Below, piece after piece: positions 1 through 64,000 of a stretch of 64,000 bases of DNA. Source of the DNA: Rhizoclosmatium globosum (lineage: Eukaryota; Chytridiomycota; Chytridiomycetes; Chytridiales; Chytriomycetaceae); assembly GCA_002104985.1 (NCBI GenBank), contig MCGO01000155.1, forward strand, positions 1-64,000, given 5' to 3'. The notes under the pieces are model-generated. The model did not search any database. It was not told the DNA's origin and worked only from the letters and a program-made list of their open reading frames with translations. The position numbers and the translations under genes were made by a program. The number at the start of each line of letters is the position of its first letter. Position 1 is the stretch's first letter.

Positions 1-1464
1 GGGATACTATGTAAAGCAAACACAACAAACACACAAACAGAGCACCCACCCGTCAAGTCCCTCACTTTAGTCATCGCACCCTTCGACGGCGTGGCTGACA
101 CATCCGGCTCAAAAACCGCAAAGCAACTACGCCTCTCCGCAACCTACTTTACCCACGCACGTCACTCGGACTTGGTTTTGGAGGCAAAGGGCGTCCTCGT
201 CCACGAACTCGTCCACGTGCTCCAATTCGATGGCGCAATTGTTGATGACAAATCAACGGCAAACGGCGGCTTTATCGAGGGCCTTGCTGACTACATTCGC
301 CTTTACCACAACCTGAATCCAAAACACTGGCGACACGAATTGGATCCACCACTGCCAAGTGATCAGTGGGACAGAGGTTATGAACACACGGCTTACTTTC
401 TGCGTTGGGCCGAGAAGGACTACCCCCACTTGGCAAAACGAATCAACTTGCTCCTGCGTGATGTTGAATGGAGCGATAACCTCTTTCTCGCACTAACTGA
501 TAAATCTGTGGAAACTCTGTGGGCCGAATACCTGGCCTCGTTTGGTCTCTCGAAATCATTCAAGAACGAATTTGGTTGGCCGAATCCAACCATCCGTTTT
601 GAATCCCGTGTTCCATCAGACGCCGCATCAAATCCATTCACACAATTGTATCCCACCATCGCTGACGCAATCACCACTTTTGCCACTCTCTCCCAAAAAG
701 TCGTGACAACCTTGTACGCGACACCCACCCAATCGCCCTCGCACGTCCAATCCATCCACTTGATCCTCAGAGAAATGGATGGCGTAGCTCACTGCACGGG
801 CCCTCACACCCACAAAGAAATCCATCTGTCCTTACAATATCTCCAATCCTTCCTCTCCACCCACTCTCTCCAAGAACTACGTGACGAAGTCGAAGGTGTT
901 CTCGTCCATGAACTCACGCATGTTTGGCAATACTCTTGCTCAGGATTCCCTGGCGGGTTATTGGAAGGTGTTGCCGATTGGGTTCGTCTTACTGCCGGCC
1001 ATATGCCTCTTCATTGGGCTCCCAAACGGAATGTGGATGTGAAATGGGATACTGGGTATGCCACGACTGCCTTTTTCTTGAAATGGATTGATGCGCGTGT
1101 TTACTCTGCTGGATCTACTAACACTGATCGTGGTGATGGTGATGGTGAAAATGCTGTACCGTTTGTGCAAAAGTTGAATGTCTACATCAATTCTCTGGCT
1201 CAGTGGAATGAAGAAAAGGTGTTTACAGAGCTGGCCGGAGAAACTGTGGACATGTTGTGGATTCAATACTGTGCAGAGGAACTGGAGACCAACGAAACAA
1301 CACCTGAACAAATTCAAGAAGATAATGCGGCATTGGTTCGTGACTTGAAGACGATTCTTGCTGCAATCGAAAATCCAGAGACTGATCCTGCTGTCTTGAT
1401 GCGAATCAGCAGAGTACTCAGGAGTGGAATCAAAGTTGCTATAAAGGAATTAGATGCAAAGTAA
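1..1464 (+). CDS. Tandem basic secretory protein (BSP) peptidase-like protein, 5' partial
   Basis: The reading frame is open from the first base to the stop at 1464, so the true start lies left of the window (the GTG at 91 is internal; the frame before it reads VIAPFDGVAD, as BSP proteins do). Two copies of the plant-type basic secretory protein domain follow each other. Each has a zinc-peptidase-like HExxH helix, HELVHVLQF near base 202 and HELTHVWQY near base 907, followed by an EG-(L/V)-AD(Y/W) block and a second WDxGYxxTAxFLxW block. The family is a set of secreted, putatively zinc-dependent peptidases of plants, fungi and bacteria. A single domain is about 200 residues, so the roughly 457 visible residues are a head-to-tail duplication. 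A signal peptide cannot be seen because the N terminus is missing. Confidence 0.8.
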   Translation, partial: GILCKANTTNTQTEHPPVKSLTLVIAPFDGVADTSGSKTAKQLRLSATYFTHARHSDLVLEAKGVLVHELVHVLQFDGAIVDDKSTANGGFIEGLADYIRLYHNLNPKHWRHELDPPLPSDQWDRGYEHTAYFLRWAEKDYPHLAKRINLLLRDVEWSDNLFLALTDKSVETLWAEYLASFGLSKSFKNEFGWPNPTIRFESRVPSDAASNPFTQLYPTIADAITTFATLSQKVVTTLYATPTQSPSHVQSIHLILREMDGVAHCTGPHTHKEIHLSLQYLQSFLSTHSLQELRDEVEGVLVHELTHVWQYSCSGFPGGLLEGVADWVRLTAGHMPLHWAPKRNVDVKWDTGYATTAFFLKWIDARVYSAGSTNTDRGDGDGENAVPFVQKLNVYINSLAQWNEEKVFTELAGETVDMLWIQYCAEELETNETTPEQIQEDNAALVRDLKTILAAIENPETDPAVLMRISRVLRSGIKVAIKELDAK

Positions 1465-1535
1465 ATCCAAATAAAGGGTAAAAAGGGGATTAATGCATTT
1501 TTGGCGAATCTATTGATGAAACTGATCACAAAACA

Positions 1536-4302
1536 ATGAACCAACTCACAGAGCTCATAAACACGTTCTCTCACCAGACGTCAGCATTAAAACATCATAA
1601 GCATTCCCTTCAACGATTTCATCTACGAGCATTGACGCTATTGGATGCACTTAAAAGTTACATTGCCTCTACCTCAAGTCCCCCCCTTCTTCAAGATCCA
1701 CTGTCGTCGCTAATCGATTCGTTCGTTGATCTCCTCAAGGTAGCAGTCAGTTTCGGCAACAAACTCGCAAATGCCAATGTAAGTCACTCACATATAAGAG
1801 TTCTCCAACCCTTACAACGTTTTGCAGTTTACACAAAGCCTGGTAAATCGAGAAATGTTAAGTGGAAGGATACTTGCGCTGAATCAGGAGCTTCACATGC
1901 TTGCCATGGATGCCTCGACACTGTTTGCTGTCAGTTTCAGCCAATGGAGTGCCGAAGACAAGGAAGACCGGCAGCTTGATGCACAGGACTTGAATGATAC
2001 CCTTAATCACTTGGTGAACAATGATTACAAGGTACAGTTCTTTAAAATGGGATCCGATTGCATCGACTTCTTTTGATTAACTGAACACCCACAAACAGAT
2101 TCTCGACTCACTGCAGCTTAAAGAGATGGAATTCCTTGAAGCAATTGATGCAATACAAAAGTCGTTGTCGGATCATGTGGATCGATCTCTGGAAAGGACC
2201 GTTGACAGGCTATTCCTCACGAAAGCTTTATCACACCTCCGCGAAGCAACAAACACTGCATCAAAGAAGCACGAACCACCGCCTGAATGGCTAGTTACTT
2301 CATTTGAATTCGATCTGGGCCCTGTTATTGGAACTGGTGGATTTGGAGAAGTTCTGAAAGCAACTTGGCTTTCACATACGGTAGTCGCCGTAAAAAGACT
2401 GCATATCCGTCTGGATACTTCTAAACTACGTGACGATTTTTTGCGAGAAGTCAAAACATGGTACCCACTTCGACACCCGAATATCCTCCCGCTTCTTGGC
2501 GCGTGCATCAGTGCCCCACGACCATTTATGGTCTCTCCGTACATGGCACGCGGCCACGCCTTGCAATACCTTGAATGGTGCAAATCGAACCTCCTCCAAA
2601 GTGGGGGCTCAATTGAACCGCACGGCATCCGACTTCTCTACGAAACGTCCCTCGGAATGCAGTACCTACACGCACGTGGCGTGATTCACGGTGACTTGAA
2701 AGCCGCCAACATTTTCGTTGACGAGTTTGGGGCAAGTTGTATTGGCGACTTTGGGTTCGCGTCGTTGAAGCGATATACAACTACAAAGACGGTTTCCATG
2801 GCGAGTGCGTCGCCGCCGAATGCGGGTGGCACGTTGCGTTGGATGTCGCCGGAACGGATGCAAGGCGGACGCGCTACGAATCAGTGTGATGTTTATGCGT
2901 ATGCCATGACGTGTTTTGAAGTGATTTCGGAAGGGGAGATTCCGTTTTTGGAGACGCCTGATGCATTGATTGTGCATCATGTTGTGAATCTGGGTATTCG
3001 ACCTGTGCTGGAGGCGGATGAGTGCTTGTATGTTCGGACGTTTCAGGGAATTTATGAGTTGATGCGGCAATGTTGGAATCAGGATCCTCAAGCGCGGCCT
3101 TCGTTTTTGAATGTGTCGTTGAAGATGAAAGCGCTGGTTGCGGAATCGAATGGAAGTGGACCTATTCGACCAGTAATACAGTTAAAAGCCCCACCACCGC
3201 CAATAACTACTGCAAAACATGAAACGATTCAGATGATTGAGCAAGAAATTGACCGATTGTCGATCGATGGGGCAACGTTAAGTCAAAGTCATGAATATGA
3301 AAACGGGGGAACGAGAAAAGATGACAGCCAGGAATCAGACGAATTAGAGGAAGTTGAAGATTCCAAGCCTGAAGACGAGGAGGTTGGCGAATCGTTTGAT
3401 GAGGAAGAAGATCCAGTTGTTTTGAACAGTCCTATTGACCCAACAATGCCTTTGCCTCTGCCAGTCCATCGATTTTTCCAAGGATCCACTGGTAGACAAT
3501 GTTTTACTTCCAATTTTAAACGGCTTGAAATTGTATCGACTGGTGGGTTTTTTAAAATTACATTGAAACAACCGTTTAACCCCAACTTGAACACTCAACT
3601 TTTTGGACAGGTGGAAACAAGGGAGTTACTGAAGTCATTGTCAGCAAAGGATATGAAGAAGACACGAATCTGGCATTATTTGAATTCTCCAAACGTGATC
3701 ATAGGAGTGGACCTACAGAGCTATTTGTCGTTGAGGATGAAGGGGTGTTGCGAATCACTGTAAAATACCCCTTTCCAGTCAAAGAAGTATCGCGGCGGTT
3801 TCTCACTGCGTTTGGAATCTGGGAAACAAGCGTTGCCACAAAGATCCGCTTGACTCTTCCACAGACTTTGTTTGAAACGTTTATTCAGGGGGACTGGGTT
3901 GATGTAAAGTGGGATGGACCTACGACCAAAGTCTTTTCAACGAAATTAAAGACTGGATCGTGCGTGGGATCCATCGGAGGATACGCAAATTGTCGAATTG
4001 ATGTCGGAATTGGCAACATTGATGTGTCTTGTTTCCCTGCAATCTTGGATTCTCAGGCGAATTTGCACACGGGCAAGGGTAACGTGAAAGCGATGGCGTA
4101 CGGATTTAAGGGAAAAGTCAAGGGTTCTTCTGGCTTGGGGCAATTGGCGATGATTGGAGTCGAGAATGAGCGTGGCGGGCCTGGAGATGTGAATGCGAAT
4201 GGATCTAGTCATTTTGTGCGAAGTGTTGGAGGAATGAAAGGAGCCAAAGGAAGTTTTGTTGGAGTAGTAGGTCTTGGAGACTTGACGCTTTCCTTTCTTT
4301 AA
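1536..4302 (+). CDS. TKL-type protein kinase with C-terminal repetitive beta domain
   Basis: Four exons: 1536-1778, 1828-2031, 2099-3491, 3611-4302 (843 residues, phases agree). The first 210 residues are helical and resemble the N-terminal adaptor bundle of mixed-lineage/TKL kinases. The kinase domain follows: glycine loop GTGGFGEV (about 227), catalytic Lys in VAVKRL (248), catalytic loop HGDLKAAN (346-353, HGD instead of HRD, as in many fungal TKL kinases), DFG (366-368), and SPE in the activation segment. Key residues look intact, so it is probably an active Ser/Thr kinase. A linker rich in Asp and Glu leads to a C-terminal 230-residue domain with Gly-rich repeats (GSIGG, GNIDV, GKGNV, GLGQL) resembling DUF4097-like beta-solenoids. 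The last intron (3492-3610) is supported by the phase match and by loss of coding in the original frame after it. Confidence 0.8.
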
Positions 4303-4346
4303 CTTCCTCATTAAATATTTTTCTTTTTCATCATCTTAAAACAACA

Positions 4347-5817
4347 ATGACCTCCTCCGAAGAAACGGTGCAGAGCCTCCAGACACTCCTCACTTGCTGG
4401 ATCGAAGAAGAGACACGAACAACAGGAACAAAGCCGAGCAAGGCGCAGATCGAGGCTCACTCACTGTACACCAAACAGACACGGTTGATGATGGCCCTAG
4501 CACCGGCCCAGGCACCCGAGGCCTGTGCTGCCTTTGTCAGACGAAAGGCCCGCTTTTGCACAAAGAAACGATCGGAGGGCGACCGCTTTTGTGGCCTGGT
4601 TTGTTTCTTTCTTTGTTTCTTTGTTGGTTATTAAAACTACCTGTCAACCAACCACCAAATCAAACCAACAATCAATCCAAACCAACCAGCATCGCGCTGA
4701 ACAGTCTGTTGTCGTTGCTGCGGCGGGAACCACTGCTCCGAATCAGTCCGGAATTGGAATTGGAATTGGCCGCAAAAAGAATGTGAAGCGTCGTATGAAA
4801 AAGATGCTCAATCCGTTCACTGTCCCCGAAACTCCCTCAACAAAACTGCCAAACTGGTCCGCTGCGTTCACGGACATTACACGTCCATTATGGCTCGATA
4901 TTGGCTGTGCAAAGGGAAGATACCTCATGAGCTTGAACAACAAACACTCTTCTTCATCAAGCCCTGAATGGCGGAACCAACAATGGAACTTTTGTGGCGT
5001 GGAACTCTTTGCCCCTCTTGTTCATGCCGCAAACTCGATTGTCAACCAGCAATCCATCACCAATCTGTTTTATGTTCATGCAAACATCAACAAGGATATT
5101 GAAAGACTGGACTTTCCAAACCTCCAACGCGTTTCCTATCTATTTCCAGATCCTTGGTCCTGTGGCGAAAACGCGACCCAAAAGAATGTCAAAAAGCGTG
5201 TCATGAACCCAGAGTTTGCAATGTCCCTTGCGCGTTTATTGTCTCGTGGCGGCGAAGTTTATTTTGCAACTGATTGGCTCGATTTAGCCCTTGACATTCG
5301 GAAATGCCTCTTGGGAACAAATTGTTTCGACATCCCCTCCATCTCTTCTTCAAACACATCTTCAAACACAATCGATGACTCATATTCTGACACAGCTATC
5401 ACGGCAACATCCCATATTGCCAAATACCCATACATCCCAACTCTCCTCACTTCCCACATCTCCACAAACCAATCCTCCATCCAAACGCACATTTCGACCC
5501 ACGTTGCCAAAGAAGCCCTCATTGACACGGCCACAAACTTTGCTAAACCGGAAGTCAAGAGCGACGAGGATATTGCGCGTGAATTTGGTTTGGGTGGAGG
5601 AGAGCCGGTGCTTTGGCTCAAAGGAATTCCCTTTGACGGGGTTCAGACGGAACGTGATTTGGTTTGTGAAGCCCAATGGCGTGCTGTATATCGGTTAGTT
5701 GTCGTGCGTAACTCTGTGGAAGCGGCTACAAGGTCGGATCGGGTTCATCCTCAGACACAAGTTGGTGATGCTGGTGATAGTGACGAAGATGAGGATATAG
5801 ATGATGGGGAGGAGTAG
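4347..5817 (+). CDS. tRNA (guanine-N7)-methyltransferase-like protein with TRM13-type CCCH zinc finger
   Basis: Two exons, 4347-4598 and 4690-5817 (459 residues). The catalytic part is a TrmB/Trm8-family Rossmann methyltransferase: SAM-binding LDIGCAKG around residue 153, FPDPW at 236-240, then KKRVMNPEFA and FATDW, the family hallmarks. Trm8 makes m7G46 in tRNA with a WD-repeat partner. Upstream is a finger with Cys60, Cys71, Cys82 and His85 in the pattern of the TRM13 CCCH finger (KARFC...FCGLH). The histidine is supplied only after splicing, which supports both the intron and the finger. A long low-complexity insertion rich in Ser/Thr (near 5330-5500) splits the C-terminal part, and the tail is acidic. 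The finger-methyltransferase combination is the odd point. Confidence 0.8.
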
Positions 5818-5929
5818 CATAAATAAATAAAATTGAAACTCTACATGTCAAAATATTTTTGTCAATTGTTTCAAAAATTGACTAGCAGCTACTTCATCTT
5901 CAAACTCAAAAAAAAAGCACTTTCCCCTC

Positions 5930-8335
5930 ACCTTACAAACGTACAAATAATCCTTGAGAAACAATGTTTGGTGATTGCCTCTTTGAAAAACAATGAATTT
6001 GGCTGTTTTCGTTGTCCGTTATAGAAAGCCAAGAGTTGTTTTTCAGCTTTACAATAACGATTCCCTTTGACTATTTCCAACAAGACCAAAATAGCGCAGA
6101 CTTTTTCCACTTTAAAGTAAGCTCGCATTTTTCAAACCATGAATAAAGGCCTGATCCAAGGGCCTCTTTTAAACCTGGTGACAACGTTGCGACGAATGAT
6201 TTAAGCTGCGTGAAATTAGTCGTCGCAAGGTCACGGCTTATATTGTTTGACTGCCGTCTACTTCGATTCTCTTTAAAACTTGATATCATTGCGTGTGAAG
6301 TTGCGCTCTGCCGTTCAGATTCACGGGAGATGGAAGAACGTAACGATTTGCGGATGAATCGCTGCAACTCACGCCCATCGAGTTCATTCCATACTTGATA
6401 AAGAGCACATCCTGTAATTAGAACTGGTGGAATGGTTGCGGCCAAGAAAATTGCGATTGATTCTTTGAAAGGTTGATTTCGTCTTGTTCAATAGCTGAAA
6501 CAATAATTACAATCATGATGAGACCAAGGATGATTAGAGTCAGAAGGCCTGATTCGTTGTATTTTTGCATCATGTCTCTTGTTATCCATGCAATGCATGC
6601 TAGGGAGATGAAGAGAAGGGAATCGTAGAATATCAAAATAAAAACTGCGGGAGAAATGTGCTTTGCTTGGCAGCTATTGTAACGGTATTCTTTATGTTCA
6701 ATTTGAGAAACTGAATATGTGGTTGTCGCTGTACATGCAACGAGGAGTACCGTGGAAAATACATTACTGATAAATGAAATGATTTTGAGACTTACTATTT
6801 GGAAAGATATCAAGCCGAAAATACTTTGAATTGTTTCAATCGCATTGAACTTTCCGCATTCATAATTGTCCAAATATACACATTCTTTATAATCAACGGT
6901 GTAATCATCAATATTAGGCCCATTCCCAGAAGCCAACCGCGAGTATAACAGTTCCAAACCGTTATTTCACCCATGTTCTCATAAACCGTGGTAACCATCA
7001 CGATGCTTCCAAACACTAATGCAGTAAAAAGGTTCTGGCGGTGTATTTGTCGTACCTCCATGTAACACCGGTAATGAAACTTGTACGTATTCACCAGTAT
7101 CTTTATCTCCATATCTGAAATTCTTTCGAAAAAGGTGTTGTCGAACGCGACGAATACTGTGTTTCCCACGATATCTCCGTTTGAATCGAGCTTCATTGGG
7201 GCGTAAAGAGTGCCCATGAATTCTGTTCAAGGAAAACGGTTAGGTTAAGGCATTGATGAATGACTAAATTCCCCCTTGGTATTTCAGAGGATTTTCGTTG
7301 TATAGCTTGATCCATTCGCGTTCGATAAATGTCGGACTCTCTGAGTCGAGGAAAGGAACCACCATTCCTGCGATTTTCTAGATTCGGGGATCTAGCCCAT
7401 TAACATAATCGGCTGGGAACGGCGCATTCGTGACAAATCACAGGTACTTGGGTGATATCAACCCCATTTCTTCCGCCTGTGTCACCAAATCATACGAACG
7501 GCCCCAACCTTGTGCACAGAGGACAATATATCGCGTGTCAACGAAAATGAGGTCTTTCAAAACACTCGTGAAATCTGAATTGTGAGAACCACCATGATAT
7601 GGTAGGCGATTCCTCTCTCAAAGAAAGCCAGTTTCATGTCGAGGCACGCTATCATAACTCAATCAACTATTTATAGATATGAAGTGATGAGGATTTTTTA
7701 CCACCAACACTTTCGATTTCGTCTATATCGTAGATGATGGCTACCCGTTTCACGTTCCAATTCACAAACAATGTTGAAACAGGTTTCCCCCCATCGACTA
7801 CTGAAAGATACTCGAAAATAGTACGGATATCTATTTTGTCACTGAGTGCCGGAAGATTTTGCTCCGAGATCCAGCTGTCTCTCCCAAAGCACCAATTACT
7901 TCTGCAAATAACCAAAAAAATCAATATGATTTTCTCCGCCAGTTGTGCTTTACCTTACCTGGGTACTTTGTTGCAAGTGTCAAGCCTACTGGAGCACCCG
8001 TACCAACACCATTTGGAACTCCTGAAGTTTTACCTGACCTTCCATCCCAAGATTCAACACGTAAAATATTAATGAGTGTATTTGGCAGAACTGATGAGTC
8101 GTTGTTGATACGATTCACAACCATCTCAGCAGCAGAATCCATTGCACGAAACCAAACACAGTCTATGCAGTTGTCATATTCTTCCTGCTTGGTCAAGCTC
8201 CAGAATAAGTTGTATGGTAAAGATCACGACGGTTATTTGCGAAATAGAACACTGAGCGACAGCATGAAGGACTATGTTTATGAGAGTGATGAGAGTAGAA
8301 AATCTGAGAAGTTGTCGTTGCAAATCCCATGAGGC
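5930..8335 (-). pseudogene. Decayed class C (GABA-B-like) GPCR with periplasmic-binding-type ligand domain
   Basis: Read on the minus strand, fragments in changing frames follow the order of a class C receptor. First comes a hydrophobic leader (about 8320-8260). Then ligand-domain pieces: LPYNLFWSLTKQEE, AAEMVVNRINND, EVIGALGE after a clear intron (about 7900-7958), LPALSDK, VKRVAIIYD, DTRYIVLCAQGWGRS. Then transmembrane pieces with CYTRGWLLGMG, QKYNES and the last helix FLAATIPPVLITG, and a basic cytoplasmic tail. Lesions include a frameshift near 8215-8228, an in-frame TGA at 7438-7440 where the context suggests Trp, an in-frame TAG at 7378-7380, loss of the region expected to hold helix 1, and further frame changes near 6850 and 6465. 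Introns cannot repair this number of breaks. The domain identity rests on residual motifs. Confidence 0.7.
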
Positions 8336-8379
8336 ATCTCATTCACATTGTTTCCCAAAATTGAATTCCTGTTGAGGGA

Positions 8380-10833
8380 ATGGACGTAACGTCGCTGTAT
8401 CTCGAGAATCTTACGTTTCAGCAATGGATTGAGCTGGCGACAGTTCTTGTGCAAGTTGAAGTGCGACAACGACCGGTCCCCCTTGGGCTTGGTGCATTTA
8501 TTCTGGTTGCTTTGCTATTTCGGAGACTGAAACAGATTCGGTTGTTTGTTGCGCGCAGGCTTTTGTGGGTGAGTTTTTGAATGAACAGCAGAGGTTGAAG
8601 TGTTGGATTAAAGTGTTGGATCAACGTGCTGGACTTCCTCCTTTAAGTAGTTCTATCCCATCTAACTCCCATCAAACCCAATTAAACCATCCCAAACAAC
8701 CAAACAACCAACCAAACCATCAATGTTAACTAACTTTACTTTGAATCAAAGGCTGCTCGCTTAATTGGCGGACCAGGCTTCAGCCCAACACCTTCCAATT
8801 CTAATTCAACCTCAATTGCTCCAGCGCCAAAACCAGCAACAAATCTCAAGTCGCCAAAGTCGCCTGAGTCTCAGCAAGCCGTGACAGCAATCGACACACT
8901 TCGTTCAAAGTCGGAATCAAGTGCGACAGGAACAACTGTCACGCCTTCTGCTCCAAAGAAACGCCACGTGGCTCGCTCTTCTTCGCGAATCGACGATGCG
9001 GAACCAAAACAGAAGACAAGAAGGTTTGCTTTTTATATTTATTTTCTTTTTGATGTTTATACCTTATAGAGTAGTAGATGACATCCCTCTTTCTCCCTCA
9101 GACGAGTTAGATGGCGGTGATGATTTGTTTCTAGACGCCCTGGATTCTCCCACTCATTCCCGGGATGTCTTGAGTAACAGCAGTCTGTCCTTGAAGTTGG
9201 ACGCGCGCTTGCAATCCGCCACTGACTATTCCGGGCTTCCTACCGCCCCAAGTGTACAACTGAAACAAAAAGAGATTGAGTCATCTGCCTCTGCAATTAC
9301 ACTGAGTGATTCTGTACATCAAATTGTTGGCGGCAGGAGCTTTTTGACGGTTCCGGTCGATCAACTCTTGACCAATGTTGGACTATTGTCTTCCCACAAA
9401 GATCATATCTTCAGCCGTGCTCTCGATAAAGCTGTCTTCAAAGTATTACATATGGAACACCTGATCTACTTGGGTGATAAGGCTGTACCTTCATGGAATT
9501 TGGAGTGGGAACGAAATGGAATTTCTATGTACACGCTACCTGTCGAAGGTAAGCCCAACTGCTAAGAGTGTACAGCAATATTGCGAGTGTATATTTCAGA
9601 GATGTCAACGTGGGGTATTCGAGATAACGGCAAATGTTTTCAATTTCTGCAATTCCATCCCACTCACCTGTCTATCCAGGTTCTTCACTTCCGATCGTCA
9701 GAGGCCGTGGAGTTGTAACTGGATTCACGATTCCTGAGGTCTTTAGCGTTATTAAATCACACAACTGTAGAAAGATTTGGGACACTCGATTTGAAGGCGG
9801 CATTCCGCTCGCCATGCTTAATCCAGATGATACCTTTGTGTGTGTATTGCCCCTATTGCATCGTACGTCTCTAACCCTCCATCATTAGTCACACAATCCA
9901 AAAAGGGTCGTTCCCTGTTGCTGCCCGAGACTTTATCATCAGCTCAACAACTCGAAGACCGTCCCGATCAGACTTGATTCATGCAAGTGCAAGTGTGAAC
10001 GTCGAGACAGGTGACGTTCCTGGTGTCGTTGTCCCGAAAAATGGTCAGGACGGTCGTGTGCGTGCCCAACTTGACTTTTCTGGATGGATACTTCGACAAC
10101 TCGACAGCTCCAGCAAGAAAATAGAAACAATCTACATTGCGCAAGTCGACCCGAAAGGGACCATCCCATCATGTAACGACTGTTTTTTGGACAAAATTTT
10201 TTTCTCCTCATTTTTTGAGTGCAACCAAACAAACCTAACTCCTTTCCACCCCATCCAGCACTTGTCAAACTTGTACAAAACGGGACACCGCTTCTTATTT
10301 CAAGTATACAGAGTTATTTGGAAACGAACGGTCCTGCCCCTTTTATACTTCAAGTATCCAATGAACCCGTCTTCAACCCCACAAGCGCGCTCACATTTAC
10401 TTCCGAGTCGTGGAACCCCATGTCTCAAGTATACGACTTTTCAGCGGAAGCGGTTTTTTCATTAGTGAACGGATCGAATCAAGACTCGGCTGGTGCCGAT
10501 AAACAAATCTGCGTACCGCTTGCGATTCCCAAATCGTCGTTTTATGCTTCTGGATGTAATTTGAAGGTTCAGTTGTCAGGCCGGAATGGCGCTGCTGTTG
10601 ACGGATTAATTGTAAAGGGCGGACTTGTTTCGGCGACAAAGACGGAGTTATTGAATGGAATAGTTGGAGACGCGACGATGGCTGTCGTTTTGATTTGGGT
10701 GCAAGCCAAGAATGGGGATGCAACGAGTGTACAGGAGGGAATGAAGTTTGGATTGAAGCTTCGACTCGCGAAGGGGGGGAAACAAGGAACAGTGTTCTTG
10801 AATGGTGAGAAAATCAAAGTTGTTGGAATTTAA
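8380..10833 (+). CDS. Membrane-anchored START-domain lipid-transfer-like protein
   Basis: Six exons with matching phases: 8380-8568, 8752-9023, 9070-9548, 9680-9862, 9906-10172, 10259-10833 (654 residues). An N-terminal hydrophobic segment (about residues 33-47, GLGAFILVALLF) followed by basic residues predicts a membrane anchor. A Ser/Pro-rich linker with an acidic stretch follows. The middle resembles a START domain: WNLEWERNGI, RGVVTGFTIPEVFSVI, WDTRFEGG, FPVAARDFIIS, and the closing helix beginning SSLVKLVQNG. START domains bind lipids or sterols in a deep pocket. The last 170 residues match nothing I recognise. The intron at 9863-9905 is only 43 nt, but it is the choice that keeps the RDF motif in frame. 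Function beyond lipid binding or transfer at a membrane is inference. Confidence 0.7.
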
Positions 10834-10924
10834 GGTTGCTTTTAATTCTTCTTGAATACACACACTGAATGAAATAAATGATGCAATTTTGTGTATGCAT
10901 CAAAGAGAAAGAGCGCTATTGGAA

Positions 10925-11510
10925 TTAAATCCATTTGAGAAAGGCGAGAAGGGCAGCTACAAGGGCAACGTTTGGAGTCATGGAACCGCTTCCATTATTC
11001 TGCCCCTTTGGAAGGGCCAAGGGGGATGCCGTTTGAGACAGATTGCCATTCGCGTTGTTTCCATTCACAGCAGCATTGCCAGTTGGAAGGAGCTGATAGC
11101 TTCCAGTTGGGTTAGGGTCAAATGTTGGAACAAGACCACAATACTGAGCGCGAAGCATATTGAGCTGAGACGCGTTTGCATCCTGGTTGAAGTATCAGTA
11201 CACAAGCCGGGATTCAAAAAGCTCACCTGAGGGCAAAAGTTATTGAAGCAGTACGATGTTGCAAAGTATTGTTTGCATAAGCATTGGTATTGTGCGTTAG
11301 TGTTCTTTCCGTAGCTATCGCAGGTGACGACTCCGCCTGTAGCTTGATAGTTTCCGTTGCATTGATCGTAAGCGGGCTGAATGTAAGGGTAGGTGTGTCA
11401 GAAGTATGAGAAATGGAATCTGTGTGTTGAACCTGGTTGGAGCATTGGACACCGTTCGAAGCTGGGCTTGGAGCTGGAGAAACGACGTTGGAGGTTTCTT
11501 GTTGACTCAT
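10925..11510 (-). CDS. Small cysteine-rich, probably GPI-anchored surface protein
   Basis: Three minus-strand exons: 11433-11510, 11227-11376, 11182-10925 (161 residues; introns of 56 and 44 nt with GT-AG ends). Exon 2 is cysteine-rich (CSNQPAYDQC, VTCDSYG, YQCLCKQYF, SYCFNNFC), pointing to a disulfide-bonded extracellular fold. The C terminus has a Gly/Ser/Asn-rich stretch followed by a hydrophobic end (VALVAALLAFLKWI), as expected for a GPI-attachment signal. No convincing signal peptide precedes the first cysteines, so an upstream leader exon may be missing from this model. It is convergent with the START gene. The family was not recognised. Confidence 0.6.
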
Positions 11511-11724
11511 TTGCTGTTTTATCTTATTGAGGAGGTATAACTTTTCGGAAGCTTTTTATGTTGGGGACAGTGCAAGGGGTGAGGCCCATCGAAACCAAGT
11601 AAGGTTCTTTTTCCCGCCATTCGGACACTTTAATATTGAAATATAAGCTAGTTATTCGGACACTTATGAATGAGTGCCATTTGTGTTGTCTCCCTTCTTC
11701 CCTTTCTTAAGAAAAATATCAACA

Positions 11725-13529
11725 ATGGACGTTGAGCCGGAGGAATTCATCAAAGACAAGCTCGTCGTTACACGTGCCCAGTTCTTTAGCCTTCAGTGAG
11801 TACTCAAAACCAAGCTTTTGTTCAGTCGTTGGTTGTCGTTGCATAAATCACTCAACCCGTAATTTCACCGCAACAGTGTCTCGCTGCTCCTGTGTGTCCT
11901 TTTGGCAACATTAGATCAGGTATGATTTAATGCGTGCCCATAATCTTGTCAAGTCTTTATTCTATCCCATTAACTAAAAAGCCATGAAGGCCATGGTAGC
12001 AAGTGCCCTCAAATCCATCACGATTGCGCTGGGAGAATATGGTTACCTTCCATACGTTGGAACCGCATATGCTCTTTCGATGGTACCGTCGCTGCTCATG
12101 TGTGTCAATACCTGAAATTCCATTCATTACTAATAACATCAATCACAGTTATGACCGTTGCTGCAATTATTGGAAATTATCGCGCAAATGGTCATTCATA
12201 TTAGCGATTGGGATCTTTGAAGTTGGAAGTTTGGTTTGCGGTTTGGCCCAAAATATGCACGTCATCATTGTTGGGCGTACTTTAGCTGGATTCGGAGCTG
12301 GAGGACTGATTTTGCTCTTTACAACGTTGTCTTCTCAAATCGTGTCATATCAGGATGGCGTTATATTATTCATGAAGACGGAATCGACGTTTGAAGGATT
12401 CGCGGGTATAATTTTATTCATCTCTGCCATTCTCTCACCTACTCTTGGTGGCCTCTTTTCCGATAAGTTGTCGTGGAGGTGGTGCTTCTATATTGAAATC
12501 GTGTTGGGAGTTATACCCACCATTATTATTCTTCGATACCTCAACATCCCATACACCAAAGACGACACAACTATTGACGTGTTGGGCGTGTCTCTATTGT
12601 TTGCTTCTTTGACATTCCTCATCATCCCTTTGCAACTATATCAAATCAGCTGGGACTGGAAATCTCCACAATCCGTCACAATGTACGTCGTCAGTGTCGT
12701 ACTATTTTTGGCTTTCATTTACGTTGAATGGAATGCAGCGGAGCCAATACTACCTCATGCAATTTTTGAAAATTCAACTATACCGGCATTGCTGATGGTG
12801 GCATTTTGTGTTGGCGCCGCATTCGTTGGCACGATATGGAATGTCGCCTTGTTTTTCCAATTAAACTTCGACGACAACCAAATATTGGCCGGCGCGTACA
12901 TTGTTCCTGCTTTTATTGGCCTTTTGATTGGATCCTCAGTGTCACGAAAAATTGTGGATCGTTTCGAGACATTTATTCCGTCTTTCTATGCAGGCCCAAT
13001 CATTGCTGCAGCAGGGACGATATTGCTTGCGTTTCTGCACCGGGACTCGAAAATCGTGGAGCGTGTCATGTATCTGTTTGTATTTGGATTTGGAGATGGA
13101 ATCATACACATCATTCGAAACAGGGCGTTAAGAACTGCATCTCCTGCAGATCTCAGTTTCAGATACACGATGATTGCTGTCGCCTGTCTCTTGATTGGAA
13201 GCGCATTTTCCATCACTATCTCTGGAACTATTCTGAAATCTGTGTTTGCACATCGCGTGGCTGAATCAGACTCGATTCAAGAGGCAATGGCGTACCTACG
13301 TTCATTAGAAATTCAGGTCGACACGAATGAGATTTTTCATATTCTCGAGCAGTTTGACATCCAAAGCTTGAAAGATCATAACTCGGTTGTGGATTTTGGG
13401 AAGGCTGGAGAAGAAATATTGTATGCGTACAACAGTGCATTTCGCATCTCAATGTTTAGCCTGCTGCCTTTCTCGATACTGATGATGCTTATGGCACCCT
13501 TTATCAAAGTCACTCCTATTGAAAAATAA
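11725..13529 (+). CDS. MFS drug/metabolite transporter, tandem copy 1
   Basis: Exons 11725-11795, 11877-11919, 11990-12099 and 12149-13529 (534 residues). Helix 1 reads VSLLLCVLLATLDQ, close to the LDxTIV signature of the DHA2/14-spanner drug:H+ antiporter type. Further features are GRTLAGFGAGG (motif B-like), the helix 5 motif C region SAILSPTLGGLFSDKLSWRWCFYIE, and long hydrophobic segments to the C terminus. It is probably a plasma-membrane or vacuolar proton antiporter; the substrate is unknown. After helix 2, where GxLxDxxGRK (motif A) is expected, the protein reads YDRCCNYWKLSRKW, an unusual form shared by the neighbouring copy. The four-exon structure is identical in exon length to the next gene, proving recent tandem duplication. 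Confidence 0.85.
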
Positions 13530-13734
13530 AACTTTCTATGTCGTCATTTATTGACAAGAAGTGGGGCTTTGGGTTCAGAACTTCAGACCCAAAACCAAAC
13601 TAGAAGGGCATACTGTATTCACCAGGCTATTATTCTCAGGGATATCCCTGCCAAGTATGTTTTTCGGACGAATGCCCACAAAGACTGTGTTTATTTTTGT
13701 GACCTTCTCGAAGAAAATCAGTCAGAGCCCCACT

Positions 13735-15544
13735 ATGGACGTTGAGCCAGAAGAATTCGTCAAAGACAAGCTTGTCGTTACACGTGCCCAGTTCTTCAGT
13801 CTTCAGTGAGTACTCAGAACCAAGCTTTCGTTCAGTCGTTGGTTGCAGTTGTTATTAATCACTCAACCCGTAATTTCACCGCAACAGTGTCTCGCTGCTC
13901 CTGTGTGTCCTTCTCGCAACATTAGACCAGGTACGATCCAGCGCTCGCTCTCTCCCAGCGGACTTTTAAGATAACAATGCCATGGTGCACTAACAAGCCA
14001 CAAAGGCTATGGTAGCGAGTGCACTCAAGTCCATCACAATCGCACTCGGGGAACATGGATACCTGCCGTATATCGGATCTGCATATGCTCTTTCGATGGT
14101 ACCGTCGCTGCTCATGTGCGTAATGCCTGAAATCCTGTTGATTACTAATTCCAACAACCGCAGTTACGACCGGTGCTGCAATTATTGGAGGTTATCGCCT
14201 AAATGGTCGTTAATATTAGCGCTTGGGATCTTTGAAGTTGGAAGCTTGGTTTGCGGATTGGCTCAAAATATGCAAGTCATCATTGTTGGGCGTACTTTAG
14301 CTGGATTCGGAGCTGGAGGACTGATTTTGCTCTTTACAACGTTGTCTTCTCAAATCGTGTCATATCAGGATGGCGTTGTATTATTCATGAAGACGGAAGC
14401 GACGTTTGAAGGATTCGCGGGGATAATTTTGTTCATTTCCGCTATCGTTGCGCCCGCACTTGGTGGTCTCTTTGCCGATAAAGTGTCGTGGAAATGGTGC
14501 TTCTATATTGAAATCGTTCTTGGAGTCGTACCCATGATTATTATTCTTCGATACCTCAACATCCCATACACCAAAGACGACACAACTATTGACGTGTTGG
14601 GCGTGTCTCTATTGTTTGCTTCTTTGACATTCCTCATCATCCCTCTGCAACTATATCAAATCAGCTGGGACTGGAAATCTCCGCAATCCATCACAATGTA
14701 TATCCTGAGCATCCTCTTATTTTTGGCTTTCGTTTACGTGGAATGGAATGCAGCTGAACCAGTATTGCCTCATACAATGTTTGAAACGACAACAATGCCT
14801 GCATTAATGATGGTGTCATTTTGCGTTGGTGCCGCTTTCATTAACGGGTTATGGAATGTAGCCCTGTTTTTCCAACTGAACTTTGACGACAACCAAACAT
14901 TAGCTGGCGCGTATATTGTTCCTGCTTTTATTGGACTCTTGATTGGATCCTCAGTGTCACGAAAACTAGTGGATCGTTTTGAGACATTTATTCCGTCGTT
15001 CTATGCAGGCCCCATCATTTCTGCAGCAGGAACGATATTGCTTGCGTTTCTGCACCGGGACTCGAAAATCGTGGAGCGTGTCATGTATCTTTTCGTATTT
15101 GGGTTCGGGGATGGAATCATACACATCATTCGAAACAGGGCGTTAAAAGCTGTGTCTCCTACAGATCTCAGTCTCAGATACACGTTAATTGCTGCCGCGT
15201 GTTTTTCGATTGGAAGCGCATTCTCCATAACAATTACCGGAACAATTCTAAAAACCGTGTTTGCACATCGCGTACGTGACTCGGATTTGATTCAAGAGGC
15301 GATTGCGTATCTACGTTCATTGGGAAATCAAGTGGACACTTCCGAGATTTTTCATCTTCTGGAACAGTTCTATTTTCAAAGTTTGAAAGATCACAATTCG
15401 GTTGTAGATTTTGGGAAGGCAGCTGATGAAATATTGTATGCGTACAACAGTGCATTTCGCATCTCAATGTTTTGTCTACTTCCGTTTTCAATTCTGATGA
15501 TGCTCATGGTACCCTTCATCAAAGTCACTCCTATTGAAGAATAA
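13735..15544 (+). CDS. MFS drug/metabolite transporter, tandem copy 2
   Basis: Exons 13735-13805, 13888-13930, 14006-14115 and 14164-15544, exactly the lengths of copy 1 (71, 43, 110 and 1381 nt), giving 534 residues. The protein is highly similar to copy 1. Differences concentrate in helices 5-7 and the last third, while the segment around GRTLAGFGAGG is almost identical at the DNA level. The altered motif A segment is kept (YDRCCNYWRLSPKW). The intergenic gap to copy 1 is about 205 bp. A secondary-transporter role is firm for the family; the substrate is not predictable from sequence. Confidence 0.85.
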
Positions 15545-15677
15545 AACTTCTTCTGTTGTCAATAATTCGAGCTGAAGAAAGGTTGGTTCGATGGCGAGCA
15601 CTTTTGCAGAAGAGCATACGCGTCCCCTTTCCTCTATTATCCAATTTATTATATAAATTAGTTGAAAAAGAAAGCAC

Positions 15678-16133
15678 ATGGCCACCTCCGCACAAGACTT
15701 TTTGGAACAATGGCACAAAGTGGTTGGCTCGCAGCAGATTAACATTCTGGACACGCTTTTATCGAATGATATTGTGTTCAACACGCCCGTTTACTTGAAG
15801 CCGAGGAAGGGGAAGGGGCTGGTCAAAGCGATCCTCGCATCTGCAGCAAACATCTTCCAAGACTTCAAATACTACAACGAATGGGTCAGTGCAGACGGCC
15901 TCAACTTCTGTTTGGAATTTGGAGCCACGATTGACAGTGGAAAGGAAGGGAAGGTGATGGGATTGAAGGGCGTGGACATTATCCGTCTTCAAAAGGAAAG
16001 TGATGGAAAGCTGCGTATTGTGCATTTTGAAGTTATGTTGCGTCCAATCAACGCAGCTGCTCGGTTCGGAGAGCTTCAGGCTGTCGGAATCCCAAAAATG
16101 ATTCAAAAGTATTCACCGGGCGCAAAGCTTTAA
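15678..16133 (+). CDS. SnoaL/NTF2-like small protein
   Basis: Single-exon 151-residue protein beginning MATSAQDFLEQWHKVV. The start is the first ATG of the frame. It has the alternating helix and curved-sheet pattern of the SnoaL-like/NTF2-like fold: an early FLEQWHKVVG helix, LLSNDIVFNTPVY, an ILASAANIFQDFKYYNEW helix-strand segment, and GVDIIRLQKESDGKLRIVHFE as paired strands near the C terminus. Such proteins are small isomerase-like or ligand-binding domains. No catalytic residues can be assigned, so no reaction is proposed. No signal peptide or membrane segment is seen. Confidence 0.65.
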   Translation: MATSAQDFLEQWHKVVGSQQINILDTLLSNDIVFNTPVYLKPRKGKGLVKAILASAANIFQDFKYYNEWVSADGLNFCLEFGATIDSGKEGKVMGLKGVDIIRLQKESDGKLRIVHFEVMLRPINAAARFGELQAVGIPKMIQKYSPGAKL

Positions 16134-16283
16134 AATACATACTCTATTCTCAATCTTTCTAGTCTATTTCTTTCGTCTCCTCACCTCAAGCTTATGGCCT
16201 CGTTTCCTTACCAGACCATCTGTGTGTTTCTGTGTATTGAAAAACACAGCCTACCAGCCTATCCCATCCAGCGCAGATACACA

Positions 16284-16901
16284 TCAAGATTCGATGTATA
16301 CCGTTCCAAAGCGATCGTGAACATCAAGGAGCAACTGACGAGCCTCTTGAATGCCCGGGTTCAACCGATGGGCCTTAGCGCAGAAAGAGACCAGACGAGA
16401 CGGATGGATAAAGAGGAAGTGGAAGTTGTAGTGGATCCAGTGAAAGCGACACAGGAACAGAAGCAGGTTTGGGTTATTTGGATTCAAGTTGGATGCCGTT
16501 GTCAGGACACCCAAGGCATCGACAGTTCTTCCCAATTCTTTAAAGCAGTTTGCGCGTGCAATCCAGGCGTCAGTGTTTGATGGGTCTACTTTGGTCCACT
16601 TTGACAGGGTTTCAGAGGCTGCTTCAAAGTTGAGGGCTGTCATTTGCTCCTGTGCTTTGGCTGAGAGATGGGCCACGTGCGCTTCAAATATGCTAAAGCT
16701 TCGTGTGATTGGTGGTTGTGGTTGTGGTTGTGTGTTTGAGGGTGCTGCAGTGGTTGATAATGTACTTGTACTCGTAGTGCTAGTACTAGTGCTTGCAGTG
16801 TCTGCACTTGTACTCACACCAATTGAAGGATCATTAAAGGCTACAAGAATGCCAATCAGAGCAAGCAGAGATAGAAGGGGCAGCAACGTCCATTGAGACA
16901 T
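16284..16901 (-). CDS. Secreted or membrane-anchored TPR protein
   Basis: A 205-residue minus-strand ORF starting at 16901. It opens with a hydrophobic leader (LLPLLSLLALIGILVAF) that is either a signal peptide or an N-terminal anchor, then a Ser/Thr-rich stretch. At least two TPR helices pairs follow (ALNFEAASETLSKWTKVDP; WIARANCFKELGRTVDAL), with a third, less regular one before AHRLNPGIQEARQL. It stands head-to-head with the TPR-GT61 gene that starts at 16963, whose N-terminal half also consists of TPR-like repeats. This may therefore be a relative that lacks the glycosyltransferase part. I found no phase-compatible intron in the third repeat. Confidence 0.55.
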   Translation of the reverse strand: MSQWTLLPLLSLLALIGILVAFNDPSIGVSTSADTASTSTSTTSTSTLSTTAAPSNTQPQPQPPITRSFSIFEAHVAHLSAKAQEQMTALNFEAASETLSKWTKVDPSNTDAWIARANCFKELGRTVDALGVLTTASNLNPNNPNLLLFLCRFHWIHYNFHFLFIHPSRLVSFCAKAHRLNPGIQEARQLLLDVHDRFGTVYIES

Positions 16902-16962
16902 TGAGCTTTCCCAGCTTTCTTTACTCTAGTAAATAACAGAAAAACAAAAACACGTCAAAAGA
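16902..16962. promoter_or_regulatory. Shared divergent promoter region
   Basis: Only 61 bp separate the start codons of the two divergent secretory TPR genes. Any core promoter must lie here or overlap the coding starts. The stretch is A-rich on the plus strand just before the plus-strand ATG (aaaacaaaaacacg). No specific transcription-factor site was recognised. Co-regulation of the pair is inference from spacing. Confidence 0.35.
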
Positions 16963-19299
16963 ATGCTTCTTGTCATCACCCTCATCACCCTCCTTGTCCC
17001 TCCAATCACCCAAACAACACTCGCATTCAATGCCCAGAATGCGGACCACCTTGCCGCTGAATCTCTGATAAGTCGCGTGTCCGACTCGTTCGGACTGGCT
17101 CAGGCGGCAATTGCAAAACACGACTGGGACGGTGCGGCGAGTCACTTTGCCCAGCTGACTAAAGATGCTCCTATCTGGCTCGATGGATGGCGTGCTTGGG
17201 CTGCTGTCGAAATTCAGAGAGGGAGGACCGCAGAAGCCCTCAAAATATACAAGGATGCAGGTTGGTGGTGCTTTGTAGAAGACAGCTGTCAAAATTAAAA
17301 CTCCTTCTCCATATTCTTGGATAATATAGCCGAATTCCACAAGGATTCTCCAGAATACGCGTTAATGTACTGCACTGCCTTAGTCCAGTTAGAAACAGAG
17401 TATGTTTATTCGTTTTACTGATATGCCATCCCTTCCTTCTCAATTCTATACCCAATACTGAACAAATATGAAATCAGACAATTTACAGACAAGGAAGCGC
17501 TGCCTTCTCTTGCAGACCGAATCAAAATATGCTCAACTGCCACAAAACTTCTTCCCCACGACGAATCCGCTGTGACTGCACTAACAATACTACTTTCTAC
17601 CCACTCCCGTCGACGTGAAGCTTTAGTTGCATACAGATCTTTCCTGAGACGTCATCCATCAGTCCTTTCCATGACTAAATCCTACATTTCCTTGTTGATG
17701 AAAGAGAAACGCACCAAAGAGGTCTTGGATCATCTTGAATATATGGTAACGATTTAATACTTGAAATGCTAATTTCGTGTATCGCAAGTGTTTAAGACCT
17801 TCTAACACTCCAAACAGATAAAAAAGAGCCCCTCTCCTGAAGCTTATACTTTTGCCGCACGCATTGCAGCAAAGCTGGAAAATAATTCGATGGCAGATGA
17901 GTATATGGAGAAGGCCACTGCTATTGCCGTATCGTCAATTACCGCAAGTTCGCCCATTCTCTGTCCAAGCCAAAGCCATGAAGAATTAAGTGAAATGACG
18001 GACTTTTCTGCATCCTGGTCTTTGGCTCTTAATATTTCGGCCATCCCTGGAGTGTCCATCAAAAATCTAACTGAAGAAATCAACCTTGTCCACGTTCCAT
18101 CCGCAACGCTCTCTGGTCATCATTTGACTCTCTCTTCAGACTGCCAAATTATTCCAGGACATTTTCAACATAATCTACCCTTCCTTCCAACGGATTTCCC
18201 CAGTTACGACGAAGGAGTCAAAATTACAAACCATTCAACGCCCCTCAAAATATTAAACATTCTCGCTCCTGGGTACTTTAGCGACTATTGGTTATGGATG
18301 ACACAAACCGTCCCTAGGCTTGTAATTGCACGTGATTTGATCCTCAACAACCCCGACTACGCCGACATGCACCTCGTAATTCCCAGTGAAGGAATCAAAG
18401 ACTGGGTCGACGACATGCTCTACACACGCGGTTTTGAATTCCTCGACGGCCGATTCATTTTCTACCCAAACCCCATCGACACTTCCGCCGTCTCCACCCC
18501 GGAAGCCCCAAAACCCGTCCCAGGAGCCACCCTCCTCATGGAACGAATCCACTTCCCCCACGGCCTCTACATTCTCGACTGGTCCTTCAACACCACAACC
18601 ACCACCACATCCACACCGGCCCTAACAAAAACCCCACCCTCAGCCCTCAAAATGACCCGCGACTACATGCACTCCCAAGTCCGCCAAGTCTACGAATTCT
18701 ACGCCCCACACACAATCACATCCACACAACTCGGGACACTGATATTCCTCACCAGCACGCCCTTCAGGAACACACACGACATTATCCTGCACATGCAGTC
18801 GCGGTTTGGGCACCGCGTCGCGTTTGTGAATGGGCGGGAACCCGTGCTTGAAGTAGGGGCGCGGTTTGCGGCGGGGAGGGTTGTTGTGGGTGTTGAAGGG
18901 GACGCGCAGTTTGCGAATTTGGTGATGAGTCAGGAAGGTGTTGGAGTGATTATGATTGCGAGGGAGGGGACGGGGACGGGGAAGCGGGAGAGATGGATTT
19001 TGGGGGATGTTTTTGGAGGGGATTTGGGGGTTGATGTTGTGTATATTCGGGGACGTGATGTTGAGAAGGTTTTTGAAGGTGTGAGTGGGGAGGAAGGGGG
19101 GGAGATGTTGTCGGAGTTGCCGATTTCGGTGTTGGAACGGATTGAGGATGCGATGGATGTTTTGTTTGAGAAGGTGCAGAGACGGGCGAGACGGGTTGAG
19201 AGATATCGAAGTGATGCTGCAAAAGCTGCTGCGTTAAAGATGGAGACTAGTGGTCATGCTGGAAATAATGAGGATGGTGAAGGACATGAAGAGTTGTAA
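16963..19299 (+). CDS. TPR-GT61 glycosyltransferase-like protein, divergent member
   Basis: Exons 16963-17260, 17330-17399, 17478-17745 and 17818-19299 (705 residues). A signal peptide (MLLVITLITLLVPPITQTTLA) precedes TPR-like helices (about residues 30-300), then a GT61/DUF563-type region with the conserved NYW/DYW-type block YFSDYWLWMTQTVPRLV and a VDDMLYTRGFEFLDGRFI segment. In the two sibling genes the C-terminal GT61 signature reads VVGxHGAGL; here the equivalent site is VVGVEGDAQFANLVM, so the HGAGL core is gone. Family members transfer sugars in the secretory pathway. Loss of the core suggests a catalytically impaired or repurposed member. Composition shifts sharply to G-rich after about 18840. 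Confidence 0.75.
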
Positions 19300-19332
19300 C
19301 ACAAAAATAAATGATAATTTTATTGTGCGTTT

Positions 19333-21367
19333 TCAAGCGGTTTTAACAGAGGAAACCCATCTCTTGACAATTGTCTCGAGTGTACCCAATGGCAACATAC
19401 CGCTGTCAATGATACAAGAGTGGAACTTCTTGATATCAAACTTGTCGCCCAACTCGGCTTCAGCGTAGCGTCTAAGCTCCTTGATCTTGAACTCACCAAC
19501 CTTGTAAGAAAGAGCTTGTCCAGGGCGCACACAGTAGCGCTTCACTTCAGACTCAACTTCAGGACGAGACATTGAAACTTTAGAAAGAATGTAATCAACG
19601 GCTTGTTCAACACTCCATCCCTTGGCATGAAGTCCAGAGTCAACAACCAAACGAACGGCACGGAATTGCTCTGCTTCCAAGCGACCAAAGTATTGGAATG
19701 GGTCCTTGTAGAAACCCATTTCCTCACCAAGGTACTCACAGTAAAGTCCCCATCCCTCCGCATATGCAGTATGGAACGCCATGCGCCGAGCAAGATGCAA
19801 GTCCTCGTTTTCCAGACCAAGAGAAATTTGGTGGTGATGCCCTGGGTTCGCCTCGTGCAGGCAAACAGCCGTCTTTTGGTGCGATGGTTTCACTTTATGC
19901 AACTGCATGTTCGCCGCAAATCGACCGGCCTTCTCAGGAGTTCCAGAAAAGTACAATGCAATTGGCATACGCTGCTCCAAGAATTCAGGCATGGCAACGA
20001 CGGAACAGTCAAACTTGGGGAACTTTTCAAAGTAGTCGACCATCTTTTCCTTGGCGGCTTGAGTGATTTTGGTGTAATCGGCGAGAACGTCGTCGCTGTT
20101 TTCGTAGTACAGGTGAGGGAACTTTTCCTTGTCTTGGATCGCGGTTTGGAATTCCTGGAGGGTTCCTTCGAAACCACAGGCGGTCTTGGCTTCGTTCAGG
20201 AGAGCCTCGATACGAGCGACTTCCTTGATTCCAATTTGGTGGATCTCGTCGGCGCCGTAGCGAACGTTGGTGTTTTGGTAAATGTAGTTGGCATATTGGC
20301 GCTCGTAGTCTGGAAGACCGTAGATACCAGGGTATTGTCTGGCGTGTTGCTGGTATTCCTCAACCAAGAAGCGCTTGGCTCTACTGTATCCTGGGAAGAT
20401 GACATCGCGGATGGCGGAAACTAAAAAGTGCTCGTCACCGAGCAACTCCTTACAGATTTCGGCACGGTTCCATGAGGACTTGATGGCAGCCTCAGTGCTT
20501 TCTTCAAAGGAACAAGGTTCCTCTGGTCCTGCACTTGCACCAAACTTTTGGATCACAAGTTCGATGGATTCCTTGGACAAGGTGATTCCACGACGGATAC
20601 CGGAACGGTAGTGTTCAATCATGTGATCGAATTGCTCACCACAGAGTTCCAATCGCTTTTTATAGTTGTGAAGGTCCTCGGCAGTCTCAACCCGCTGGTA
20701 GTCTTGAAAAATGGATTCGAGGTGAACGAAATATCCATCAAAATGAGAGTTCTCGAGTTCGATGAAGTATCCGTCTTCTCCGGCAATCCCGGCTTAATAA
20801 GTATAAATTTGTAAGTTGGTGGAGATTGAATGTTGAGTGATTTGATGAGATGTCAACACACATACCTTGAACCAAGTTCGCCTCAATAGTATCCAAGAGC
20901 AAGTTCAAGTTAATGGCTTCCTCATCAGAGAGGATGGCCTGAGTCTTGTCGGCAAAGTTTTTCGTGTCAGCCTGAAGGGCCAGCCACTTCTCACGTCTTT
21001 CGAGCTGACCCTTCCTTGAGATGTCAAAGTTGACATCTTCATGTTTGCGGATTCCAAACGCTGCGCAAGAGAACGGATCAATCTCAAATGAGAGGTCAAC
21101 AAAGCGGTCGAGAAGAGACTTGACAGTCACATGGTGGCTGGTGGTAGTGCTTTGAGACACCTTTAGAGAGAAGGGATTAGCTTAATTGGTTGTGGTAAAG
21201 AGTGACAGGTAGGTGGCGTTATTGGTGAGCCTCAAACTTGCGGCAACTCTCTGACCAAACGACAAAGCACCCTCAAGATCCATAACATCGATGAGGAGTC
21301 TAACCTTCTTTCCGTCAGTGGTTGTAGTAACAGTCTTTGTGGTAGTGTGCTTGACGGCAACAGTCAT
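19333..21367 (-). CDS. DUF885 metallopeptidase-like protein, tandem copy 1
   Basis: Three minus-strand exons: 21367-21305, 21160-20866, 20792-19333 (605 residues, a usual DUF885 length). The N terminus MTVAVKHTTTKTV is shared with the second copy. The family hallmark HEANPGHHHQ, an HExxPGHHxQ motif thought to bind metal, lies near base 19850; YAEGWGLYCEYLGEEMG follows, the conserved glutamate-bearing block. DUF885 proteins are predicted zinc carboxypeptidase-like enzymes. No signal peptide is seen, so a cytosolic location is likely. Both copies have identical intron positions and exon lengths. A central 360-bp stretch is far more alike than the flanks. Confidence 0.85.
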
Positions 21368-21481
21368 TTTTGAGAGTATGATTTTCTTGACGACTTCTGC
21401 CCAGCCCTGCCAGGTTTTTAAAATTTTTGCAGGTGCAACGGAAAAAACTGCATCTTTTCGTGGACCAATCTCCAAATTTGA

Positions 21482-21730
21482 ACCAGCCCCAAATCTCTCT
21501 TAATTCCATTTGTTTTTGATCGCACTGATGTATCCTCCATCTCATTCCGTGAGACTTTCTTGTTAAACTGCTCAACACAGGGCTTGCAATATGAATGTTA
21601 TGCGAATAAAACCTGCGGCGATAAGTACCAGTCGAAGCCTTATAGAGAAGTTGTGCTAAAGTACCCTCTGGAGCTCCAGGCCGAGCAAACTTTCAAGAAC
21701 AGTGTCACGTTGAAAATTTTCACTCCTTGA
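21482..21730 (+). pseudogene. Possible relic or orphan exon in the DUF885 spacer
   Basis: An 83-codon open stretch with no ATG lies between the two DUF885 genes and ends at TGA 21728-21730. It has protein-like composition (GLQYECYANKTCGDKYQ, then PLELQAEQTFKNSVTLKIF) and three cysteines, unlike the surrounding AT-rich spacer. It may be the last exon of a decayed gene or chance. No homology was recognised. The rest of the 716-bp spacer (21731-22083) shows nothing further. Confidence 0.25.
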
Positions 21731-22083
21731 CTTCCAAGAGGGCCAAAAAGTACGTCCCATCATGTTATTATTAATGGGTGTGTAAAAATGTGTATGGCGA
21801 CAGAGGGGGTTCAAGTCGAGGTGAGCAGGTGAGTCAGTCGCTTGGAATTAAAATGGCGTTGTCTAATACCTGAATGATATAGCAAATAAGTTAGGGACAG
21901 GAGACATTCTGATACTCGATATCCTTAAGGCTCTACAGACCTCTACAGGCTGTATGGATTCTACTTTGGCAGACAGAGGTTCAGGTATCTGATGCAACAT
22001 ATAATATTAATCCAGAGTGGAACATTATTCATCTATTCTGTAAATTCCATAACTTCTTAGAACGAATGAAAGAAACGAGATAT

Positions 22084-24174
22084 TTAGGCAGCCTTAACAG
22101 ATGCAACCCACTTCTTGATGATGGTTTCAAGTGTCCCCAAAGGAACCATACCACTATCAATGATACAAGAATGGAACTTCTTGATATCAAACTTGTCACC
22201 CAACTCGGCTTCCGCGTAGCGTCTAAGCTCCTTGATCTTGAACTCACCAACCTTGTAAGAAAGAGCTTGTCCAGGAAGGGCGCAGTAACGCTTCACCTCA
22301 GACTCAATCTCTGCACGAGACATGGAAACCTTGGAAAGCATGTAGTCAACCGCCTGCTCAACGCTCCATCCCTTTCCATGAAGCCCAGAGTCAACAACCA
22401 AACGAATCGCACGGAACTGCTCCAACTCCAAGCGACCAAAGTATTGGAATGGATCCTTGTAGAAACCCATTTCCTCACCAAGGTACTCACAGTAAAGTCC
22501 CCATCCCTCCGCATAAGAAGTTTGGAAGACCATTCGTCGGGCAAGGTGCAAGTCCTCGTTTTCAAGACCGAGGGAAACCTGGTGATGGTGGCCTGGGTTC
22601 GCCTCGTGCAAACAGAGAGCCGTCTTTTGGTGGGATGGCTTGATTTTGTGCAAACGCATGTTGGCCATGAATTGACCGGCCTTGGTTGGGGTACCGGAGA
22701 AGTACAAAGCGAGTGGCATTTGCTTTTCCAAGAATTCAGGGACGGGTGCAACGGTGCATTCGAACTTGGGGAACTTTTCAAAGTAGTCGACCATCTTTTC
22801 CTTGGCGGCTTGACAGATTTTGTTGTAATCGGCGAGGACGTCGTCGCTGTTTTCGTAGTACAGGTGAGGGAACTTTTCCTTGTCTTGGATCGCGGTTTGG
22901 AATTCCTGGAGGGTTCCCTCGAAACCACAGGCGGTCTTGGCTTCGTTCAGGAGAGCCTCGATACGAGCGACTTCCTTGATTCCAATTTGGTGGATCTCGT
23001 CGGCGCCGTAACGGACATTGGTGTTTTGGTAAATGTAGTTGGCATATTGGCGCTCGTAGTCTGGAAGACCATAGATACCAGGGTATTGTCTGGCATGTTG
23101 CTGGTATTCCTCAACCAAGAAGCGCTTGGCTCTGCTGTATCCTGGGAAGATGATATCGCGGATAGTGGCAACCAAGAAATGTTCGTCACCAAGCAACTCC
23201 TTGCACTTTTCGGCACGGTTTAATGGAGACTTGATGGCAGCCTCGGTGTCCTCGTCGTAGGAAGAAGGTTGCTCTGGTCCTGCACTACCACCAAACTTTT
23301 GAATCACAAGTTCGATGGATTCCTTGGACAAGGTGATTCCACGACGGATACCGGAACGGAAGTTTTCAATCATGTGATCGAATTGATCCTCACATAGTTC
23401 CAATCTCTTTTTATAGTTGTGGAGGTCTTCGGCAGTCTCCACACGCTGGTAGTTTTGGAAGATGACCTCGAGGTGGACAAACAAACCGCCAAAGTGGGAG
23501 TTTTCAAGTTCAATGGCGTATCCGTCTTCTCCGGCAATTCCGGCTAATTAAGTCAATTTGTAAGTGCACTAGAGATTGAAAAGAGAGTGATATCAACACA
23601 CACACCTTGAACCAAGTTGGCTTCACAAGTATCCAAGAGCACGTTGAGGTTTGTCGCCTCTTCTTCGGAAAGAATGGCCTGGGCCTTGTCAGCAAAGTCC
23701 TTGGCCTCTGTTTGAAGGGCCAACCACTTCTCGCGCTTTTCGAGCTGGGCCTTCTTTGAGATGTCGTAGAGCTTGTCTTCGTGTTTGCGGATTCCAAACT
23801 GGGCACACAAGAACGGGTCAGACTCGAGGGACAGGTCAACGAAGCGATCGAGGAGGGACTTGACAGTAACGTGGTGGCTGGTGGTGGTGCTCTGGGTAAC
23901 CTGTTAGGATGGATTAGTTTATTGTTAGATGCGAAGAAGGAAGGAAGGGAAGGGAAGAGAAGGGCAGGCGGGCTAGGTGGCGTTATATAAGAGCCACATT
24001 ATATTAAAATGCGATCTCTTTACTTCCAGAGTTGATTGAGCACTTCGAGCACTGACTGACTGGCAGCAATCCGATCCAATCAAATCCAATCAAATCAGAG
24101 AAAGAAGGTACCTGGTTCCCGTTGGCAGTAGTAGTAACAGTCTTGGTGGTGGTGTGTTTGACGGCAACAGTCAT
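22084..24174 (-). CDS. DUF885 metallopeptidase-like protein, tandem copy 2
   Basis: Exons 24174-24112, 23900-23606 and 23543-22084 have the same lengths as copy 1 (63, 295 and 1460 nt) and give 605 residues. The metal-binding motif HEANPGHHHQ and the YAEGWGLYCEYLGEEMG block are intact. The first two exons have diverged more (CAQFGIRKHEDKLYDIS versus CAAFGIRKHEDVNFDIS in copy 1) than the middle of exon 3, which is nearly identical. The first intron is longer here (211 nt, 23901-24111). It is predicted to be an active peptidase-like enzyme; the substrate is unknown. Confidence 0.85.
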
Positions 24175-24585
24175 TTTGGAGGAAAGTTCTTTCGTGGGAA
24201 ATGCGATTCGTGGACTTGGTTTTTGTTGTGGCAGCAGCGGCAACTTTGTCCGTGTCGTCTGTTTCGGCAACAGTTACAGCGGTAGACTACCAATTGGTAG
24301 AGGCGATGTACCAGTTGAGTGCTTGATTCACCTTGTTACTCACACATCACATTGTTGGTTCCCTTGCCTATGATATGCTGCCTATCTTAACGATTATCGA
24401 ATACGTGTTTGAAGTATACGTGGATCTGTGTACTGGAAGTGTGGCAGCCATGTGTTCATTTGATGCTTTGTGTGTGTGAAGGATGTCATTGGCGGCGAGC
24501 TGGCCGGGCTCATTTCCTGCACTCTCTCCTCTCTCTTTGAACCAATCGATGTCATCTATTTCTCATTTGTTGTTTCTTGATGCAG
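24175..24585. other. Spacer containing the unresolved 5' end of a GT61 gene
   Basis: No ORF here can be supported with confidence. A leader exon for the downstream GT61 gene must lie here, because its first recognisable exon begins after a canonical acceptor (gatgcag at 24579-24585) and has a stop just upstream in frame. A candidate ATG at 24483 does not give a convincing signal peptide. Confidence 0.4.
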
Positions 24586-26878
24586 GAAAGGACAACGGCA
24601 CTATTCAGCTGGAGAGTATGCAGCAGCTGCAACTCAACTCAAACAGGTGGTCAAACTGTACGTACCAAATAGACTGAACATGGACTCTATTCAAGTCTAT
24701 TGGAGAGATCAGAGTATGTTGAAAGATCTGTTGAAAGATCTGTTGAAAGATCTGTTGAAAGATCTTTTGAATGCGAGGGGAAACACGGACGCAGTGGAGA
24801 TATAATGACATTCCATTGACAACCCACTTGAGTCGAAATATCTCAGCATCGACTTATTGGAATCGACCATCCATGGAAAATAACTCATTCTGGTGTTTAG
24901 TGTTCCGCAAGTTGTAGAAGCTCATCATGCCTTGATTTATGCGGAAATGCAAGCTGGAAACATGAAGGGCGTGATGAAAGCTGTAAAGACCGGACGTATG
25001 TAGTATATTCGTATCCTCGCGCATGAATTTCATTCAATTTGTTAAAAAGTTAAGCTACACCCCGAAAACGGTCAAATGAACGCGCTCTTTTGCAGAAACG
25101 CCGGCCAAGTCCTCAGCAACCATCTCGATTATGCAAAAATCAAACTCCCCCACTATTCTGAAATCATTCCCTTTTGTTATAAAGCCGCAGAAATGCTTCC
25201 CGATGATCCAAATGCCCAGGCCGATTTGGCTTTCGTGCTCAAAACAACAATGCGATACAAAGAGGCCGTGGTTGCTTACGATTCTTGGCTAGAACGATTT
25301 GGAGAATTGAATCATGCCGATTTTATAATCACAAAGACAAACAAGGTATTATTTCGAAATATTTTGGTTTCCGACTTATTTCGGTGGTATAGGCACGAGC
25401 TCTGATGCGTGATGGTCAATTTGACGCTGCTCATCAAGTTTTGCTCGAAATTCTTGACGATCCTGAGGGCCGGACATCAAGCAATATGCAAGCAGCCTCT
25501 ATGAACCGAGCGATTGGGTACCCAATGGACCCTCTTGCCTGGGAATACAAACAGGAATCCCTCGAAATGACTGTTTCTGAGTTCACAATGACAGGAGGCA
25601 AAGGGAGTCCACTTTGTAATCCAGGAGGAAAATGGAGACTCGCTTACAACTATTCCGAAGAAGCAGTTGCTCATCCTGACCGCGTCCAAGTGACTCACTT
25701 GAATCCAGACACAGTGTATCAAAGCTATGGAACCCCCACAGATCCCAAATTTGTCGGCTTTGAGCTACCACGATATCCAAAAGTCTATCACGAAAAGTCA
25801 ATGTTCCTCGTCCACCTATCAGATACTTACATGTCCGGCCACCCAGGAGTCCTCCACTCCGACTGCACCCTATACACAGGCTCCCACCACGTAAACATTG
25901 ACCTCCAAATCTTCCCCGGCACCGACAAACACATGGAAATCGTAGAAATCAACGAACCAGCCGTCAGCATCATCCAACACCAAATGTCAAACTACTACCA
26001 CTGGGTCTCCGAAGTCCTCCCAAAGCTCCTCCTCCTAAACGACCACATCCTCAGCAAACCAGGAAACGAACACGTCAAGATCGTGATTGCAGCGCCCGCC
26101 GCGTCGAGCAGCGTCATTCGCGATACATTCAACATGCCGGAATTCAAGCACCTGAAAGGCCGGTTTATTGAGTACGATGATCCCGGCCGGAAACGGTACC
26201 ATTTCAAAAAGGGGCTTTGGATCGTGGATTGGATTCATCCAAAGGTGGATTTGCATGGAACCTGGGATAAAAGCGTTTGGGGTGTGTATTGGCCGCCTCG
26301 AGGTGCCTATGACCGTGTGCGAAAGTTCTGGTGGGATGCATTGAAAGCGCGAAATATGTTCCCTGCGGAAGGCAGTGAGCCTGAGAATATTGTGTATGTC
26401 AGTAGAAAGGGTGCTGTTCGTGGGTTCCCTAATGAGGATATTTTGTTGGATTACTTGCGTGATCGGTTTGGGACACGGTTTGTTGTTCATACAGGGAAAG
26501 AAGATGCTATGCAGCAGGTTAGGAAGTTTGTTGATGCAAAGGTTGTTGTTGGGAATCACGGTGCTGGGCTGAGTGGGTTTTTGGCGACCACGGGAAATAG
26601 TAGGCTGGTTATGGTTCCTGCAGACCCACATATCGACTTTTGTTTCGGACACATGGTTGCTGCTGTGGGCGGAAAGCATGTTGTGATTACCGAGGTATAA
26701 TTGTAGTTTCGCTGTTCATTTTGGACTTTCTAATAACCTGAATTAGATTCCTGGAGCAAATTACTTTGGAACGTTTGGTCCAATTACTAAGAAGCAGATG
26801 ATTATAATTGGTGATGCAATTCAGGCAGCATTGGATGAAGTGGATGCGGAGACGGCGGTACTGCATGATGAGCTATAA
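24586..26878 (+). CDS. TPR-GT61 glycosyltransferase, 5' exon unresolved
   Basis: Exons 24586-24657, 24901-24995, 25050-25345, 25393-26694 and 26747-26878, all phase-consistent; the leader exon is not identified. The N-terminal half is TPR-like (GEYAAAATQLKQVV; PNAQADLAFVLKTTMRYKEAV). The C-terminal half is a full GT61/DUF563 domain: HPGVLHSDCTLYTGSHH, SNYYHWVSEVLPKLLLL, YVSRKGAVRGFPNE, and the hallmark VVGNHGAGLSGF. Such enzymes act in the ER/Golgi on glycans; the substrate is unknown. It is convergent with the sibling gene ending at 27130. The first intron carries a 12-bp tandem repeat. It appears intact, unlike the member at 16963-19299. Confidence 0.8.
24718..24765. repeat. 12-bp tandem repeat in an intron
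   Basis: Four perfect head-to-tail copies of GTTGAAAGATCT lie in the first recognised intron of the TPR-GT61 gene. They are followed by a near-copy. It is intronic and probably neutral. Confidence 0.9.
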
Positions 26879-26937
26879 GAACGTCATATTTTTTTTTTAT
26901 GGCATTAGCCGTTATATCTTAGGAAAATAAATAACTT

Positions 26938-27002
26938 TCATCGGCAATACGTCGCTAATGTGCTCCGCGGGAGGACAGATGCAAGATAGGGTATTGTGTG
27001 GG
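26938..27002 (-). repeat. Diverged copy of the giant-gene 3'-terminal repeat (copy C)
   Basis: Read on the minus strand, this stretch matches the terminal part of the giant gene at 47352-47482: shared blocks include CCTATCTTGCA, CCTCCCG(T/C)GGAGC and TAGCGACGTAT, with a gap of about 8 bp in the middle. In the same frame it still encodes PILHLSSRGA where the giant gene has [10 protein letters not shown]. It sits between two convergent GT61 genes and has no other sign of a gene around it. Confidence 0.65.
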
Positions 27003-27129
27003 TTTTTACAGCCAGACTTTTCAAAGAACAACCGTTGTTCAAAGGTGACCTTTGAAGGATGGGGTGGAATCAAAATCACTACACATAACCATCACACACA
27101 CGTATTTCTAGAATAAACAATGATCTACT

Positions 27130-29381
27130 TTATAGCTCGTCGTGTCGAGAAGATAATTCAAGCTCCTCCATCTCTTTCCATGCACGCTCCACAGTTCCCA
27201 CAATCGCCTCAATATCCACATCCCTCAAAACATCATAATTTCCATAATAATGACTTCCAGGCACCGATGAAACCGTATAATGTCGACCCTCAAGAGCAGC
27301 AACCAAATGCGAAAAGCAAAACTCAACCTGCGGGTCCATTGGCACCTGCACCAGTGCCGTGAACTGTCTCGTATGCACATAATTCGCAAGCCCAGCTCCA
27401 TGCGCTCCAACCACAACCCTTGCCTCCGAAAACATTTGCGCTTGCTCCAACAACGACTCGGTTCCTCGATGAATCCGAACACGATCCACTCCAAGTCGTT
27501 CCTTCAACACCTTCACCAACTCATCTTCATTCGGGAAATTACGAATTCCTGTCCGCGAAATGTAAACCACAGTTCGGTCCGCATGTGTTGCAGCAGGTTT
27601 CGTTTGAGACGTGAAGAAAGACTGGACACGACGAAGGGACTCTTGAGGAGGCCAATATACGGACCAGAGACTGTTCGCCACAAACCCGAATTGATCGTCC
27701 CGGTGGTGAATCCAATCAATCAAATACAATCCTTTTGTAAAGTGGTATCGCCTTCCAGATGGGTTTTCATAATGAATGTAACGGCTTTTTAGAGCAGCGA
27801 ATCGGGGGAGCGCGAGAAATTCGTCCACAGCTTTCCAAGAGCCTGGAACAGGAATCAAGATTTTGATATCCTCGTTCCCGGGCTTTTCGAGAAGGTGGTC
27901 GAGGAGGAAGAGGAGTTTGGGGAGGGACTCAATGATTGCGTGATAGTAATTTCCAATTTGGTGATTCATGATTGAGACGGCGCGGTGGGGGACTTTGATG
28001 ATTTGGACGTTGTCGTCTGATTGTGGGAATGTTTGGAGGTCGACTGCAATGTGATGAGATCCTGAATAGAGTGTGCAGTCGCCGTGGACAATTCCGGGGT
28101 GGCCCGAAATGAACGCTTCTTTGATGTGAATGAGGTTGATGATGCGTTCATGGTAAAAATGGGGTTGTTTTGGAAGTTCAGGACCCACGAAGATGGGGTC
28201 ATCAGAGCGCCCATACACTTTATAAGCAGTTTTCGGGTTCAATTGTGTGACTGTGACAAGTTCAGGATGAGCAACAGCTTCTTCTGTGTAATTCAACGCA
28301 AGTCTCCAGGTTTGGCCTGGCTTGCAGATTCGTTCGTCTCTAATTTGGAGCTCTTTCACTTCTTGCTCTATGGCTCTTCCTTTCAACTGTATGGAGACAA
28401 CAAAATCTTAGACGTGCATTACTCGCAAGGATTATCTAATTTCCCACCTCTGCAGCTATTGGATCCATTGGCCAGCCGATGGACCGAATATGACCAACAA
28501 AACCAATATTTTGCGGAGTTGGACTCAATTCCATCAACTCTGTGGCAACTTCAAGAGCTTTTTGTGTATCGCCTGAACGCAGGTAGGCCGAACCAAGATT
28601 CAGAAGGGTTTGAGGTTTTCTGTCGGGATGTGACAGGGAGAACCTGTCCAACCAAAGATTATATGCTGAATGGGGGAAATGCACCTATTTAGCCTGGTGC
28701 TGGTGGAATAAAGTAGGAATATATGTACCAGCAATTGAAGCGGGGTATTGCACGAAAAGGGTCATGGCAGCCGCGTAAGATTGAAGGGCGCCTTGGTCGT
28801 CGGGAAGCAGAGTCACCGCACGTGGACACACTGTCACAGCATCAATTCGAAGCTGGTCCCGATTGACGCCCTTTGGAAAATCCTGAATTCTGTTTGTGTT
28901 TGCAACGAAAGCTGTCAAGAACAATACCCTGACCAGGTGTGTGCACGTACCTGTTCATGATCTCGGCAACAGCGGTGCAAAAGGACGAATGCAGATTGCC
29001 TTCATCTGGAAATCGTTTGACTATTTGGGTGTGAAACACAGGAGTATTAATGCGTGGTTCTACCTCTCGAACCATCTATCCAACAATCCATCAATCAATC
29101 CCACAATAAATAATGAACGCACCTGCCTTTCTGAATCGCTTCAGTCCCTTTTCCACTTTTCCAGTTCCAATTTCGCATCGTGCAATATTCGCTTCATTGT
29201 CGGCCCAATCAGGAAACACTTGTGCAAGTTGCTTAAACAGTGGCAATGCCTTTGCGTAGTTGTTGGAATTGAACAAGACTTTTGCCGTTTCAAAGATGGC
29301 TTCAATCTGCTTTCGGTACGCTGCCTCGTCAATTGCAATTACAAGACTTGCTGCCAAAAGAAGTCCCAACAATATTCGCAT
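27130..29381 (-). CDS. TPR-GT61 glycosyltransferase
   Basis: Five minus-strand exons: 29381-29123, 29020-28951, 28889-28729, 28665-28448, 28386-27130 (654 residues). A clear signal peptide (MRILLGLLLAASLVIA) precedes TPR-like repeats (NYAKALPLFKQLAQVFPDW; LLNLGSAYLRSGDTQKALEVA). The GT61 domain then shows HPGIVHGDCTLYSGSHH, GNYYHAIIESLPKLL, VYISRTGIRNFPNE and VVVGAHGAGLANY, the intact family signature. The splice at 28729/28665 was fixed by comparison with the sibling gene (PASIA joined to AYNLWLDRF). It is probably a secretory-pathway glycosyltransferase; donor and acceptor are unknown. Confidence 0.85.
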
Positions 29382-29661
29382 TTAAAAGAAAACAAATAAA
29401 ACAAAGAAAAAAGAGAAAAGAGGGAGAGAAGAGGGAAGGACTTATCGAATTTACATAGTCCTGATTCTCCTTCCCCTTCTCTTCAGTTGCATGGATATGA
29501 ACGTTCCTTTGTCAGAACTCCGCTGGAACGTGGAACAGGACACATGCCACCACACACCACCGTCTTTTCATAATACGAATAAACATAATTAGTCCTGCTA
29601 AAATCAATAATTGTCGTTGTAATAATGATGATAAATTAGTAATAAACGAACAAAATTATAT

Positions 29662-32600
29662 TCATGAAGATGCAGAAACAATTTGCAATACAATAACAAC
29701 TAATGACAAAAGAGATGTTGAAAGAAGCAGCCCCATCGCCAACTGGTACCCTGTCACAGGCAACCAGAACGGAACCGCAATAAATGTTTCAGAAACATAG
29801 TGCGCATTCGTAGGCAACGTCATGGCCCTCTGAATCTGTCGTTGCGGCATCCTTCGACTCGATTTCGGAGTCACAACATTCAACTGTTCCCCTTCTTCTT
29901 CCCTTCCAAACGTAAAACTTGCAGGCGAAAATGGAATAATTTCTGGCTCCAAACTAATCCCAAACGTGGATGTTGAATTCGACCGCTTACTTGCTGCATT
30001 CGATGTTCCAGTATGTATCCTCAAAACATTACTTGCATCTTGTTCTTGTGTTGTCACCTCGCTTTCCGTCTCGCGACTCGTTAGCGTAGGCTTTTTTCGT
30101 ATCGTGTCCCTTGTCATTATAATCTGGGGCACTCGTGATGTGGCAGAAACGTTGCTATGGCCCCGGTTGAGCAAAGATCCAAACGGACTAGAATCCCGTT
30201 GTTGTCGCCCACCCGTCTCTCGACGCCGAAGTTGTTGCGTTTCCATACGATGTCCTTGCTGAGTCTCCAACAAACGATGCTCCATTCTCTCAAGTTCAGC
30301 ATCAGGAACAGCTTCCTTCAACCAGAATTCTTCCACTTCTCCAGCATCAGCAACCTCTTCAAGTACATGACTGCTACTAGCACCGCCAACGCCGCCACTT
30401 GCTACTAAAAATCCATATTCCTCAGGAACTCGCAAATGCCCGGCATCCACTACAATTTCAGGGCGAATGGCAAGTGACCGTCGAGGATAGGTACTTGATC
30501 GACCACCACCCCCTCCTCCCACTCCATAGGAATTAATCGATGGAGGAACCAACAACGAAACTTTCCTCGTAACTGGAGTCCCACCAGCCAATGACGAATC
30601 CTCTGTAATTTCTTCTACAGCAACATCGACCACCGGAAGACCTTGCTGATGCTCCACAACCTTCATCGGCCCTCGCAGAGTCTGGTGCATTACAACAATT
30701 CCCTTCCCAGACGGTGATGGAGATCGGCTCCGTGGCGCCGATGGAGGGAAAGCCATAGACATTGGAGACGGAGGAGCAGATATTCCGGAAGGAGATGCCG
30801 ATCGGCGTATTGAACCGACAACGGCCAATGTGGCTGGTTGCGACGTGGTGCGGTTGTCTGAAATCAACGTTCGTCCTCGACTCATCATCTGACGAATAGT
30901 TCCAGTGCCGTTGCCGAATCCAAAGACGTTTCGATGATGGAGGATCCCAGTGTCCAAATACCTGATGATTGTCGTCGAATTTGCGTGCACTTGTTTTAGG
31001 ATGCTTGTTTGTTTCGGTGTGAGGACTGTATAAAGTTGAGTCTTTGAGAAAACAATGTGATGAATGTATACCTCTGTGTTCGTTGTAGTCGCGTCGAAAC
31101 TTGAGACATTTGAGGTAAATTACGAATGGAATTACAAAATTCGCGGGTGACACAAGTAACACGCCCGTCCAGTTAATAAATGAGGCCAATACGGACCCCG
31201 TCTGTAACGGTATCACCAATAACCACGGAACCACAAACACCATCAGTTTTAACCCCAGCTGCTGCCAAAGCTTCTCCATTCTGAAATTCTGAGATAGATT
31301 CTGTTCACTGATAATGAACGAGACAGGAATCGCAGGAAGCAGCATGACAGTTGTAAAGAGGTAACAGAATATTTTGTTCACAGCTAAATGGTGTGCTTGG
31401 GTCGGGTCCGTAAGAATAGTTATTACGTTCATAGACGATCCAGTGAGTCCAAAGACACGTAGATTGTTGAATCCAAGGGCGGGAAAGAGTCCAACCAGCG
31501 TAAAAAATAAAATCGCGATTCCCATAGCTGTCCAGATTGTCTTTTGAGCATTTACAGTTTTTGACTGGTCAAGAAGAATGAAGATAGTATTAAGTATCAA
31601 ATCCAGAATATTTTTGGAATTCACCTTCAAATTAATCCAAGACGGGACGAATATAGTACATGCAAAGTTTAAGATGATAGGTCCAAGAATACCTCCAAAT
31701 GCTGACGATGCTGCGGCTGTCGGAACACGAGCCAACTGCATTCCAAACGAAGATTCTATCATCCATTCCGACAGTACTAGGAGAGAAAGACCAAAACAAA
31801 CTATGGATAGATAAGGCATGAGTCCGACGAGTCAATTTCGGAGACACAAGGCATTTACCAATTTGCACTTGAATGTTATCATCCAGACCCGATATTGCAA
31901 GAGGAAAGCAGAGAAGAATAACGGCCTGATTGTTCAGTAGGTGAGACCATGAAGAAATGATTGGAAATACACACCAAAAGCCCCAACGTGAAAAGCATTG
32001 GTTGGTCCCCAAAAGGAGACCCACCAACTGATGCATCTACTGCCCATGATGTCGAATTATCGTTTGAGAAGCACTTCCAGCCAAAGTCTAGGCCATTTCG
32101 TGCCAGAGTCACACCACAAGTTTTGTGAAAGAGGTCAACAAAAATGTTATCAAAGGTCTAGTTCAACAAGGATATTAGATAGTTTGTTGTATCTGAGCCT
32201 TATGGATTTTACTTGAGCGGAAAGGACGATGTTGCTCATGGCCTGAGATTGGATTGCCCCATACAAAAGCAACTGTCCAACAATATGCTCGACAGGTCCG
32301 AAATAGAAGTTGATCAGAGTTGCGTATTCGACCGTTCCTTGAAAGTGGCGATTTCCTTTTCGTATCCGAATGTATTAGAATTGGTGCTTTCATATGTGAG
32401 AGATGGAAGTGTACCCGGCATTGCTTGCATAGCTTCAATGATAAAGAGGCACGAGAAAGCAGAAATAACTGCAAATACGAAAAAGAGCAATATTGGCGGG
32501 ATCCATCCAAGAGTGGCAAAAACACTGGTTTTGGTTTTGGTTTTGGTTTTGGGTGGGGTAGGGTTAGATTAGACCCAGGACAGCTTCCACAGCTTCCAAC

Positions 32601-32884
32601 TGCCCACGGAAACCACTCCTGCGTCTCTCAGAAAGACAAACTAGATAGTTACCTTCCAGTGTAGGGAATGCCAGCCCCGGTCAGTGCATTGAACAGCAGG
32701 CAGAACCCTTGTCACAATGATGATGGTGCTTTAGAAGGAGATTGCTGTCGCCCGTCGGACTTACCTCCGAGGAACGTCACTTTCTTTGCATCGTGTAGCT
32801 GGTTCGTTCGAATGCGGCACTTAGTATGTCTGCGGATGTAATGGTTTTGCTCACATGATGTAACGTTGTTTTCCGTTCAACCAT
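29662..32884 (-). CDS. Amino-acid/auxin-permease-family transporter with long C-terminal tail
   Basis: Nine exons read on the minus strand: 32884-32855, 32819-32765, 32707-32653, 32524-32415, 32355-32213, 32157-31975, 31925-31859, 31800-31072, 31025-29662 (911 residues, phases consistent). The first 460 residues resemble the Aa_trans family: NALTGAGIPYTG and GWIPPILLFF, GTVEYATLINFYFG, the helix SLLVLSEWMIE, FVPSWINLKV, and WTGVLLVSPANFVIPF. Members move amino acids by proton coupling. The C-terminal 450 residues are unusual for this family: Ser/Pro-rich and charged, presumably cytosolic, ending in a hydrophobic hairpin-like segment (WLPVTGYQLAMGLLLSTSLL). The start is tentative because the first intron would be only 35 nt. 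Confidence 0.65.
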
Positions 32885-32962
32885 TTTTTTTTTGGATAAG
32901 AAAGAGAACAACTCCAATTATAAAGTTTTTTAATATTTTCCAGTTTTTTTATAGTAATAACA

Positions 32963-34342
32963 CTAATTAGCGCCGTTAGCTTGTAATGCTAAAACTACGA
33001 CGGACAACACTGATGTCACAACAACCAAAAAAAAAGCAACCTTATATGGTTGAATCGGAATCCACAATGGCACTGCACGAAAAGTGGGGGATATGAAGTT
33101 TGGATGGAAAGGAACGCTTGGTCTGTGATTCAAGAGCACTTTCTTTCGTTTTAGACTCGATAAAAACTCATTATCTTTGCTGCTTCCTCGTGTGTGATTT
33201 GATGATTTCCTCTCCCCTTCAAGAATCGGGCTTAACCCCATCTCAAATCCATTTCCGCGCTCTTCCGCAAGAGTTTGTGCAGAATCTCGCGCAATTTGAT
33301 GGAGAGGCGATTCAGCCTCGCTTCCAATGTGAATTCTTGGAATCGACATTGTTTGCCGATTGGGGTCTTGTTCTTCCCCTTGGTGGTTGTTTATGGGTTG
33401 TCGCTTAAATGTTGGCGACACTGTTGACGCGTTGTTGTATGATTCAACTGAGTTTACATCAAAGGATGGCTTCCGATGCTCGCTGTTACGGTCTCCCCGT
33501 CGAGTAGTCACACGAGTAACTGACGTAGATGGGTTCCCTCCAAACATGAAGAAAATCGATCCTCTCCTTTTGGGCAATCCTTCCGTGTCTGACAGTTCTT
33601 CTTCGGGATCAGGGACTGGCTCACGTAACCAAAACTCATCTTGTACTTCTTCCACTTGCTTCGATTCTTTCGACTGAATGGAAATCCTACAATGAGAATC
33701 CAATGACCGAGATTCTACACTCAATTTCTTTCCTGGAAACCTTGGTGATGGATATAAAATACTTGATGGTGTTGCATTAGGCGTTAACACCTCAATACTG
33801 TCAGGAACTTTGATGACGCCAGGAGTTCCTGAAACCGCTTCCGAATCTCTCAAAGACTCACCATCAGTCCATTCCACCACTTTCACATTCACAGATGATG
33901 GAAGAATGGGATCTTTTGTCTTGACAATCTGCGGCGTTTCCGAAGGAGGTGCTCGAGTTTTCCTTCGACTGCTTCCCATGAAAGGAAGTGATGCCCGGCG
34001 ATACACATTCGCCAAAGTTCCTCGCGGACTTCCATCCAAGAACACTTGAATGAATTTATCTTTGCAATGCACCATTTTAAGTATTTTGGTCTGTTTTGCA
34101 GTGAGTTCGCGGGTGATGTTGTATGATTTTCGGAAACGTAGACACTTGAAGTAGATGAGGAATGGGATGACAAAATTTGCTGGAGATACAAGCAGGACTC
34201 CTGTCCAGTTCATGAATGTTCCCAGTGAGTTTCCTGTTTGGAGTGGTTCTTCCATCTTGGTATAGAAATAGTTCTGATGAAAGAAGCGGTTCCGTTGGAG
34301 ACGAAGCTTCAGAATCAATTGAGCAGTTGAGCCTCCTGTCAT
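32963..34342 (-). pseudogene. 5'-truncated paralogue of the permease-like gene
   Basis: The 459-codon minus-strand frame matches only the end of the neighbouring transporter: one last membrane segment (NWTGVLLVSPANFVIPFLIYFKCLRFRKSY), a comparable charged tail, and the same closing hydrophobic segment (VPLWIPIQPYKVAFFLVVV). The nine or so preceding helices are absent, and upstream of about 34260 no homologous sequence is seen. It begins with a start codon in unrelated sequence (MTGGSTAQL), so it might be expressed as a tail-only membrane protein. A partial duplication or 5' deletion is the simplest reading. It sits 78 bp downstream of the intact gene's start codon. Confidence 0.65.
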
Positions 34343-35152
34343 TCTTCTCTGTTGCTGATACTTTTGCGTTTTGTTTGATGTTTTTCAATGAGGTTGGGAT
34401 TGTCAACTTTGGGTGGGGGAAGCCGAATTTATATTAATATTCATACGAAAAGAAGTGTATGAACAGTTTCTAAACTAGTAGAGGTGTTTTTTGTTGATAC
34501 AATGCTGGTGTTACTTTTGTAGTTTTTCTATGAACACAGCTGGAATTGTCAGATTTGGATGATAGATGCTTGCTTGGGGTTGTTTTTCGTTGACATGTGA
34601 GAGAGCGAATGAATGAGAGAAGAAGTTTGGTTTTTCGTCTAATATATTAATACAACAAACGCTTGCAAGTGAATCCCCTTTTTCCCCTTCATCCCTCCCC
34701 TTCCCTTCCCTTCTTCAAGCTGCGAGCGTTAGTTGTCTTTGATTGAGAACTGTTTGTTCACCTTGAGTCCTCTGCGATGTTACGGCATCCTCTCATTCCG
34801 TGATCTGGATTGTCATTGGGTCTGGACCACCGTCCCCCACTCAATTTGATTACGATCCCATCTGCCCATATCTCACCCTTCAATTCCTCTTGATACCATC
34901 GGTTATTCACTCCTCCTTCCCTATGAACCTGTGGTTGTGTCAAATGTTTGTTGTTGGTGAAGGAGTGGAAACTTGCAGAGGCTATCTACGCCTAATTCCT
35001 TCCATGCCTTTCCTCTTCTTCTTGATTTAAGCACTGATACTAAATATCCGAATAGACTTAAACGATGCTATTCTCTTTCTCCGTCGTCGCTCTCTTTGCC
35101 TTCCTTTCAAAGGTCTTCACTGCAGCAGGTGTGTTGTGTCTCCTGAATCGCA
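34343..35152. other. Intergenic region upstream of the giant gene
   Basis: No supported gene. It is T-rich and CT-rich. An ATG at 35065 followed by a signal-peptide-like stretch (MLFSFSVVALFAFLSKVF) and a donor at 35129 could be an alternative first exon, but its phase does not join the coding frame of the next exon. The start at 35153, which reads straight into that frame, was therefore preferred. Promoter elements were not recognised. Confidence 0.4.
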
Positions 35153-38100
35153 ATGAGCATCACTGACAATATATTAACACATAGCATCCTATTCATTCCG
35201 TGGTCTTTCGCTGATCATTTGTCGGTGTTTGACGTCTCTTGTCCAAGTGAATGTAATCAGGGGTTCCAAACACTGGTCGCCAACCACCGTGGGAGGATTC
35301 TTGGCTTCAATCTGTCTTCCACTTGTGGACACGCAGGTACGATTCTTGTGTCCTCTTGAATCGCATTTCTAACGTTTGTCTTTTCCTTTCCCCACCCAGG
35401 TCACCTTGAAACTCTCAATCTCGTCACTCCTTTCCGTGTCCATCTCATGCCCTCTTCCATTCTTTCTACTTGTTTGGGAAAGATTTCTATTCCAGAACTC
35501 ACTACGTCTCCAGTTCAAGTTCCACTCAAAATGGTTGAGAAATCATGCTCTCTTTGGGTCTGTCAGGTACGAACGAAGAAGGAAAGAACATCGCCGACAC
35601 AAGTCTTGGGCCAAGAGAACTCTCAAAGCCGTGGAGAAGGAACAGAAGATTGCTCAATTGGTGGAGCTGCTTGCTGGTTATGAACGACTAGTGCACGAGA
35701 TCAAAGTTGCTGAGCTACTTGCTCGCTATGAGAACCTTGTTACCCCGTTCTACGCACTACTGGACTTCTGTGGGTCTATGATTGGCGGGTTCTTGGATCT
35801 CGTCAAGTATGTCTGCTACACTTGGCTGTCCAGTTGCAGTTGGTTATCAGTGCCTTCAAAGCCGCTGTCCGTTCATGACAAGTTCTATCTATCTGTTATC
35901 GTGCCAAATGGCTCAATCACGATGGTTCTTGTCTCCAATGATTCAACTGTTCTTGAAGCAAAACAGGCTGCATCTGTTGGTCTTACAGTTGATGGTCTCC
36001 AACTGTATCGACCTGGCCGGCACTGGAAGCGATTGCCCTCATCTCGAACACTCTATGGTAAGATTCAATTCTTTTAAGGTATCCAGAGCTAATTGTTGGG
36101 TCAGGGCTCGGTCTAAATCCCAGTACTCTTGTTCGTCTTGCGTCACGTCCAAGCCCACACAGCGGATCAAATACCACCAAGACCTCCACTCCAATCACTA
36201 CTTCTAACCATCTTGATTCAGTCGTGGCCAGTCCAGTTATGGTTGAAACAACTGTTTTTCGAAATCCTCGTCTGTCACAGACGACGTCTGGCCAACCCAA
36301 GATTCCATCGACAAAGAAGAGTCATCTCTATTCTGGGATTTGGTTCTCGGACATGAATCCTCAATTATCCCCTTCATGGTCTCCTTCCATCTTTCATCCT
36401 GCAATGGGTGATATCTCGTCCTTGAATCGGTTGTCTGCTGCCAATAGAAACTCCACATCGTCTGTTGTCACAACTCCACCAATCCCATCTTTAGTCATCA
36501 AAAAACTAAGGCTTTACTTGCCACCGTATAAACCAATCACCTTGATTGACTTCATTCTGCCACATATGGTTTCTGAACTTGGTAACTGTTCGACACAATC
36601 TCTTTGCACTATTTCTCATCCAATATAATTTAATAGGTTTATCAATTCCACTCGAGCTTATTGACTCAAGTAACGCTGTCATTACCATACCTCAAAGCCA
36701 CAGTCTTCCACCAGAACCACCTCCTCCTCCACCAACTCCGCCTCCACCACCAACACTCGTCCAGCAACTCCAGTCCAAGACTGTTATCAAAACAAAAGCA
36801 TCCTGGTTCTCTTTGCAATCCATGTCGCAGCATGATTGGATTCCATCACCCGCACTTGCTTTGGCTATCTTTGAAGCTTCAGATGCTGCACCAAGTGCGA
36901 TGGAAAAACAAGCTATTATTAAAACAAGCTTCAATACGTGTTTGACTCAAGTTCTGGCGTTCTTTGTCAAATTGCTGGACGGGAAGCACTTGTTTGTCGA
37001 GATTCGGCAAGACACCACTGTTCTTGAGCTTCGAAATTATCTCTTCCAGTCCAGAAATGTTGCGAAAGCTTTTGCGCTTCAGTTGGTCTTTGGAGGACAG
37101 TATATGGATGACTCTCATTTACTCTCGTGTATGTCTGTAATGTTTTGTTTAGATGTGATCTAACATTTTTAATTTAGCGTACAATCTCGTTGTTGACTCC
37201 ACTATCAGATTTGTTGGGAAACTACCTGGAGGAGCCGATAATATGTACTCAAGTACTGACCCTGACCAAAAAGTTGGTTCATCCAGTACTGATGCGTCAC
37301 CCGTCGAAAGTCAAGAACCACCGTCTGTTCCTCTTCGTGATGAGTCCAATGAGCTTCCATCTCTTGGTGGGTCATCAGTGGCTGGTTCGTCTGTTCCAAG
37401 TTTCAGCCCAATCCAGCCATATTCGCACCGAGGTCGTCGCCCCTTCCATTATTCCCGCCAATCATCCACAACTGTATGTTTTTTTTTTCTTTTTATATTC
37501 GAAATAGTCTTGTCTCACTGGTTTTTTAGGATTCTGATCTCAACGTCGGCGACTCTTCTGCGACTACATCACGTGGTGATTACCTCGACGTAGCGGCAAC
37601 ACCGACACCAAAGAATCTGAACCAAATTGATTATCAGTCTGACGAAGAGACGACTGTCCCACTGAGGTCCAACACTTTAGCCACTTCTGGCTCCGTTGAA
37701 GGCGAAACAAGTTCTATTTCCGTTTTGACTTCTTCTCCGTTGCCTGAATACGCACCATTCGAAATGTCTGGTTTTGATGCGACTTCTATTCCTTCTGCCT
37801 TGTCTCAAACTGTTGAAGCCGAGTCGGGTCGTGCGTCCACGCTGTCTGCTCCTCCGGCTCCAATATCAGAATATGTTTCATTTATTGTGTCTGATTCTGA
37901 GACGGAAACTGAACCCTCAACGTGTAATGAGTCTGACCTTGAATCTGTGGCTGATGTAGAGGTAATATCTTGATTGATGCTCTGTTGAATCTAACTCTTG
38001 ATGATAAGGTCAGTGACATTGATTCCGACCTACTTGATTGGTTTCAGCGATTTGGTTTCGACGACTCAGATGACTCTAACTCTGACTCTGACCCTGACTT

Positions 38101-41100
38101 GGACTTGGGTGTGGTGGACTTGGAGGTGGACTCGGACTCAGCTTCGGACATGGACTCTGTTGGTGGACTGGAGGAGTTGCTGAATGGAATCTCAAGTTTG
38201 AATATGGACAGCTTTGATGCAGTCAATCTTTTTGAATTGGAGCAAAACCTGGCAGATCTGGATCTTGCGTATGGCACTGCTCCGTTCATATCAGCTGCTG
38301 GAAAAGGCAAAGGAGCAAAGAAAGCAAAAGAGTCAAAACCGGCCAAAAAATCAGTGAAAGTGAAAGCAGCAACAGCGAAATCAGCGAAAGGGAAAGGAAA
38401 GAGAGCAGTGGAGGATGATGATGCGGATGATGTTGAAGAGGATCCTCCTTCGGATCCAGTACCAATGGTGAGTTTAGCAAAATGTTTCTCGTCATGATTC
38501 TAACCACAGTATTATTGTTTCGTAATAGGAGCCTTTGTCTCTTACCCGCGTCAAAGTACCTCGAGGTTCCATCTATGTTGATGCCAGCACATCATTTATT
38601 CCCAACACCCTGAGGCCACGCTACCGCCTGTTTGCTCGTGCTTATGATAGATTCTTGAGTACCTCACGATCGCTACTTAGTTGTCAAGCCTTTTTGGATA
38701 CTATTGACAGTATGACCATCCATGAAGCTCTGGCCTCTTTTGAATCTCAGTTTGGGTTCATTCATCCGGCCGGGCCTGCCTTGATTGCAATTCGTAATCG
38801 CATTATTTCCGTGCGCAGACACAATGTTGAAAACAATCTGGAGGGTGAAACGCAGTTCAGTATAGTACCTCAACTGTACAAGTGTCCTCAGGGTATGATT
38901 GATGGATTGGATCACTGCAGCTGTTTCACAGGGGACTGGAGCTACAGTATCAATCAAGCAACTTTTAATGTACTTCAAGAGACCCATGCTGCCACTGTAT
39001 TCCCTCTGAGTGGAAGTTCTGAACAGTTGAGGAAGGAGTTGGTGTCTCGAAGGCAAAACGTTGTTCCAACTGTTGTGTTTATCTTGTCGCTGAATCGGTT
39101 AGTTCTCTTTCTTACAGTAGAATTGTTGGAGTTGACGCATTTTGATTTATAGGTATCTGTTCTGTCCAAAGATACTCCTGGACGTTGGTGTGTGTGCTGA
39201 ACCAGTTCTGGGAAACAAGGTTGCCAATGTTGAGGCTATTCACGAAGCCATGTACAAAGTGACTTTGGCGCTTTTAGTCAAAGCTGGTGCCGCTTCTTTG
39301 ATGGATGAAGCAGAAGTCGATGTTGGTGAAGATGGTATAGGTATTGGCGGTTTTGGTGTTGCTGGTGTTGGTGTTGGTGTTGGTGCTGGTGCTGGTGCTG
39401 AACCTGGAACTGGTGTTGGTATTGGTGTTGGTGCTGGTGGGAGTGGGAGTGGGAGAGGAAGCGGGAGTGATGGCATGGAACGTCTTGTTGCAGACGAAGG
39501 ATTCACGGCTGTTGGCAGTGGGAAACCTGGGATTCTCGGAGGGTCATCCAATGTACTTGGAGGTGGTGGGGTCAGAGATGTTGGCAGAACATCCAATGTA
39601 CTTGGTGGGGGAAGACAAGAAAGACAAAGTAGCTCTGTGTTTGGAAGCTGGCCTCAACGTCCTCGACCAGACAGCAGCGAAGCTTGGAAGAAGGAGCACT
39701 TCATACTAATGGACAAATTGCAGAATCAAGATTATCGACTTGCGGAGGTATTTACCGAACAACACTTCTTGGTATGATGTTTCATTTTTGTTTGTCATAC
39801 TCATTTCAACACTTAGAATGGCTTCTGTCCACTGTGTCAAACTTCTCACCAAAAGTCAAGTGACGCGGCAACGTTGGCTGCGTTTGAAGCCCACTTGTTG
39901 GCTCAACATTTTCATCGACCTGCTTCGTCACGGCCTACTGTTCCTTCGAGAGGATCGTACACAGATGCCAATCTTTTCAACATCCATCTTGCTCGACTTA
40001 TTTCAAACTCACCCAAAGCTGGATCACAGGTTTGTTTTGAATCTTGCCAATTTTATATTTTACTTACGTGGTGGTTCTGTTGTAGGACGATACTTGTCCT
40101 GTCTGCCTTCAAGATGGATATTGTCAAGACTTGATACGACACATGATTGAGTGACACCCAAACTATGATCCAGCTGTTACCGCTGTTCCTACTGTTCCTA
40201 CTGTTCCTACTGCTCCCGTCGCTCCCGTAGCCCCCGTAGCCCCTGTTGTACCTGTCGCTCCCTTAGCCCTCGTTGCACCCGTTGCACCCGTTGCTCCTGA
40301 TTCTCCCGTTGCTCCCGTTGCTCCCGTTGCTCCCGTTGCTCCTGTTGCTCCTGATTCTCCGGCTCTGGCTGATCCAACTACTACTGTCACTCCATCCACA
40401 AGTACCAACTCAGTTGTGAATCGACAATTGGTGGCTGGTTCTGACGCCTCTCGCTGTGTCACGTTGCTTGGGATTATGGACGCTCGTCTAGTAAACCAGG
40501 CCTTCGAAATGGGATCAAGTCACGTGTATTCAGTCAATCATCCAGCAACAGCAGCCCACTCTATGCGTCCAGGCAGTTATCCAATTTGGATCAAGACCAA
40601 CGATGGAAAACAGTTGAAACCTCCACGGACAGCCATGACAAATCGGGAGCTTAAACTTCATGACTTTATTGTTCTTCGCCAACTGGCTGCTACCTGGCAG
40701 GCGTTCACAAATGGTGATCCGACTGACCTTGACATGTCTAACGTATATCACGCCGTGAAGAATCAAGACGTTTCTCAAAGCTATGGTCCGTACTTGGCGC
40801 ACCGACTTGATTTCGCAGCAGCCAATAAATCCAAGCTGAGTGACAAGGAGGCAATAGAGTTGTTTGGTGCAGTTCAGCAGTACAACAAGAAGGGCGGGAT
40901 CAAGAATGTGACTGGGGTTATTGTGGAAACACTGCACTGGACAAACAGTGCACGTTTATTGAACACCCCCATTCATCAACACCGAGTCCAAGTTGCTCAG
41001 GACAACCAGCACCGTCTTGATCTTCAAGTTGATGCAGTTGGAAACGTTGTTGTTGGTGGTGTTGACGTTTTGCACGATAATGAAGACGTTGAGATGGGAG

Positions 41101-44100
41101 AGGCACATGGTGAGTGATTGTTGTTGAACCACGTATCAAAACTTACAATTTGAAAAGGATTGGGAGAGTGTCAGCTATTCATTAATGCCACTCCAATCAG
41201 TCCCGCATTTTTTCTCCAGTCTTCTGAAAACTACACAGAGCTGATGGACTTGAGCAAACTAATGTTGATTGGACTTTCTTTGCTCAACAAGAAGGTTGTT
41301 GGTCGCAGCCTCAAAGTACAAAAGAATGGTATGCATCACGTATTCCAATCAGCGTTGACGTTACTGAACGGGCTTGCTGACAATGGCCCAACGGTTACAA
41401 ATGGAGAATGGTGTTCTGGGTCTGTCTTGTTCAAACACTATTCGAAAGCACCTGATTTCACCAAAGAACCAATGACGTTTTCAGGAGCTACGGAGCTTGG
41501 TGTTGTGTTCTTCAAGAATAAGGATTCAAAGATATCTCATGTATGTTTTTTCCACTTCTTTACAAGAATTAAAACTGAGCATTGAACAATAGATTCTACC
41601 TTTGTTTCAAGTGCTGGCTACAACTTCTTTCAATCCCACCAGGAATCAACCTGTCTCTGCCAAAATCAAAGTGCTGGGCCTTCACTCAATTCTTATGGGC
41701 GAGACTGTGGTTCTTCGGGATTTCCGATATCAAACAACTCATTTGCTCCACGTGGGGAAAGAGTCACATCAAAGACTGTATTCCATTTCTCAGTCATTCA
41801 TAAGACCTGACACCAACGAAACCCAAGTCTATCTTTGGAATGAACTTATTTCTCCAGCTTGGAATGATACTCTTCGACGTGTTCGAGGCCACTCTGTTGC
41901 TGTTGGAATCCAAAACTTTGTTGCTGGCTTGGTACATGAACAGCCTGCCTCTCTTGTTTCTGTGTCTGGCAGTCAAGACAATGCCTCTGTGTACCGAAAC
42001 AACTTCAATACAGTCATAAGGAAGCTCTTATCTCGTCACCCAAAGTTCAAGAATTCCAACAATCTTGTTTTGAACGCTGCCATCGCAACCCACTTTGGTC
42101 GTGGTCGGGTCGCACAACCCATGTCGTCTCCACTGTCTATCTCGAAGCTTGGATATGCAAACATGCGCGCAGTAGTCCAAAGGTGGTTAAAGCTGGAAGA
42201 AACTCTGCCGTATATGGAGCGACGTTTTGAAGGTGGCGCGCAGCTGACTCTTGATTTTGTCCTAAATCAAAGAGTTCAAGAGCGCTTTGATGATGATGAC
42301 TGGGATTTTGTATTTCCTCAGCACAACTTTCCGAATCTGACACTTCAAACCAATATTCTTCCTTCTGATTCCAAAGTCTTGAACATCCGTCCAGTTGTTG
42401 TTTCCTTGGATGGATCCAAGTTTACTTTCAAACTGGATACAAAGGAGCCCACATGTCTGGTACTGTGCCTTCACAACGAGTTCCGCAACTGGGCGAGGTT
42501 CCGCGTAACTGGTCCAACAATAATCAATACGAGGCTTTGTTTCTGCCGCTTTTCAAACAGAACAAGACTGGAGATTCTGAGACTGAGAGTGACAAGACCA
42601 AGAGTGATGGCCCCATTGAGATTGAAGAAGTTCAAGTCTTGGTATAATATTTAACGTATGGAACCTTAATGTAATCTCTAACCCAAATACCTAGAAACAA
42701 CCTCGTCGCAAGATTGATACTTCAATCTTTGAACTAGACAACAAAAAGATAAAACAAATGGCTCCCAAAGTGATCAAGATTCTCAAAGAAGAGCAGGAAC
42801 GTCAGCTGAAACAAGCATTTGTGAATCGCCGCAACCTTGCTGATGATGCAACCCAAGAACAAATTGATCTTGCGTAAGTGTTCTTTTACTTCAACGTTGT
42901 CATCAAAGAACTGACCTTTCTGGGTTTAGGGACATGACTGCTGCACAAGCAGACATGATACTTGAGCGGAAAAGGATGACGGTTGACAAGAAAGACCACG
43001 AACAGCATTTCTTGAATACATATGTAGCTTATGGTATGTTTCTCAGATAACTTTATACTCCTCTTTGTTTTTCTCATTTCATCACTTTTGCTGAATAGGA
43101 ACGGTTCCAAATGAAGCTGAAAGACAGTCGCTCAAAGCTTACGTGGACCTTTCAACCTTGATCTTTGACACTGTCCACGTGCTTACTCCTGGAACCATCA
43201 ATTTGTTCAACAAGTTGCATGCAGCCGCTGTAAACATCAGACTTCAAAATGGCCCGCCTGAAGATCAGAATCAATATCCAGTGCATCACAGAATATTATC
43301 GTTTCTAGACTCTCCAACATTCAAAAGAAACCAGAGCCCTGAGATTGAGAATAATCGTCTATCTGTTGGTCAGCAACCTCAGCATCTTCTTGAGATTCTA
43401 CGCGACCTGTTCGGAGATAAAAATTCAAACCCACTGAGAATTCTGTTTGATATTGTTGTCGAACTTGATGGTCTCAAACAGTCAAAGTCGAGTTCTTGGG
43501 ATCGAATGATTATCTTGGCCATGTTGTTGGGAGCAGCAAATACCAGTGAATCGCTTCAAGTTTGGGAAGAAGAAATGAATGATGGAGCTGTTGGGTTCAT
43601 CACCGATTCTGGACAGTATTGGTACTATCCTACAGACCACTCTGCCAAACAGCTCGCGCTCTTAAGGACTGCTGTCGTTACTCAACTTTTGGATCCAGAA
43701 TCTGGCTTCAACATCCCCAACAAGGAACATTACCTTGCAGTGTACTTGAAGGACTCTAGCATCTCAGCGTTGAAATTGAGTCTGAGCATCTGGCTTGAAG
43801 ATGACTTGAAGAGAGAAAAGAAGGCTGCAAAGGTGGCTGAAGCAGACAGTAGTGACAATGAAGAAAGTCTTCAGGGTGAGGATAATGAGGATTACATTCC
43901 ACGCCAACAGAACACAAGTGAAGATACATCTGGAGAGGTTGTTTATCGAGTTCGACTTGCACCAGGTGTTGGTCAAGCTCTTCCAGTCCAAAATCTTCAT
44001 GATGCTGCTCAAAGTTTCTCAGATCTCTTGTTTAATCGGTTCCCTGATTCCAAAGTCCCATTGACTGATGCAGAACTTGGTACCACTAGAGCCATGGATG

Positions 44101-47100
44101 TGATTATTGAAACTGGCCCGTTCAGTATGGTTGATGGGTTTCTGGTTGGTGCTGATCATCAAGTGACTCTGAATTCTTTGAGTCCACATGAACTTTCCAT
44201 CTATCAGTATGTCATGAATTTACCTGCCTACCAACTGGACGAGGAAATCGATGAAACTATACAGTCGCAGAATAATATTGAGCGTTACAGGCATCTGGCA
44301 ATCATCACTGGAGTTCGGCCTGCTGTCGGAGGCAACTTTTACGCCAAGGCTCTTTCCCAGTTTCTGGATGCTCTTGTTGTTTCATTTGTCATTAAGCCCG
44401 TGAAAGAAATTGATGTTGAAATACCTGTTGGAGTTGGAGTTGGACTTGGAGTTGGAGGTGGAGTTGGAGTTCAAATGGAAGAGGGAGTGGATGAAGAAGA
44501 CAAAGCCCCAGAGGACAACTCCCAGCTAACTCTTGCTCAACTAAGAACCTTGTTCAAGACCTCCATTCTTCAATATATCCAGCCTGTTCAGTGGGGCTTG
44601 TGTCTGGAAACTGGAACACGATTAGTATCTTCAAAGGCATATGTCAACATCACACATTTATGCCGAGATGATCTTGTAAACTTGTTCACTGATATATTTA
44701 AGCTGAGCAAGAGCAAGTATTTGTTGTTTGGGAATGAAGGATACTTGGAAAACAAGGTCGGTGAACAGCTCAATAACACAGGTGTTGTGCAGGGTGCGTT
44801 CAAAGGCGCTATTGCGAGATACAAGACATGGACTACAACTGGCCTGAAATTTGGTAATCTTCTTTCCTTTCTTTGACATCATGTCTTTCATTGCGCTTTC
44901 CTAATCCAACACATTCAACCAGGAAAATCATTCCATGACCAGTTCAGCCACTCAAATCGTCGATATCTCTCAGTTGATGGTCACACCATATTTCCCAGAC
45001 TGCCTGACTCACAAGTTCGTGGGATGCAGTCTGCTGTCTTTGATCAAAACAAACAAACAGCTGCACACACTGAGGGCTATTTCCTTGATTCTTGTGATGA
45101 ACCCACCAGAGACATTCCATGGCCGCCTAACTTCCCTTCTGTCAATTTGCATTACTTGAACTTGATGCGTCTGGCTTTAGAAAAAGGAGGTCCACTCTGT
45201 CAGAGACTTGTTGTTCATCCACTGGGATTCAAGATATTTGCGAGTGCAAGGAATGTCATTCACCTTTGTCTGACAAAGAACTCCACGATTAACTTCCCGA
45301 CTTCCAAGAATGAATTCGTGACGTATAGGCCAGGTGCAATCAGTATTACGTATGACAGGGAAACTGGAATCTTCAAATCAATGCTGCCGCTTCAAACTCA
45401 CCACATGAACACCCATGAATTAGGACAGATTACAAAACATTATTCATACAACAACGCCCCTCGACGGTATCCAACAACAACACCCGCAGTCAACCGCAAT
45501 TCCATTGATGTCATCTTTAATGAAGTCCAAGAGTTATTGTCAGATTCTTTGAAAGAGATGGCTGAGACACGAAAATACTATGCTGCAAATCCATCAAACT
45601 TGAAGGCACGCGAGGAATATCGGCATGCATCGCACTTGGTTCGGTACATTCGAAATCGAATTCAGAATGAATGTTCTGCAAAGCACCGCCGCAAACTGGA
45701 AGATGCCATGACTGTTTATGCTCGTCAACACAACTTTGGTTCGTTTCGTTACGACTGTGTCAAATTGGGCGCAGTACATGCTGAAGATACGGAATTATTC
45801 AAATCTCGGATGGGATCCTTCCACAGTCCTGATGTTTGGATCACAAATCCATCAGAAGCTGTTCAGTCTGCGTTTCGGAATGCGTTTGGAACATCTCGTT
45901 TATTGTTGAGCAGTGATCCAGGTGGAAGAACAGTGGAAACGCAGATGGCGAGTACAGGCCATGTTGTTCAGATTGGAGTCGGATTTGAAGCAGTGATTTG
46001 TCGTCTTCAGAAACGCATCAGCACTCTTCAATCGTTTCGAGACAGGGCCATTGATCAAATTGACACTGTGATAGTGCTACGGAGTCGTGTTGCCGCTGCT
46101 GAATTAGATCTTGTTCAATACGCTTCTGGTGATCAAGTTGTGGCAAAAGAAACATTGCGACTGGAAAATCTTGTACTTGCAGCAGAACAGGAGTTGGAGG
46201 CTAGGTTGAAGGAGCTTCGCGCGTCAGCAAGAATGGTTCGTAAACCAACTCCTGGCCCAGATGACATGAATCTGGTGGACAAGGAAAATGATGTTCTGGA
46301 TGAAGTGGGGAGAGTGGATAAGGAGTTGAAAAAGATGCGAAATGAATTCAATGTTACCTTTGATGGAGGTGGTGTTGGAGGAGGTGGTGGAGATGACACC
46401 AACCTTTTGTCGCGCCTGCTCAAGAACGCACAGGACAAATTGAACAAGTACGCTCAACGAGTTCGTCGATCTGCTGCAGAATGGAATTCTGGTGCCGACT
46501 CATATGCCACATCGGACTTCAACTCCAAAACTACAAACAAGAAAGTGACTTCTGGGAAGGATGGTATTCCAAGTGAGTGTGATTGATCACTTAATTTTGA
46601 ATCTAACCTCTTTTATCTTAGAATGGGTCAAGACTGTCCTCTCATATGCGGCCCATGCTTCCATCAGGAAACAAACTACAGTAATGGCGTACAAAAAGTC
46701 GGAAAATGACGGTGCATTCTTTAATCCTGGTGGACCTGCCTGGCATATACCCACAATGAAGAGAGTCATGGCCAAAGAATTTGATCACCAGTTTCCTCTT
46801 GTTGGTAGAGTTGGAAAGATCAAGGCTGTAGTCATAGTGACTGAGGTAAGAGTCTCATGCATTTTACTTTATTTAACCTGTTCACTGTTCACTAGATTGG
46901 GTCAACAATCATGTGCTTTTGTGGCCGCATCTCTCGAATCGGGAAGGCAAAGACGTTCAAGTGTTCGAATCCACGGTGCAGTGGTCGTGCAATATGTTCA
47001 CGTGATAGTCTCACCTTTCGTCTCCCACGCGACATCAAAAGCGGCTTATTCATTGAGAATCTAACGTGGGCAATTGCGTTGATGCGGGTTCATCACCACA

Positions 47101-47471
47101 TTCGAGGTGGTGGGACGGGAGGTGCCGAAAACAATGATGGCAACGGCGATCCAGGAGGTGGAGGACCGGGTGGAGGAAGGAGAGGAGGAGGGAGTGGTGG
47201 AGTCAGACGGGAAGGCGGAGGACAAAGTGGTGGCAACAACAACAAACCTCCTCCGGCAAAGAAACAGCGTATTGTTAAAGGGCGTTTGGAATATGTTGCA
47301 GTGGAGGAGGTGGAGAGGGAAGGGAGATTGGACGAAGGTGGGATTGGTTCCACTTCGAGGCAGGCTGAGGATCACTACGGAGGATCTCAGCAAATGGACA
47401 ACAAATCCACACACTTTCCTATCTTGCAATTGGCCTCCCGTGGAGCTGCTGGACACGGTAGCGACGTATAG
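35153..47471 (+). CDS. Giant ubiquitin-like / zinc-finger / TnpB-Fanzor-like nuclease protein
   Basis: Twenty-one exons: 35153-35336, 35400-35566, 35604-36057, 36105-36581, 36637-37128, 37178-37473, 37530-37961, 38009-38467, 38529-39097, 39153-39747, 39817-40029, 40086-41109, 41158-41540, 41593-42459, 42498-42641, 42695-42873, 42930-43033, 43099-44853, 44923-46572, 46622-46845, 46896-47471. All GT-AG phases agree and the total is exactly 3,748 codons, with one in-frame TGA at 40152-40154. Order of parts: two ubiquitin-like domains (about 209-286 and 530-611), acidic and Lys-rich linkers, two C2H2-like fingers (about 1376-1475), low-complexity Val-Ala-Pro and Gly-Val repeats, a long unrecognised core, and a C-terminal nuclease-like part (Asp3263 in SSDPGGRT, Glu3556 in VTEIGST, then a cysteine cluster and RD at 3592-3593). 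Family assignment of the C terminus is inference from motif order. Confidence 0.6.
35878..37240 (+). other. Two ubiquitin-like domains within the giant protein
   Basis: Domain 1 (about residues 209-286) reads [31 protein letters not shown] and [17 protein letters not shown], matching the beta-grasp order of ubiquitin, including the LxF-AGK and STLHL positions. Domain 2 (about 530-611) is closer: [45 protein letters not shown]. It ends in Gly-Gly after a KLP, but the chain continues, so processing or conjugation is unproven. A polyproline stretch (near 36714-36760) lies between them. Confidence 0.75.
39350..39465 (+). repeat. Gly-Val/Gly-Ala coding minisatellite
   Basis: A (GGTGTT)n-like stretch in exon 10 of the giant gene encodes alternating Gly-Val and Gly-Ala followed by Gly-Ser repeats. 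A smaller Gly-Val tract occurs near 44421-44475. Both keep the frame open and look like disordered linkers. Confidence 0.8.
39817..40154 (+). other. Paired C2H2-like fingers followed by an in-frame TGA
   Basis: Exon 11 encodes CPLCQTSH followed by HLLAQHFH. Exon 12 opens with [10 protein letters not shown] and RHMIE, immediately followed by TGA (40152-40154) and then CACCCA in the same frame. A Trp at the TGA would complete a normal finger spacing (C-x2-C-x11-H with a second His at the next codon). The downstream frame continues without shift for about 950 bases. Either a nonsense mutation, a natural end of a shorter product, or an assembly error is possible. Confidence 0.6.
40175..40375 (+). 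repeat. Val-Ala-Pro coding minisatellite
   Basis: Tandem degenerate nine-base units (GCTCCCGTT and variants) encode a run of Pro-Val-Ala triplets after the finger pair of the giant gene. On the opposite strand the same units read as Gly-Ala-Thr collagen-like triplets, which is a shadow of the repeat. Confidence 0.85.
45880..47000 (+). other. Nuclease-like C-terminal region of the giant protein
   Basis: The region contains [18 protein letters not shown] (RuvC-I-like DPG motif, Asp codon at 45915), a long coiled coil (about 46000-46450), then [12 protein letters not shown] (Glu codon at 46843) directly before [11 protein letters not shown] and [17 protein letters not shown]. This is the order of TnpB and Fanzor proteins: RuvC-I Asp, a Glu just upstream of the Ser/Thr-x-x-Cys of the zinc ribbon, and a final Arg-Asp. 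Cysteine spacings are atypical (CxC and CxxxxC), and the usual NAARN after RD is absent, so catalytic competence is doubtful. Confidence 0.55.
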
Positions 47472-47482
47472 CTGATGTAAGT
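47352..47482 (+). repeat. 131-bp terminal repeat, copy A (3' end of the giant gene)
   Basis: The final coding segment of the giant gene plus its stop (TAG 47469-47471) and the following GATGTAAGT recurs at 61271-61401 in opposite orientation with three differences, and more weakly at 26938-27002. Homology to copy B stops exactly at the P450 side near 47482 and upstream near 47352. The segment encodes a C-terminal peptide containing [14 protein letters not shown]. Confidence 0.85.
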
Positions 47483-47487
47483 GTTTT

Positions 47488-48595
47488 TTATTTTACTGTC
47501 ATTTTGCTCATTTGCTTTAGCGTCCATTGGATAGCGATGGAGACCGTGTCAATGGTGCCGGCAGTAAGGTTGTTGAGCATATCACGCAGGGCCGAGGGTG
47601 ATACGGTAGAAGCAAGAGAGGGGTTGTGAATGATAAGCTCCATAATGCTGGCACCGTGATTGTCGTCCGTGTCTAACTTTTCGTCGACTTTTCCGTATTT
47701 TTCACGGGACATTTTCATGAGACGCTCAATCAAGGCGTTACCAGTTTGACGGACTCGTTTCGCTTCATTGATGTGAGCATTAGGCAGCCACTTGAGCCAT
47801 GGAAAAAACGCGCATTTGTCCGTGGCAGCGCCTGCCAACTCAAAGACCTTGTCTGTATTTTCAAGGAAGGTTGCACACACTTTGTCACCGACGTGATCAA
47901 TTGATAGGCCAAAGCAAATGAGCAAAATGACAGAAAAGTTGAAGCGATCAAGTTGAGATTTCAAGTCCGCGTTTAAGTCCACGTGCTTGGCACCAAGTTG
48001 GTTCACAAGCGACTTCAGAAACACAAAGGTTTCAGCCTCAAGAACAGCACTTTGTTTAGCGAGGGCAGAGCGGGACAGCGAAAGCTGCACGAGTTTGCGG
48101 AAGGATTTAAAGTTAGGATTTGAGTGGTGGGTGAGTGTCGGAAGGCCGCCAAGGATAATGTTGCCAAGAACCATGTCCTGTGGCCTGTCATTGAATGCGG
48201 GAATAGTTACGAGGTCTCTCTGCAGGTAGTTTGGTAATTAAGTGAGATGCATCAGACACAAGTTATCCACAAGACATCCAACAACAACAATAACAAACCA
48301 GGACAAATGGATCCGAGACAACAAGAACGCGTTTCACACCAAGGCGTATCGTAAACACGGGGCCATACCGCTCGCGCCAGGCCTTGAACGCCACGTGTGG
48401 AAGATCACCGAGATCAGAGTAGTTTCCATCGAGCGAGAACGGGAACGTGAACAACGGCGGACTAGGACCCGGTGGCAGCTTCGTGCTACTACTACTGCCA
48501 TTCATGCAATTCATGCCATTCAGAAACATGAATGCTGCGACTAAGCCCGCGCCAACGAGCGTGATGAGTGTAAAAGCACTTTCAAGCGTGTCCAT
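47488..48595 (-). pseudogene. Cytochrome P450, 3' half missing
   Basis: Two minus-strand exons, 48595-48299 and 48219-47488 (342 residues). An N-terminal membrane anchor (FTLITLVGAGLVAAFMF) and the proline-rich hinge KLPPGPSPP are followed by typical class II P450 sequence (AWRERYGPVFTIRLG; NDRPQDMVLGN) and the I-helix oxygen-binding motif AGTIDT with IQWTL. The frame then stops after about 12 residues at the junction with the 3' end of the giant gene. The K-helix ExxR and the heme-binding FxxGxRxCxG block, about 150 residues, are absent. I did not find them on the far side of the giant gene. No monooxygenase activity is expected. Confidence 0.8.
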
Positions 48596-48804
48596 ACTAT
48601 TTTTAGATGTGCCAGGAGCAGGATTGATTTGATTGGTTGTTTAAACTTTAGTACTAGTACTGTATTTTTCCTGAAGGAAGACTCAAAAAAAACCCCTCCT
48701 CCCCCCAAACCGACCAATAATACAGTAGTGACCCATGGGGTTTTCAAACGACCCCCACAGGTACATAATCGATAAAAAAGAATAAAAAGAAAAACCCAAC
48801 AAAA

Positions 48805-51574
48805 TTACACTGACTTCTTCCGCTGCATTGTGAATGGCCTCTTCAGCCCATTCAGTCTCATATACCAAAAGCACATCCAAATATTCCTTGCTGCGTTTCT
48901 ATCTCGGTCCCACATTGTACCACAGTGGTGGCAGTACTTGAGACCACGGAGGGGGCTACCAACAGGAACACCTGCATGAAATGCCAACTTCACCCGCTCA
49001 ACCAATGGTAAGTGCTCTTTCCATCCTGGTCTAAAAGCTTTAGAGTGCTTGAGAATGGTCTTGGATTTTGCACGAGCCACAGAGTTGGTGAGTGGGATTC
49101 TTCTAACATCTTCAGGATACACATCCCCAACACCTTCCCGTTTCCATATTTCAGAAGGATGAGTGACATGGATGGCATATATCCCTTCTGGATCTAGTCC
49201 ATCAGTTGAGGCTGGTGCAGACAAACTTTGAAGCAGAGTATCCAATGCAGCACTCCACAACTCTTCTTCAACTTCCATAGAAGTAGAAGTGTCTCCACTA
49301 GTAGCAAGCTCTCCCTCCTCCAATACATCCTCCATTATGTCTGATTCCACAGCCAAACTCTTAGACTCAACAGTCACTGACACTGGAGCAGTTTCAGATT
49401 CCTCCAAATCCATAGGGTCTGAGTCATCTTCTTCCTCCACACCATCTCCCTCTTCAACAGTTGTTAAACTCTCTCTCAAGTCTTCACCATCTTCCCCAAA
49501 TTCTCCCTTGTCATCACCATACCTTCCATTCTCCTCCTCTCCTTCTCCATGGTGATCAGCATCTTTTTGGGTAAAGAACTTGGAATTGTCAAACTGCTCA
49601 GTCTCATCAACACTGAATGACTCATCAGCACCCAAAGACTTCAACAAGGCTTCAATTTGTGCAAGATGGAGGAAAGTACCATCATCCCTCTGAGTCAACA
49701 ACTCATTCAAATCTTTCCCTGCCAGCAATTCCTCTGTCAACTTTGCAAGTTCTTGTTCCACCTCAAAGTCGCAGCTACATGGACCCAAGTCAATCTTTCC
49801 ACCTTTAAACCCTGTACCCCAACAACAACCAGGATTCATAGTTGATTTGAACTCATCAACGTTGATCCAGCGGAACCTTTTCTTCATTTCTTTCAGCAGC
49901 CGCCCCCCACAGCCTGAAACAGTCCCCTTCATTTGTTGCGAGAATTCTGCACTCCCAAAGACACAAGTCACCAACTTTGGATCCAGATTCCCATGAATGT
50001 ATCCCATGAACACCTTCAATGCGCGTTGCTGACCACGATACACCATCATTTGTAGAAAGTCTTGCCGCAAATAGAGCTCATGGAGAACAGGGAAAGCAGC
50101 AAAGGATGTGGCACATGCATTGTTATACTGTTGGACAATAGTTGTCTTGCCAGACTGAATAGACTTGATCTTGTCTGAAATAGTAGCTTTGATGTGGCTC
50201 TTCTTGTCATCAATGATGGCATTGAACTTTGCAATCCTTGCCCCAGTCTTGCCATCCATGTTTGCACCATTGAGTTCCATTTCATATGCAGAACAAATCT
50301 CCTTCTGCAGGACGTCAGCCATATCCATATTTGCCAGATTTCGAAACTCCTCGTTGCGCAGTGGAAACCCCATGCCACGAGCCTTTTCTTCTGGAGATAA
50401 CTTTTCGTAAGCAAATCTCCCAAATTGCTCCTTCCTCTCCTTGAGTTGAGCAAGTGTACGGGTTTGGCGGTTACGACTATATCGAGCCTTCTTCCGCTGC
50501 TTGTCGAGGGCAGCCTTTTTTATAATTTCTTGTCGTCGTTCTGCTGACGGATGCTCAGGGGCACTAAATCTTTGTGAGAAACTATTAACAACAAGCAGGA
50601 AAATCACACCAAACAATACATACACAAAGGTTCCTTCCTTGATGGCTAAATTTCTAGCATGTCGATTTCTGTTCTTTCTTTGACTCTTTGAAAGTCTTGG
50701 AGTATTTGTTACAGGGTCAACAACAGGGGCTTTGGTTGGACCATTTGGGACTTGGTTTGGACCCAGACCAGCACCAGAACCAGGACGAGCTTGCACATGC
50801 ACATAGAAAGGAGTGATGATACCCTTGTCAAAAGCAAACTCCAATCCTTCTGGTGGGAGAGAGATGGTTTCGGCAGTAGTTTTTCCAGTGTCTGGGGTAG
50901 CAACCTTGGGCCGAAGACAAGTGATGCTGACATCACTCTCAGATATGTTGATGGATCCACCTTTGTTAATTGGATCAGTATGGATTGGAAACAAAGAAGT
51001 AGAACTCACCAAACTTTTTCAGGGTATTTTTGTCAAAGTTGCAGAGGGCCCCCCAAAGTTCTGGCTTTTTCCATATGGCAGAAGAAACAAAGGTGGATTG
51101 GTTGGTGTTTGGTGGAAGCTCCAGAGCATTTAAAACACGATCGCGCTCATTTCCTGTACTATACTTGACTGCAAGCATTGCCATTGTTCTGTCCAATAGA
51201 TATCAACATAATAGAAAATAGTACAATATTAACATACTTTGTGTCAATTGGGAGAGATAAGGGTTTGAAAGAGGACTGAGGGTTGGTGTGCCAGCCTTTT
51301 GTAACTCCTTGAGGAAGGGTTCCAAAAGTTCCCACTCTAAAGTCTTTTTGTTGAATCCTTGAGATGCAATCCATGATGGCTGCATTCAACTTGTCAATCT
51401 CTTCTACATCGGCAACACTGACCACTCCTCTTGCACGGAAGAACATCTTGTTGTAGAATGGATCCGTTTTATTTGGATGGGAGAGGCCTGACAAGACACC
51501 ACGACGGAACTCATGGCCAAGTACATTCATTTGAGCCAGTGAGAGAGGTCTTTTAACAATGTCTCGAATGATTT

Positions 51575-51653
<79 letters not shown>

Positions 51654-54600
51654 GTTTGGGAGAGAGAAAGACTCACTGTTGTAATAAAAGACTGGTGGGA
51701 TTGTCAATGATGGATTCCCCTTGGAGGTTGCAATGTTTACTGGATCATACAACTCCCTCATTTCTGCCAACCAGAAATGGCCTTGTTGATATCTGTCAAA
51801 AATAAATCAGACAGCATAGTCAAATCATTAAAACTTACTTGATTCCATGTAGCTTGAAATTCCTGTTGCACAAGGGAAGCATTCCCTGAAACTGAAACTC
51901 CACCAGCTCAAAAAAGTCCCCCATGTACCTCATTATTTCCTCAGCAGCATCCTGTGACTGTTCACCAATAAAGTCCAAGATCTTTTGATTGTCAAATGTA
52001 GCGTCATGTTTCCACTTTGGAAGCGGGGGTAGTGAATGGTGACCTTTCTTTCTTGCTTTTGCAAACTCCTTCTTGTCATTCACTTTGAATTTGGCAGTGT
52101 AGTACTTGCACAAGTTCCCCAGCTCCTTCCAGTCTACCACAAATATCCCATGATTGCGCAGGACAGAGCGAATGATAAGAAACAGCGTATGTGTGATTCT
52201 GTTTCCTGTGTGTATCTGTTGGAGTATTGGTGTTTAGACTGGTGCAATTGAACTTGTATTAACAAAACACTCACAGTAATATGCCTGAGAAAGTCTGCAG
52301 CAAGTTGCTCTGAGATGTGAACTAGTGTGTTTGCAAAATCAGTTGTGTCCACAGGATGGATTGCAGGGACACTGGCATCACGTTTGAAATCTTTGAACCA
52401 AGCTCCCAGTTTTGGATGGCTTCCCTTGGTTGGTTGTTTCAAGTTTCCGTCGGATGCAACCATGACAAGAACTGTGCGGTAGAAGTTTGAATTGCAAGGC
52501 AGCATTGGAGCAGATTCAGACTGTTTGGATTCTTCATACATTCTCAAAGCTACATTTGTGGCAAACCGAGGAACAATGAAGCGAATAAGAGCAAATCTAT
52601 CAAGATTAAATGAGCAACAGCCAAAAAAGGATGAAACGCGACAAACCTTGGTAAATTCTTCTTTAGTTGAATATCCAAGCAACCTCCAAGGGGAACAAAA
52701 CTAGAGTAGGAAGTCTTGACAGTGAATGAATCAGTTTTGGGCATCTTGGCATGGGTTTCTGGACGCCCAGCCTCAATCCACTCAGTCAACATTGGTTGGA
52801 GAATTTGCTCAAAGTAAAACCGTGACTCCTTGAGATCCAAAGCAGATTGATAATTTGGGTTCTTGCAGTTGACACTTGGAATAAGGTAAGCCACGATGGG
52901 GTTACCAGAATTTGCTGCCTTCCATTCTATCAAGTCAAGTGTCAGTCTAAACAACACACAATTCATCAAAACAAACTCACGTTCAACTTTGGTCCACAGA
53001 GGATGAGTAAACTCTTCAAGCTGATGGTTATATTGAAACAAGCAACTGCTACTAGTTGACCGCTTGTGATTAGCTATTCCACACTGACAGTTACCAGCCT
53101 TCATTTCATCCAGAGTGGCAATAAGAGGCATTCGTGGGGGAAATGAGAATAAACTTGATGAGTCAACAACAACCTTGGCTTTTTGGACCTTGTTGAATGC
53201 TTCCTTGATTGATAAAGCCTCAGACAAAAGTGACTTGAATGTCCTTGCATTGCAAACCCACCATTTGAGGCAGGCATCACCCTTTGCAGCAGCAAAGACC
53301 TTTTCCACGTCCACAGCTGCAATTTGGTTCAGAGCCCGAAAGAGTGGCCCACATATGTATGAACTAGATACAAGCTTGAAGAAGTTTGCAAGAAGTTGAG
53401 GTTTGAGAGTTGGAGGGTTCAGAGATGATGAAAAGGACTTATTTGGACAAAAGTAGCCTGGAGCTTGTTGAGTGGCACCACTGGGATGAAGAGAAGATCC
53501 AATTCGACAATCTGGCAAGAGTGTTGAAGTGTTGTGTTTCAGTTCCAATGGATTCTTGGCTCCTTCAGGTTGAGAGTAAAAAGGAGCAATCTCCACATGT
53601 GATGCAGCAACAGAGCCAATAACTTGACAATCATCAATGTGAAGGTAACATTGCCGCGCGATCAAGTTGATCTCCAACACACAATGGTCAATCTGCCACA
53701 GAATATCTGCTTGGTTACAATCCTCCCCTGAAAGCTCTGCATATGGAACAGGCTTTATTTGTGGGAAAGGGGGAAGGTCGAAACGAGGTGGCCGGGGTGC
53801 GAAAGCATGTGGAGGTGGGAAGTCAGACTTTGGAAGGTTCGGCGAATACAAATTTGTAGCAGTGTCCCACTCAACCTCCTTTGCACTATTTACAAATGCA
53901 AAATGCTGAGCATCAGGTGACCACATGGCATATGATAACTGGTTGGTCCAGGTGGTTGAGTTTGAAACTGTGTTGAAGAATGCCGGAGGCCCATCCTTCT
54001 CTGGATAGAAGGCAATATGTGTTGGCAGTGCAGTTGGCAGTGCGAGGTTTGGGATGCCAGAAACAGAATCACATGGGACAGAGGCAACACAGGGAGCAGC
54101 AGGTGCACACGGAGCAGATGGAACACATCCAGATGGGCCAGTTTTACAAACTTGGAAGCGATTCTGGTTACAGGCAGCGCGAGCCTCTTCAGAATCCTCA
54201 ATAATCACTGTCGAAACACCCTGGAGAGCAGCCAACTAGAGAATGAATGTTAGTTGCACTCTCAGCCAAAGTGCCGTCTTACCTCTTGGTCAAACAGTAG
54301 ATTCAAAGAGCCCTCCTCAGTGTATCAGTTAAGGACAAGAACTCCAGCGACTTTACAGGCAGCATCTGAAGCGGCAGCAAAGGGCGAACCAGAAAATGAG
54401 AGGCGTCCAAGTCCCAAGAGATTTTTAACTGCACACTCAGCCAAATACAACACTCTGCTGATTCTGACGTCATCTGCACTGAAAAGAGTCGATACGCGAT
54501 GCTGTTCCAGGATGTTTGCACGCGACTGGCTCTGGAACCCGCCAAAGCATTGTGGAATCAAGTCAAGGCATAACTGAGGAGTCCGGTTTGGGTTTTGACG

Positions 54601-54741
54601 GAGAAGATTGATTTGATCTTTGCAGTTTCGAATCTTCTCGAGTATATCAGGGTCACTTGGCAGTCCAAAGTAATGGCAGCTGTTTGCAAGTTGGTCACCA
54701 GTAAGATGTTGCCGAAAGTTCAGGATTACAGTTTCAGGCAT
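48805..54741 (-). CDS. Large Fanzor/TnpB-like RNA-guided-nuclease-family protein
   Basis: Exons on the minus strand: 54741-54352, 54315-54283, 54235-52647, 52596-52275, 52215-51839, 51792-51677, 51574-51238, 51188-51010, 50960-48805, with a probable extra 42-nt intron at 50623-50582 (1,818 residues). Phases agree. The first 1,100 residues are unrecognised. The C-terminal part has FAFDKGIITPF (RuvC-I-like, Asp about 1159, compare DPGIRTPF), a basic helical stretch (KQRKKARYSRNRQ), VFGSAEFSQQMKGTVSGCG, VDEFKST followed by CCWG, an acidic insertion of about 270 residues, then KYCHHCGTMWDRDRNAARN, the RuvC-III/zinc-ribbon end of TnpB/Fanzor proteins. Fanzors are eukaryotic RNA-guided DNA endonucleases. 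Assignment is by motif; activity is not shown. The 5' end is uncertain. Confidence 0.65.
51596..51650. repeat. GA microsatellite in an intron
   Basis: About 27 uninterrupted GA units, preceded by ATT repeats, lie in the intron at 51575-51676 of the Fanzor-like gene (CT on the coding strand). They form an extended pyrimidine tract far upstream of the acceptor. Confidence 0.95.
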
Positions 54742-56226
54742 CCTAAGTAAGTGTGAATCGTGTTAATTACATGATAATGAGGTGAGGAAGGGGAGTGAGT
54801 GACGGGTGAGAGAAGGGCTGCCAAGCATTCCCATCACTGTTGATTACACTGAGATACTGTTCTGATGATGACTGCTTACCTTTAGAAGAAAAGAAGGAAG
54901 TGATGCCTTTCCTATTGAGAGCATGGTCAGTGTTGTGGTGGGATGAGCGATCATGTGGAATAATTTTTACACCACTCGGCACAATGGCAATGTTGGGAAG
55001 AGAGAGGAGAAAGTATACTTACACCAAAGTATTAAAGCAGCAAACAAGCTGATGTAGTGCGGGATTGGTTTGGTTGGGTAGGGAGTTGGGTAGTTGGTGA
55101 ATTGAGAAGGAAGGGAGGAGGGAACAGGCCTGCTTTATATAACATCTGCATGGGCTGCACGCGCCTCCCGCTTTCTCAAATTGGAGGATTTATCCTATCC
55201 GGTTCCGGGGGTTTCGCCTTATTTTCCGAAATCATCCTTAAACTTGAACTTGAACTTTCTTATTTGGGACGCAAGACGGCAACGGAGTGTACCAACTGCA
55301 TAAACACACACAATTAGAAAGAATCCGGGGAGTCGATTGATGCCAGGAGGTTGTGGAAGGCCTATATTTAGCTTGGAAGCCGAGTCAGTCCCTAATTCTG
55401 TTGGCCACTCATCTCTTTTCTAATACTACATACAACAAGGGTTGAACAATTTATTAAATGATCAATAACAGAGATAGATATAAGAGAAAGAAGAAGGTAA
55501 GGTAGAAGATAAACCAAAATGAAAGCAAAAGAATCGAATCGCATCAAAATAAATAGGAACACAATCTTACCTTTGAGTGACCAAGTAGTAGTAGACAAAT
55601 CGTATTAGGACGGGAGGGAACGAAGGAACAGAAGGCATCTACTTAGTCAACAATAAAAGGCATCTGTACTGTCAAAGTCAACAATACAAGAGTCGGTACC
55701 TACCACTTAAAATGATAATAATATTGAAAACAGACTCATGAGTATGCGTCCCTTGGAACGCCAGTGTACATCTTCATCCACTAACCAAACCATCCAGGGC
55801 GTTTAAGCAGGTTCGCGACGCCCGCAGAGCTCCCAGAGGGGTTGGCTTCATAAAATCAGAGACATAGCTTTGCCAACAGAGGTATACTTAACGAGTTGTT
55901 TTTTTGAAAGAAAGATGATGCAGGAAGGAAATGCGAAGGAAATGTGGTCTTGGCTGTCAAACTTCCCTCCCGCCAAACAAAAACAAACAAACAAACAGAC
56001 AAAAAAGAAGATGGAGAAATATAGAAGGAAAAGAAACGTTAGAACAGGAGAACTGTGAAGATCGTCACTGCAAACGAATCGAAGTGCAAAGTTCTGTGAA
56101 ACAACAAGCAATAAGAAGAAACAAAATTGCAGGTTGTTTTATTGTTATTTTCGTTTGATGAAGGAAGGGGAGAAAAACGGAAGGAGTATTGCTGTGGTCC
56201 ACCAACCGACACATTCTATTCGTAGT
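54742..56226. other. Upstream region of the Fanzor-like gene with one possible extra exon
   Basis: On the minus strand 54999-54880 reads as a plausible exon (NIAIVPSGVKIIPHD, then ALNRKGITSFFSSK) ending at a good donor (AAAG|GTAAGC). Its phase does not join the ATG exon at 54741 through the nearest acceptor, so it may belong to a longer 5' structure or be decayed. The remainder, 55000-56226, is AT-rich with purine runs (near 55440-55560 and 55970-56040) and contains no ORF I can support. Confidence 0.4.
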
Positions 56227-56607
56227 TCACGCCCTTATGCTAAGTCTATCTCTCTCCATGAATCCTATACACCAACGGGATGATGCGGTGAAGGTTTCTC
56301 TACGCTGTTCTGTTCCAACCCCCAGTGCTGCATCAGCCAATAAACTCAAGGGATCCTTCACGTATGCCAACATCCACTCGCGCAAGTCTGCCGGTGACAC
56401 TGCATATCCACGGTTTCTCTGGTCCGCCACCAGTCCAAACAGCTTCACTTCCTCCTCCAGGAACATACAGCGCACCATAGAGGGAGATGGAGAGAGTATA
56501 GATGGGTTGCCATCAAAATCTACGCTAATGCGCGAGAGAGAAGGAGGGGCTCTGATGATGCGACTGTGTTGCTTCCTTCCACCACCCACCCCATCACACG
56601 TCCCCAT
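56227..56607 (-). pseudogene. Relic of a CENP-B/pogo-type transposase DNA-binding region
   Basis: A 126-codon minus-strand frame includes SPADLREWMLAYVKDPLSLLADAA and FTASSRWCIGFMERDRLSIR. The latter resembles the second helix-turn-helix of CENP-B/Tc5/pogo transposases (F-x-A-S-x-x-W-x-x-x-F-x-x-R-x-x-L-S). No catalytic DDE domain follows on either side, so it is a fragment or a domesticated piece. The overlapping plus-strand frame is less protein-like. Confidence 0.45.
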
Positions 56608-56973
56608 CCACAGTGCAGAGACTTCCCACCTCGCTTCACAGAATCGTCTTTGATGGTTTCAAACTATCGCACCCACTTGGACAGCATCAACCTGTTGAGG
56701 GAATGTTTAGTAGCAACGGCAGTGAGGGCACCACTGCGAACCTTTCGGTGTGGCTTAGAGGAAACAAGCAACGCAGAGAGTGCATGTACTTCTTTGACAA
56801 TGCATACTTTGAATGCATGTGTGTACTGTTTGCGAATGAGAGAAACAGCTATGCAGGGTATTGGGAAAAAAAATAAAGTCGTGTGGTCTTCCTTTGGGAA
56901 AAGATCTTTTTTTTTAAAGGGAGGAAAAGAAAGGAGCCACAACTTTCTCCACAAAGAAAAACCAATCCCAAAA

Positions 56974-57585
56974 ATGGATACACCTTCCTTCCGCCACTTT
57001 GCCATTGCCACCGCATTTCTTGGTCTTAAAATGTGTGTTCTTGGTGGTGGAATATCACTTGTTCGTGGTGCAACTTCTGTTTTTCCAACGCCGGAAGAGT
57101 TGAGTGCCTTGAGTATTCACTTGATTCGCAATCAATCAATTAACACACACGAATAAACACAGCGAATTCTTCTCTCGTACCCTTGCGTACATTCGTCCAA
57201 AGAAATCAACGGGTACTCCCAGAACACCGGATCCAAACAGAGCCGCTCGTTCGTCGGCATTGATTGCAGTTCAGTGCCTTCCCTTGCTTACTGCCCTATT
57301 ATATTAACTTGTATTGCTGCTGCAATCAATCATTCGCAGAGGCTCAATGCGTGCTTGGCTCATGATGTTGCCAATGTTCCCATTTTGCTCATCCTCGGAT
57401 TTGCCTATGTCGCTACTGTCCGTCCGACAGAAAGTGAAAGTGCCAGAGTTTTTGCCACTCTTGTTCTGGCTCGTTATGCCCACTCTGTTGTCTACTTGCT
57501 TCAACTGCAGCCATACAGATTTTTGGCCCATGTGGCTTCCATTGGCACTGGTATTGAGATGGCCATCAGGATTCTGGTTGCCTAA
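56974..57585 (+). CDS. MAPEG-family membrane protein (microsomal glutathione transferase-like)
   Basis: Three exons, 56974-57098, 57163-57268 and 57340-57585 (158 residues, usual family length). Splicing joins TPE to D, giving the family's typical PED after helix 1, then RTPDPNRAAR and LNACLAHDVANVPILLILGF, equivalent to the R-x-x-R...H-x-ND-x-EN stretch that binds glutathione in MAPEG proteins. The asparagine before ValPro is kept; the usual NDxEN reads HDVAN. Four hydrophobic helices are apparent. It is likely in the ER membrane, as a peroxidase or transferase of lipophilic substrates. The second donor (GTTCAG) is weak. Confidence 0.75.
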
Positions 57586-57835
57586 AGGAAGGATTTTACG
57601 AGGAGGATGGGAGAGCGAATGGAGGGAGTGGTAGAGGAATAAATATCTCATATATTCACACTCTCTTACAAGTGATTCATCACAGAATATCTATATTTAC
57701 CGCTTTAAAGAGGTCTAATAAATTCTCATAGACTTTTGGAAAATGTTGTATTTAACAAAAAGAGGAAATTCTTTTAGAAGTCATCTGATAAGAGGAAATC
57801 TAGTCTAATGTAATATAACTTTCGTACTTTTGTAC

Positions 57836-58081
57836 AGCTTCAACCCAAGTAAGCGTACTCAGGGTGTTTGGCCATGCACCAAGCACGACGTGCTGCATAG
57901 TGCTTGAACGCCTGGAACTCATACTCACGAACTCCAAAATATGCAGCACCCAATGCGTTGGCAGCTTTATCAAACGCGTTCATGTCATTCTGGGCAGCCG
58001 CGAGTGCGTTCCACAACGGAGTCCAACGGGAGTCCAAGTATCCACTGTCCAAAGAAATGGCCCGACAATCAGGAAGCTTTC
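57836..58081 (-). repeat. Duplicated 70-codon ORF segment, copy 1
   Basis: About 245 bp occur again at 61469-61714, same strand, with about 17 differences. Both copies keep an identical open frame ending in TAC-TTG-GGT and stop. The peptide contains RWTPLWNALAAAQN, ALGAAYFGVREYEFQAF and ARRAWCMAKHPEY; only four residues differ. It has no ATG and resembles the last exon of a gene; copy 1 lies directly downstream of LRR remains. The family was not recognised. Confidence 0.65.
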
Positions 58082-58089
58082 TGTTGCAG

Positions 58090-58440
58090 AATGCACGTTG
58101 GTTCGTTGAGCCGGTGAGGCAGTTTGTCCCAGTTTATCGGCAACGGCACTGTAAATAGTTGGTTAAACTGTTTAAGGTATTTAAATCTGTTGTAGAGCAC
58201 GTATATGGCTGGCTTAGCTGAATTGGAATACCCCCTTTTCAACTGGTCGCCAGAGAGATCCCTTCAAGTCATACAGAATTAGAACAGACATCTTAATGAC
58301 GCAGATCTTACAATTTTTGCAAATAGCGCATAAGTGTACTCACAGAGTCTGAAGAGTGGTCAGCAATCCAACAGTCGTGGGTATACCTCCAGTAATTTGA
58401 TTTTCGAAGGAGAGAAACTAGCAGAAAAATAGCCATCAAG
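58090..58440 (-). pseudogene. Leucine-rich-repeat gene remnant
   Basis: Minus-strand pieces spell plant-type LRR units: FENQITGGIPTTVGLLTTLQTL ending at a donor near 58342. After an intron comes DLSGDQLK, a one-base shift, then GGIPIQLSQ. A further piece, PLPINWDKLPH, follows an acceptor near 58152 and runs into a stop. The order and the LxGxIP signature are convincing; the frame breaks indicate decay. It adjoins the duplicated ORF at 57836-58081, perhaps its former C-terminal exon. The remaining bases up to 58525 show nothing else. Confidence 0.5.
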
Positions 58441-58525
58441 GGTATGACAATTTGCGCGATAATCTGATGACTCACCAGCAAAAACAGTCCTTCTCTTTTT
58501 TCCCAATAAAAACATTACTCATCAA

Positions 58526-59305
58526 ATGCACTCATTCATGCATGGAGTCAAACCCGTGGGATTATTAGGATCTCTGCTAGCAGCAAGATTGACAGTAGGA
58601 GGAGCAGGAGTACGAGGAGGGTTCCTACTTCAGCGCCAGCAGCAGCAACGACCAATGAGCAAGCTGGCCTCGCTGGTTGGAAGCAGTGGCAGTCTCGCAA
58701 TTACGCCACCAGGAACAAGTGTAGTATACACCGGGGCAATTGGGAAGGCGATCCAGGCGTTGAAGCGGGTCTCTGTCATTTCACTGAGTGCCACGTGGGC
58801 TACGACGCCACTCTTTGCATTCACAAGTGTAGCTGAAGGTGGTGCTTCGACAGCTGCGATTGCTGTGATGGTTGGTGGTGAGTTGGTTCTACTTTGGTGG
58901 TTGGGTTGACTAACGAAGGTTCCATTTCCAGCTCTTATCGTGTCCTCTGGCTCAACAGCCCTGATTGCCTGGTGCTGCAAACCATATGTTGTTTCTATTG
59001 CCGGTGCTGGATCGCAGCTTACTCTGACCCGCCTGTCTTTCTTTGGTGTTCCATATGCAACCACTGTTGACGAGTCTGAGCTGCGGACTTCGCGTGGACG
59101 GATGTTCTCCACGTGGGAAGCAAAGGGGGAACTATTTTATGTGCTTGCTGATGGATCAGAGGGTCGCATGAAGGAAATCGTGGATGGTGTGCTGAAAAGG
59201 GAGGTTGGCCTGGCTTCTCCTTCACTCTCTTCCCACTCAAACTCTGCTGAAAAGAAGGAAAACTGGGATGATGTTGTGAAGCGATTGCGGGAAAAGAAGG
59301 ATTAA
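58526..59305 (+). CDS. TMEM70/TMEM186-like mitochondrial inner-membrane protein
   Basis: Two exons, 58526-58877 and 58932-59305 (241 residues). The N terminus is basic and hydroxylated (AARLTVGG, LQRQQQQRP) without acidic residues, like a mitochondrial presequence. The core resembles the TMEM70 family: VVYTGAIGKAIQALKRVS, two hydrophobic hairpin helices separated by a short turn, then TALIAWCCKPYVVSI and a LTLTRLSFFG-x-P segment. In animals TMEM70 assists assembly of ATP synthase and complex I. Orthology is not certain, but the YTG...LKxxS pattern and the two-helix layout fit. The C terminus is a charged helix. Confidence 0.6.
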
Positions 59306-59380
59306 TTCGGGTTTTATTAAATACTTTGAAATAAATAAAGGAGAAGAAAGAGAAAAGAACCAAACAAAAGAACCAAACAA

Positions 59381-61243
59381 ATGACTACTTCTCACATCAT
59401 CACCTCACTTGAAGTAGCCCTCCATTCACATCAACAAATACCCGCATCAAACACTCACGAGTAAGTACTCAATTCCTGCCTACCTGCCCCAGCCTAACCA
59501 ATCTCAACAGGCTCAATGCATCCGCCAAATCCATCAACGCCCTCTTCCACTCTCTCTTGTCCCACATTCGCAACGCACAAAAAGATGCCCTGAATTCAAT
59601 CAAGTCTCTACCGCCTCAGAACGCCGAGTCGCTTCTTCTCCACCAAGTACGTCCATAACACTCCTACATTGGACTTGCGCTTGCTCTTCTTCAGAGTGTT
59701 TCTGTGTGTAGCGAACTGTGACAGAGTTATGCGCGAGAAATCCAAAATGAGTGTGAACAAGGGCGTGTTTTGACATCTCGAGTTGCAGTGTAGGCATTCG
59801 GAAGTAGATGGATGTATCGAGAGATTCATTCTCTTAATGATATCTGCTTTTTCTCAAGTGTATTATTGGTTGGGGGTCGTTTAGTTGTGTTTGTCTAGTT
59901 GCAGTATTTTGAGTGAGATACAGGAGCTTTTGAGTGACACTATATAGCTTGCTCCATGAAGAATTCTATTGGATGAGTACGAATACTTGGCTCGCGTCGT
60001 TTTAGTTGTTTTATTGTGTGGAAGTAAGGGGTCTTTTTTCAGCAATGGCGTTATGGATTGGAGCATTTGAGCGAAATACGGGCTGTTATGAAGGTTACAT
60101 GTGAGGAAGTTCACGTGGACTAGCGATTTGGTGAAATTGAGAGCGTCTGCCCTATTACCATACTAGTCAATCATTGTCGAGAAGTTTCTTTTGGGTGACT
60201 TGAAAAAAAGCGAGCGTTGAGTTATCAGGAAATCTTAAAAAAAATCGCGACTGAAGTCAGCGTCCAGCATTTTCAAACCCCTCCCAAAAGCCCTCACGAT
60301 GTTTCATATGCGATATTCTCTCTCTAAAAAAAAACCGCGTTTCCTTCTTCTCCACCCCCAGGAAATCAAAACCCTCACTCGAAAAAAGGAATCCATCCAA
60401 GCACAACTCTCCCTCTACAAAGATACCCTTACCCATGTCCATGCGACCCTCCAAACACAGCTCTCCGCGTCATCACGTCTCCGCTCCCGCTCTGTCCTTG
60501 ACGAAAACCACCTCGTGTCCATTGAAGAGATTGTGAGGGACCATATGCGGAGTAGCACCGTCCGGGATATGTTCAAGTCTGCTGCTACAACTGCGCCAGA
60601 CGCTGTTTCGGGAGTACAAATAAGTCGACAGGGTGACCAGATGGATGGTGTACAATTTGGATTGAATGGAGGGCATGGCGATAATGACGATGTCGATGAC
60701 GACGAAGATGATGACGATGACAGTGACTTGGATGATGATGATTTGGATATGGATGAAGGCGCGTTAGTGGCTGCAAGGCTTGTTGCTGCGAAGGCTGGGT
60801 CTGTGCCTGTGAGTACCGCTGTTAGTGTTGTAGGGACTCCGGCGGGGATGATTGATTTGACTGGAGAGGATGACGCGGGAGGAGAAGTTGCTGGGGATTC
60901 TTCGGTGGGAGTAGGAGGGGCAGTTGGGTTTTTGGATGATTTCATGTTAGGGATGCAGCCTGGGGTGGTGGGAACAGGGCAAGGAGAAGTGGATTTCGGA
61001 ACCTTGATTGGAAGCTTTGATTTCTCGGGGTTGGGTGGGAGTGGCGGTGCTGATGGTGGGTTATTACTCGGAGGGTTGGATTACTTGGGTGGGTTAGGCG
61101 CTGCCGGAGCTTCGGCAACGAGTTCATCTGTTGGAGGTACGCCGGGTTCTCTTGGAGTTGCGGCTGGTGGAGCAACTGGTACACCTAGCAATCCGATAGT
61201 TGTGGACGACGAAGAAGAAGGGCTTGGATATGATGATTTCTGA
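59381..61243 (+). CDS. Coiled-coil protein with acidic and Gly-rich tail
   Basis: Three exons, 59381-59460, 59511-59646 and 60362-61243 (365 residues, phases agree). The N-terminal 150 residues are helical (HERLNASAKSINALFHSLLSH; EIKTLTRKKESIQAQLSLYKDTL), like small Mediator-type subunits. A run of more than 15 Asp/Glu follows, then a Gly/Ser/Ala-rich region and an acidic end (VVDDEEEGLGYDDF). The layout suggests a nuclear or transcription-related protein, but no family was recognised firmly. The second intron (59647-60361, 715 nt) is many times longer than any other in the window. Confidence 0.55.
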
Positions 61244-61270
61244 TGAAGATGATGATTAAAGTTGGAAAAA

Positions 61271-61401
61271 ACTTACATCAGCTATACGTCGCTACCGTGT
61301 CCAGCAGCTCCACGGGAGGCCAATTGCAAGATAGGAAAGTGTGTGGAATTGTTGTCCATTTGCTGAGATCCTCCGTAGTCATCTTCAGCCTGCCTCGAAG
61401 T
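61271..61401 (-). repeat. 131-bp terminal repeat, copy B
   Basis: On the minus strand this equals 47352-47482 with three substitutions. The coding frame, including [14 protein letters not shown] and the stop, is intact. It begins just 28 bp after the stop of the coiled-coil gene and is not joined to any recognisable upstream part of the giant gene. Confidence 0.9.
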
Positions 61402-61468
61402 AAAACAACTTCATAAATATTGTTCTTCAGAAAGGAGAAGTAATTAATATAATTTGGACGGTTTGTCG

Positions 61469-61714
61469 AGCTTCAACCCAAGTAGACGTACTCTGGGTGT
61501 TTGGCCATGCACCAAGCACGGCGAGCTGCATAGTACTTGAACGCCTGGAACTCATACTCACGAACTCCAAAATATGCAGCACCCAACGCATCCGCAGCCT
61601 TATCAAATGCGTTCATGTGATTCTGGGCAGCCGCGAGTGCGTTCCACAATGGAGTCCAACGGGAATCCAAGTATCCACTGTCCAAAGAAATAGCCCGACA
61701 GTCAGGAAGCTTTT
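61469..61714 (-). repeat. Duplicated 70-codon ORF segment, copy 2
   Basis: Second copy of the segment at 57836-58081, about 93% identical, with the frame preserved and four amino-acid changes (for example NHMNAF for NDMNAF). Homology ends abruptly at a T run (near 61711-61717), upstream of which no LRR remains are found. This suggests it was carried here without its parent gene. Confidence 0.65.
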
Positions 61715-61768
61715 TTTGAATAATGGAGCAAACTATGTATTACTTTATGGAATTATTGCTATAACCAA

Positions 61769-62245
61769 TTAATGGCTGCAGCTACAGCCAACATGAATCA
61801 CCCCAGAAGATGTGTGGGTTGGGTCCATTGGATCTCCCTTAACACCAAACTTTCGCAACACGGCAATGCACTGCACCGCAACCGCCTTCCCAGTCGCTGC
61901 ATAATAGAGAGGACCATCTCCATCCTCATCCGTCAAATACAAATCACAACCGCGTTCACATAAAATCTGAACAGCTTCAGCTTGCACATCACCCGCCATA
62001 CAGGCAAATAAAAGCGCCGTAGAACCATCAGATGATCGTGCGTTCACGTCGGCATGGAACTTATCAATTAGAAGGCGGAGAATTTCAGGGTGTCCTGTAG
62101 CAACGTGAATGGCCTGGGAGCCAGTGCGGGGGATAAGTGGCGTTGAGATCAGGGTCGGGTTTGCGGTCAGGAGATTTGATACGAGCACAATGTCGTTGGC
62201 TTGGATAGCTGCGAGCAGAGAAAGTGCGGGCTCTTGGTTGTGCAT
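61769..62245 (-). CDS. Small ankyrin-repeat protein
   Basis: Single-exon, 158 residues, start at 62245 (MHNQEPALSLLAAIQ). At least three ankyrin repeats are visible: GSQAIHVATGHPEILRLLID, DGSTALLFACMAGDVQAEAVQIL, and DGDGPLYYAATGKAVAVQCIAVL, with the typical G-x-T/Q-x-L/I-H/F-x-A and the DVNARSSDG turn. It has no signal peptide or other domain. It is likely a protein-interaction adaptor; the partner is unknown. The C terminus CSCSH is abrupt, so a further exon cannot be excluded. Confidence 0.75.
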   Translation of the reverse strand: MHNQEPALSLLAAIQANDIVLVSNLLTANPTLISTPLIPRTGSQAIHVATGHPEILRLLIDKFHADVNARSSDGSTALLFACMAGDVQAEAVQILCERGCDLYLTDEDGDGPLYYAATGKAVAVQCIAVLRKFGVKGDPMDPTHTSSGVIHVGCSCSH

Positions 62246-63314
62246 TGGAGTTTTTTTGGGGGGAAAGAGATTCCAAGATTTCCCAGAAGATTTCCGATAT
62301 TTACTATTCTTTTCCCAAATTAAGACAATTAAACATGGTTTTTTTCTTTGCTAAACTTAACCACAATATGCGATGGCTCATTCGCTCATTGCCAAACAGT
62401 ACACTCTCGCATTTAAAGAACGCATTTAAAACAGAATACACAAATTGAGAAGAGTTCCTTGTTTGAAGAAGAGGAGAAAAAGTTCGGACACACAGTAAAT
62501 TTCTATCGCCATTACCTTGATGCTGTATATCTTGTTCGATGTGATGCCTGATGCGCCTCAGGCGGAGAGTGGCTTCTGCGATGCACAGTAACCAAATGCG
62601 CCTCAGGCGAAACTTGTGTGTGTGTGTTGCAGCTGGCCCAATGGAGTCACATTGCGACTGAGAAATGCAGCATCCCAAGGTAGTTGGCGAGAGAAAACGT
62701 GGCAACTCACATTGTTTATTGTCCTCCATCGTGCCCAGTACAGTCAGTAGGTCTATCTTACCTCTTGACATGTCTTATCAACTAATATCTCGACACAGGT
62801 CACTGTCAGTCTGCCATGAACAATCCTTCCCAAATACTGCCTCCGCTCCATTCTCAGTTCTTTTGTAGCATTTGCAATCCATAAATTCCTCGTCCTCAGG
62901 AGTAGGTACACTCTTTGTCATAAGCAACCTTTCTTTAATCTATGCTATTACATTGCTTAGATTTGAAGTACAATACGCTGCAGCCTGTTTAAGCTATCGG
63001 AAAGAAGGGAGGAGAGCGATAAAGACTCTTTCTGCCGAAAGGGGTGATTCTAACTCCCATTTTCCTATCAACAACTCTGGTGAGTCGTCGCATTCTTGGA
63101 TCCTCGCCTTTCTCTCCCCTTCAGTCCTCTTCCGTCTTTCCGTTGCTATGGGTGCAACATGTGAATGGAGTTCGAATGCTTTCAGAAGCGTATTCCTTAG
63201 ACTGAATACAGTTTGGAAGTGAATGAGGGATCAATACGTACTGATTGCATTCCCTGCTTCATATATGAGCTCTTGTCCTTTCCTCCTTCATGTATCAACG
63301 ATTAACAAAATACA
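62246..63314. other. Intergenic region, no supported gene
   Basis: About 1.07 kb. Two copies of a short hairpin-forming motif (CGCCTCAGGCG, near 62550 and 62595) are present. Plus-strand open frames near 62872-63222 have low protein character and no homology that I recognise. The last 60 bases are pyrimidine-rich before the ATG at 63315. Confidence 0.4.
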
Positions 63315-64000
63315 ATGAACAGAAATGACAAGACTGCAGCATCCACCGCCTCCGCCCGAACCTCCTCCTCCAGTCGACGTGGTCAGTATTTTCTAGCTGT
63401 AATCTGTATAGCTGAGCTAAATGATTCTGTAGTCAAAAATCATGATACTATTCGCAGACCATTACACAGTGGAGGATCAACAACTCAACTGTTTGTCGTA
63501 CTTTTCCATGGGTGGGGATCCACTTGCTACAGACAAAATCAACCACCTGTCTGCTGAACTCAGCCACTTGGAGTCACAGAATCCAAATAGTCCCAACGAG
63601 TACCTCGAGGCTGTTTCCACGTGTATTGGGTACAAAGTTCCATCAGCGTCACACATCAAGAAAGTCTTTGATGCCGTAACTCTGGCGAAATCCTCCGGAC
63701 TCCAAGTTTCTGGAGTTCATACTATGGCTCAGTGCTCTCTGGGTACTCTCTTTGGTTTCCATCAGGACTCGTTCACAGGTTCTTTCATTCACTCATCAAT
63801 GCAAGCTGTTTGTGATGCCTCTGGGATATGCGTGTTGGAGTTGTCATTACCTAATGGTCAGCCTGACCCAGAATATGCAGCAAAGGTAATTTTTTGTGTT
63901 TAGCTTGTTCCTGACAGATTTTTCATTGATTACTGACTGTTTCTTGGTTTAGTTTGATCTAGCAAAGAGAGACAAGTTGTATATGATTGTCGTCACCTCA
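63315..64000 (+). CDS. Unrecognised protein, 3' partial
   Basis: Exons 63315-63381 and 63458-63885, then an exon from 63953 running off the window. The Ser/Thr/Ala-rich N terminus (MNRNDKTAASTASARTSSSS) is followed by an ordered-looking region: HYTVEDQQLNCLSYFSMGG, EYLEAVSTCIGYKVPSASHI, GVHTMAQCSLGTLFGFHQD, AKRDKLYMIVV. Splicing with the acceptor at 63457 keeps one frame; a nearer acceptor (63432) would not. No domain was recognised. No signal peptide is visible. Confidence 0.55.

Follow-up and report, generated by a model that had tools for sequence, protein, structure and literature searches.

A repeated ~13-kb element of Rhizoclosmatium globosum encodes a giant protein with a ubiquitin-like domain and a candidate Fanzor-related C terminus

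The closest described systems are the Fanzor1 elements CRe-1, CRe-2 and CRe-3 of Chlamydomonas reinhardtii, which contain 5–10 exons and occur as copies with 5' truncation, intact 3' ends and internal deletions (Bao and Jurka 2013, PMC3627910). Their target-site duplications are about 7–19 bp long, some reaching 443 bp, and a Helitron2 mode of transposition has been proposed for them (PMC3627910). A second point of reference is SpuFz1, whose locus spans ~2.1 kb with inverted repeats; in it and other Fanzors, a conserved element end lies beside or overlaps the last codons and is followed by a variable flank (Saito et al. 2023, PMC10432273).

The locus described here shares features with both. 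It lies in a 64,000-nucleotide stretch of the chytrid Rhizoclosmatium globosum, which we call the window. Like the CRe elements, it has an intron-bearing, Fanzor-like gene, and its copies, too, keep their 3' ends while showing 5' truncation, internal deletions and target duplications that vary in length. Unlike them, it encodes a protein of ~3,740 residues with a ubiquitin-like domain, has no hairpin at the 3' end of the gene and no Helitron terminus that we could find, and bears extra tails on its 3' side. It shares with SpuFz1 the conserved end around the last codons and the variable flank, but it is ~13 kb long and without detectable sequence similarity, and its omega-RNA is a candidate from sequence alone.

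A giant gene within a repeated element

The window contains one damaged copy of a ~13-kb repeated mobile element (Table 1), and the giant gene at the locus is genuine. A genome search found 19 further long copies; the 20 are spread over 8 of 420 contigs, often in clusters, and several have decayed. Introns are kept in the genomic copies, internal gaps are present, and 5' truncation is frequent, with 14 of 36 end matches lacking the 5' part of the query. At the 3' side the copies end alike, at a GTAAGT terminus 6–11 nt past the stop codon, and the flanks beyond differ, except that two copies have long flanks in common. The repeat nature of the locus had been overlooked in the initial annotation.

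The exon chain is confirmed, and its frame is broken in the window copy. Our gene model comprises 18 exons from 35401 to 47471 and ~3,740 codons; the model does not open with a start codon, and possible exons before 35401 lie outside it. GT and AG flank 13 of the 17 first-draft introns in all eight aligned copies, and the other four junctions, off by 1–3 nt, were placed anew on the window sequence alone. Three of eight assembled copies have no internal stop over the ~3,740 codons, and the three pairs among them give dN/dS of 0.27–0.32 over the whole frame. P0002, the 536-aa public protein of the locus and a C-terminal piece, has last two introns identical to ours. The exon chain first proposed, a single frame of about 3,750 codons over 21 exons, survives in 18-exon form; the window copy itself is not open, having an in-frame TGA and a 7-bp loss. 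The transposon origin suggested earlier is supported by copy number, by the 3' end that copies share despite differing flanks, by the duplicated target sites of some copies and by constraint on the intact ones; we do not favour the other option raised, a domesticated derivative, for so broken a copy.

The family appears confined to the genus in the searches we made. Giant-length protein queries found no homologues outside it (E ≤ 1 among the 2000 candidates sharing most words; E ≤ 0.1 among 6864 candidates), and an exon-length profile search returned eight proteins, all from Rhizoclosmatium. An IMG/VR scan with A1 gave 68 pattern matches, none confirmed, and an Rfam scan of 34000–56500 gave no match up to E 1. 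None of the eight scanned exon ORFs of the giant gene matched a profile for reverse transcriptase, polymerase or Rep, and pieces of the distant paralogue L029, single-copy as judged by the piece searched, had no RVT match.

Table 1. Features of the element and its surroundings (window positions)
Feature	Position	Strand	Remarks
Element copy	34654..47482	+	Right end common to copies; left end shorter than in 7 other near-full copies compared
First model exon	35401..36057	+	Contains the putative first beta-grasp-like stretch
Ubiquitin-like domain exons	36637..37473	+	Exons 36637-37128 and 37178-37473; domain about 36957-37128 plus 37178-37233, ending KLPGG
Linker exons	38009..40029	+	Acidic and basic linkers, glycine-rich stretch, possible C2H2-like finger (by eye)
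In-frame TGA	40152..40154	+	Window copy; intact copies read through
7-bp deletion (frameshift)	42433..42434	+	Window copy versus 7/7 aligned copies
Long central exon	43099..44853	+	No Pfam match; resembles L029
Exon with RuvC-I-like DPG	44923..46572	+	Asp codon 45914-45916
Exon ending VIVTE	46622..46845	+	Glu codon 46843-46845, conserved in L029
Last exon	46896..47471	+	GSTIM; cysteines 46914 to 46979 (CxC...CxxxxC); RD 47028-47033; glycine-rich tail; stop TAG 47469-47471
3' terminal segment	47318..47482	+	Ends GTAAGT; conserved about equally at all codon positions; candidate omega-RNA scaffold
Flank past element end	47483..47520	+	Differs in most copies; would be the guide position in a Fanzor system
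Neighbouring Fanzor-like element	48658 to beyond 54.7 kb	-	Multicopy; C terminus PF07282 E 2.1e-4, below cut-off
Solo 3' end fragment	61271..61401	-	Same family, 5'-truncated

Ubiquitin-like domain and C terminus

By profile, the giant protein certainly contains one ubiquitin-like domain. Two had been proposed. The second matches PF00240 at 31.7 bits (E=1.3e-7; curated cut-off 25.4), its PDB match to ubiquitin spans residues 3–77 of 77, and it is kept, with its GG, in the family B copy read. The first stretch matched RBD alone, at E 0.21 and below cut-off, and as a ubiquitin-like domain it is only putative. The domain resembles ubiquitin over 75 residues ending in GG, but it is embedded, ends KLPGG or VQVRGG, and is followed by the rest of the giant protein. 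It might recruit or dodge host ubiquitin/proteasome factors, or be cleaved after GG; this is a guess. The Fanzors known to us are far smaller than this protein. Our literature search, with most subscription papers outside its reach, found no description of a TnpB or Fanzor joined to a ubiquitin-like domain, and PMC12660748, which mentions Fanzor and ubiquitin, deals with another subject.

The C terminus is partly supported as a distant relative of TnpB and Fanzor and a candidate RNA-guided nuclease. The published signature is D-X(125,275)-[TS]-[TS]-X-X-[C4 zinc finger]-X(5,50)-RD (PMC3627910). All its parts are present, and the DPG, Glu, cysteine cluster and RD noted in the initial annotation are indeed there. 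The spacer from the DPG Asp is 295, over the published limit of 275 (235 in L029, 233 in L060), the C4 spacing is unlike CxxC...CxxC, and L029 lacks one zinc cysteine (DFC). D331, E624 and R669-D670 are invariant across A, B and L029, the last at 28% identity. A motif of the Fanzor kind, with the spacer widened to 300 after the sequence had been seen and the C4 part written loosely, occurred in none of 20,000 shuffles of P0002. Some ORFs of the same genome that match the TnpB zinc ribbon weakly have the same end layout as the giant.

Profile and structure searches did not add to this resemblance. The C terminus matched no TnpB / OrfB zinc-ribbon profile in Pfam, NCBIfam or PHROGs, and no TnpB, Fanzor or RuvC model in these or in PDB sequences. 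Profile comparison with the Fanzor-like (L060-type) ORFs of its own genome aligned only 40 coiled-coil columns at a non-significant probability of 3–5%, and AlphaFold on P0002 (13 sequences) gave a low-confidence model (pLDDT 43, pTM 0.21). Because neither the profiles nor the model identify it, the C terminus stays a candidate nuclease; the Fanzor-like reading draws on the nearly matched motif, the conserved D, E and RD, the shared layout and nucleotide constraint at the element end.

The 3' end and insertion junctions

Over the last ~160 nt, conservation seems to act on the nucleic acid itself, as would be expected of an omega-RNA scaffold. When the window copy is set against one copy of family B, third codon positions agree at 48 of 52 sites in the last coding stretch and at 335 of 544 in exon 16 (p=2.6e-6), although against the rest of exon 18 (110 of 138) the excess reaches only p=0.049. 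A 22-nt terminus is retained in L029 with a score of 17, reached by none of 2000 shuffles, and the order TAG, 2–5 nt, GTRAGT recurs in A, B, L029, L060/L062 and L061. RNA folding is weak, with z from -1.80 to 0.05 in seven copies (20 control windows: mean 0.26, sd 1.18, minimum -2.6), and double changes occur in 2 of 44 consensus pairs. The terminal 20 bp, at up to 3 mismatches, occur at 30 places in the genome, 28 of them pieces of the giant-element family; the other two are at chance level, a reversed-sequence control finding five, and the search revealed no repeat of another kind with this terminus.

Target duplications accompany some copies. Clear ones of 17–32 bp occur at 3 of 12 junction pairs: L030 (32 bp, 1 mismatch), L043 (25 bp, 2) and L044 (17 bp, 1), each scoring above all 132 mismatched control pairs. 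Among six other long copies examined, C413_129 has an exact 18-bp repeat. The remaining nine pairs, the window copy included, show no duplication above controls. Weaker signals from alignment with shuffles at L034, C13_488, C253 and C413_62 rose little or not at all above mismatched pairs, L034 falling within these controls. Tails lie between the 3' end and the duplication; that of L030 joins 43 nt resembling another copy's flank to 86 nt resembling a nearby inverted stretch. By eye, the copies' 3' ends have no poly(A) or simple repeat. A DNA search for a second P450 gene copy, which could have served as an empty site, found none.

Proposed spread of the element and alternatives

We put at roughly 0.6 the probability that the giant protein of this ~13-kb element is a TnpB/Fanzor relative carrying one or more ubiquitin-like domains and that the element spreads by 3'-anchored copying. 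In this model the C terminus would act as a RuvC-type nuclease. The RNA directing it would take its scaffold from the conserved 3' end and its guide from the flank. Cleavage by this nuclease would initiate new copies at the 3' end of the element, and copying would often stop short. The template could be unspliced RNA, if an externally supplied reverse transcriptase carries out target-primed reverse transcription, or DNA, if copying is by one-ended rolling circle. The 3' tails favour RNA; the retained introns favour DNA.

Two versions of the copying step are compatible with this model, and we hold each only tentatively. The element may be a non-autonomous Helitron2-like element mobilized by a Rep-helicase in trans through one-ended rolling circle, the giant protein helping or riding along. 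The traits of the CRe elements recur here: truncated copies with intact 3' ends, internal gaps, duplications and introns. Helitron_like_N loci are also present in the genome, with 20 matches of which 18 exceed the cut-off. Against this, no hairpin is found at 47420–47482 (DNA fold z 0.46, matched or bettered by 130 of 200 shuffles), a test with no bearing on the true ends should these be in the tails; in the genome search at up to 3 mismatches, the 20-bp terminus was seen above chance in the giant-element family only; and tails past the end are unexpected if copying begins exactly there. Just as tentatively, the reverse transcriptase of a resident retroelement may copy the unspliced transcript at a nicked target, the giant protein giving the nick or only the RNA. 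Truncation at the 5' end, such duplications, flank-carrying tails and template switching are typical of target-primed reverse transcription. All are seen or suggested here, the 17–32 bp duplications and source-flank tails among them, and the genome holds 139 RVT_1 matches at E up to 0.01. Yet the copies keep introns, their 3' ends have no poly(A) or simple repeat, and their terminus was found on no other repeat. Of the LINE hallmarks, 5' truncation and variable-length target duplications are present, and an encoded reverse transcriptase was not found in the eight exon ORFs or L029 pieces.

Other readings would change the nature of the protein or of the family. We think it rather unlikely that the C terminus is no nuclease and that its D, E, Cys and RD reflect chance or structure in an unrelated, undescribed giant selfish element. 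The missing profile and fold support, overlong spacer and C4 spacing would fit such a protein, but the shuffles never yielded the motif, the acidic positions survive in the 28%-identity paralogue, and the end layout is common to ORFs with a weak TnpB zinc-ribbon match. Far less probable still is that a host gene family grew by ordinary local duplication, with no transposition. Clustering on few contigs, the two copies with long common flanks and the single-copy L029 would suit it; the junctions disfavour it, with a common 3' end beside differing flanks, short 5'-truncated pieces and target duplications, and several copies are decayed.

The locus could inform Fanzor biology more widely. A working Fanzor at its C terminus would be the first with a ubiquitin-like domain that our search turned up, and a hint of contact between eukaryotic RNA-guided nucleases and the ubiquitin system; a protein without nuclease would mark an undescribed kind of giant selfish element. 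Numerous copies whose ends can be read, all in one genome, offer a test bed for the role of Fanzor in transposition, a question raised in 2013 (PMC3627910). More speculatively, and we consider this improbable, there may be a class of eukaryotic mobile elements whose 3'-anchored copying is driven by their own giant RNA-guided nuclease, itself containing a ubiquitin-like domain, the 3' end serving as both guide-RNA scaffold and copying start; the stop codon followed by GTRAGT would mark its members. The neighbouring element in the window resembles the giant in being multicopy with a Fanzor-like C terminus, and belongs to a different family with a different 3' end.

A giant gene in a transposable element

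The giant gene belongs to a transposable element. The assembly (56.9 Mb, 420 contigs, with the window as part of contig C63), searched with exon 44877-46583, held 19 further long matches, 12 at 89–98% identity (family A) and 7 at 76–78% (family B). Long copies, including the window's, lie on eight contigs and are frequently clustered. Similarity between copies has definite limits in the window, and the flanks are unlike. At the right end the sequence is TAG CTGAT GTAAGT; on the left the boundary varies, with seven other near-full copies extending 19 to 192 bp further to differing stopping points.

An 18-exon model was built on an alignment of the window element with seven other copies. GT and AG occur at 13 of the 17 drafted intron junctions in all eight copies; at the other four the draft was 1–3 nt off, and final placement was judged on the window sequence alone. 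The last two introns are spliced in the same way in P0002 (Rhizoclosmatium globosum BCR33DRAFT_727891), a public 536-residue protein corresponding to the C-terminal part of the proposed gene. Under this model ~3,740 codons are free of internal stops in three of the eight copies (C413_129, C13_146 and C13_488), and a one-base shift alters the last ~22 codons of both C13 copies and removes the final stop. The remainder comprise one copy with a single stop, three with breaking frame shifts, and the window copy, which carries a TGA and lacks 7 bp. The single giant frame of the initial annotation is therefore a real gene read in a damaged copy. Separately, exons 2–3, around the ubiquitin-like domain, diverge strongly between C413_129 and the two C13 copies (dS 0.7–1.8 versus 0.1–0.4 in other exons), as though lineages had exchanged them.

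Ubiquitin-like and Fanzor-like parts

Two ubiquitin-like domains had been proposed near the N terminus. The second is borne out: a stretch across two exons scores 31.7 bits against PF00240 (cut-off 25.4, E 1.3e-7) and aligns with ubiquitin chains in the PDB over residues 3-77 of 77, the closing GG among them. The first is unproven, since its sole profile match was RBD at E 0.21. The confirmed domain is kept in the family B copy read, where it ends VQVRGG, with dN 0.52 and dS 1.42 between the two copies. Any role for it in the giant protein would be a guess. We know of no ubiquitin-like–Fanzor fusion. The literature searched yielded none, and, within the limits of one protein search, relatives of the giant turned up in Rhizoclosmatium alone.

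The Fanzor/TnpB motif, as defined by Bao and Jurka (PMC3627910), is D-X(125,275)-[TS]-[TS]-X-X-C4-X(5,50)-RD. The giant's C terminus has DPG, 295 residues, S-T-I-M, CxC...CxxxxC and RD, so that DPG, cysteine cluster and RD stand in the order first claimed, but the spacer exceeds the published 275 and C4 is matched loosely. If a spacer of up to 300 and a relaxed C4 are allowed, P0002 contains the motif, starting either at the DPG Asp or at any of 14 later Asp residues, and 0 of 20,000 shuffles contain it. No TnpB/Fanzor profile matched the giant C terminus, profile–profile comparison with Fanzor-like ORFs of the same genome gave nothing significant, and an AlphaFold model of P0002 was too poor to use (pLDDT 43). 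The RuvC-type fold is inferred. Those ORFs (L060–L062, 385–415 aa) have weak, below-cut-off zinc-ribbon matches to TnpB (E about 0.003 for L060 and L061; 0.01–0.016 in the genome search) and contain a stretch of similar appearance, ECQSTVLC.

L029, a distant paralogue, is 21–30% identical to the giant over long stretches and retains the D, the Glu of VTE/YTE and RD, with one cysteine lost. It is single-copy as judged by a 303-residue query piece, and no ubiquitin-like part was detected in the surrounding 9.9 kb (tblastn, E<=0.01). It could represent an earlier form, or else a gene that has been domesticated. The giant element is best filed, with caution, among Fanzor-bearing elements; of the family features tested, one was not found and three gave no clear outcome.

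Probable copying from a shared 3' end

The last 200 bp of the element match 36 genome places, 17 of them whole. Fourteen lack the 5' part of the query yet reach within 7 nt of its 3' end: nine are short, with nothing more of the element within the few hundred bases retrieved, and five have further element sequence upstream, past a gap. The other five lack 3' bases, three of them (L031–L033) continuing into a diverged end. The terminal 20 bp are seen only in the giant's family: at <=3 mismatches they occur at 30 places, 28 within these loci, versus 5 for a reversed control.

For 11 fragments plus the window copy, 12 pairs in all, sequence before the 5' junction was compared with that after the 3' end; the comparison excluded L037, L042, L031–L033 and also L035, which duplicates L034. 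Duplications of 32 bp (1 mismatch) at L030, 25 bp (2) at L043 and 17 bp (1) at L044 exceeded all 132 mismatched pairs; the other nine, window copy included, had none above these controls, and in a separate test on flanks of 60 nt some other pairs showed weaker signals that did not clearly surpass mismatched pairs. Among six other long copies checked, one (C413_129) shows a perfect 18-bp repeat, located 195 nt upstream of the position equivalent to 34654. Across these four sites, the second repeat copies sit at distances of 6, 23, 48 and 122 nt past GTAAGT, and therefore the inserted DNA has a tail. Some tails are common to small groups of copies. That of L030 joins 43 nt (98%) resembling the flank of copy C413:108139 to 86 nt (98%) resembling a nearby inverted stretch, C63:79068-79153, with an 8-nt overlap, a make-up that looks like template switching.

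The giant element resembles the CRe Fanzor1 elements of Chlamydomonas reinhardtii: both have intact 3' ends alongside 5' truncation, duplications of variable length and retained introns. For the CRe elements this pattern was interpreted as one-ended rolling-circle copying by Helitron2 (PMC3627910). DNA folding found no hairpin at the giant gene's 3' end. Tails beyond the 3' end point to an RNA template, whereas introns retained in the copies point to DNA, and we therefore limit the firm claim to 3'-anchored copying, by which new copies would be made. A cut by the Fanzor-like part would be the likeliest start; profile scans of eight of the giant's exon ORFs found no polymerase.

The 3' end as nucleic acid, and neighbouring features

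Across 15 copies, the difference in conservation between codon positions dwindles over the final ~165 nt, and third positions there are roughly as well preserved as first and second ones. In a comparison of the window copy with a single family B copy, 48/52 third positions of the last coding stretch are identical, versus 335/544 in exon 16 (p 2.6e-6) and 110/138 elsewhere in exon 18 (p 0.049). Some copies are shifted by one base near the end while the DNA remains alike, and L029 retains 22 nt of the end, interrupted by a single mismatch and a single gap. A TAG stop, 2-5 nt, then GTRAGT recurs in families A and B, L029, L060/L062 and L061. In Fanzor systems the conserved end of the element supplies the RNA scaffold and can extend over the final codons (17 in GtFz1), and a variable extension serves as the guide (PMC10432273); the giant element's 3' layout fits this. 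RNA folding is weak (z -1.80 to 0.05 in seven copies, against a mean of 0.26, an sd of 1.18 and a minimum of -2.6 in 20 control windows), and a consensus fold has double changes at 2 of 44 pairs. GTRAGT also reads as a 5' splice site, and splicing may be its real meaning. In L060 and L062 the stop and GTGAGT are followed by a stretch that resembles an intron: it has CTAAC and a pyrimidine tract, ends in ATAG, and is common to both up to AAAATAGTACT.

Coordinates of features (window positions unless a locus is named)
Feature	Position	Strand	Remark
Giant element	34654-47482		similarity between copies
Exon model	35401 on		18 exons; upstream limit tentative
Exons 2–3	36105-37233		divergent
Exons with the ubiquitin-like domain	36637-37128 + 37178-37473		PF00240
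TGA	40152-40154		window copy
7-bp loss	near 42433		window copy
One-base shift	near 47403		C13_146, C13_488
P450-like gene	47488-48640	-	named by eye; adjoins giant element's 3' end
~45-49-nt piece	48592-48640		ends AAAAATAGTA; between second element and P450-like gene
Second multicopy element	48658 to beyond 54762	-	Fanzor-like gene (KYCHHCGTMWDRDRNAARN)
Two tandem pairs of similar ORFs	12000-15544 and 19333-23547		one pair transporter-like, by eye
L029	C334:98000-107900		paralogue
Intron-like stretch	L060 1658-1725		also in L062

The P450-like gene breaks off in the I-helix region, and its remainder was not seen across the giant element. The Fanzor-like gene of the second element matches PF07282 below cut-off (E 2.1e-4); four further copies are 98–99% identical, and in all five similarity stops at 48657-48658. 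The piece ending AAAAATAGTA turned up at just three other places: directly downstream of the Fanzor-like genes in L029 (8731-8779) and L061 (207-250), and near another zinc-ribbon match on C201.
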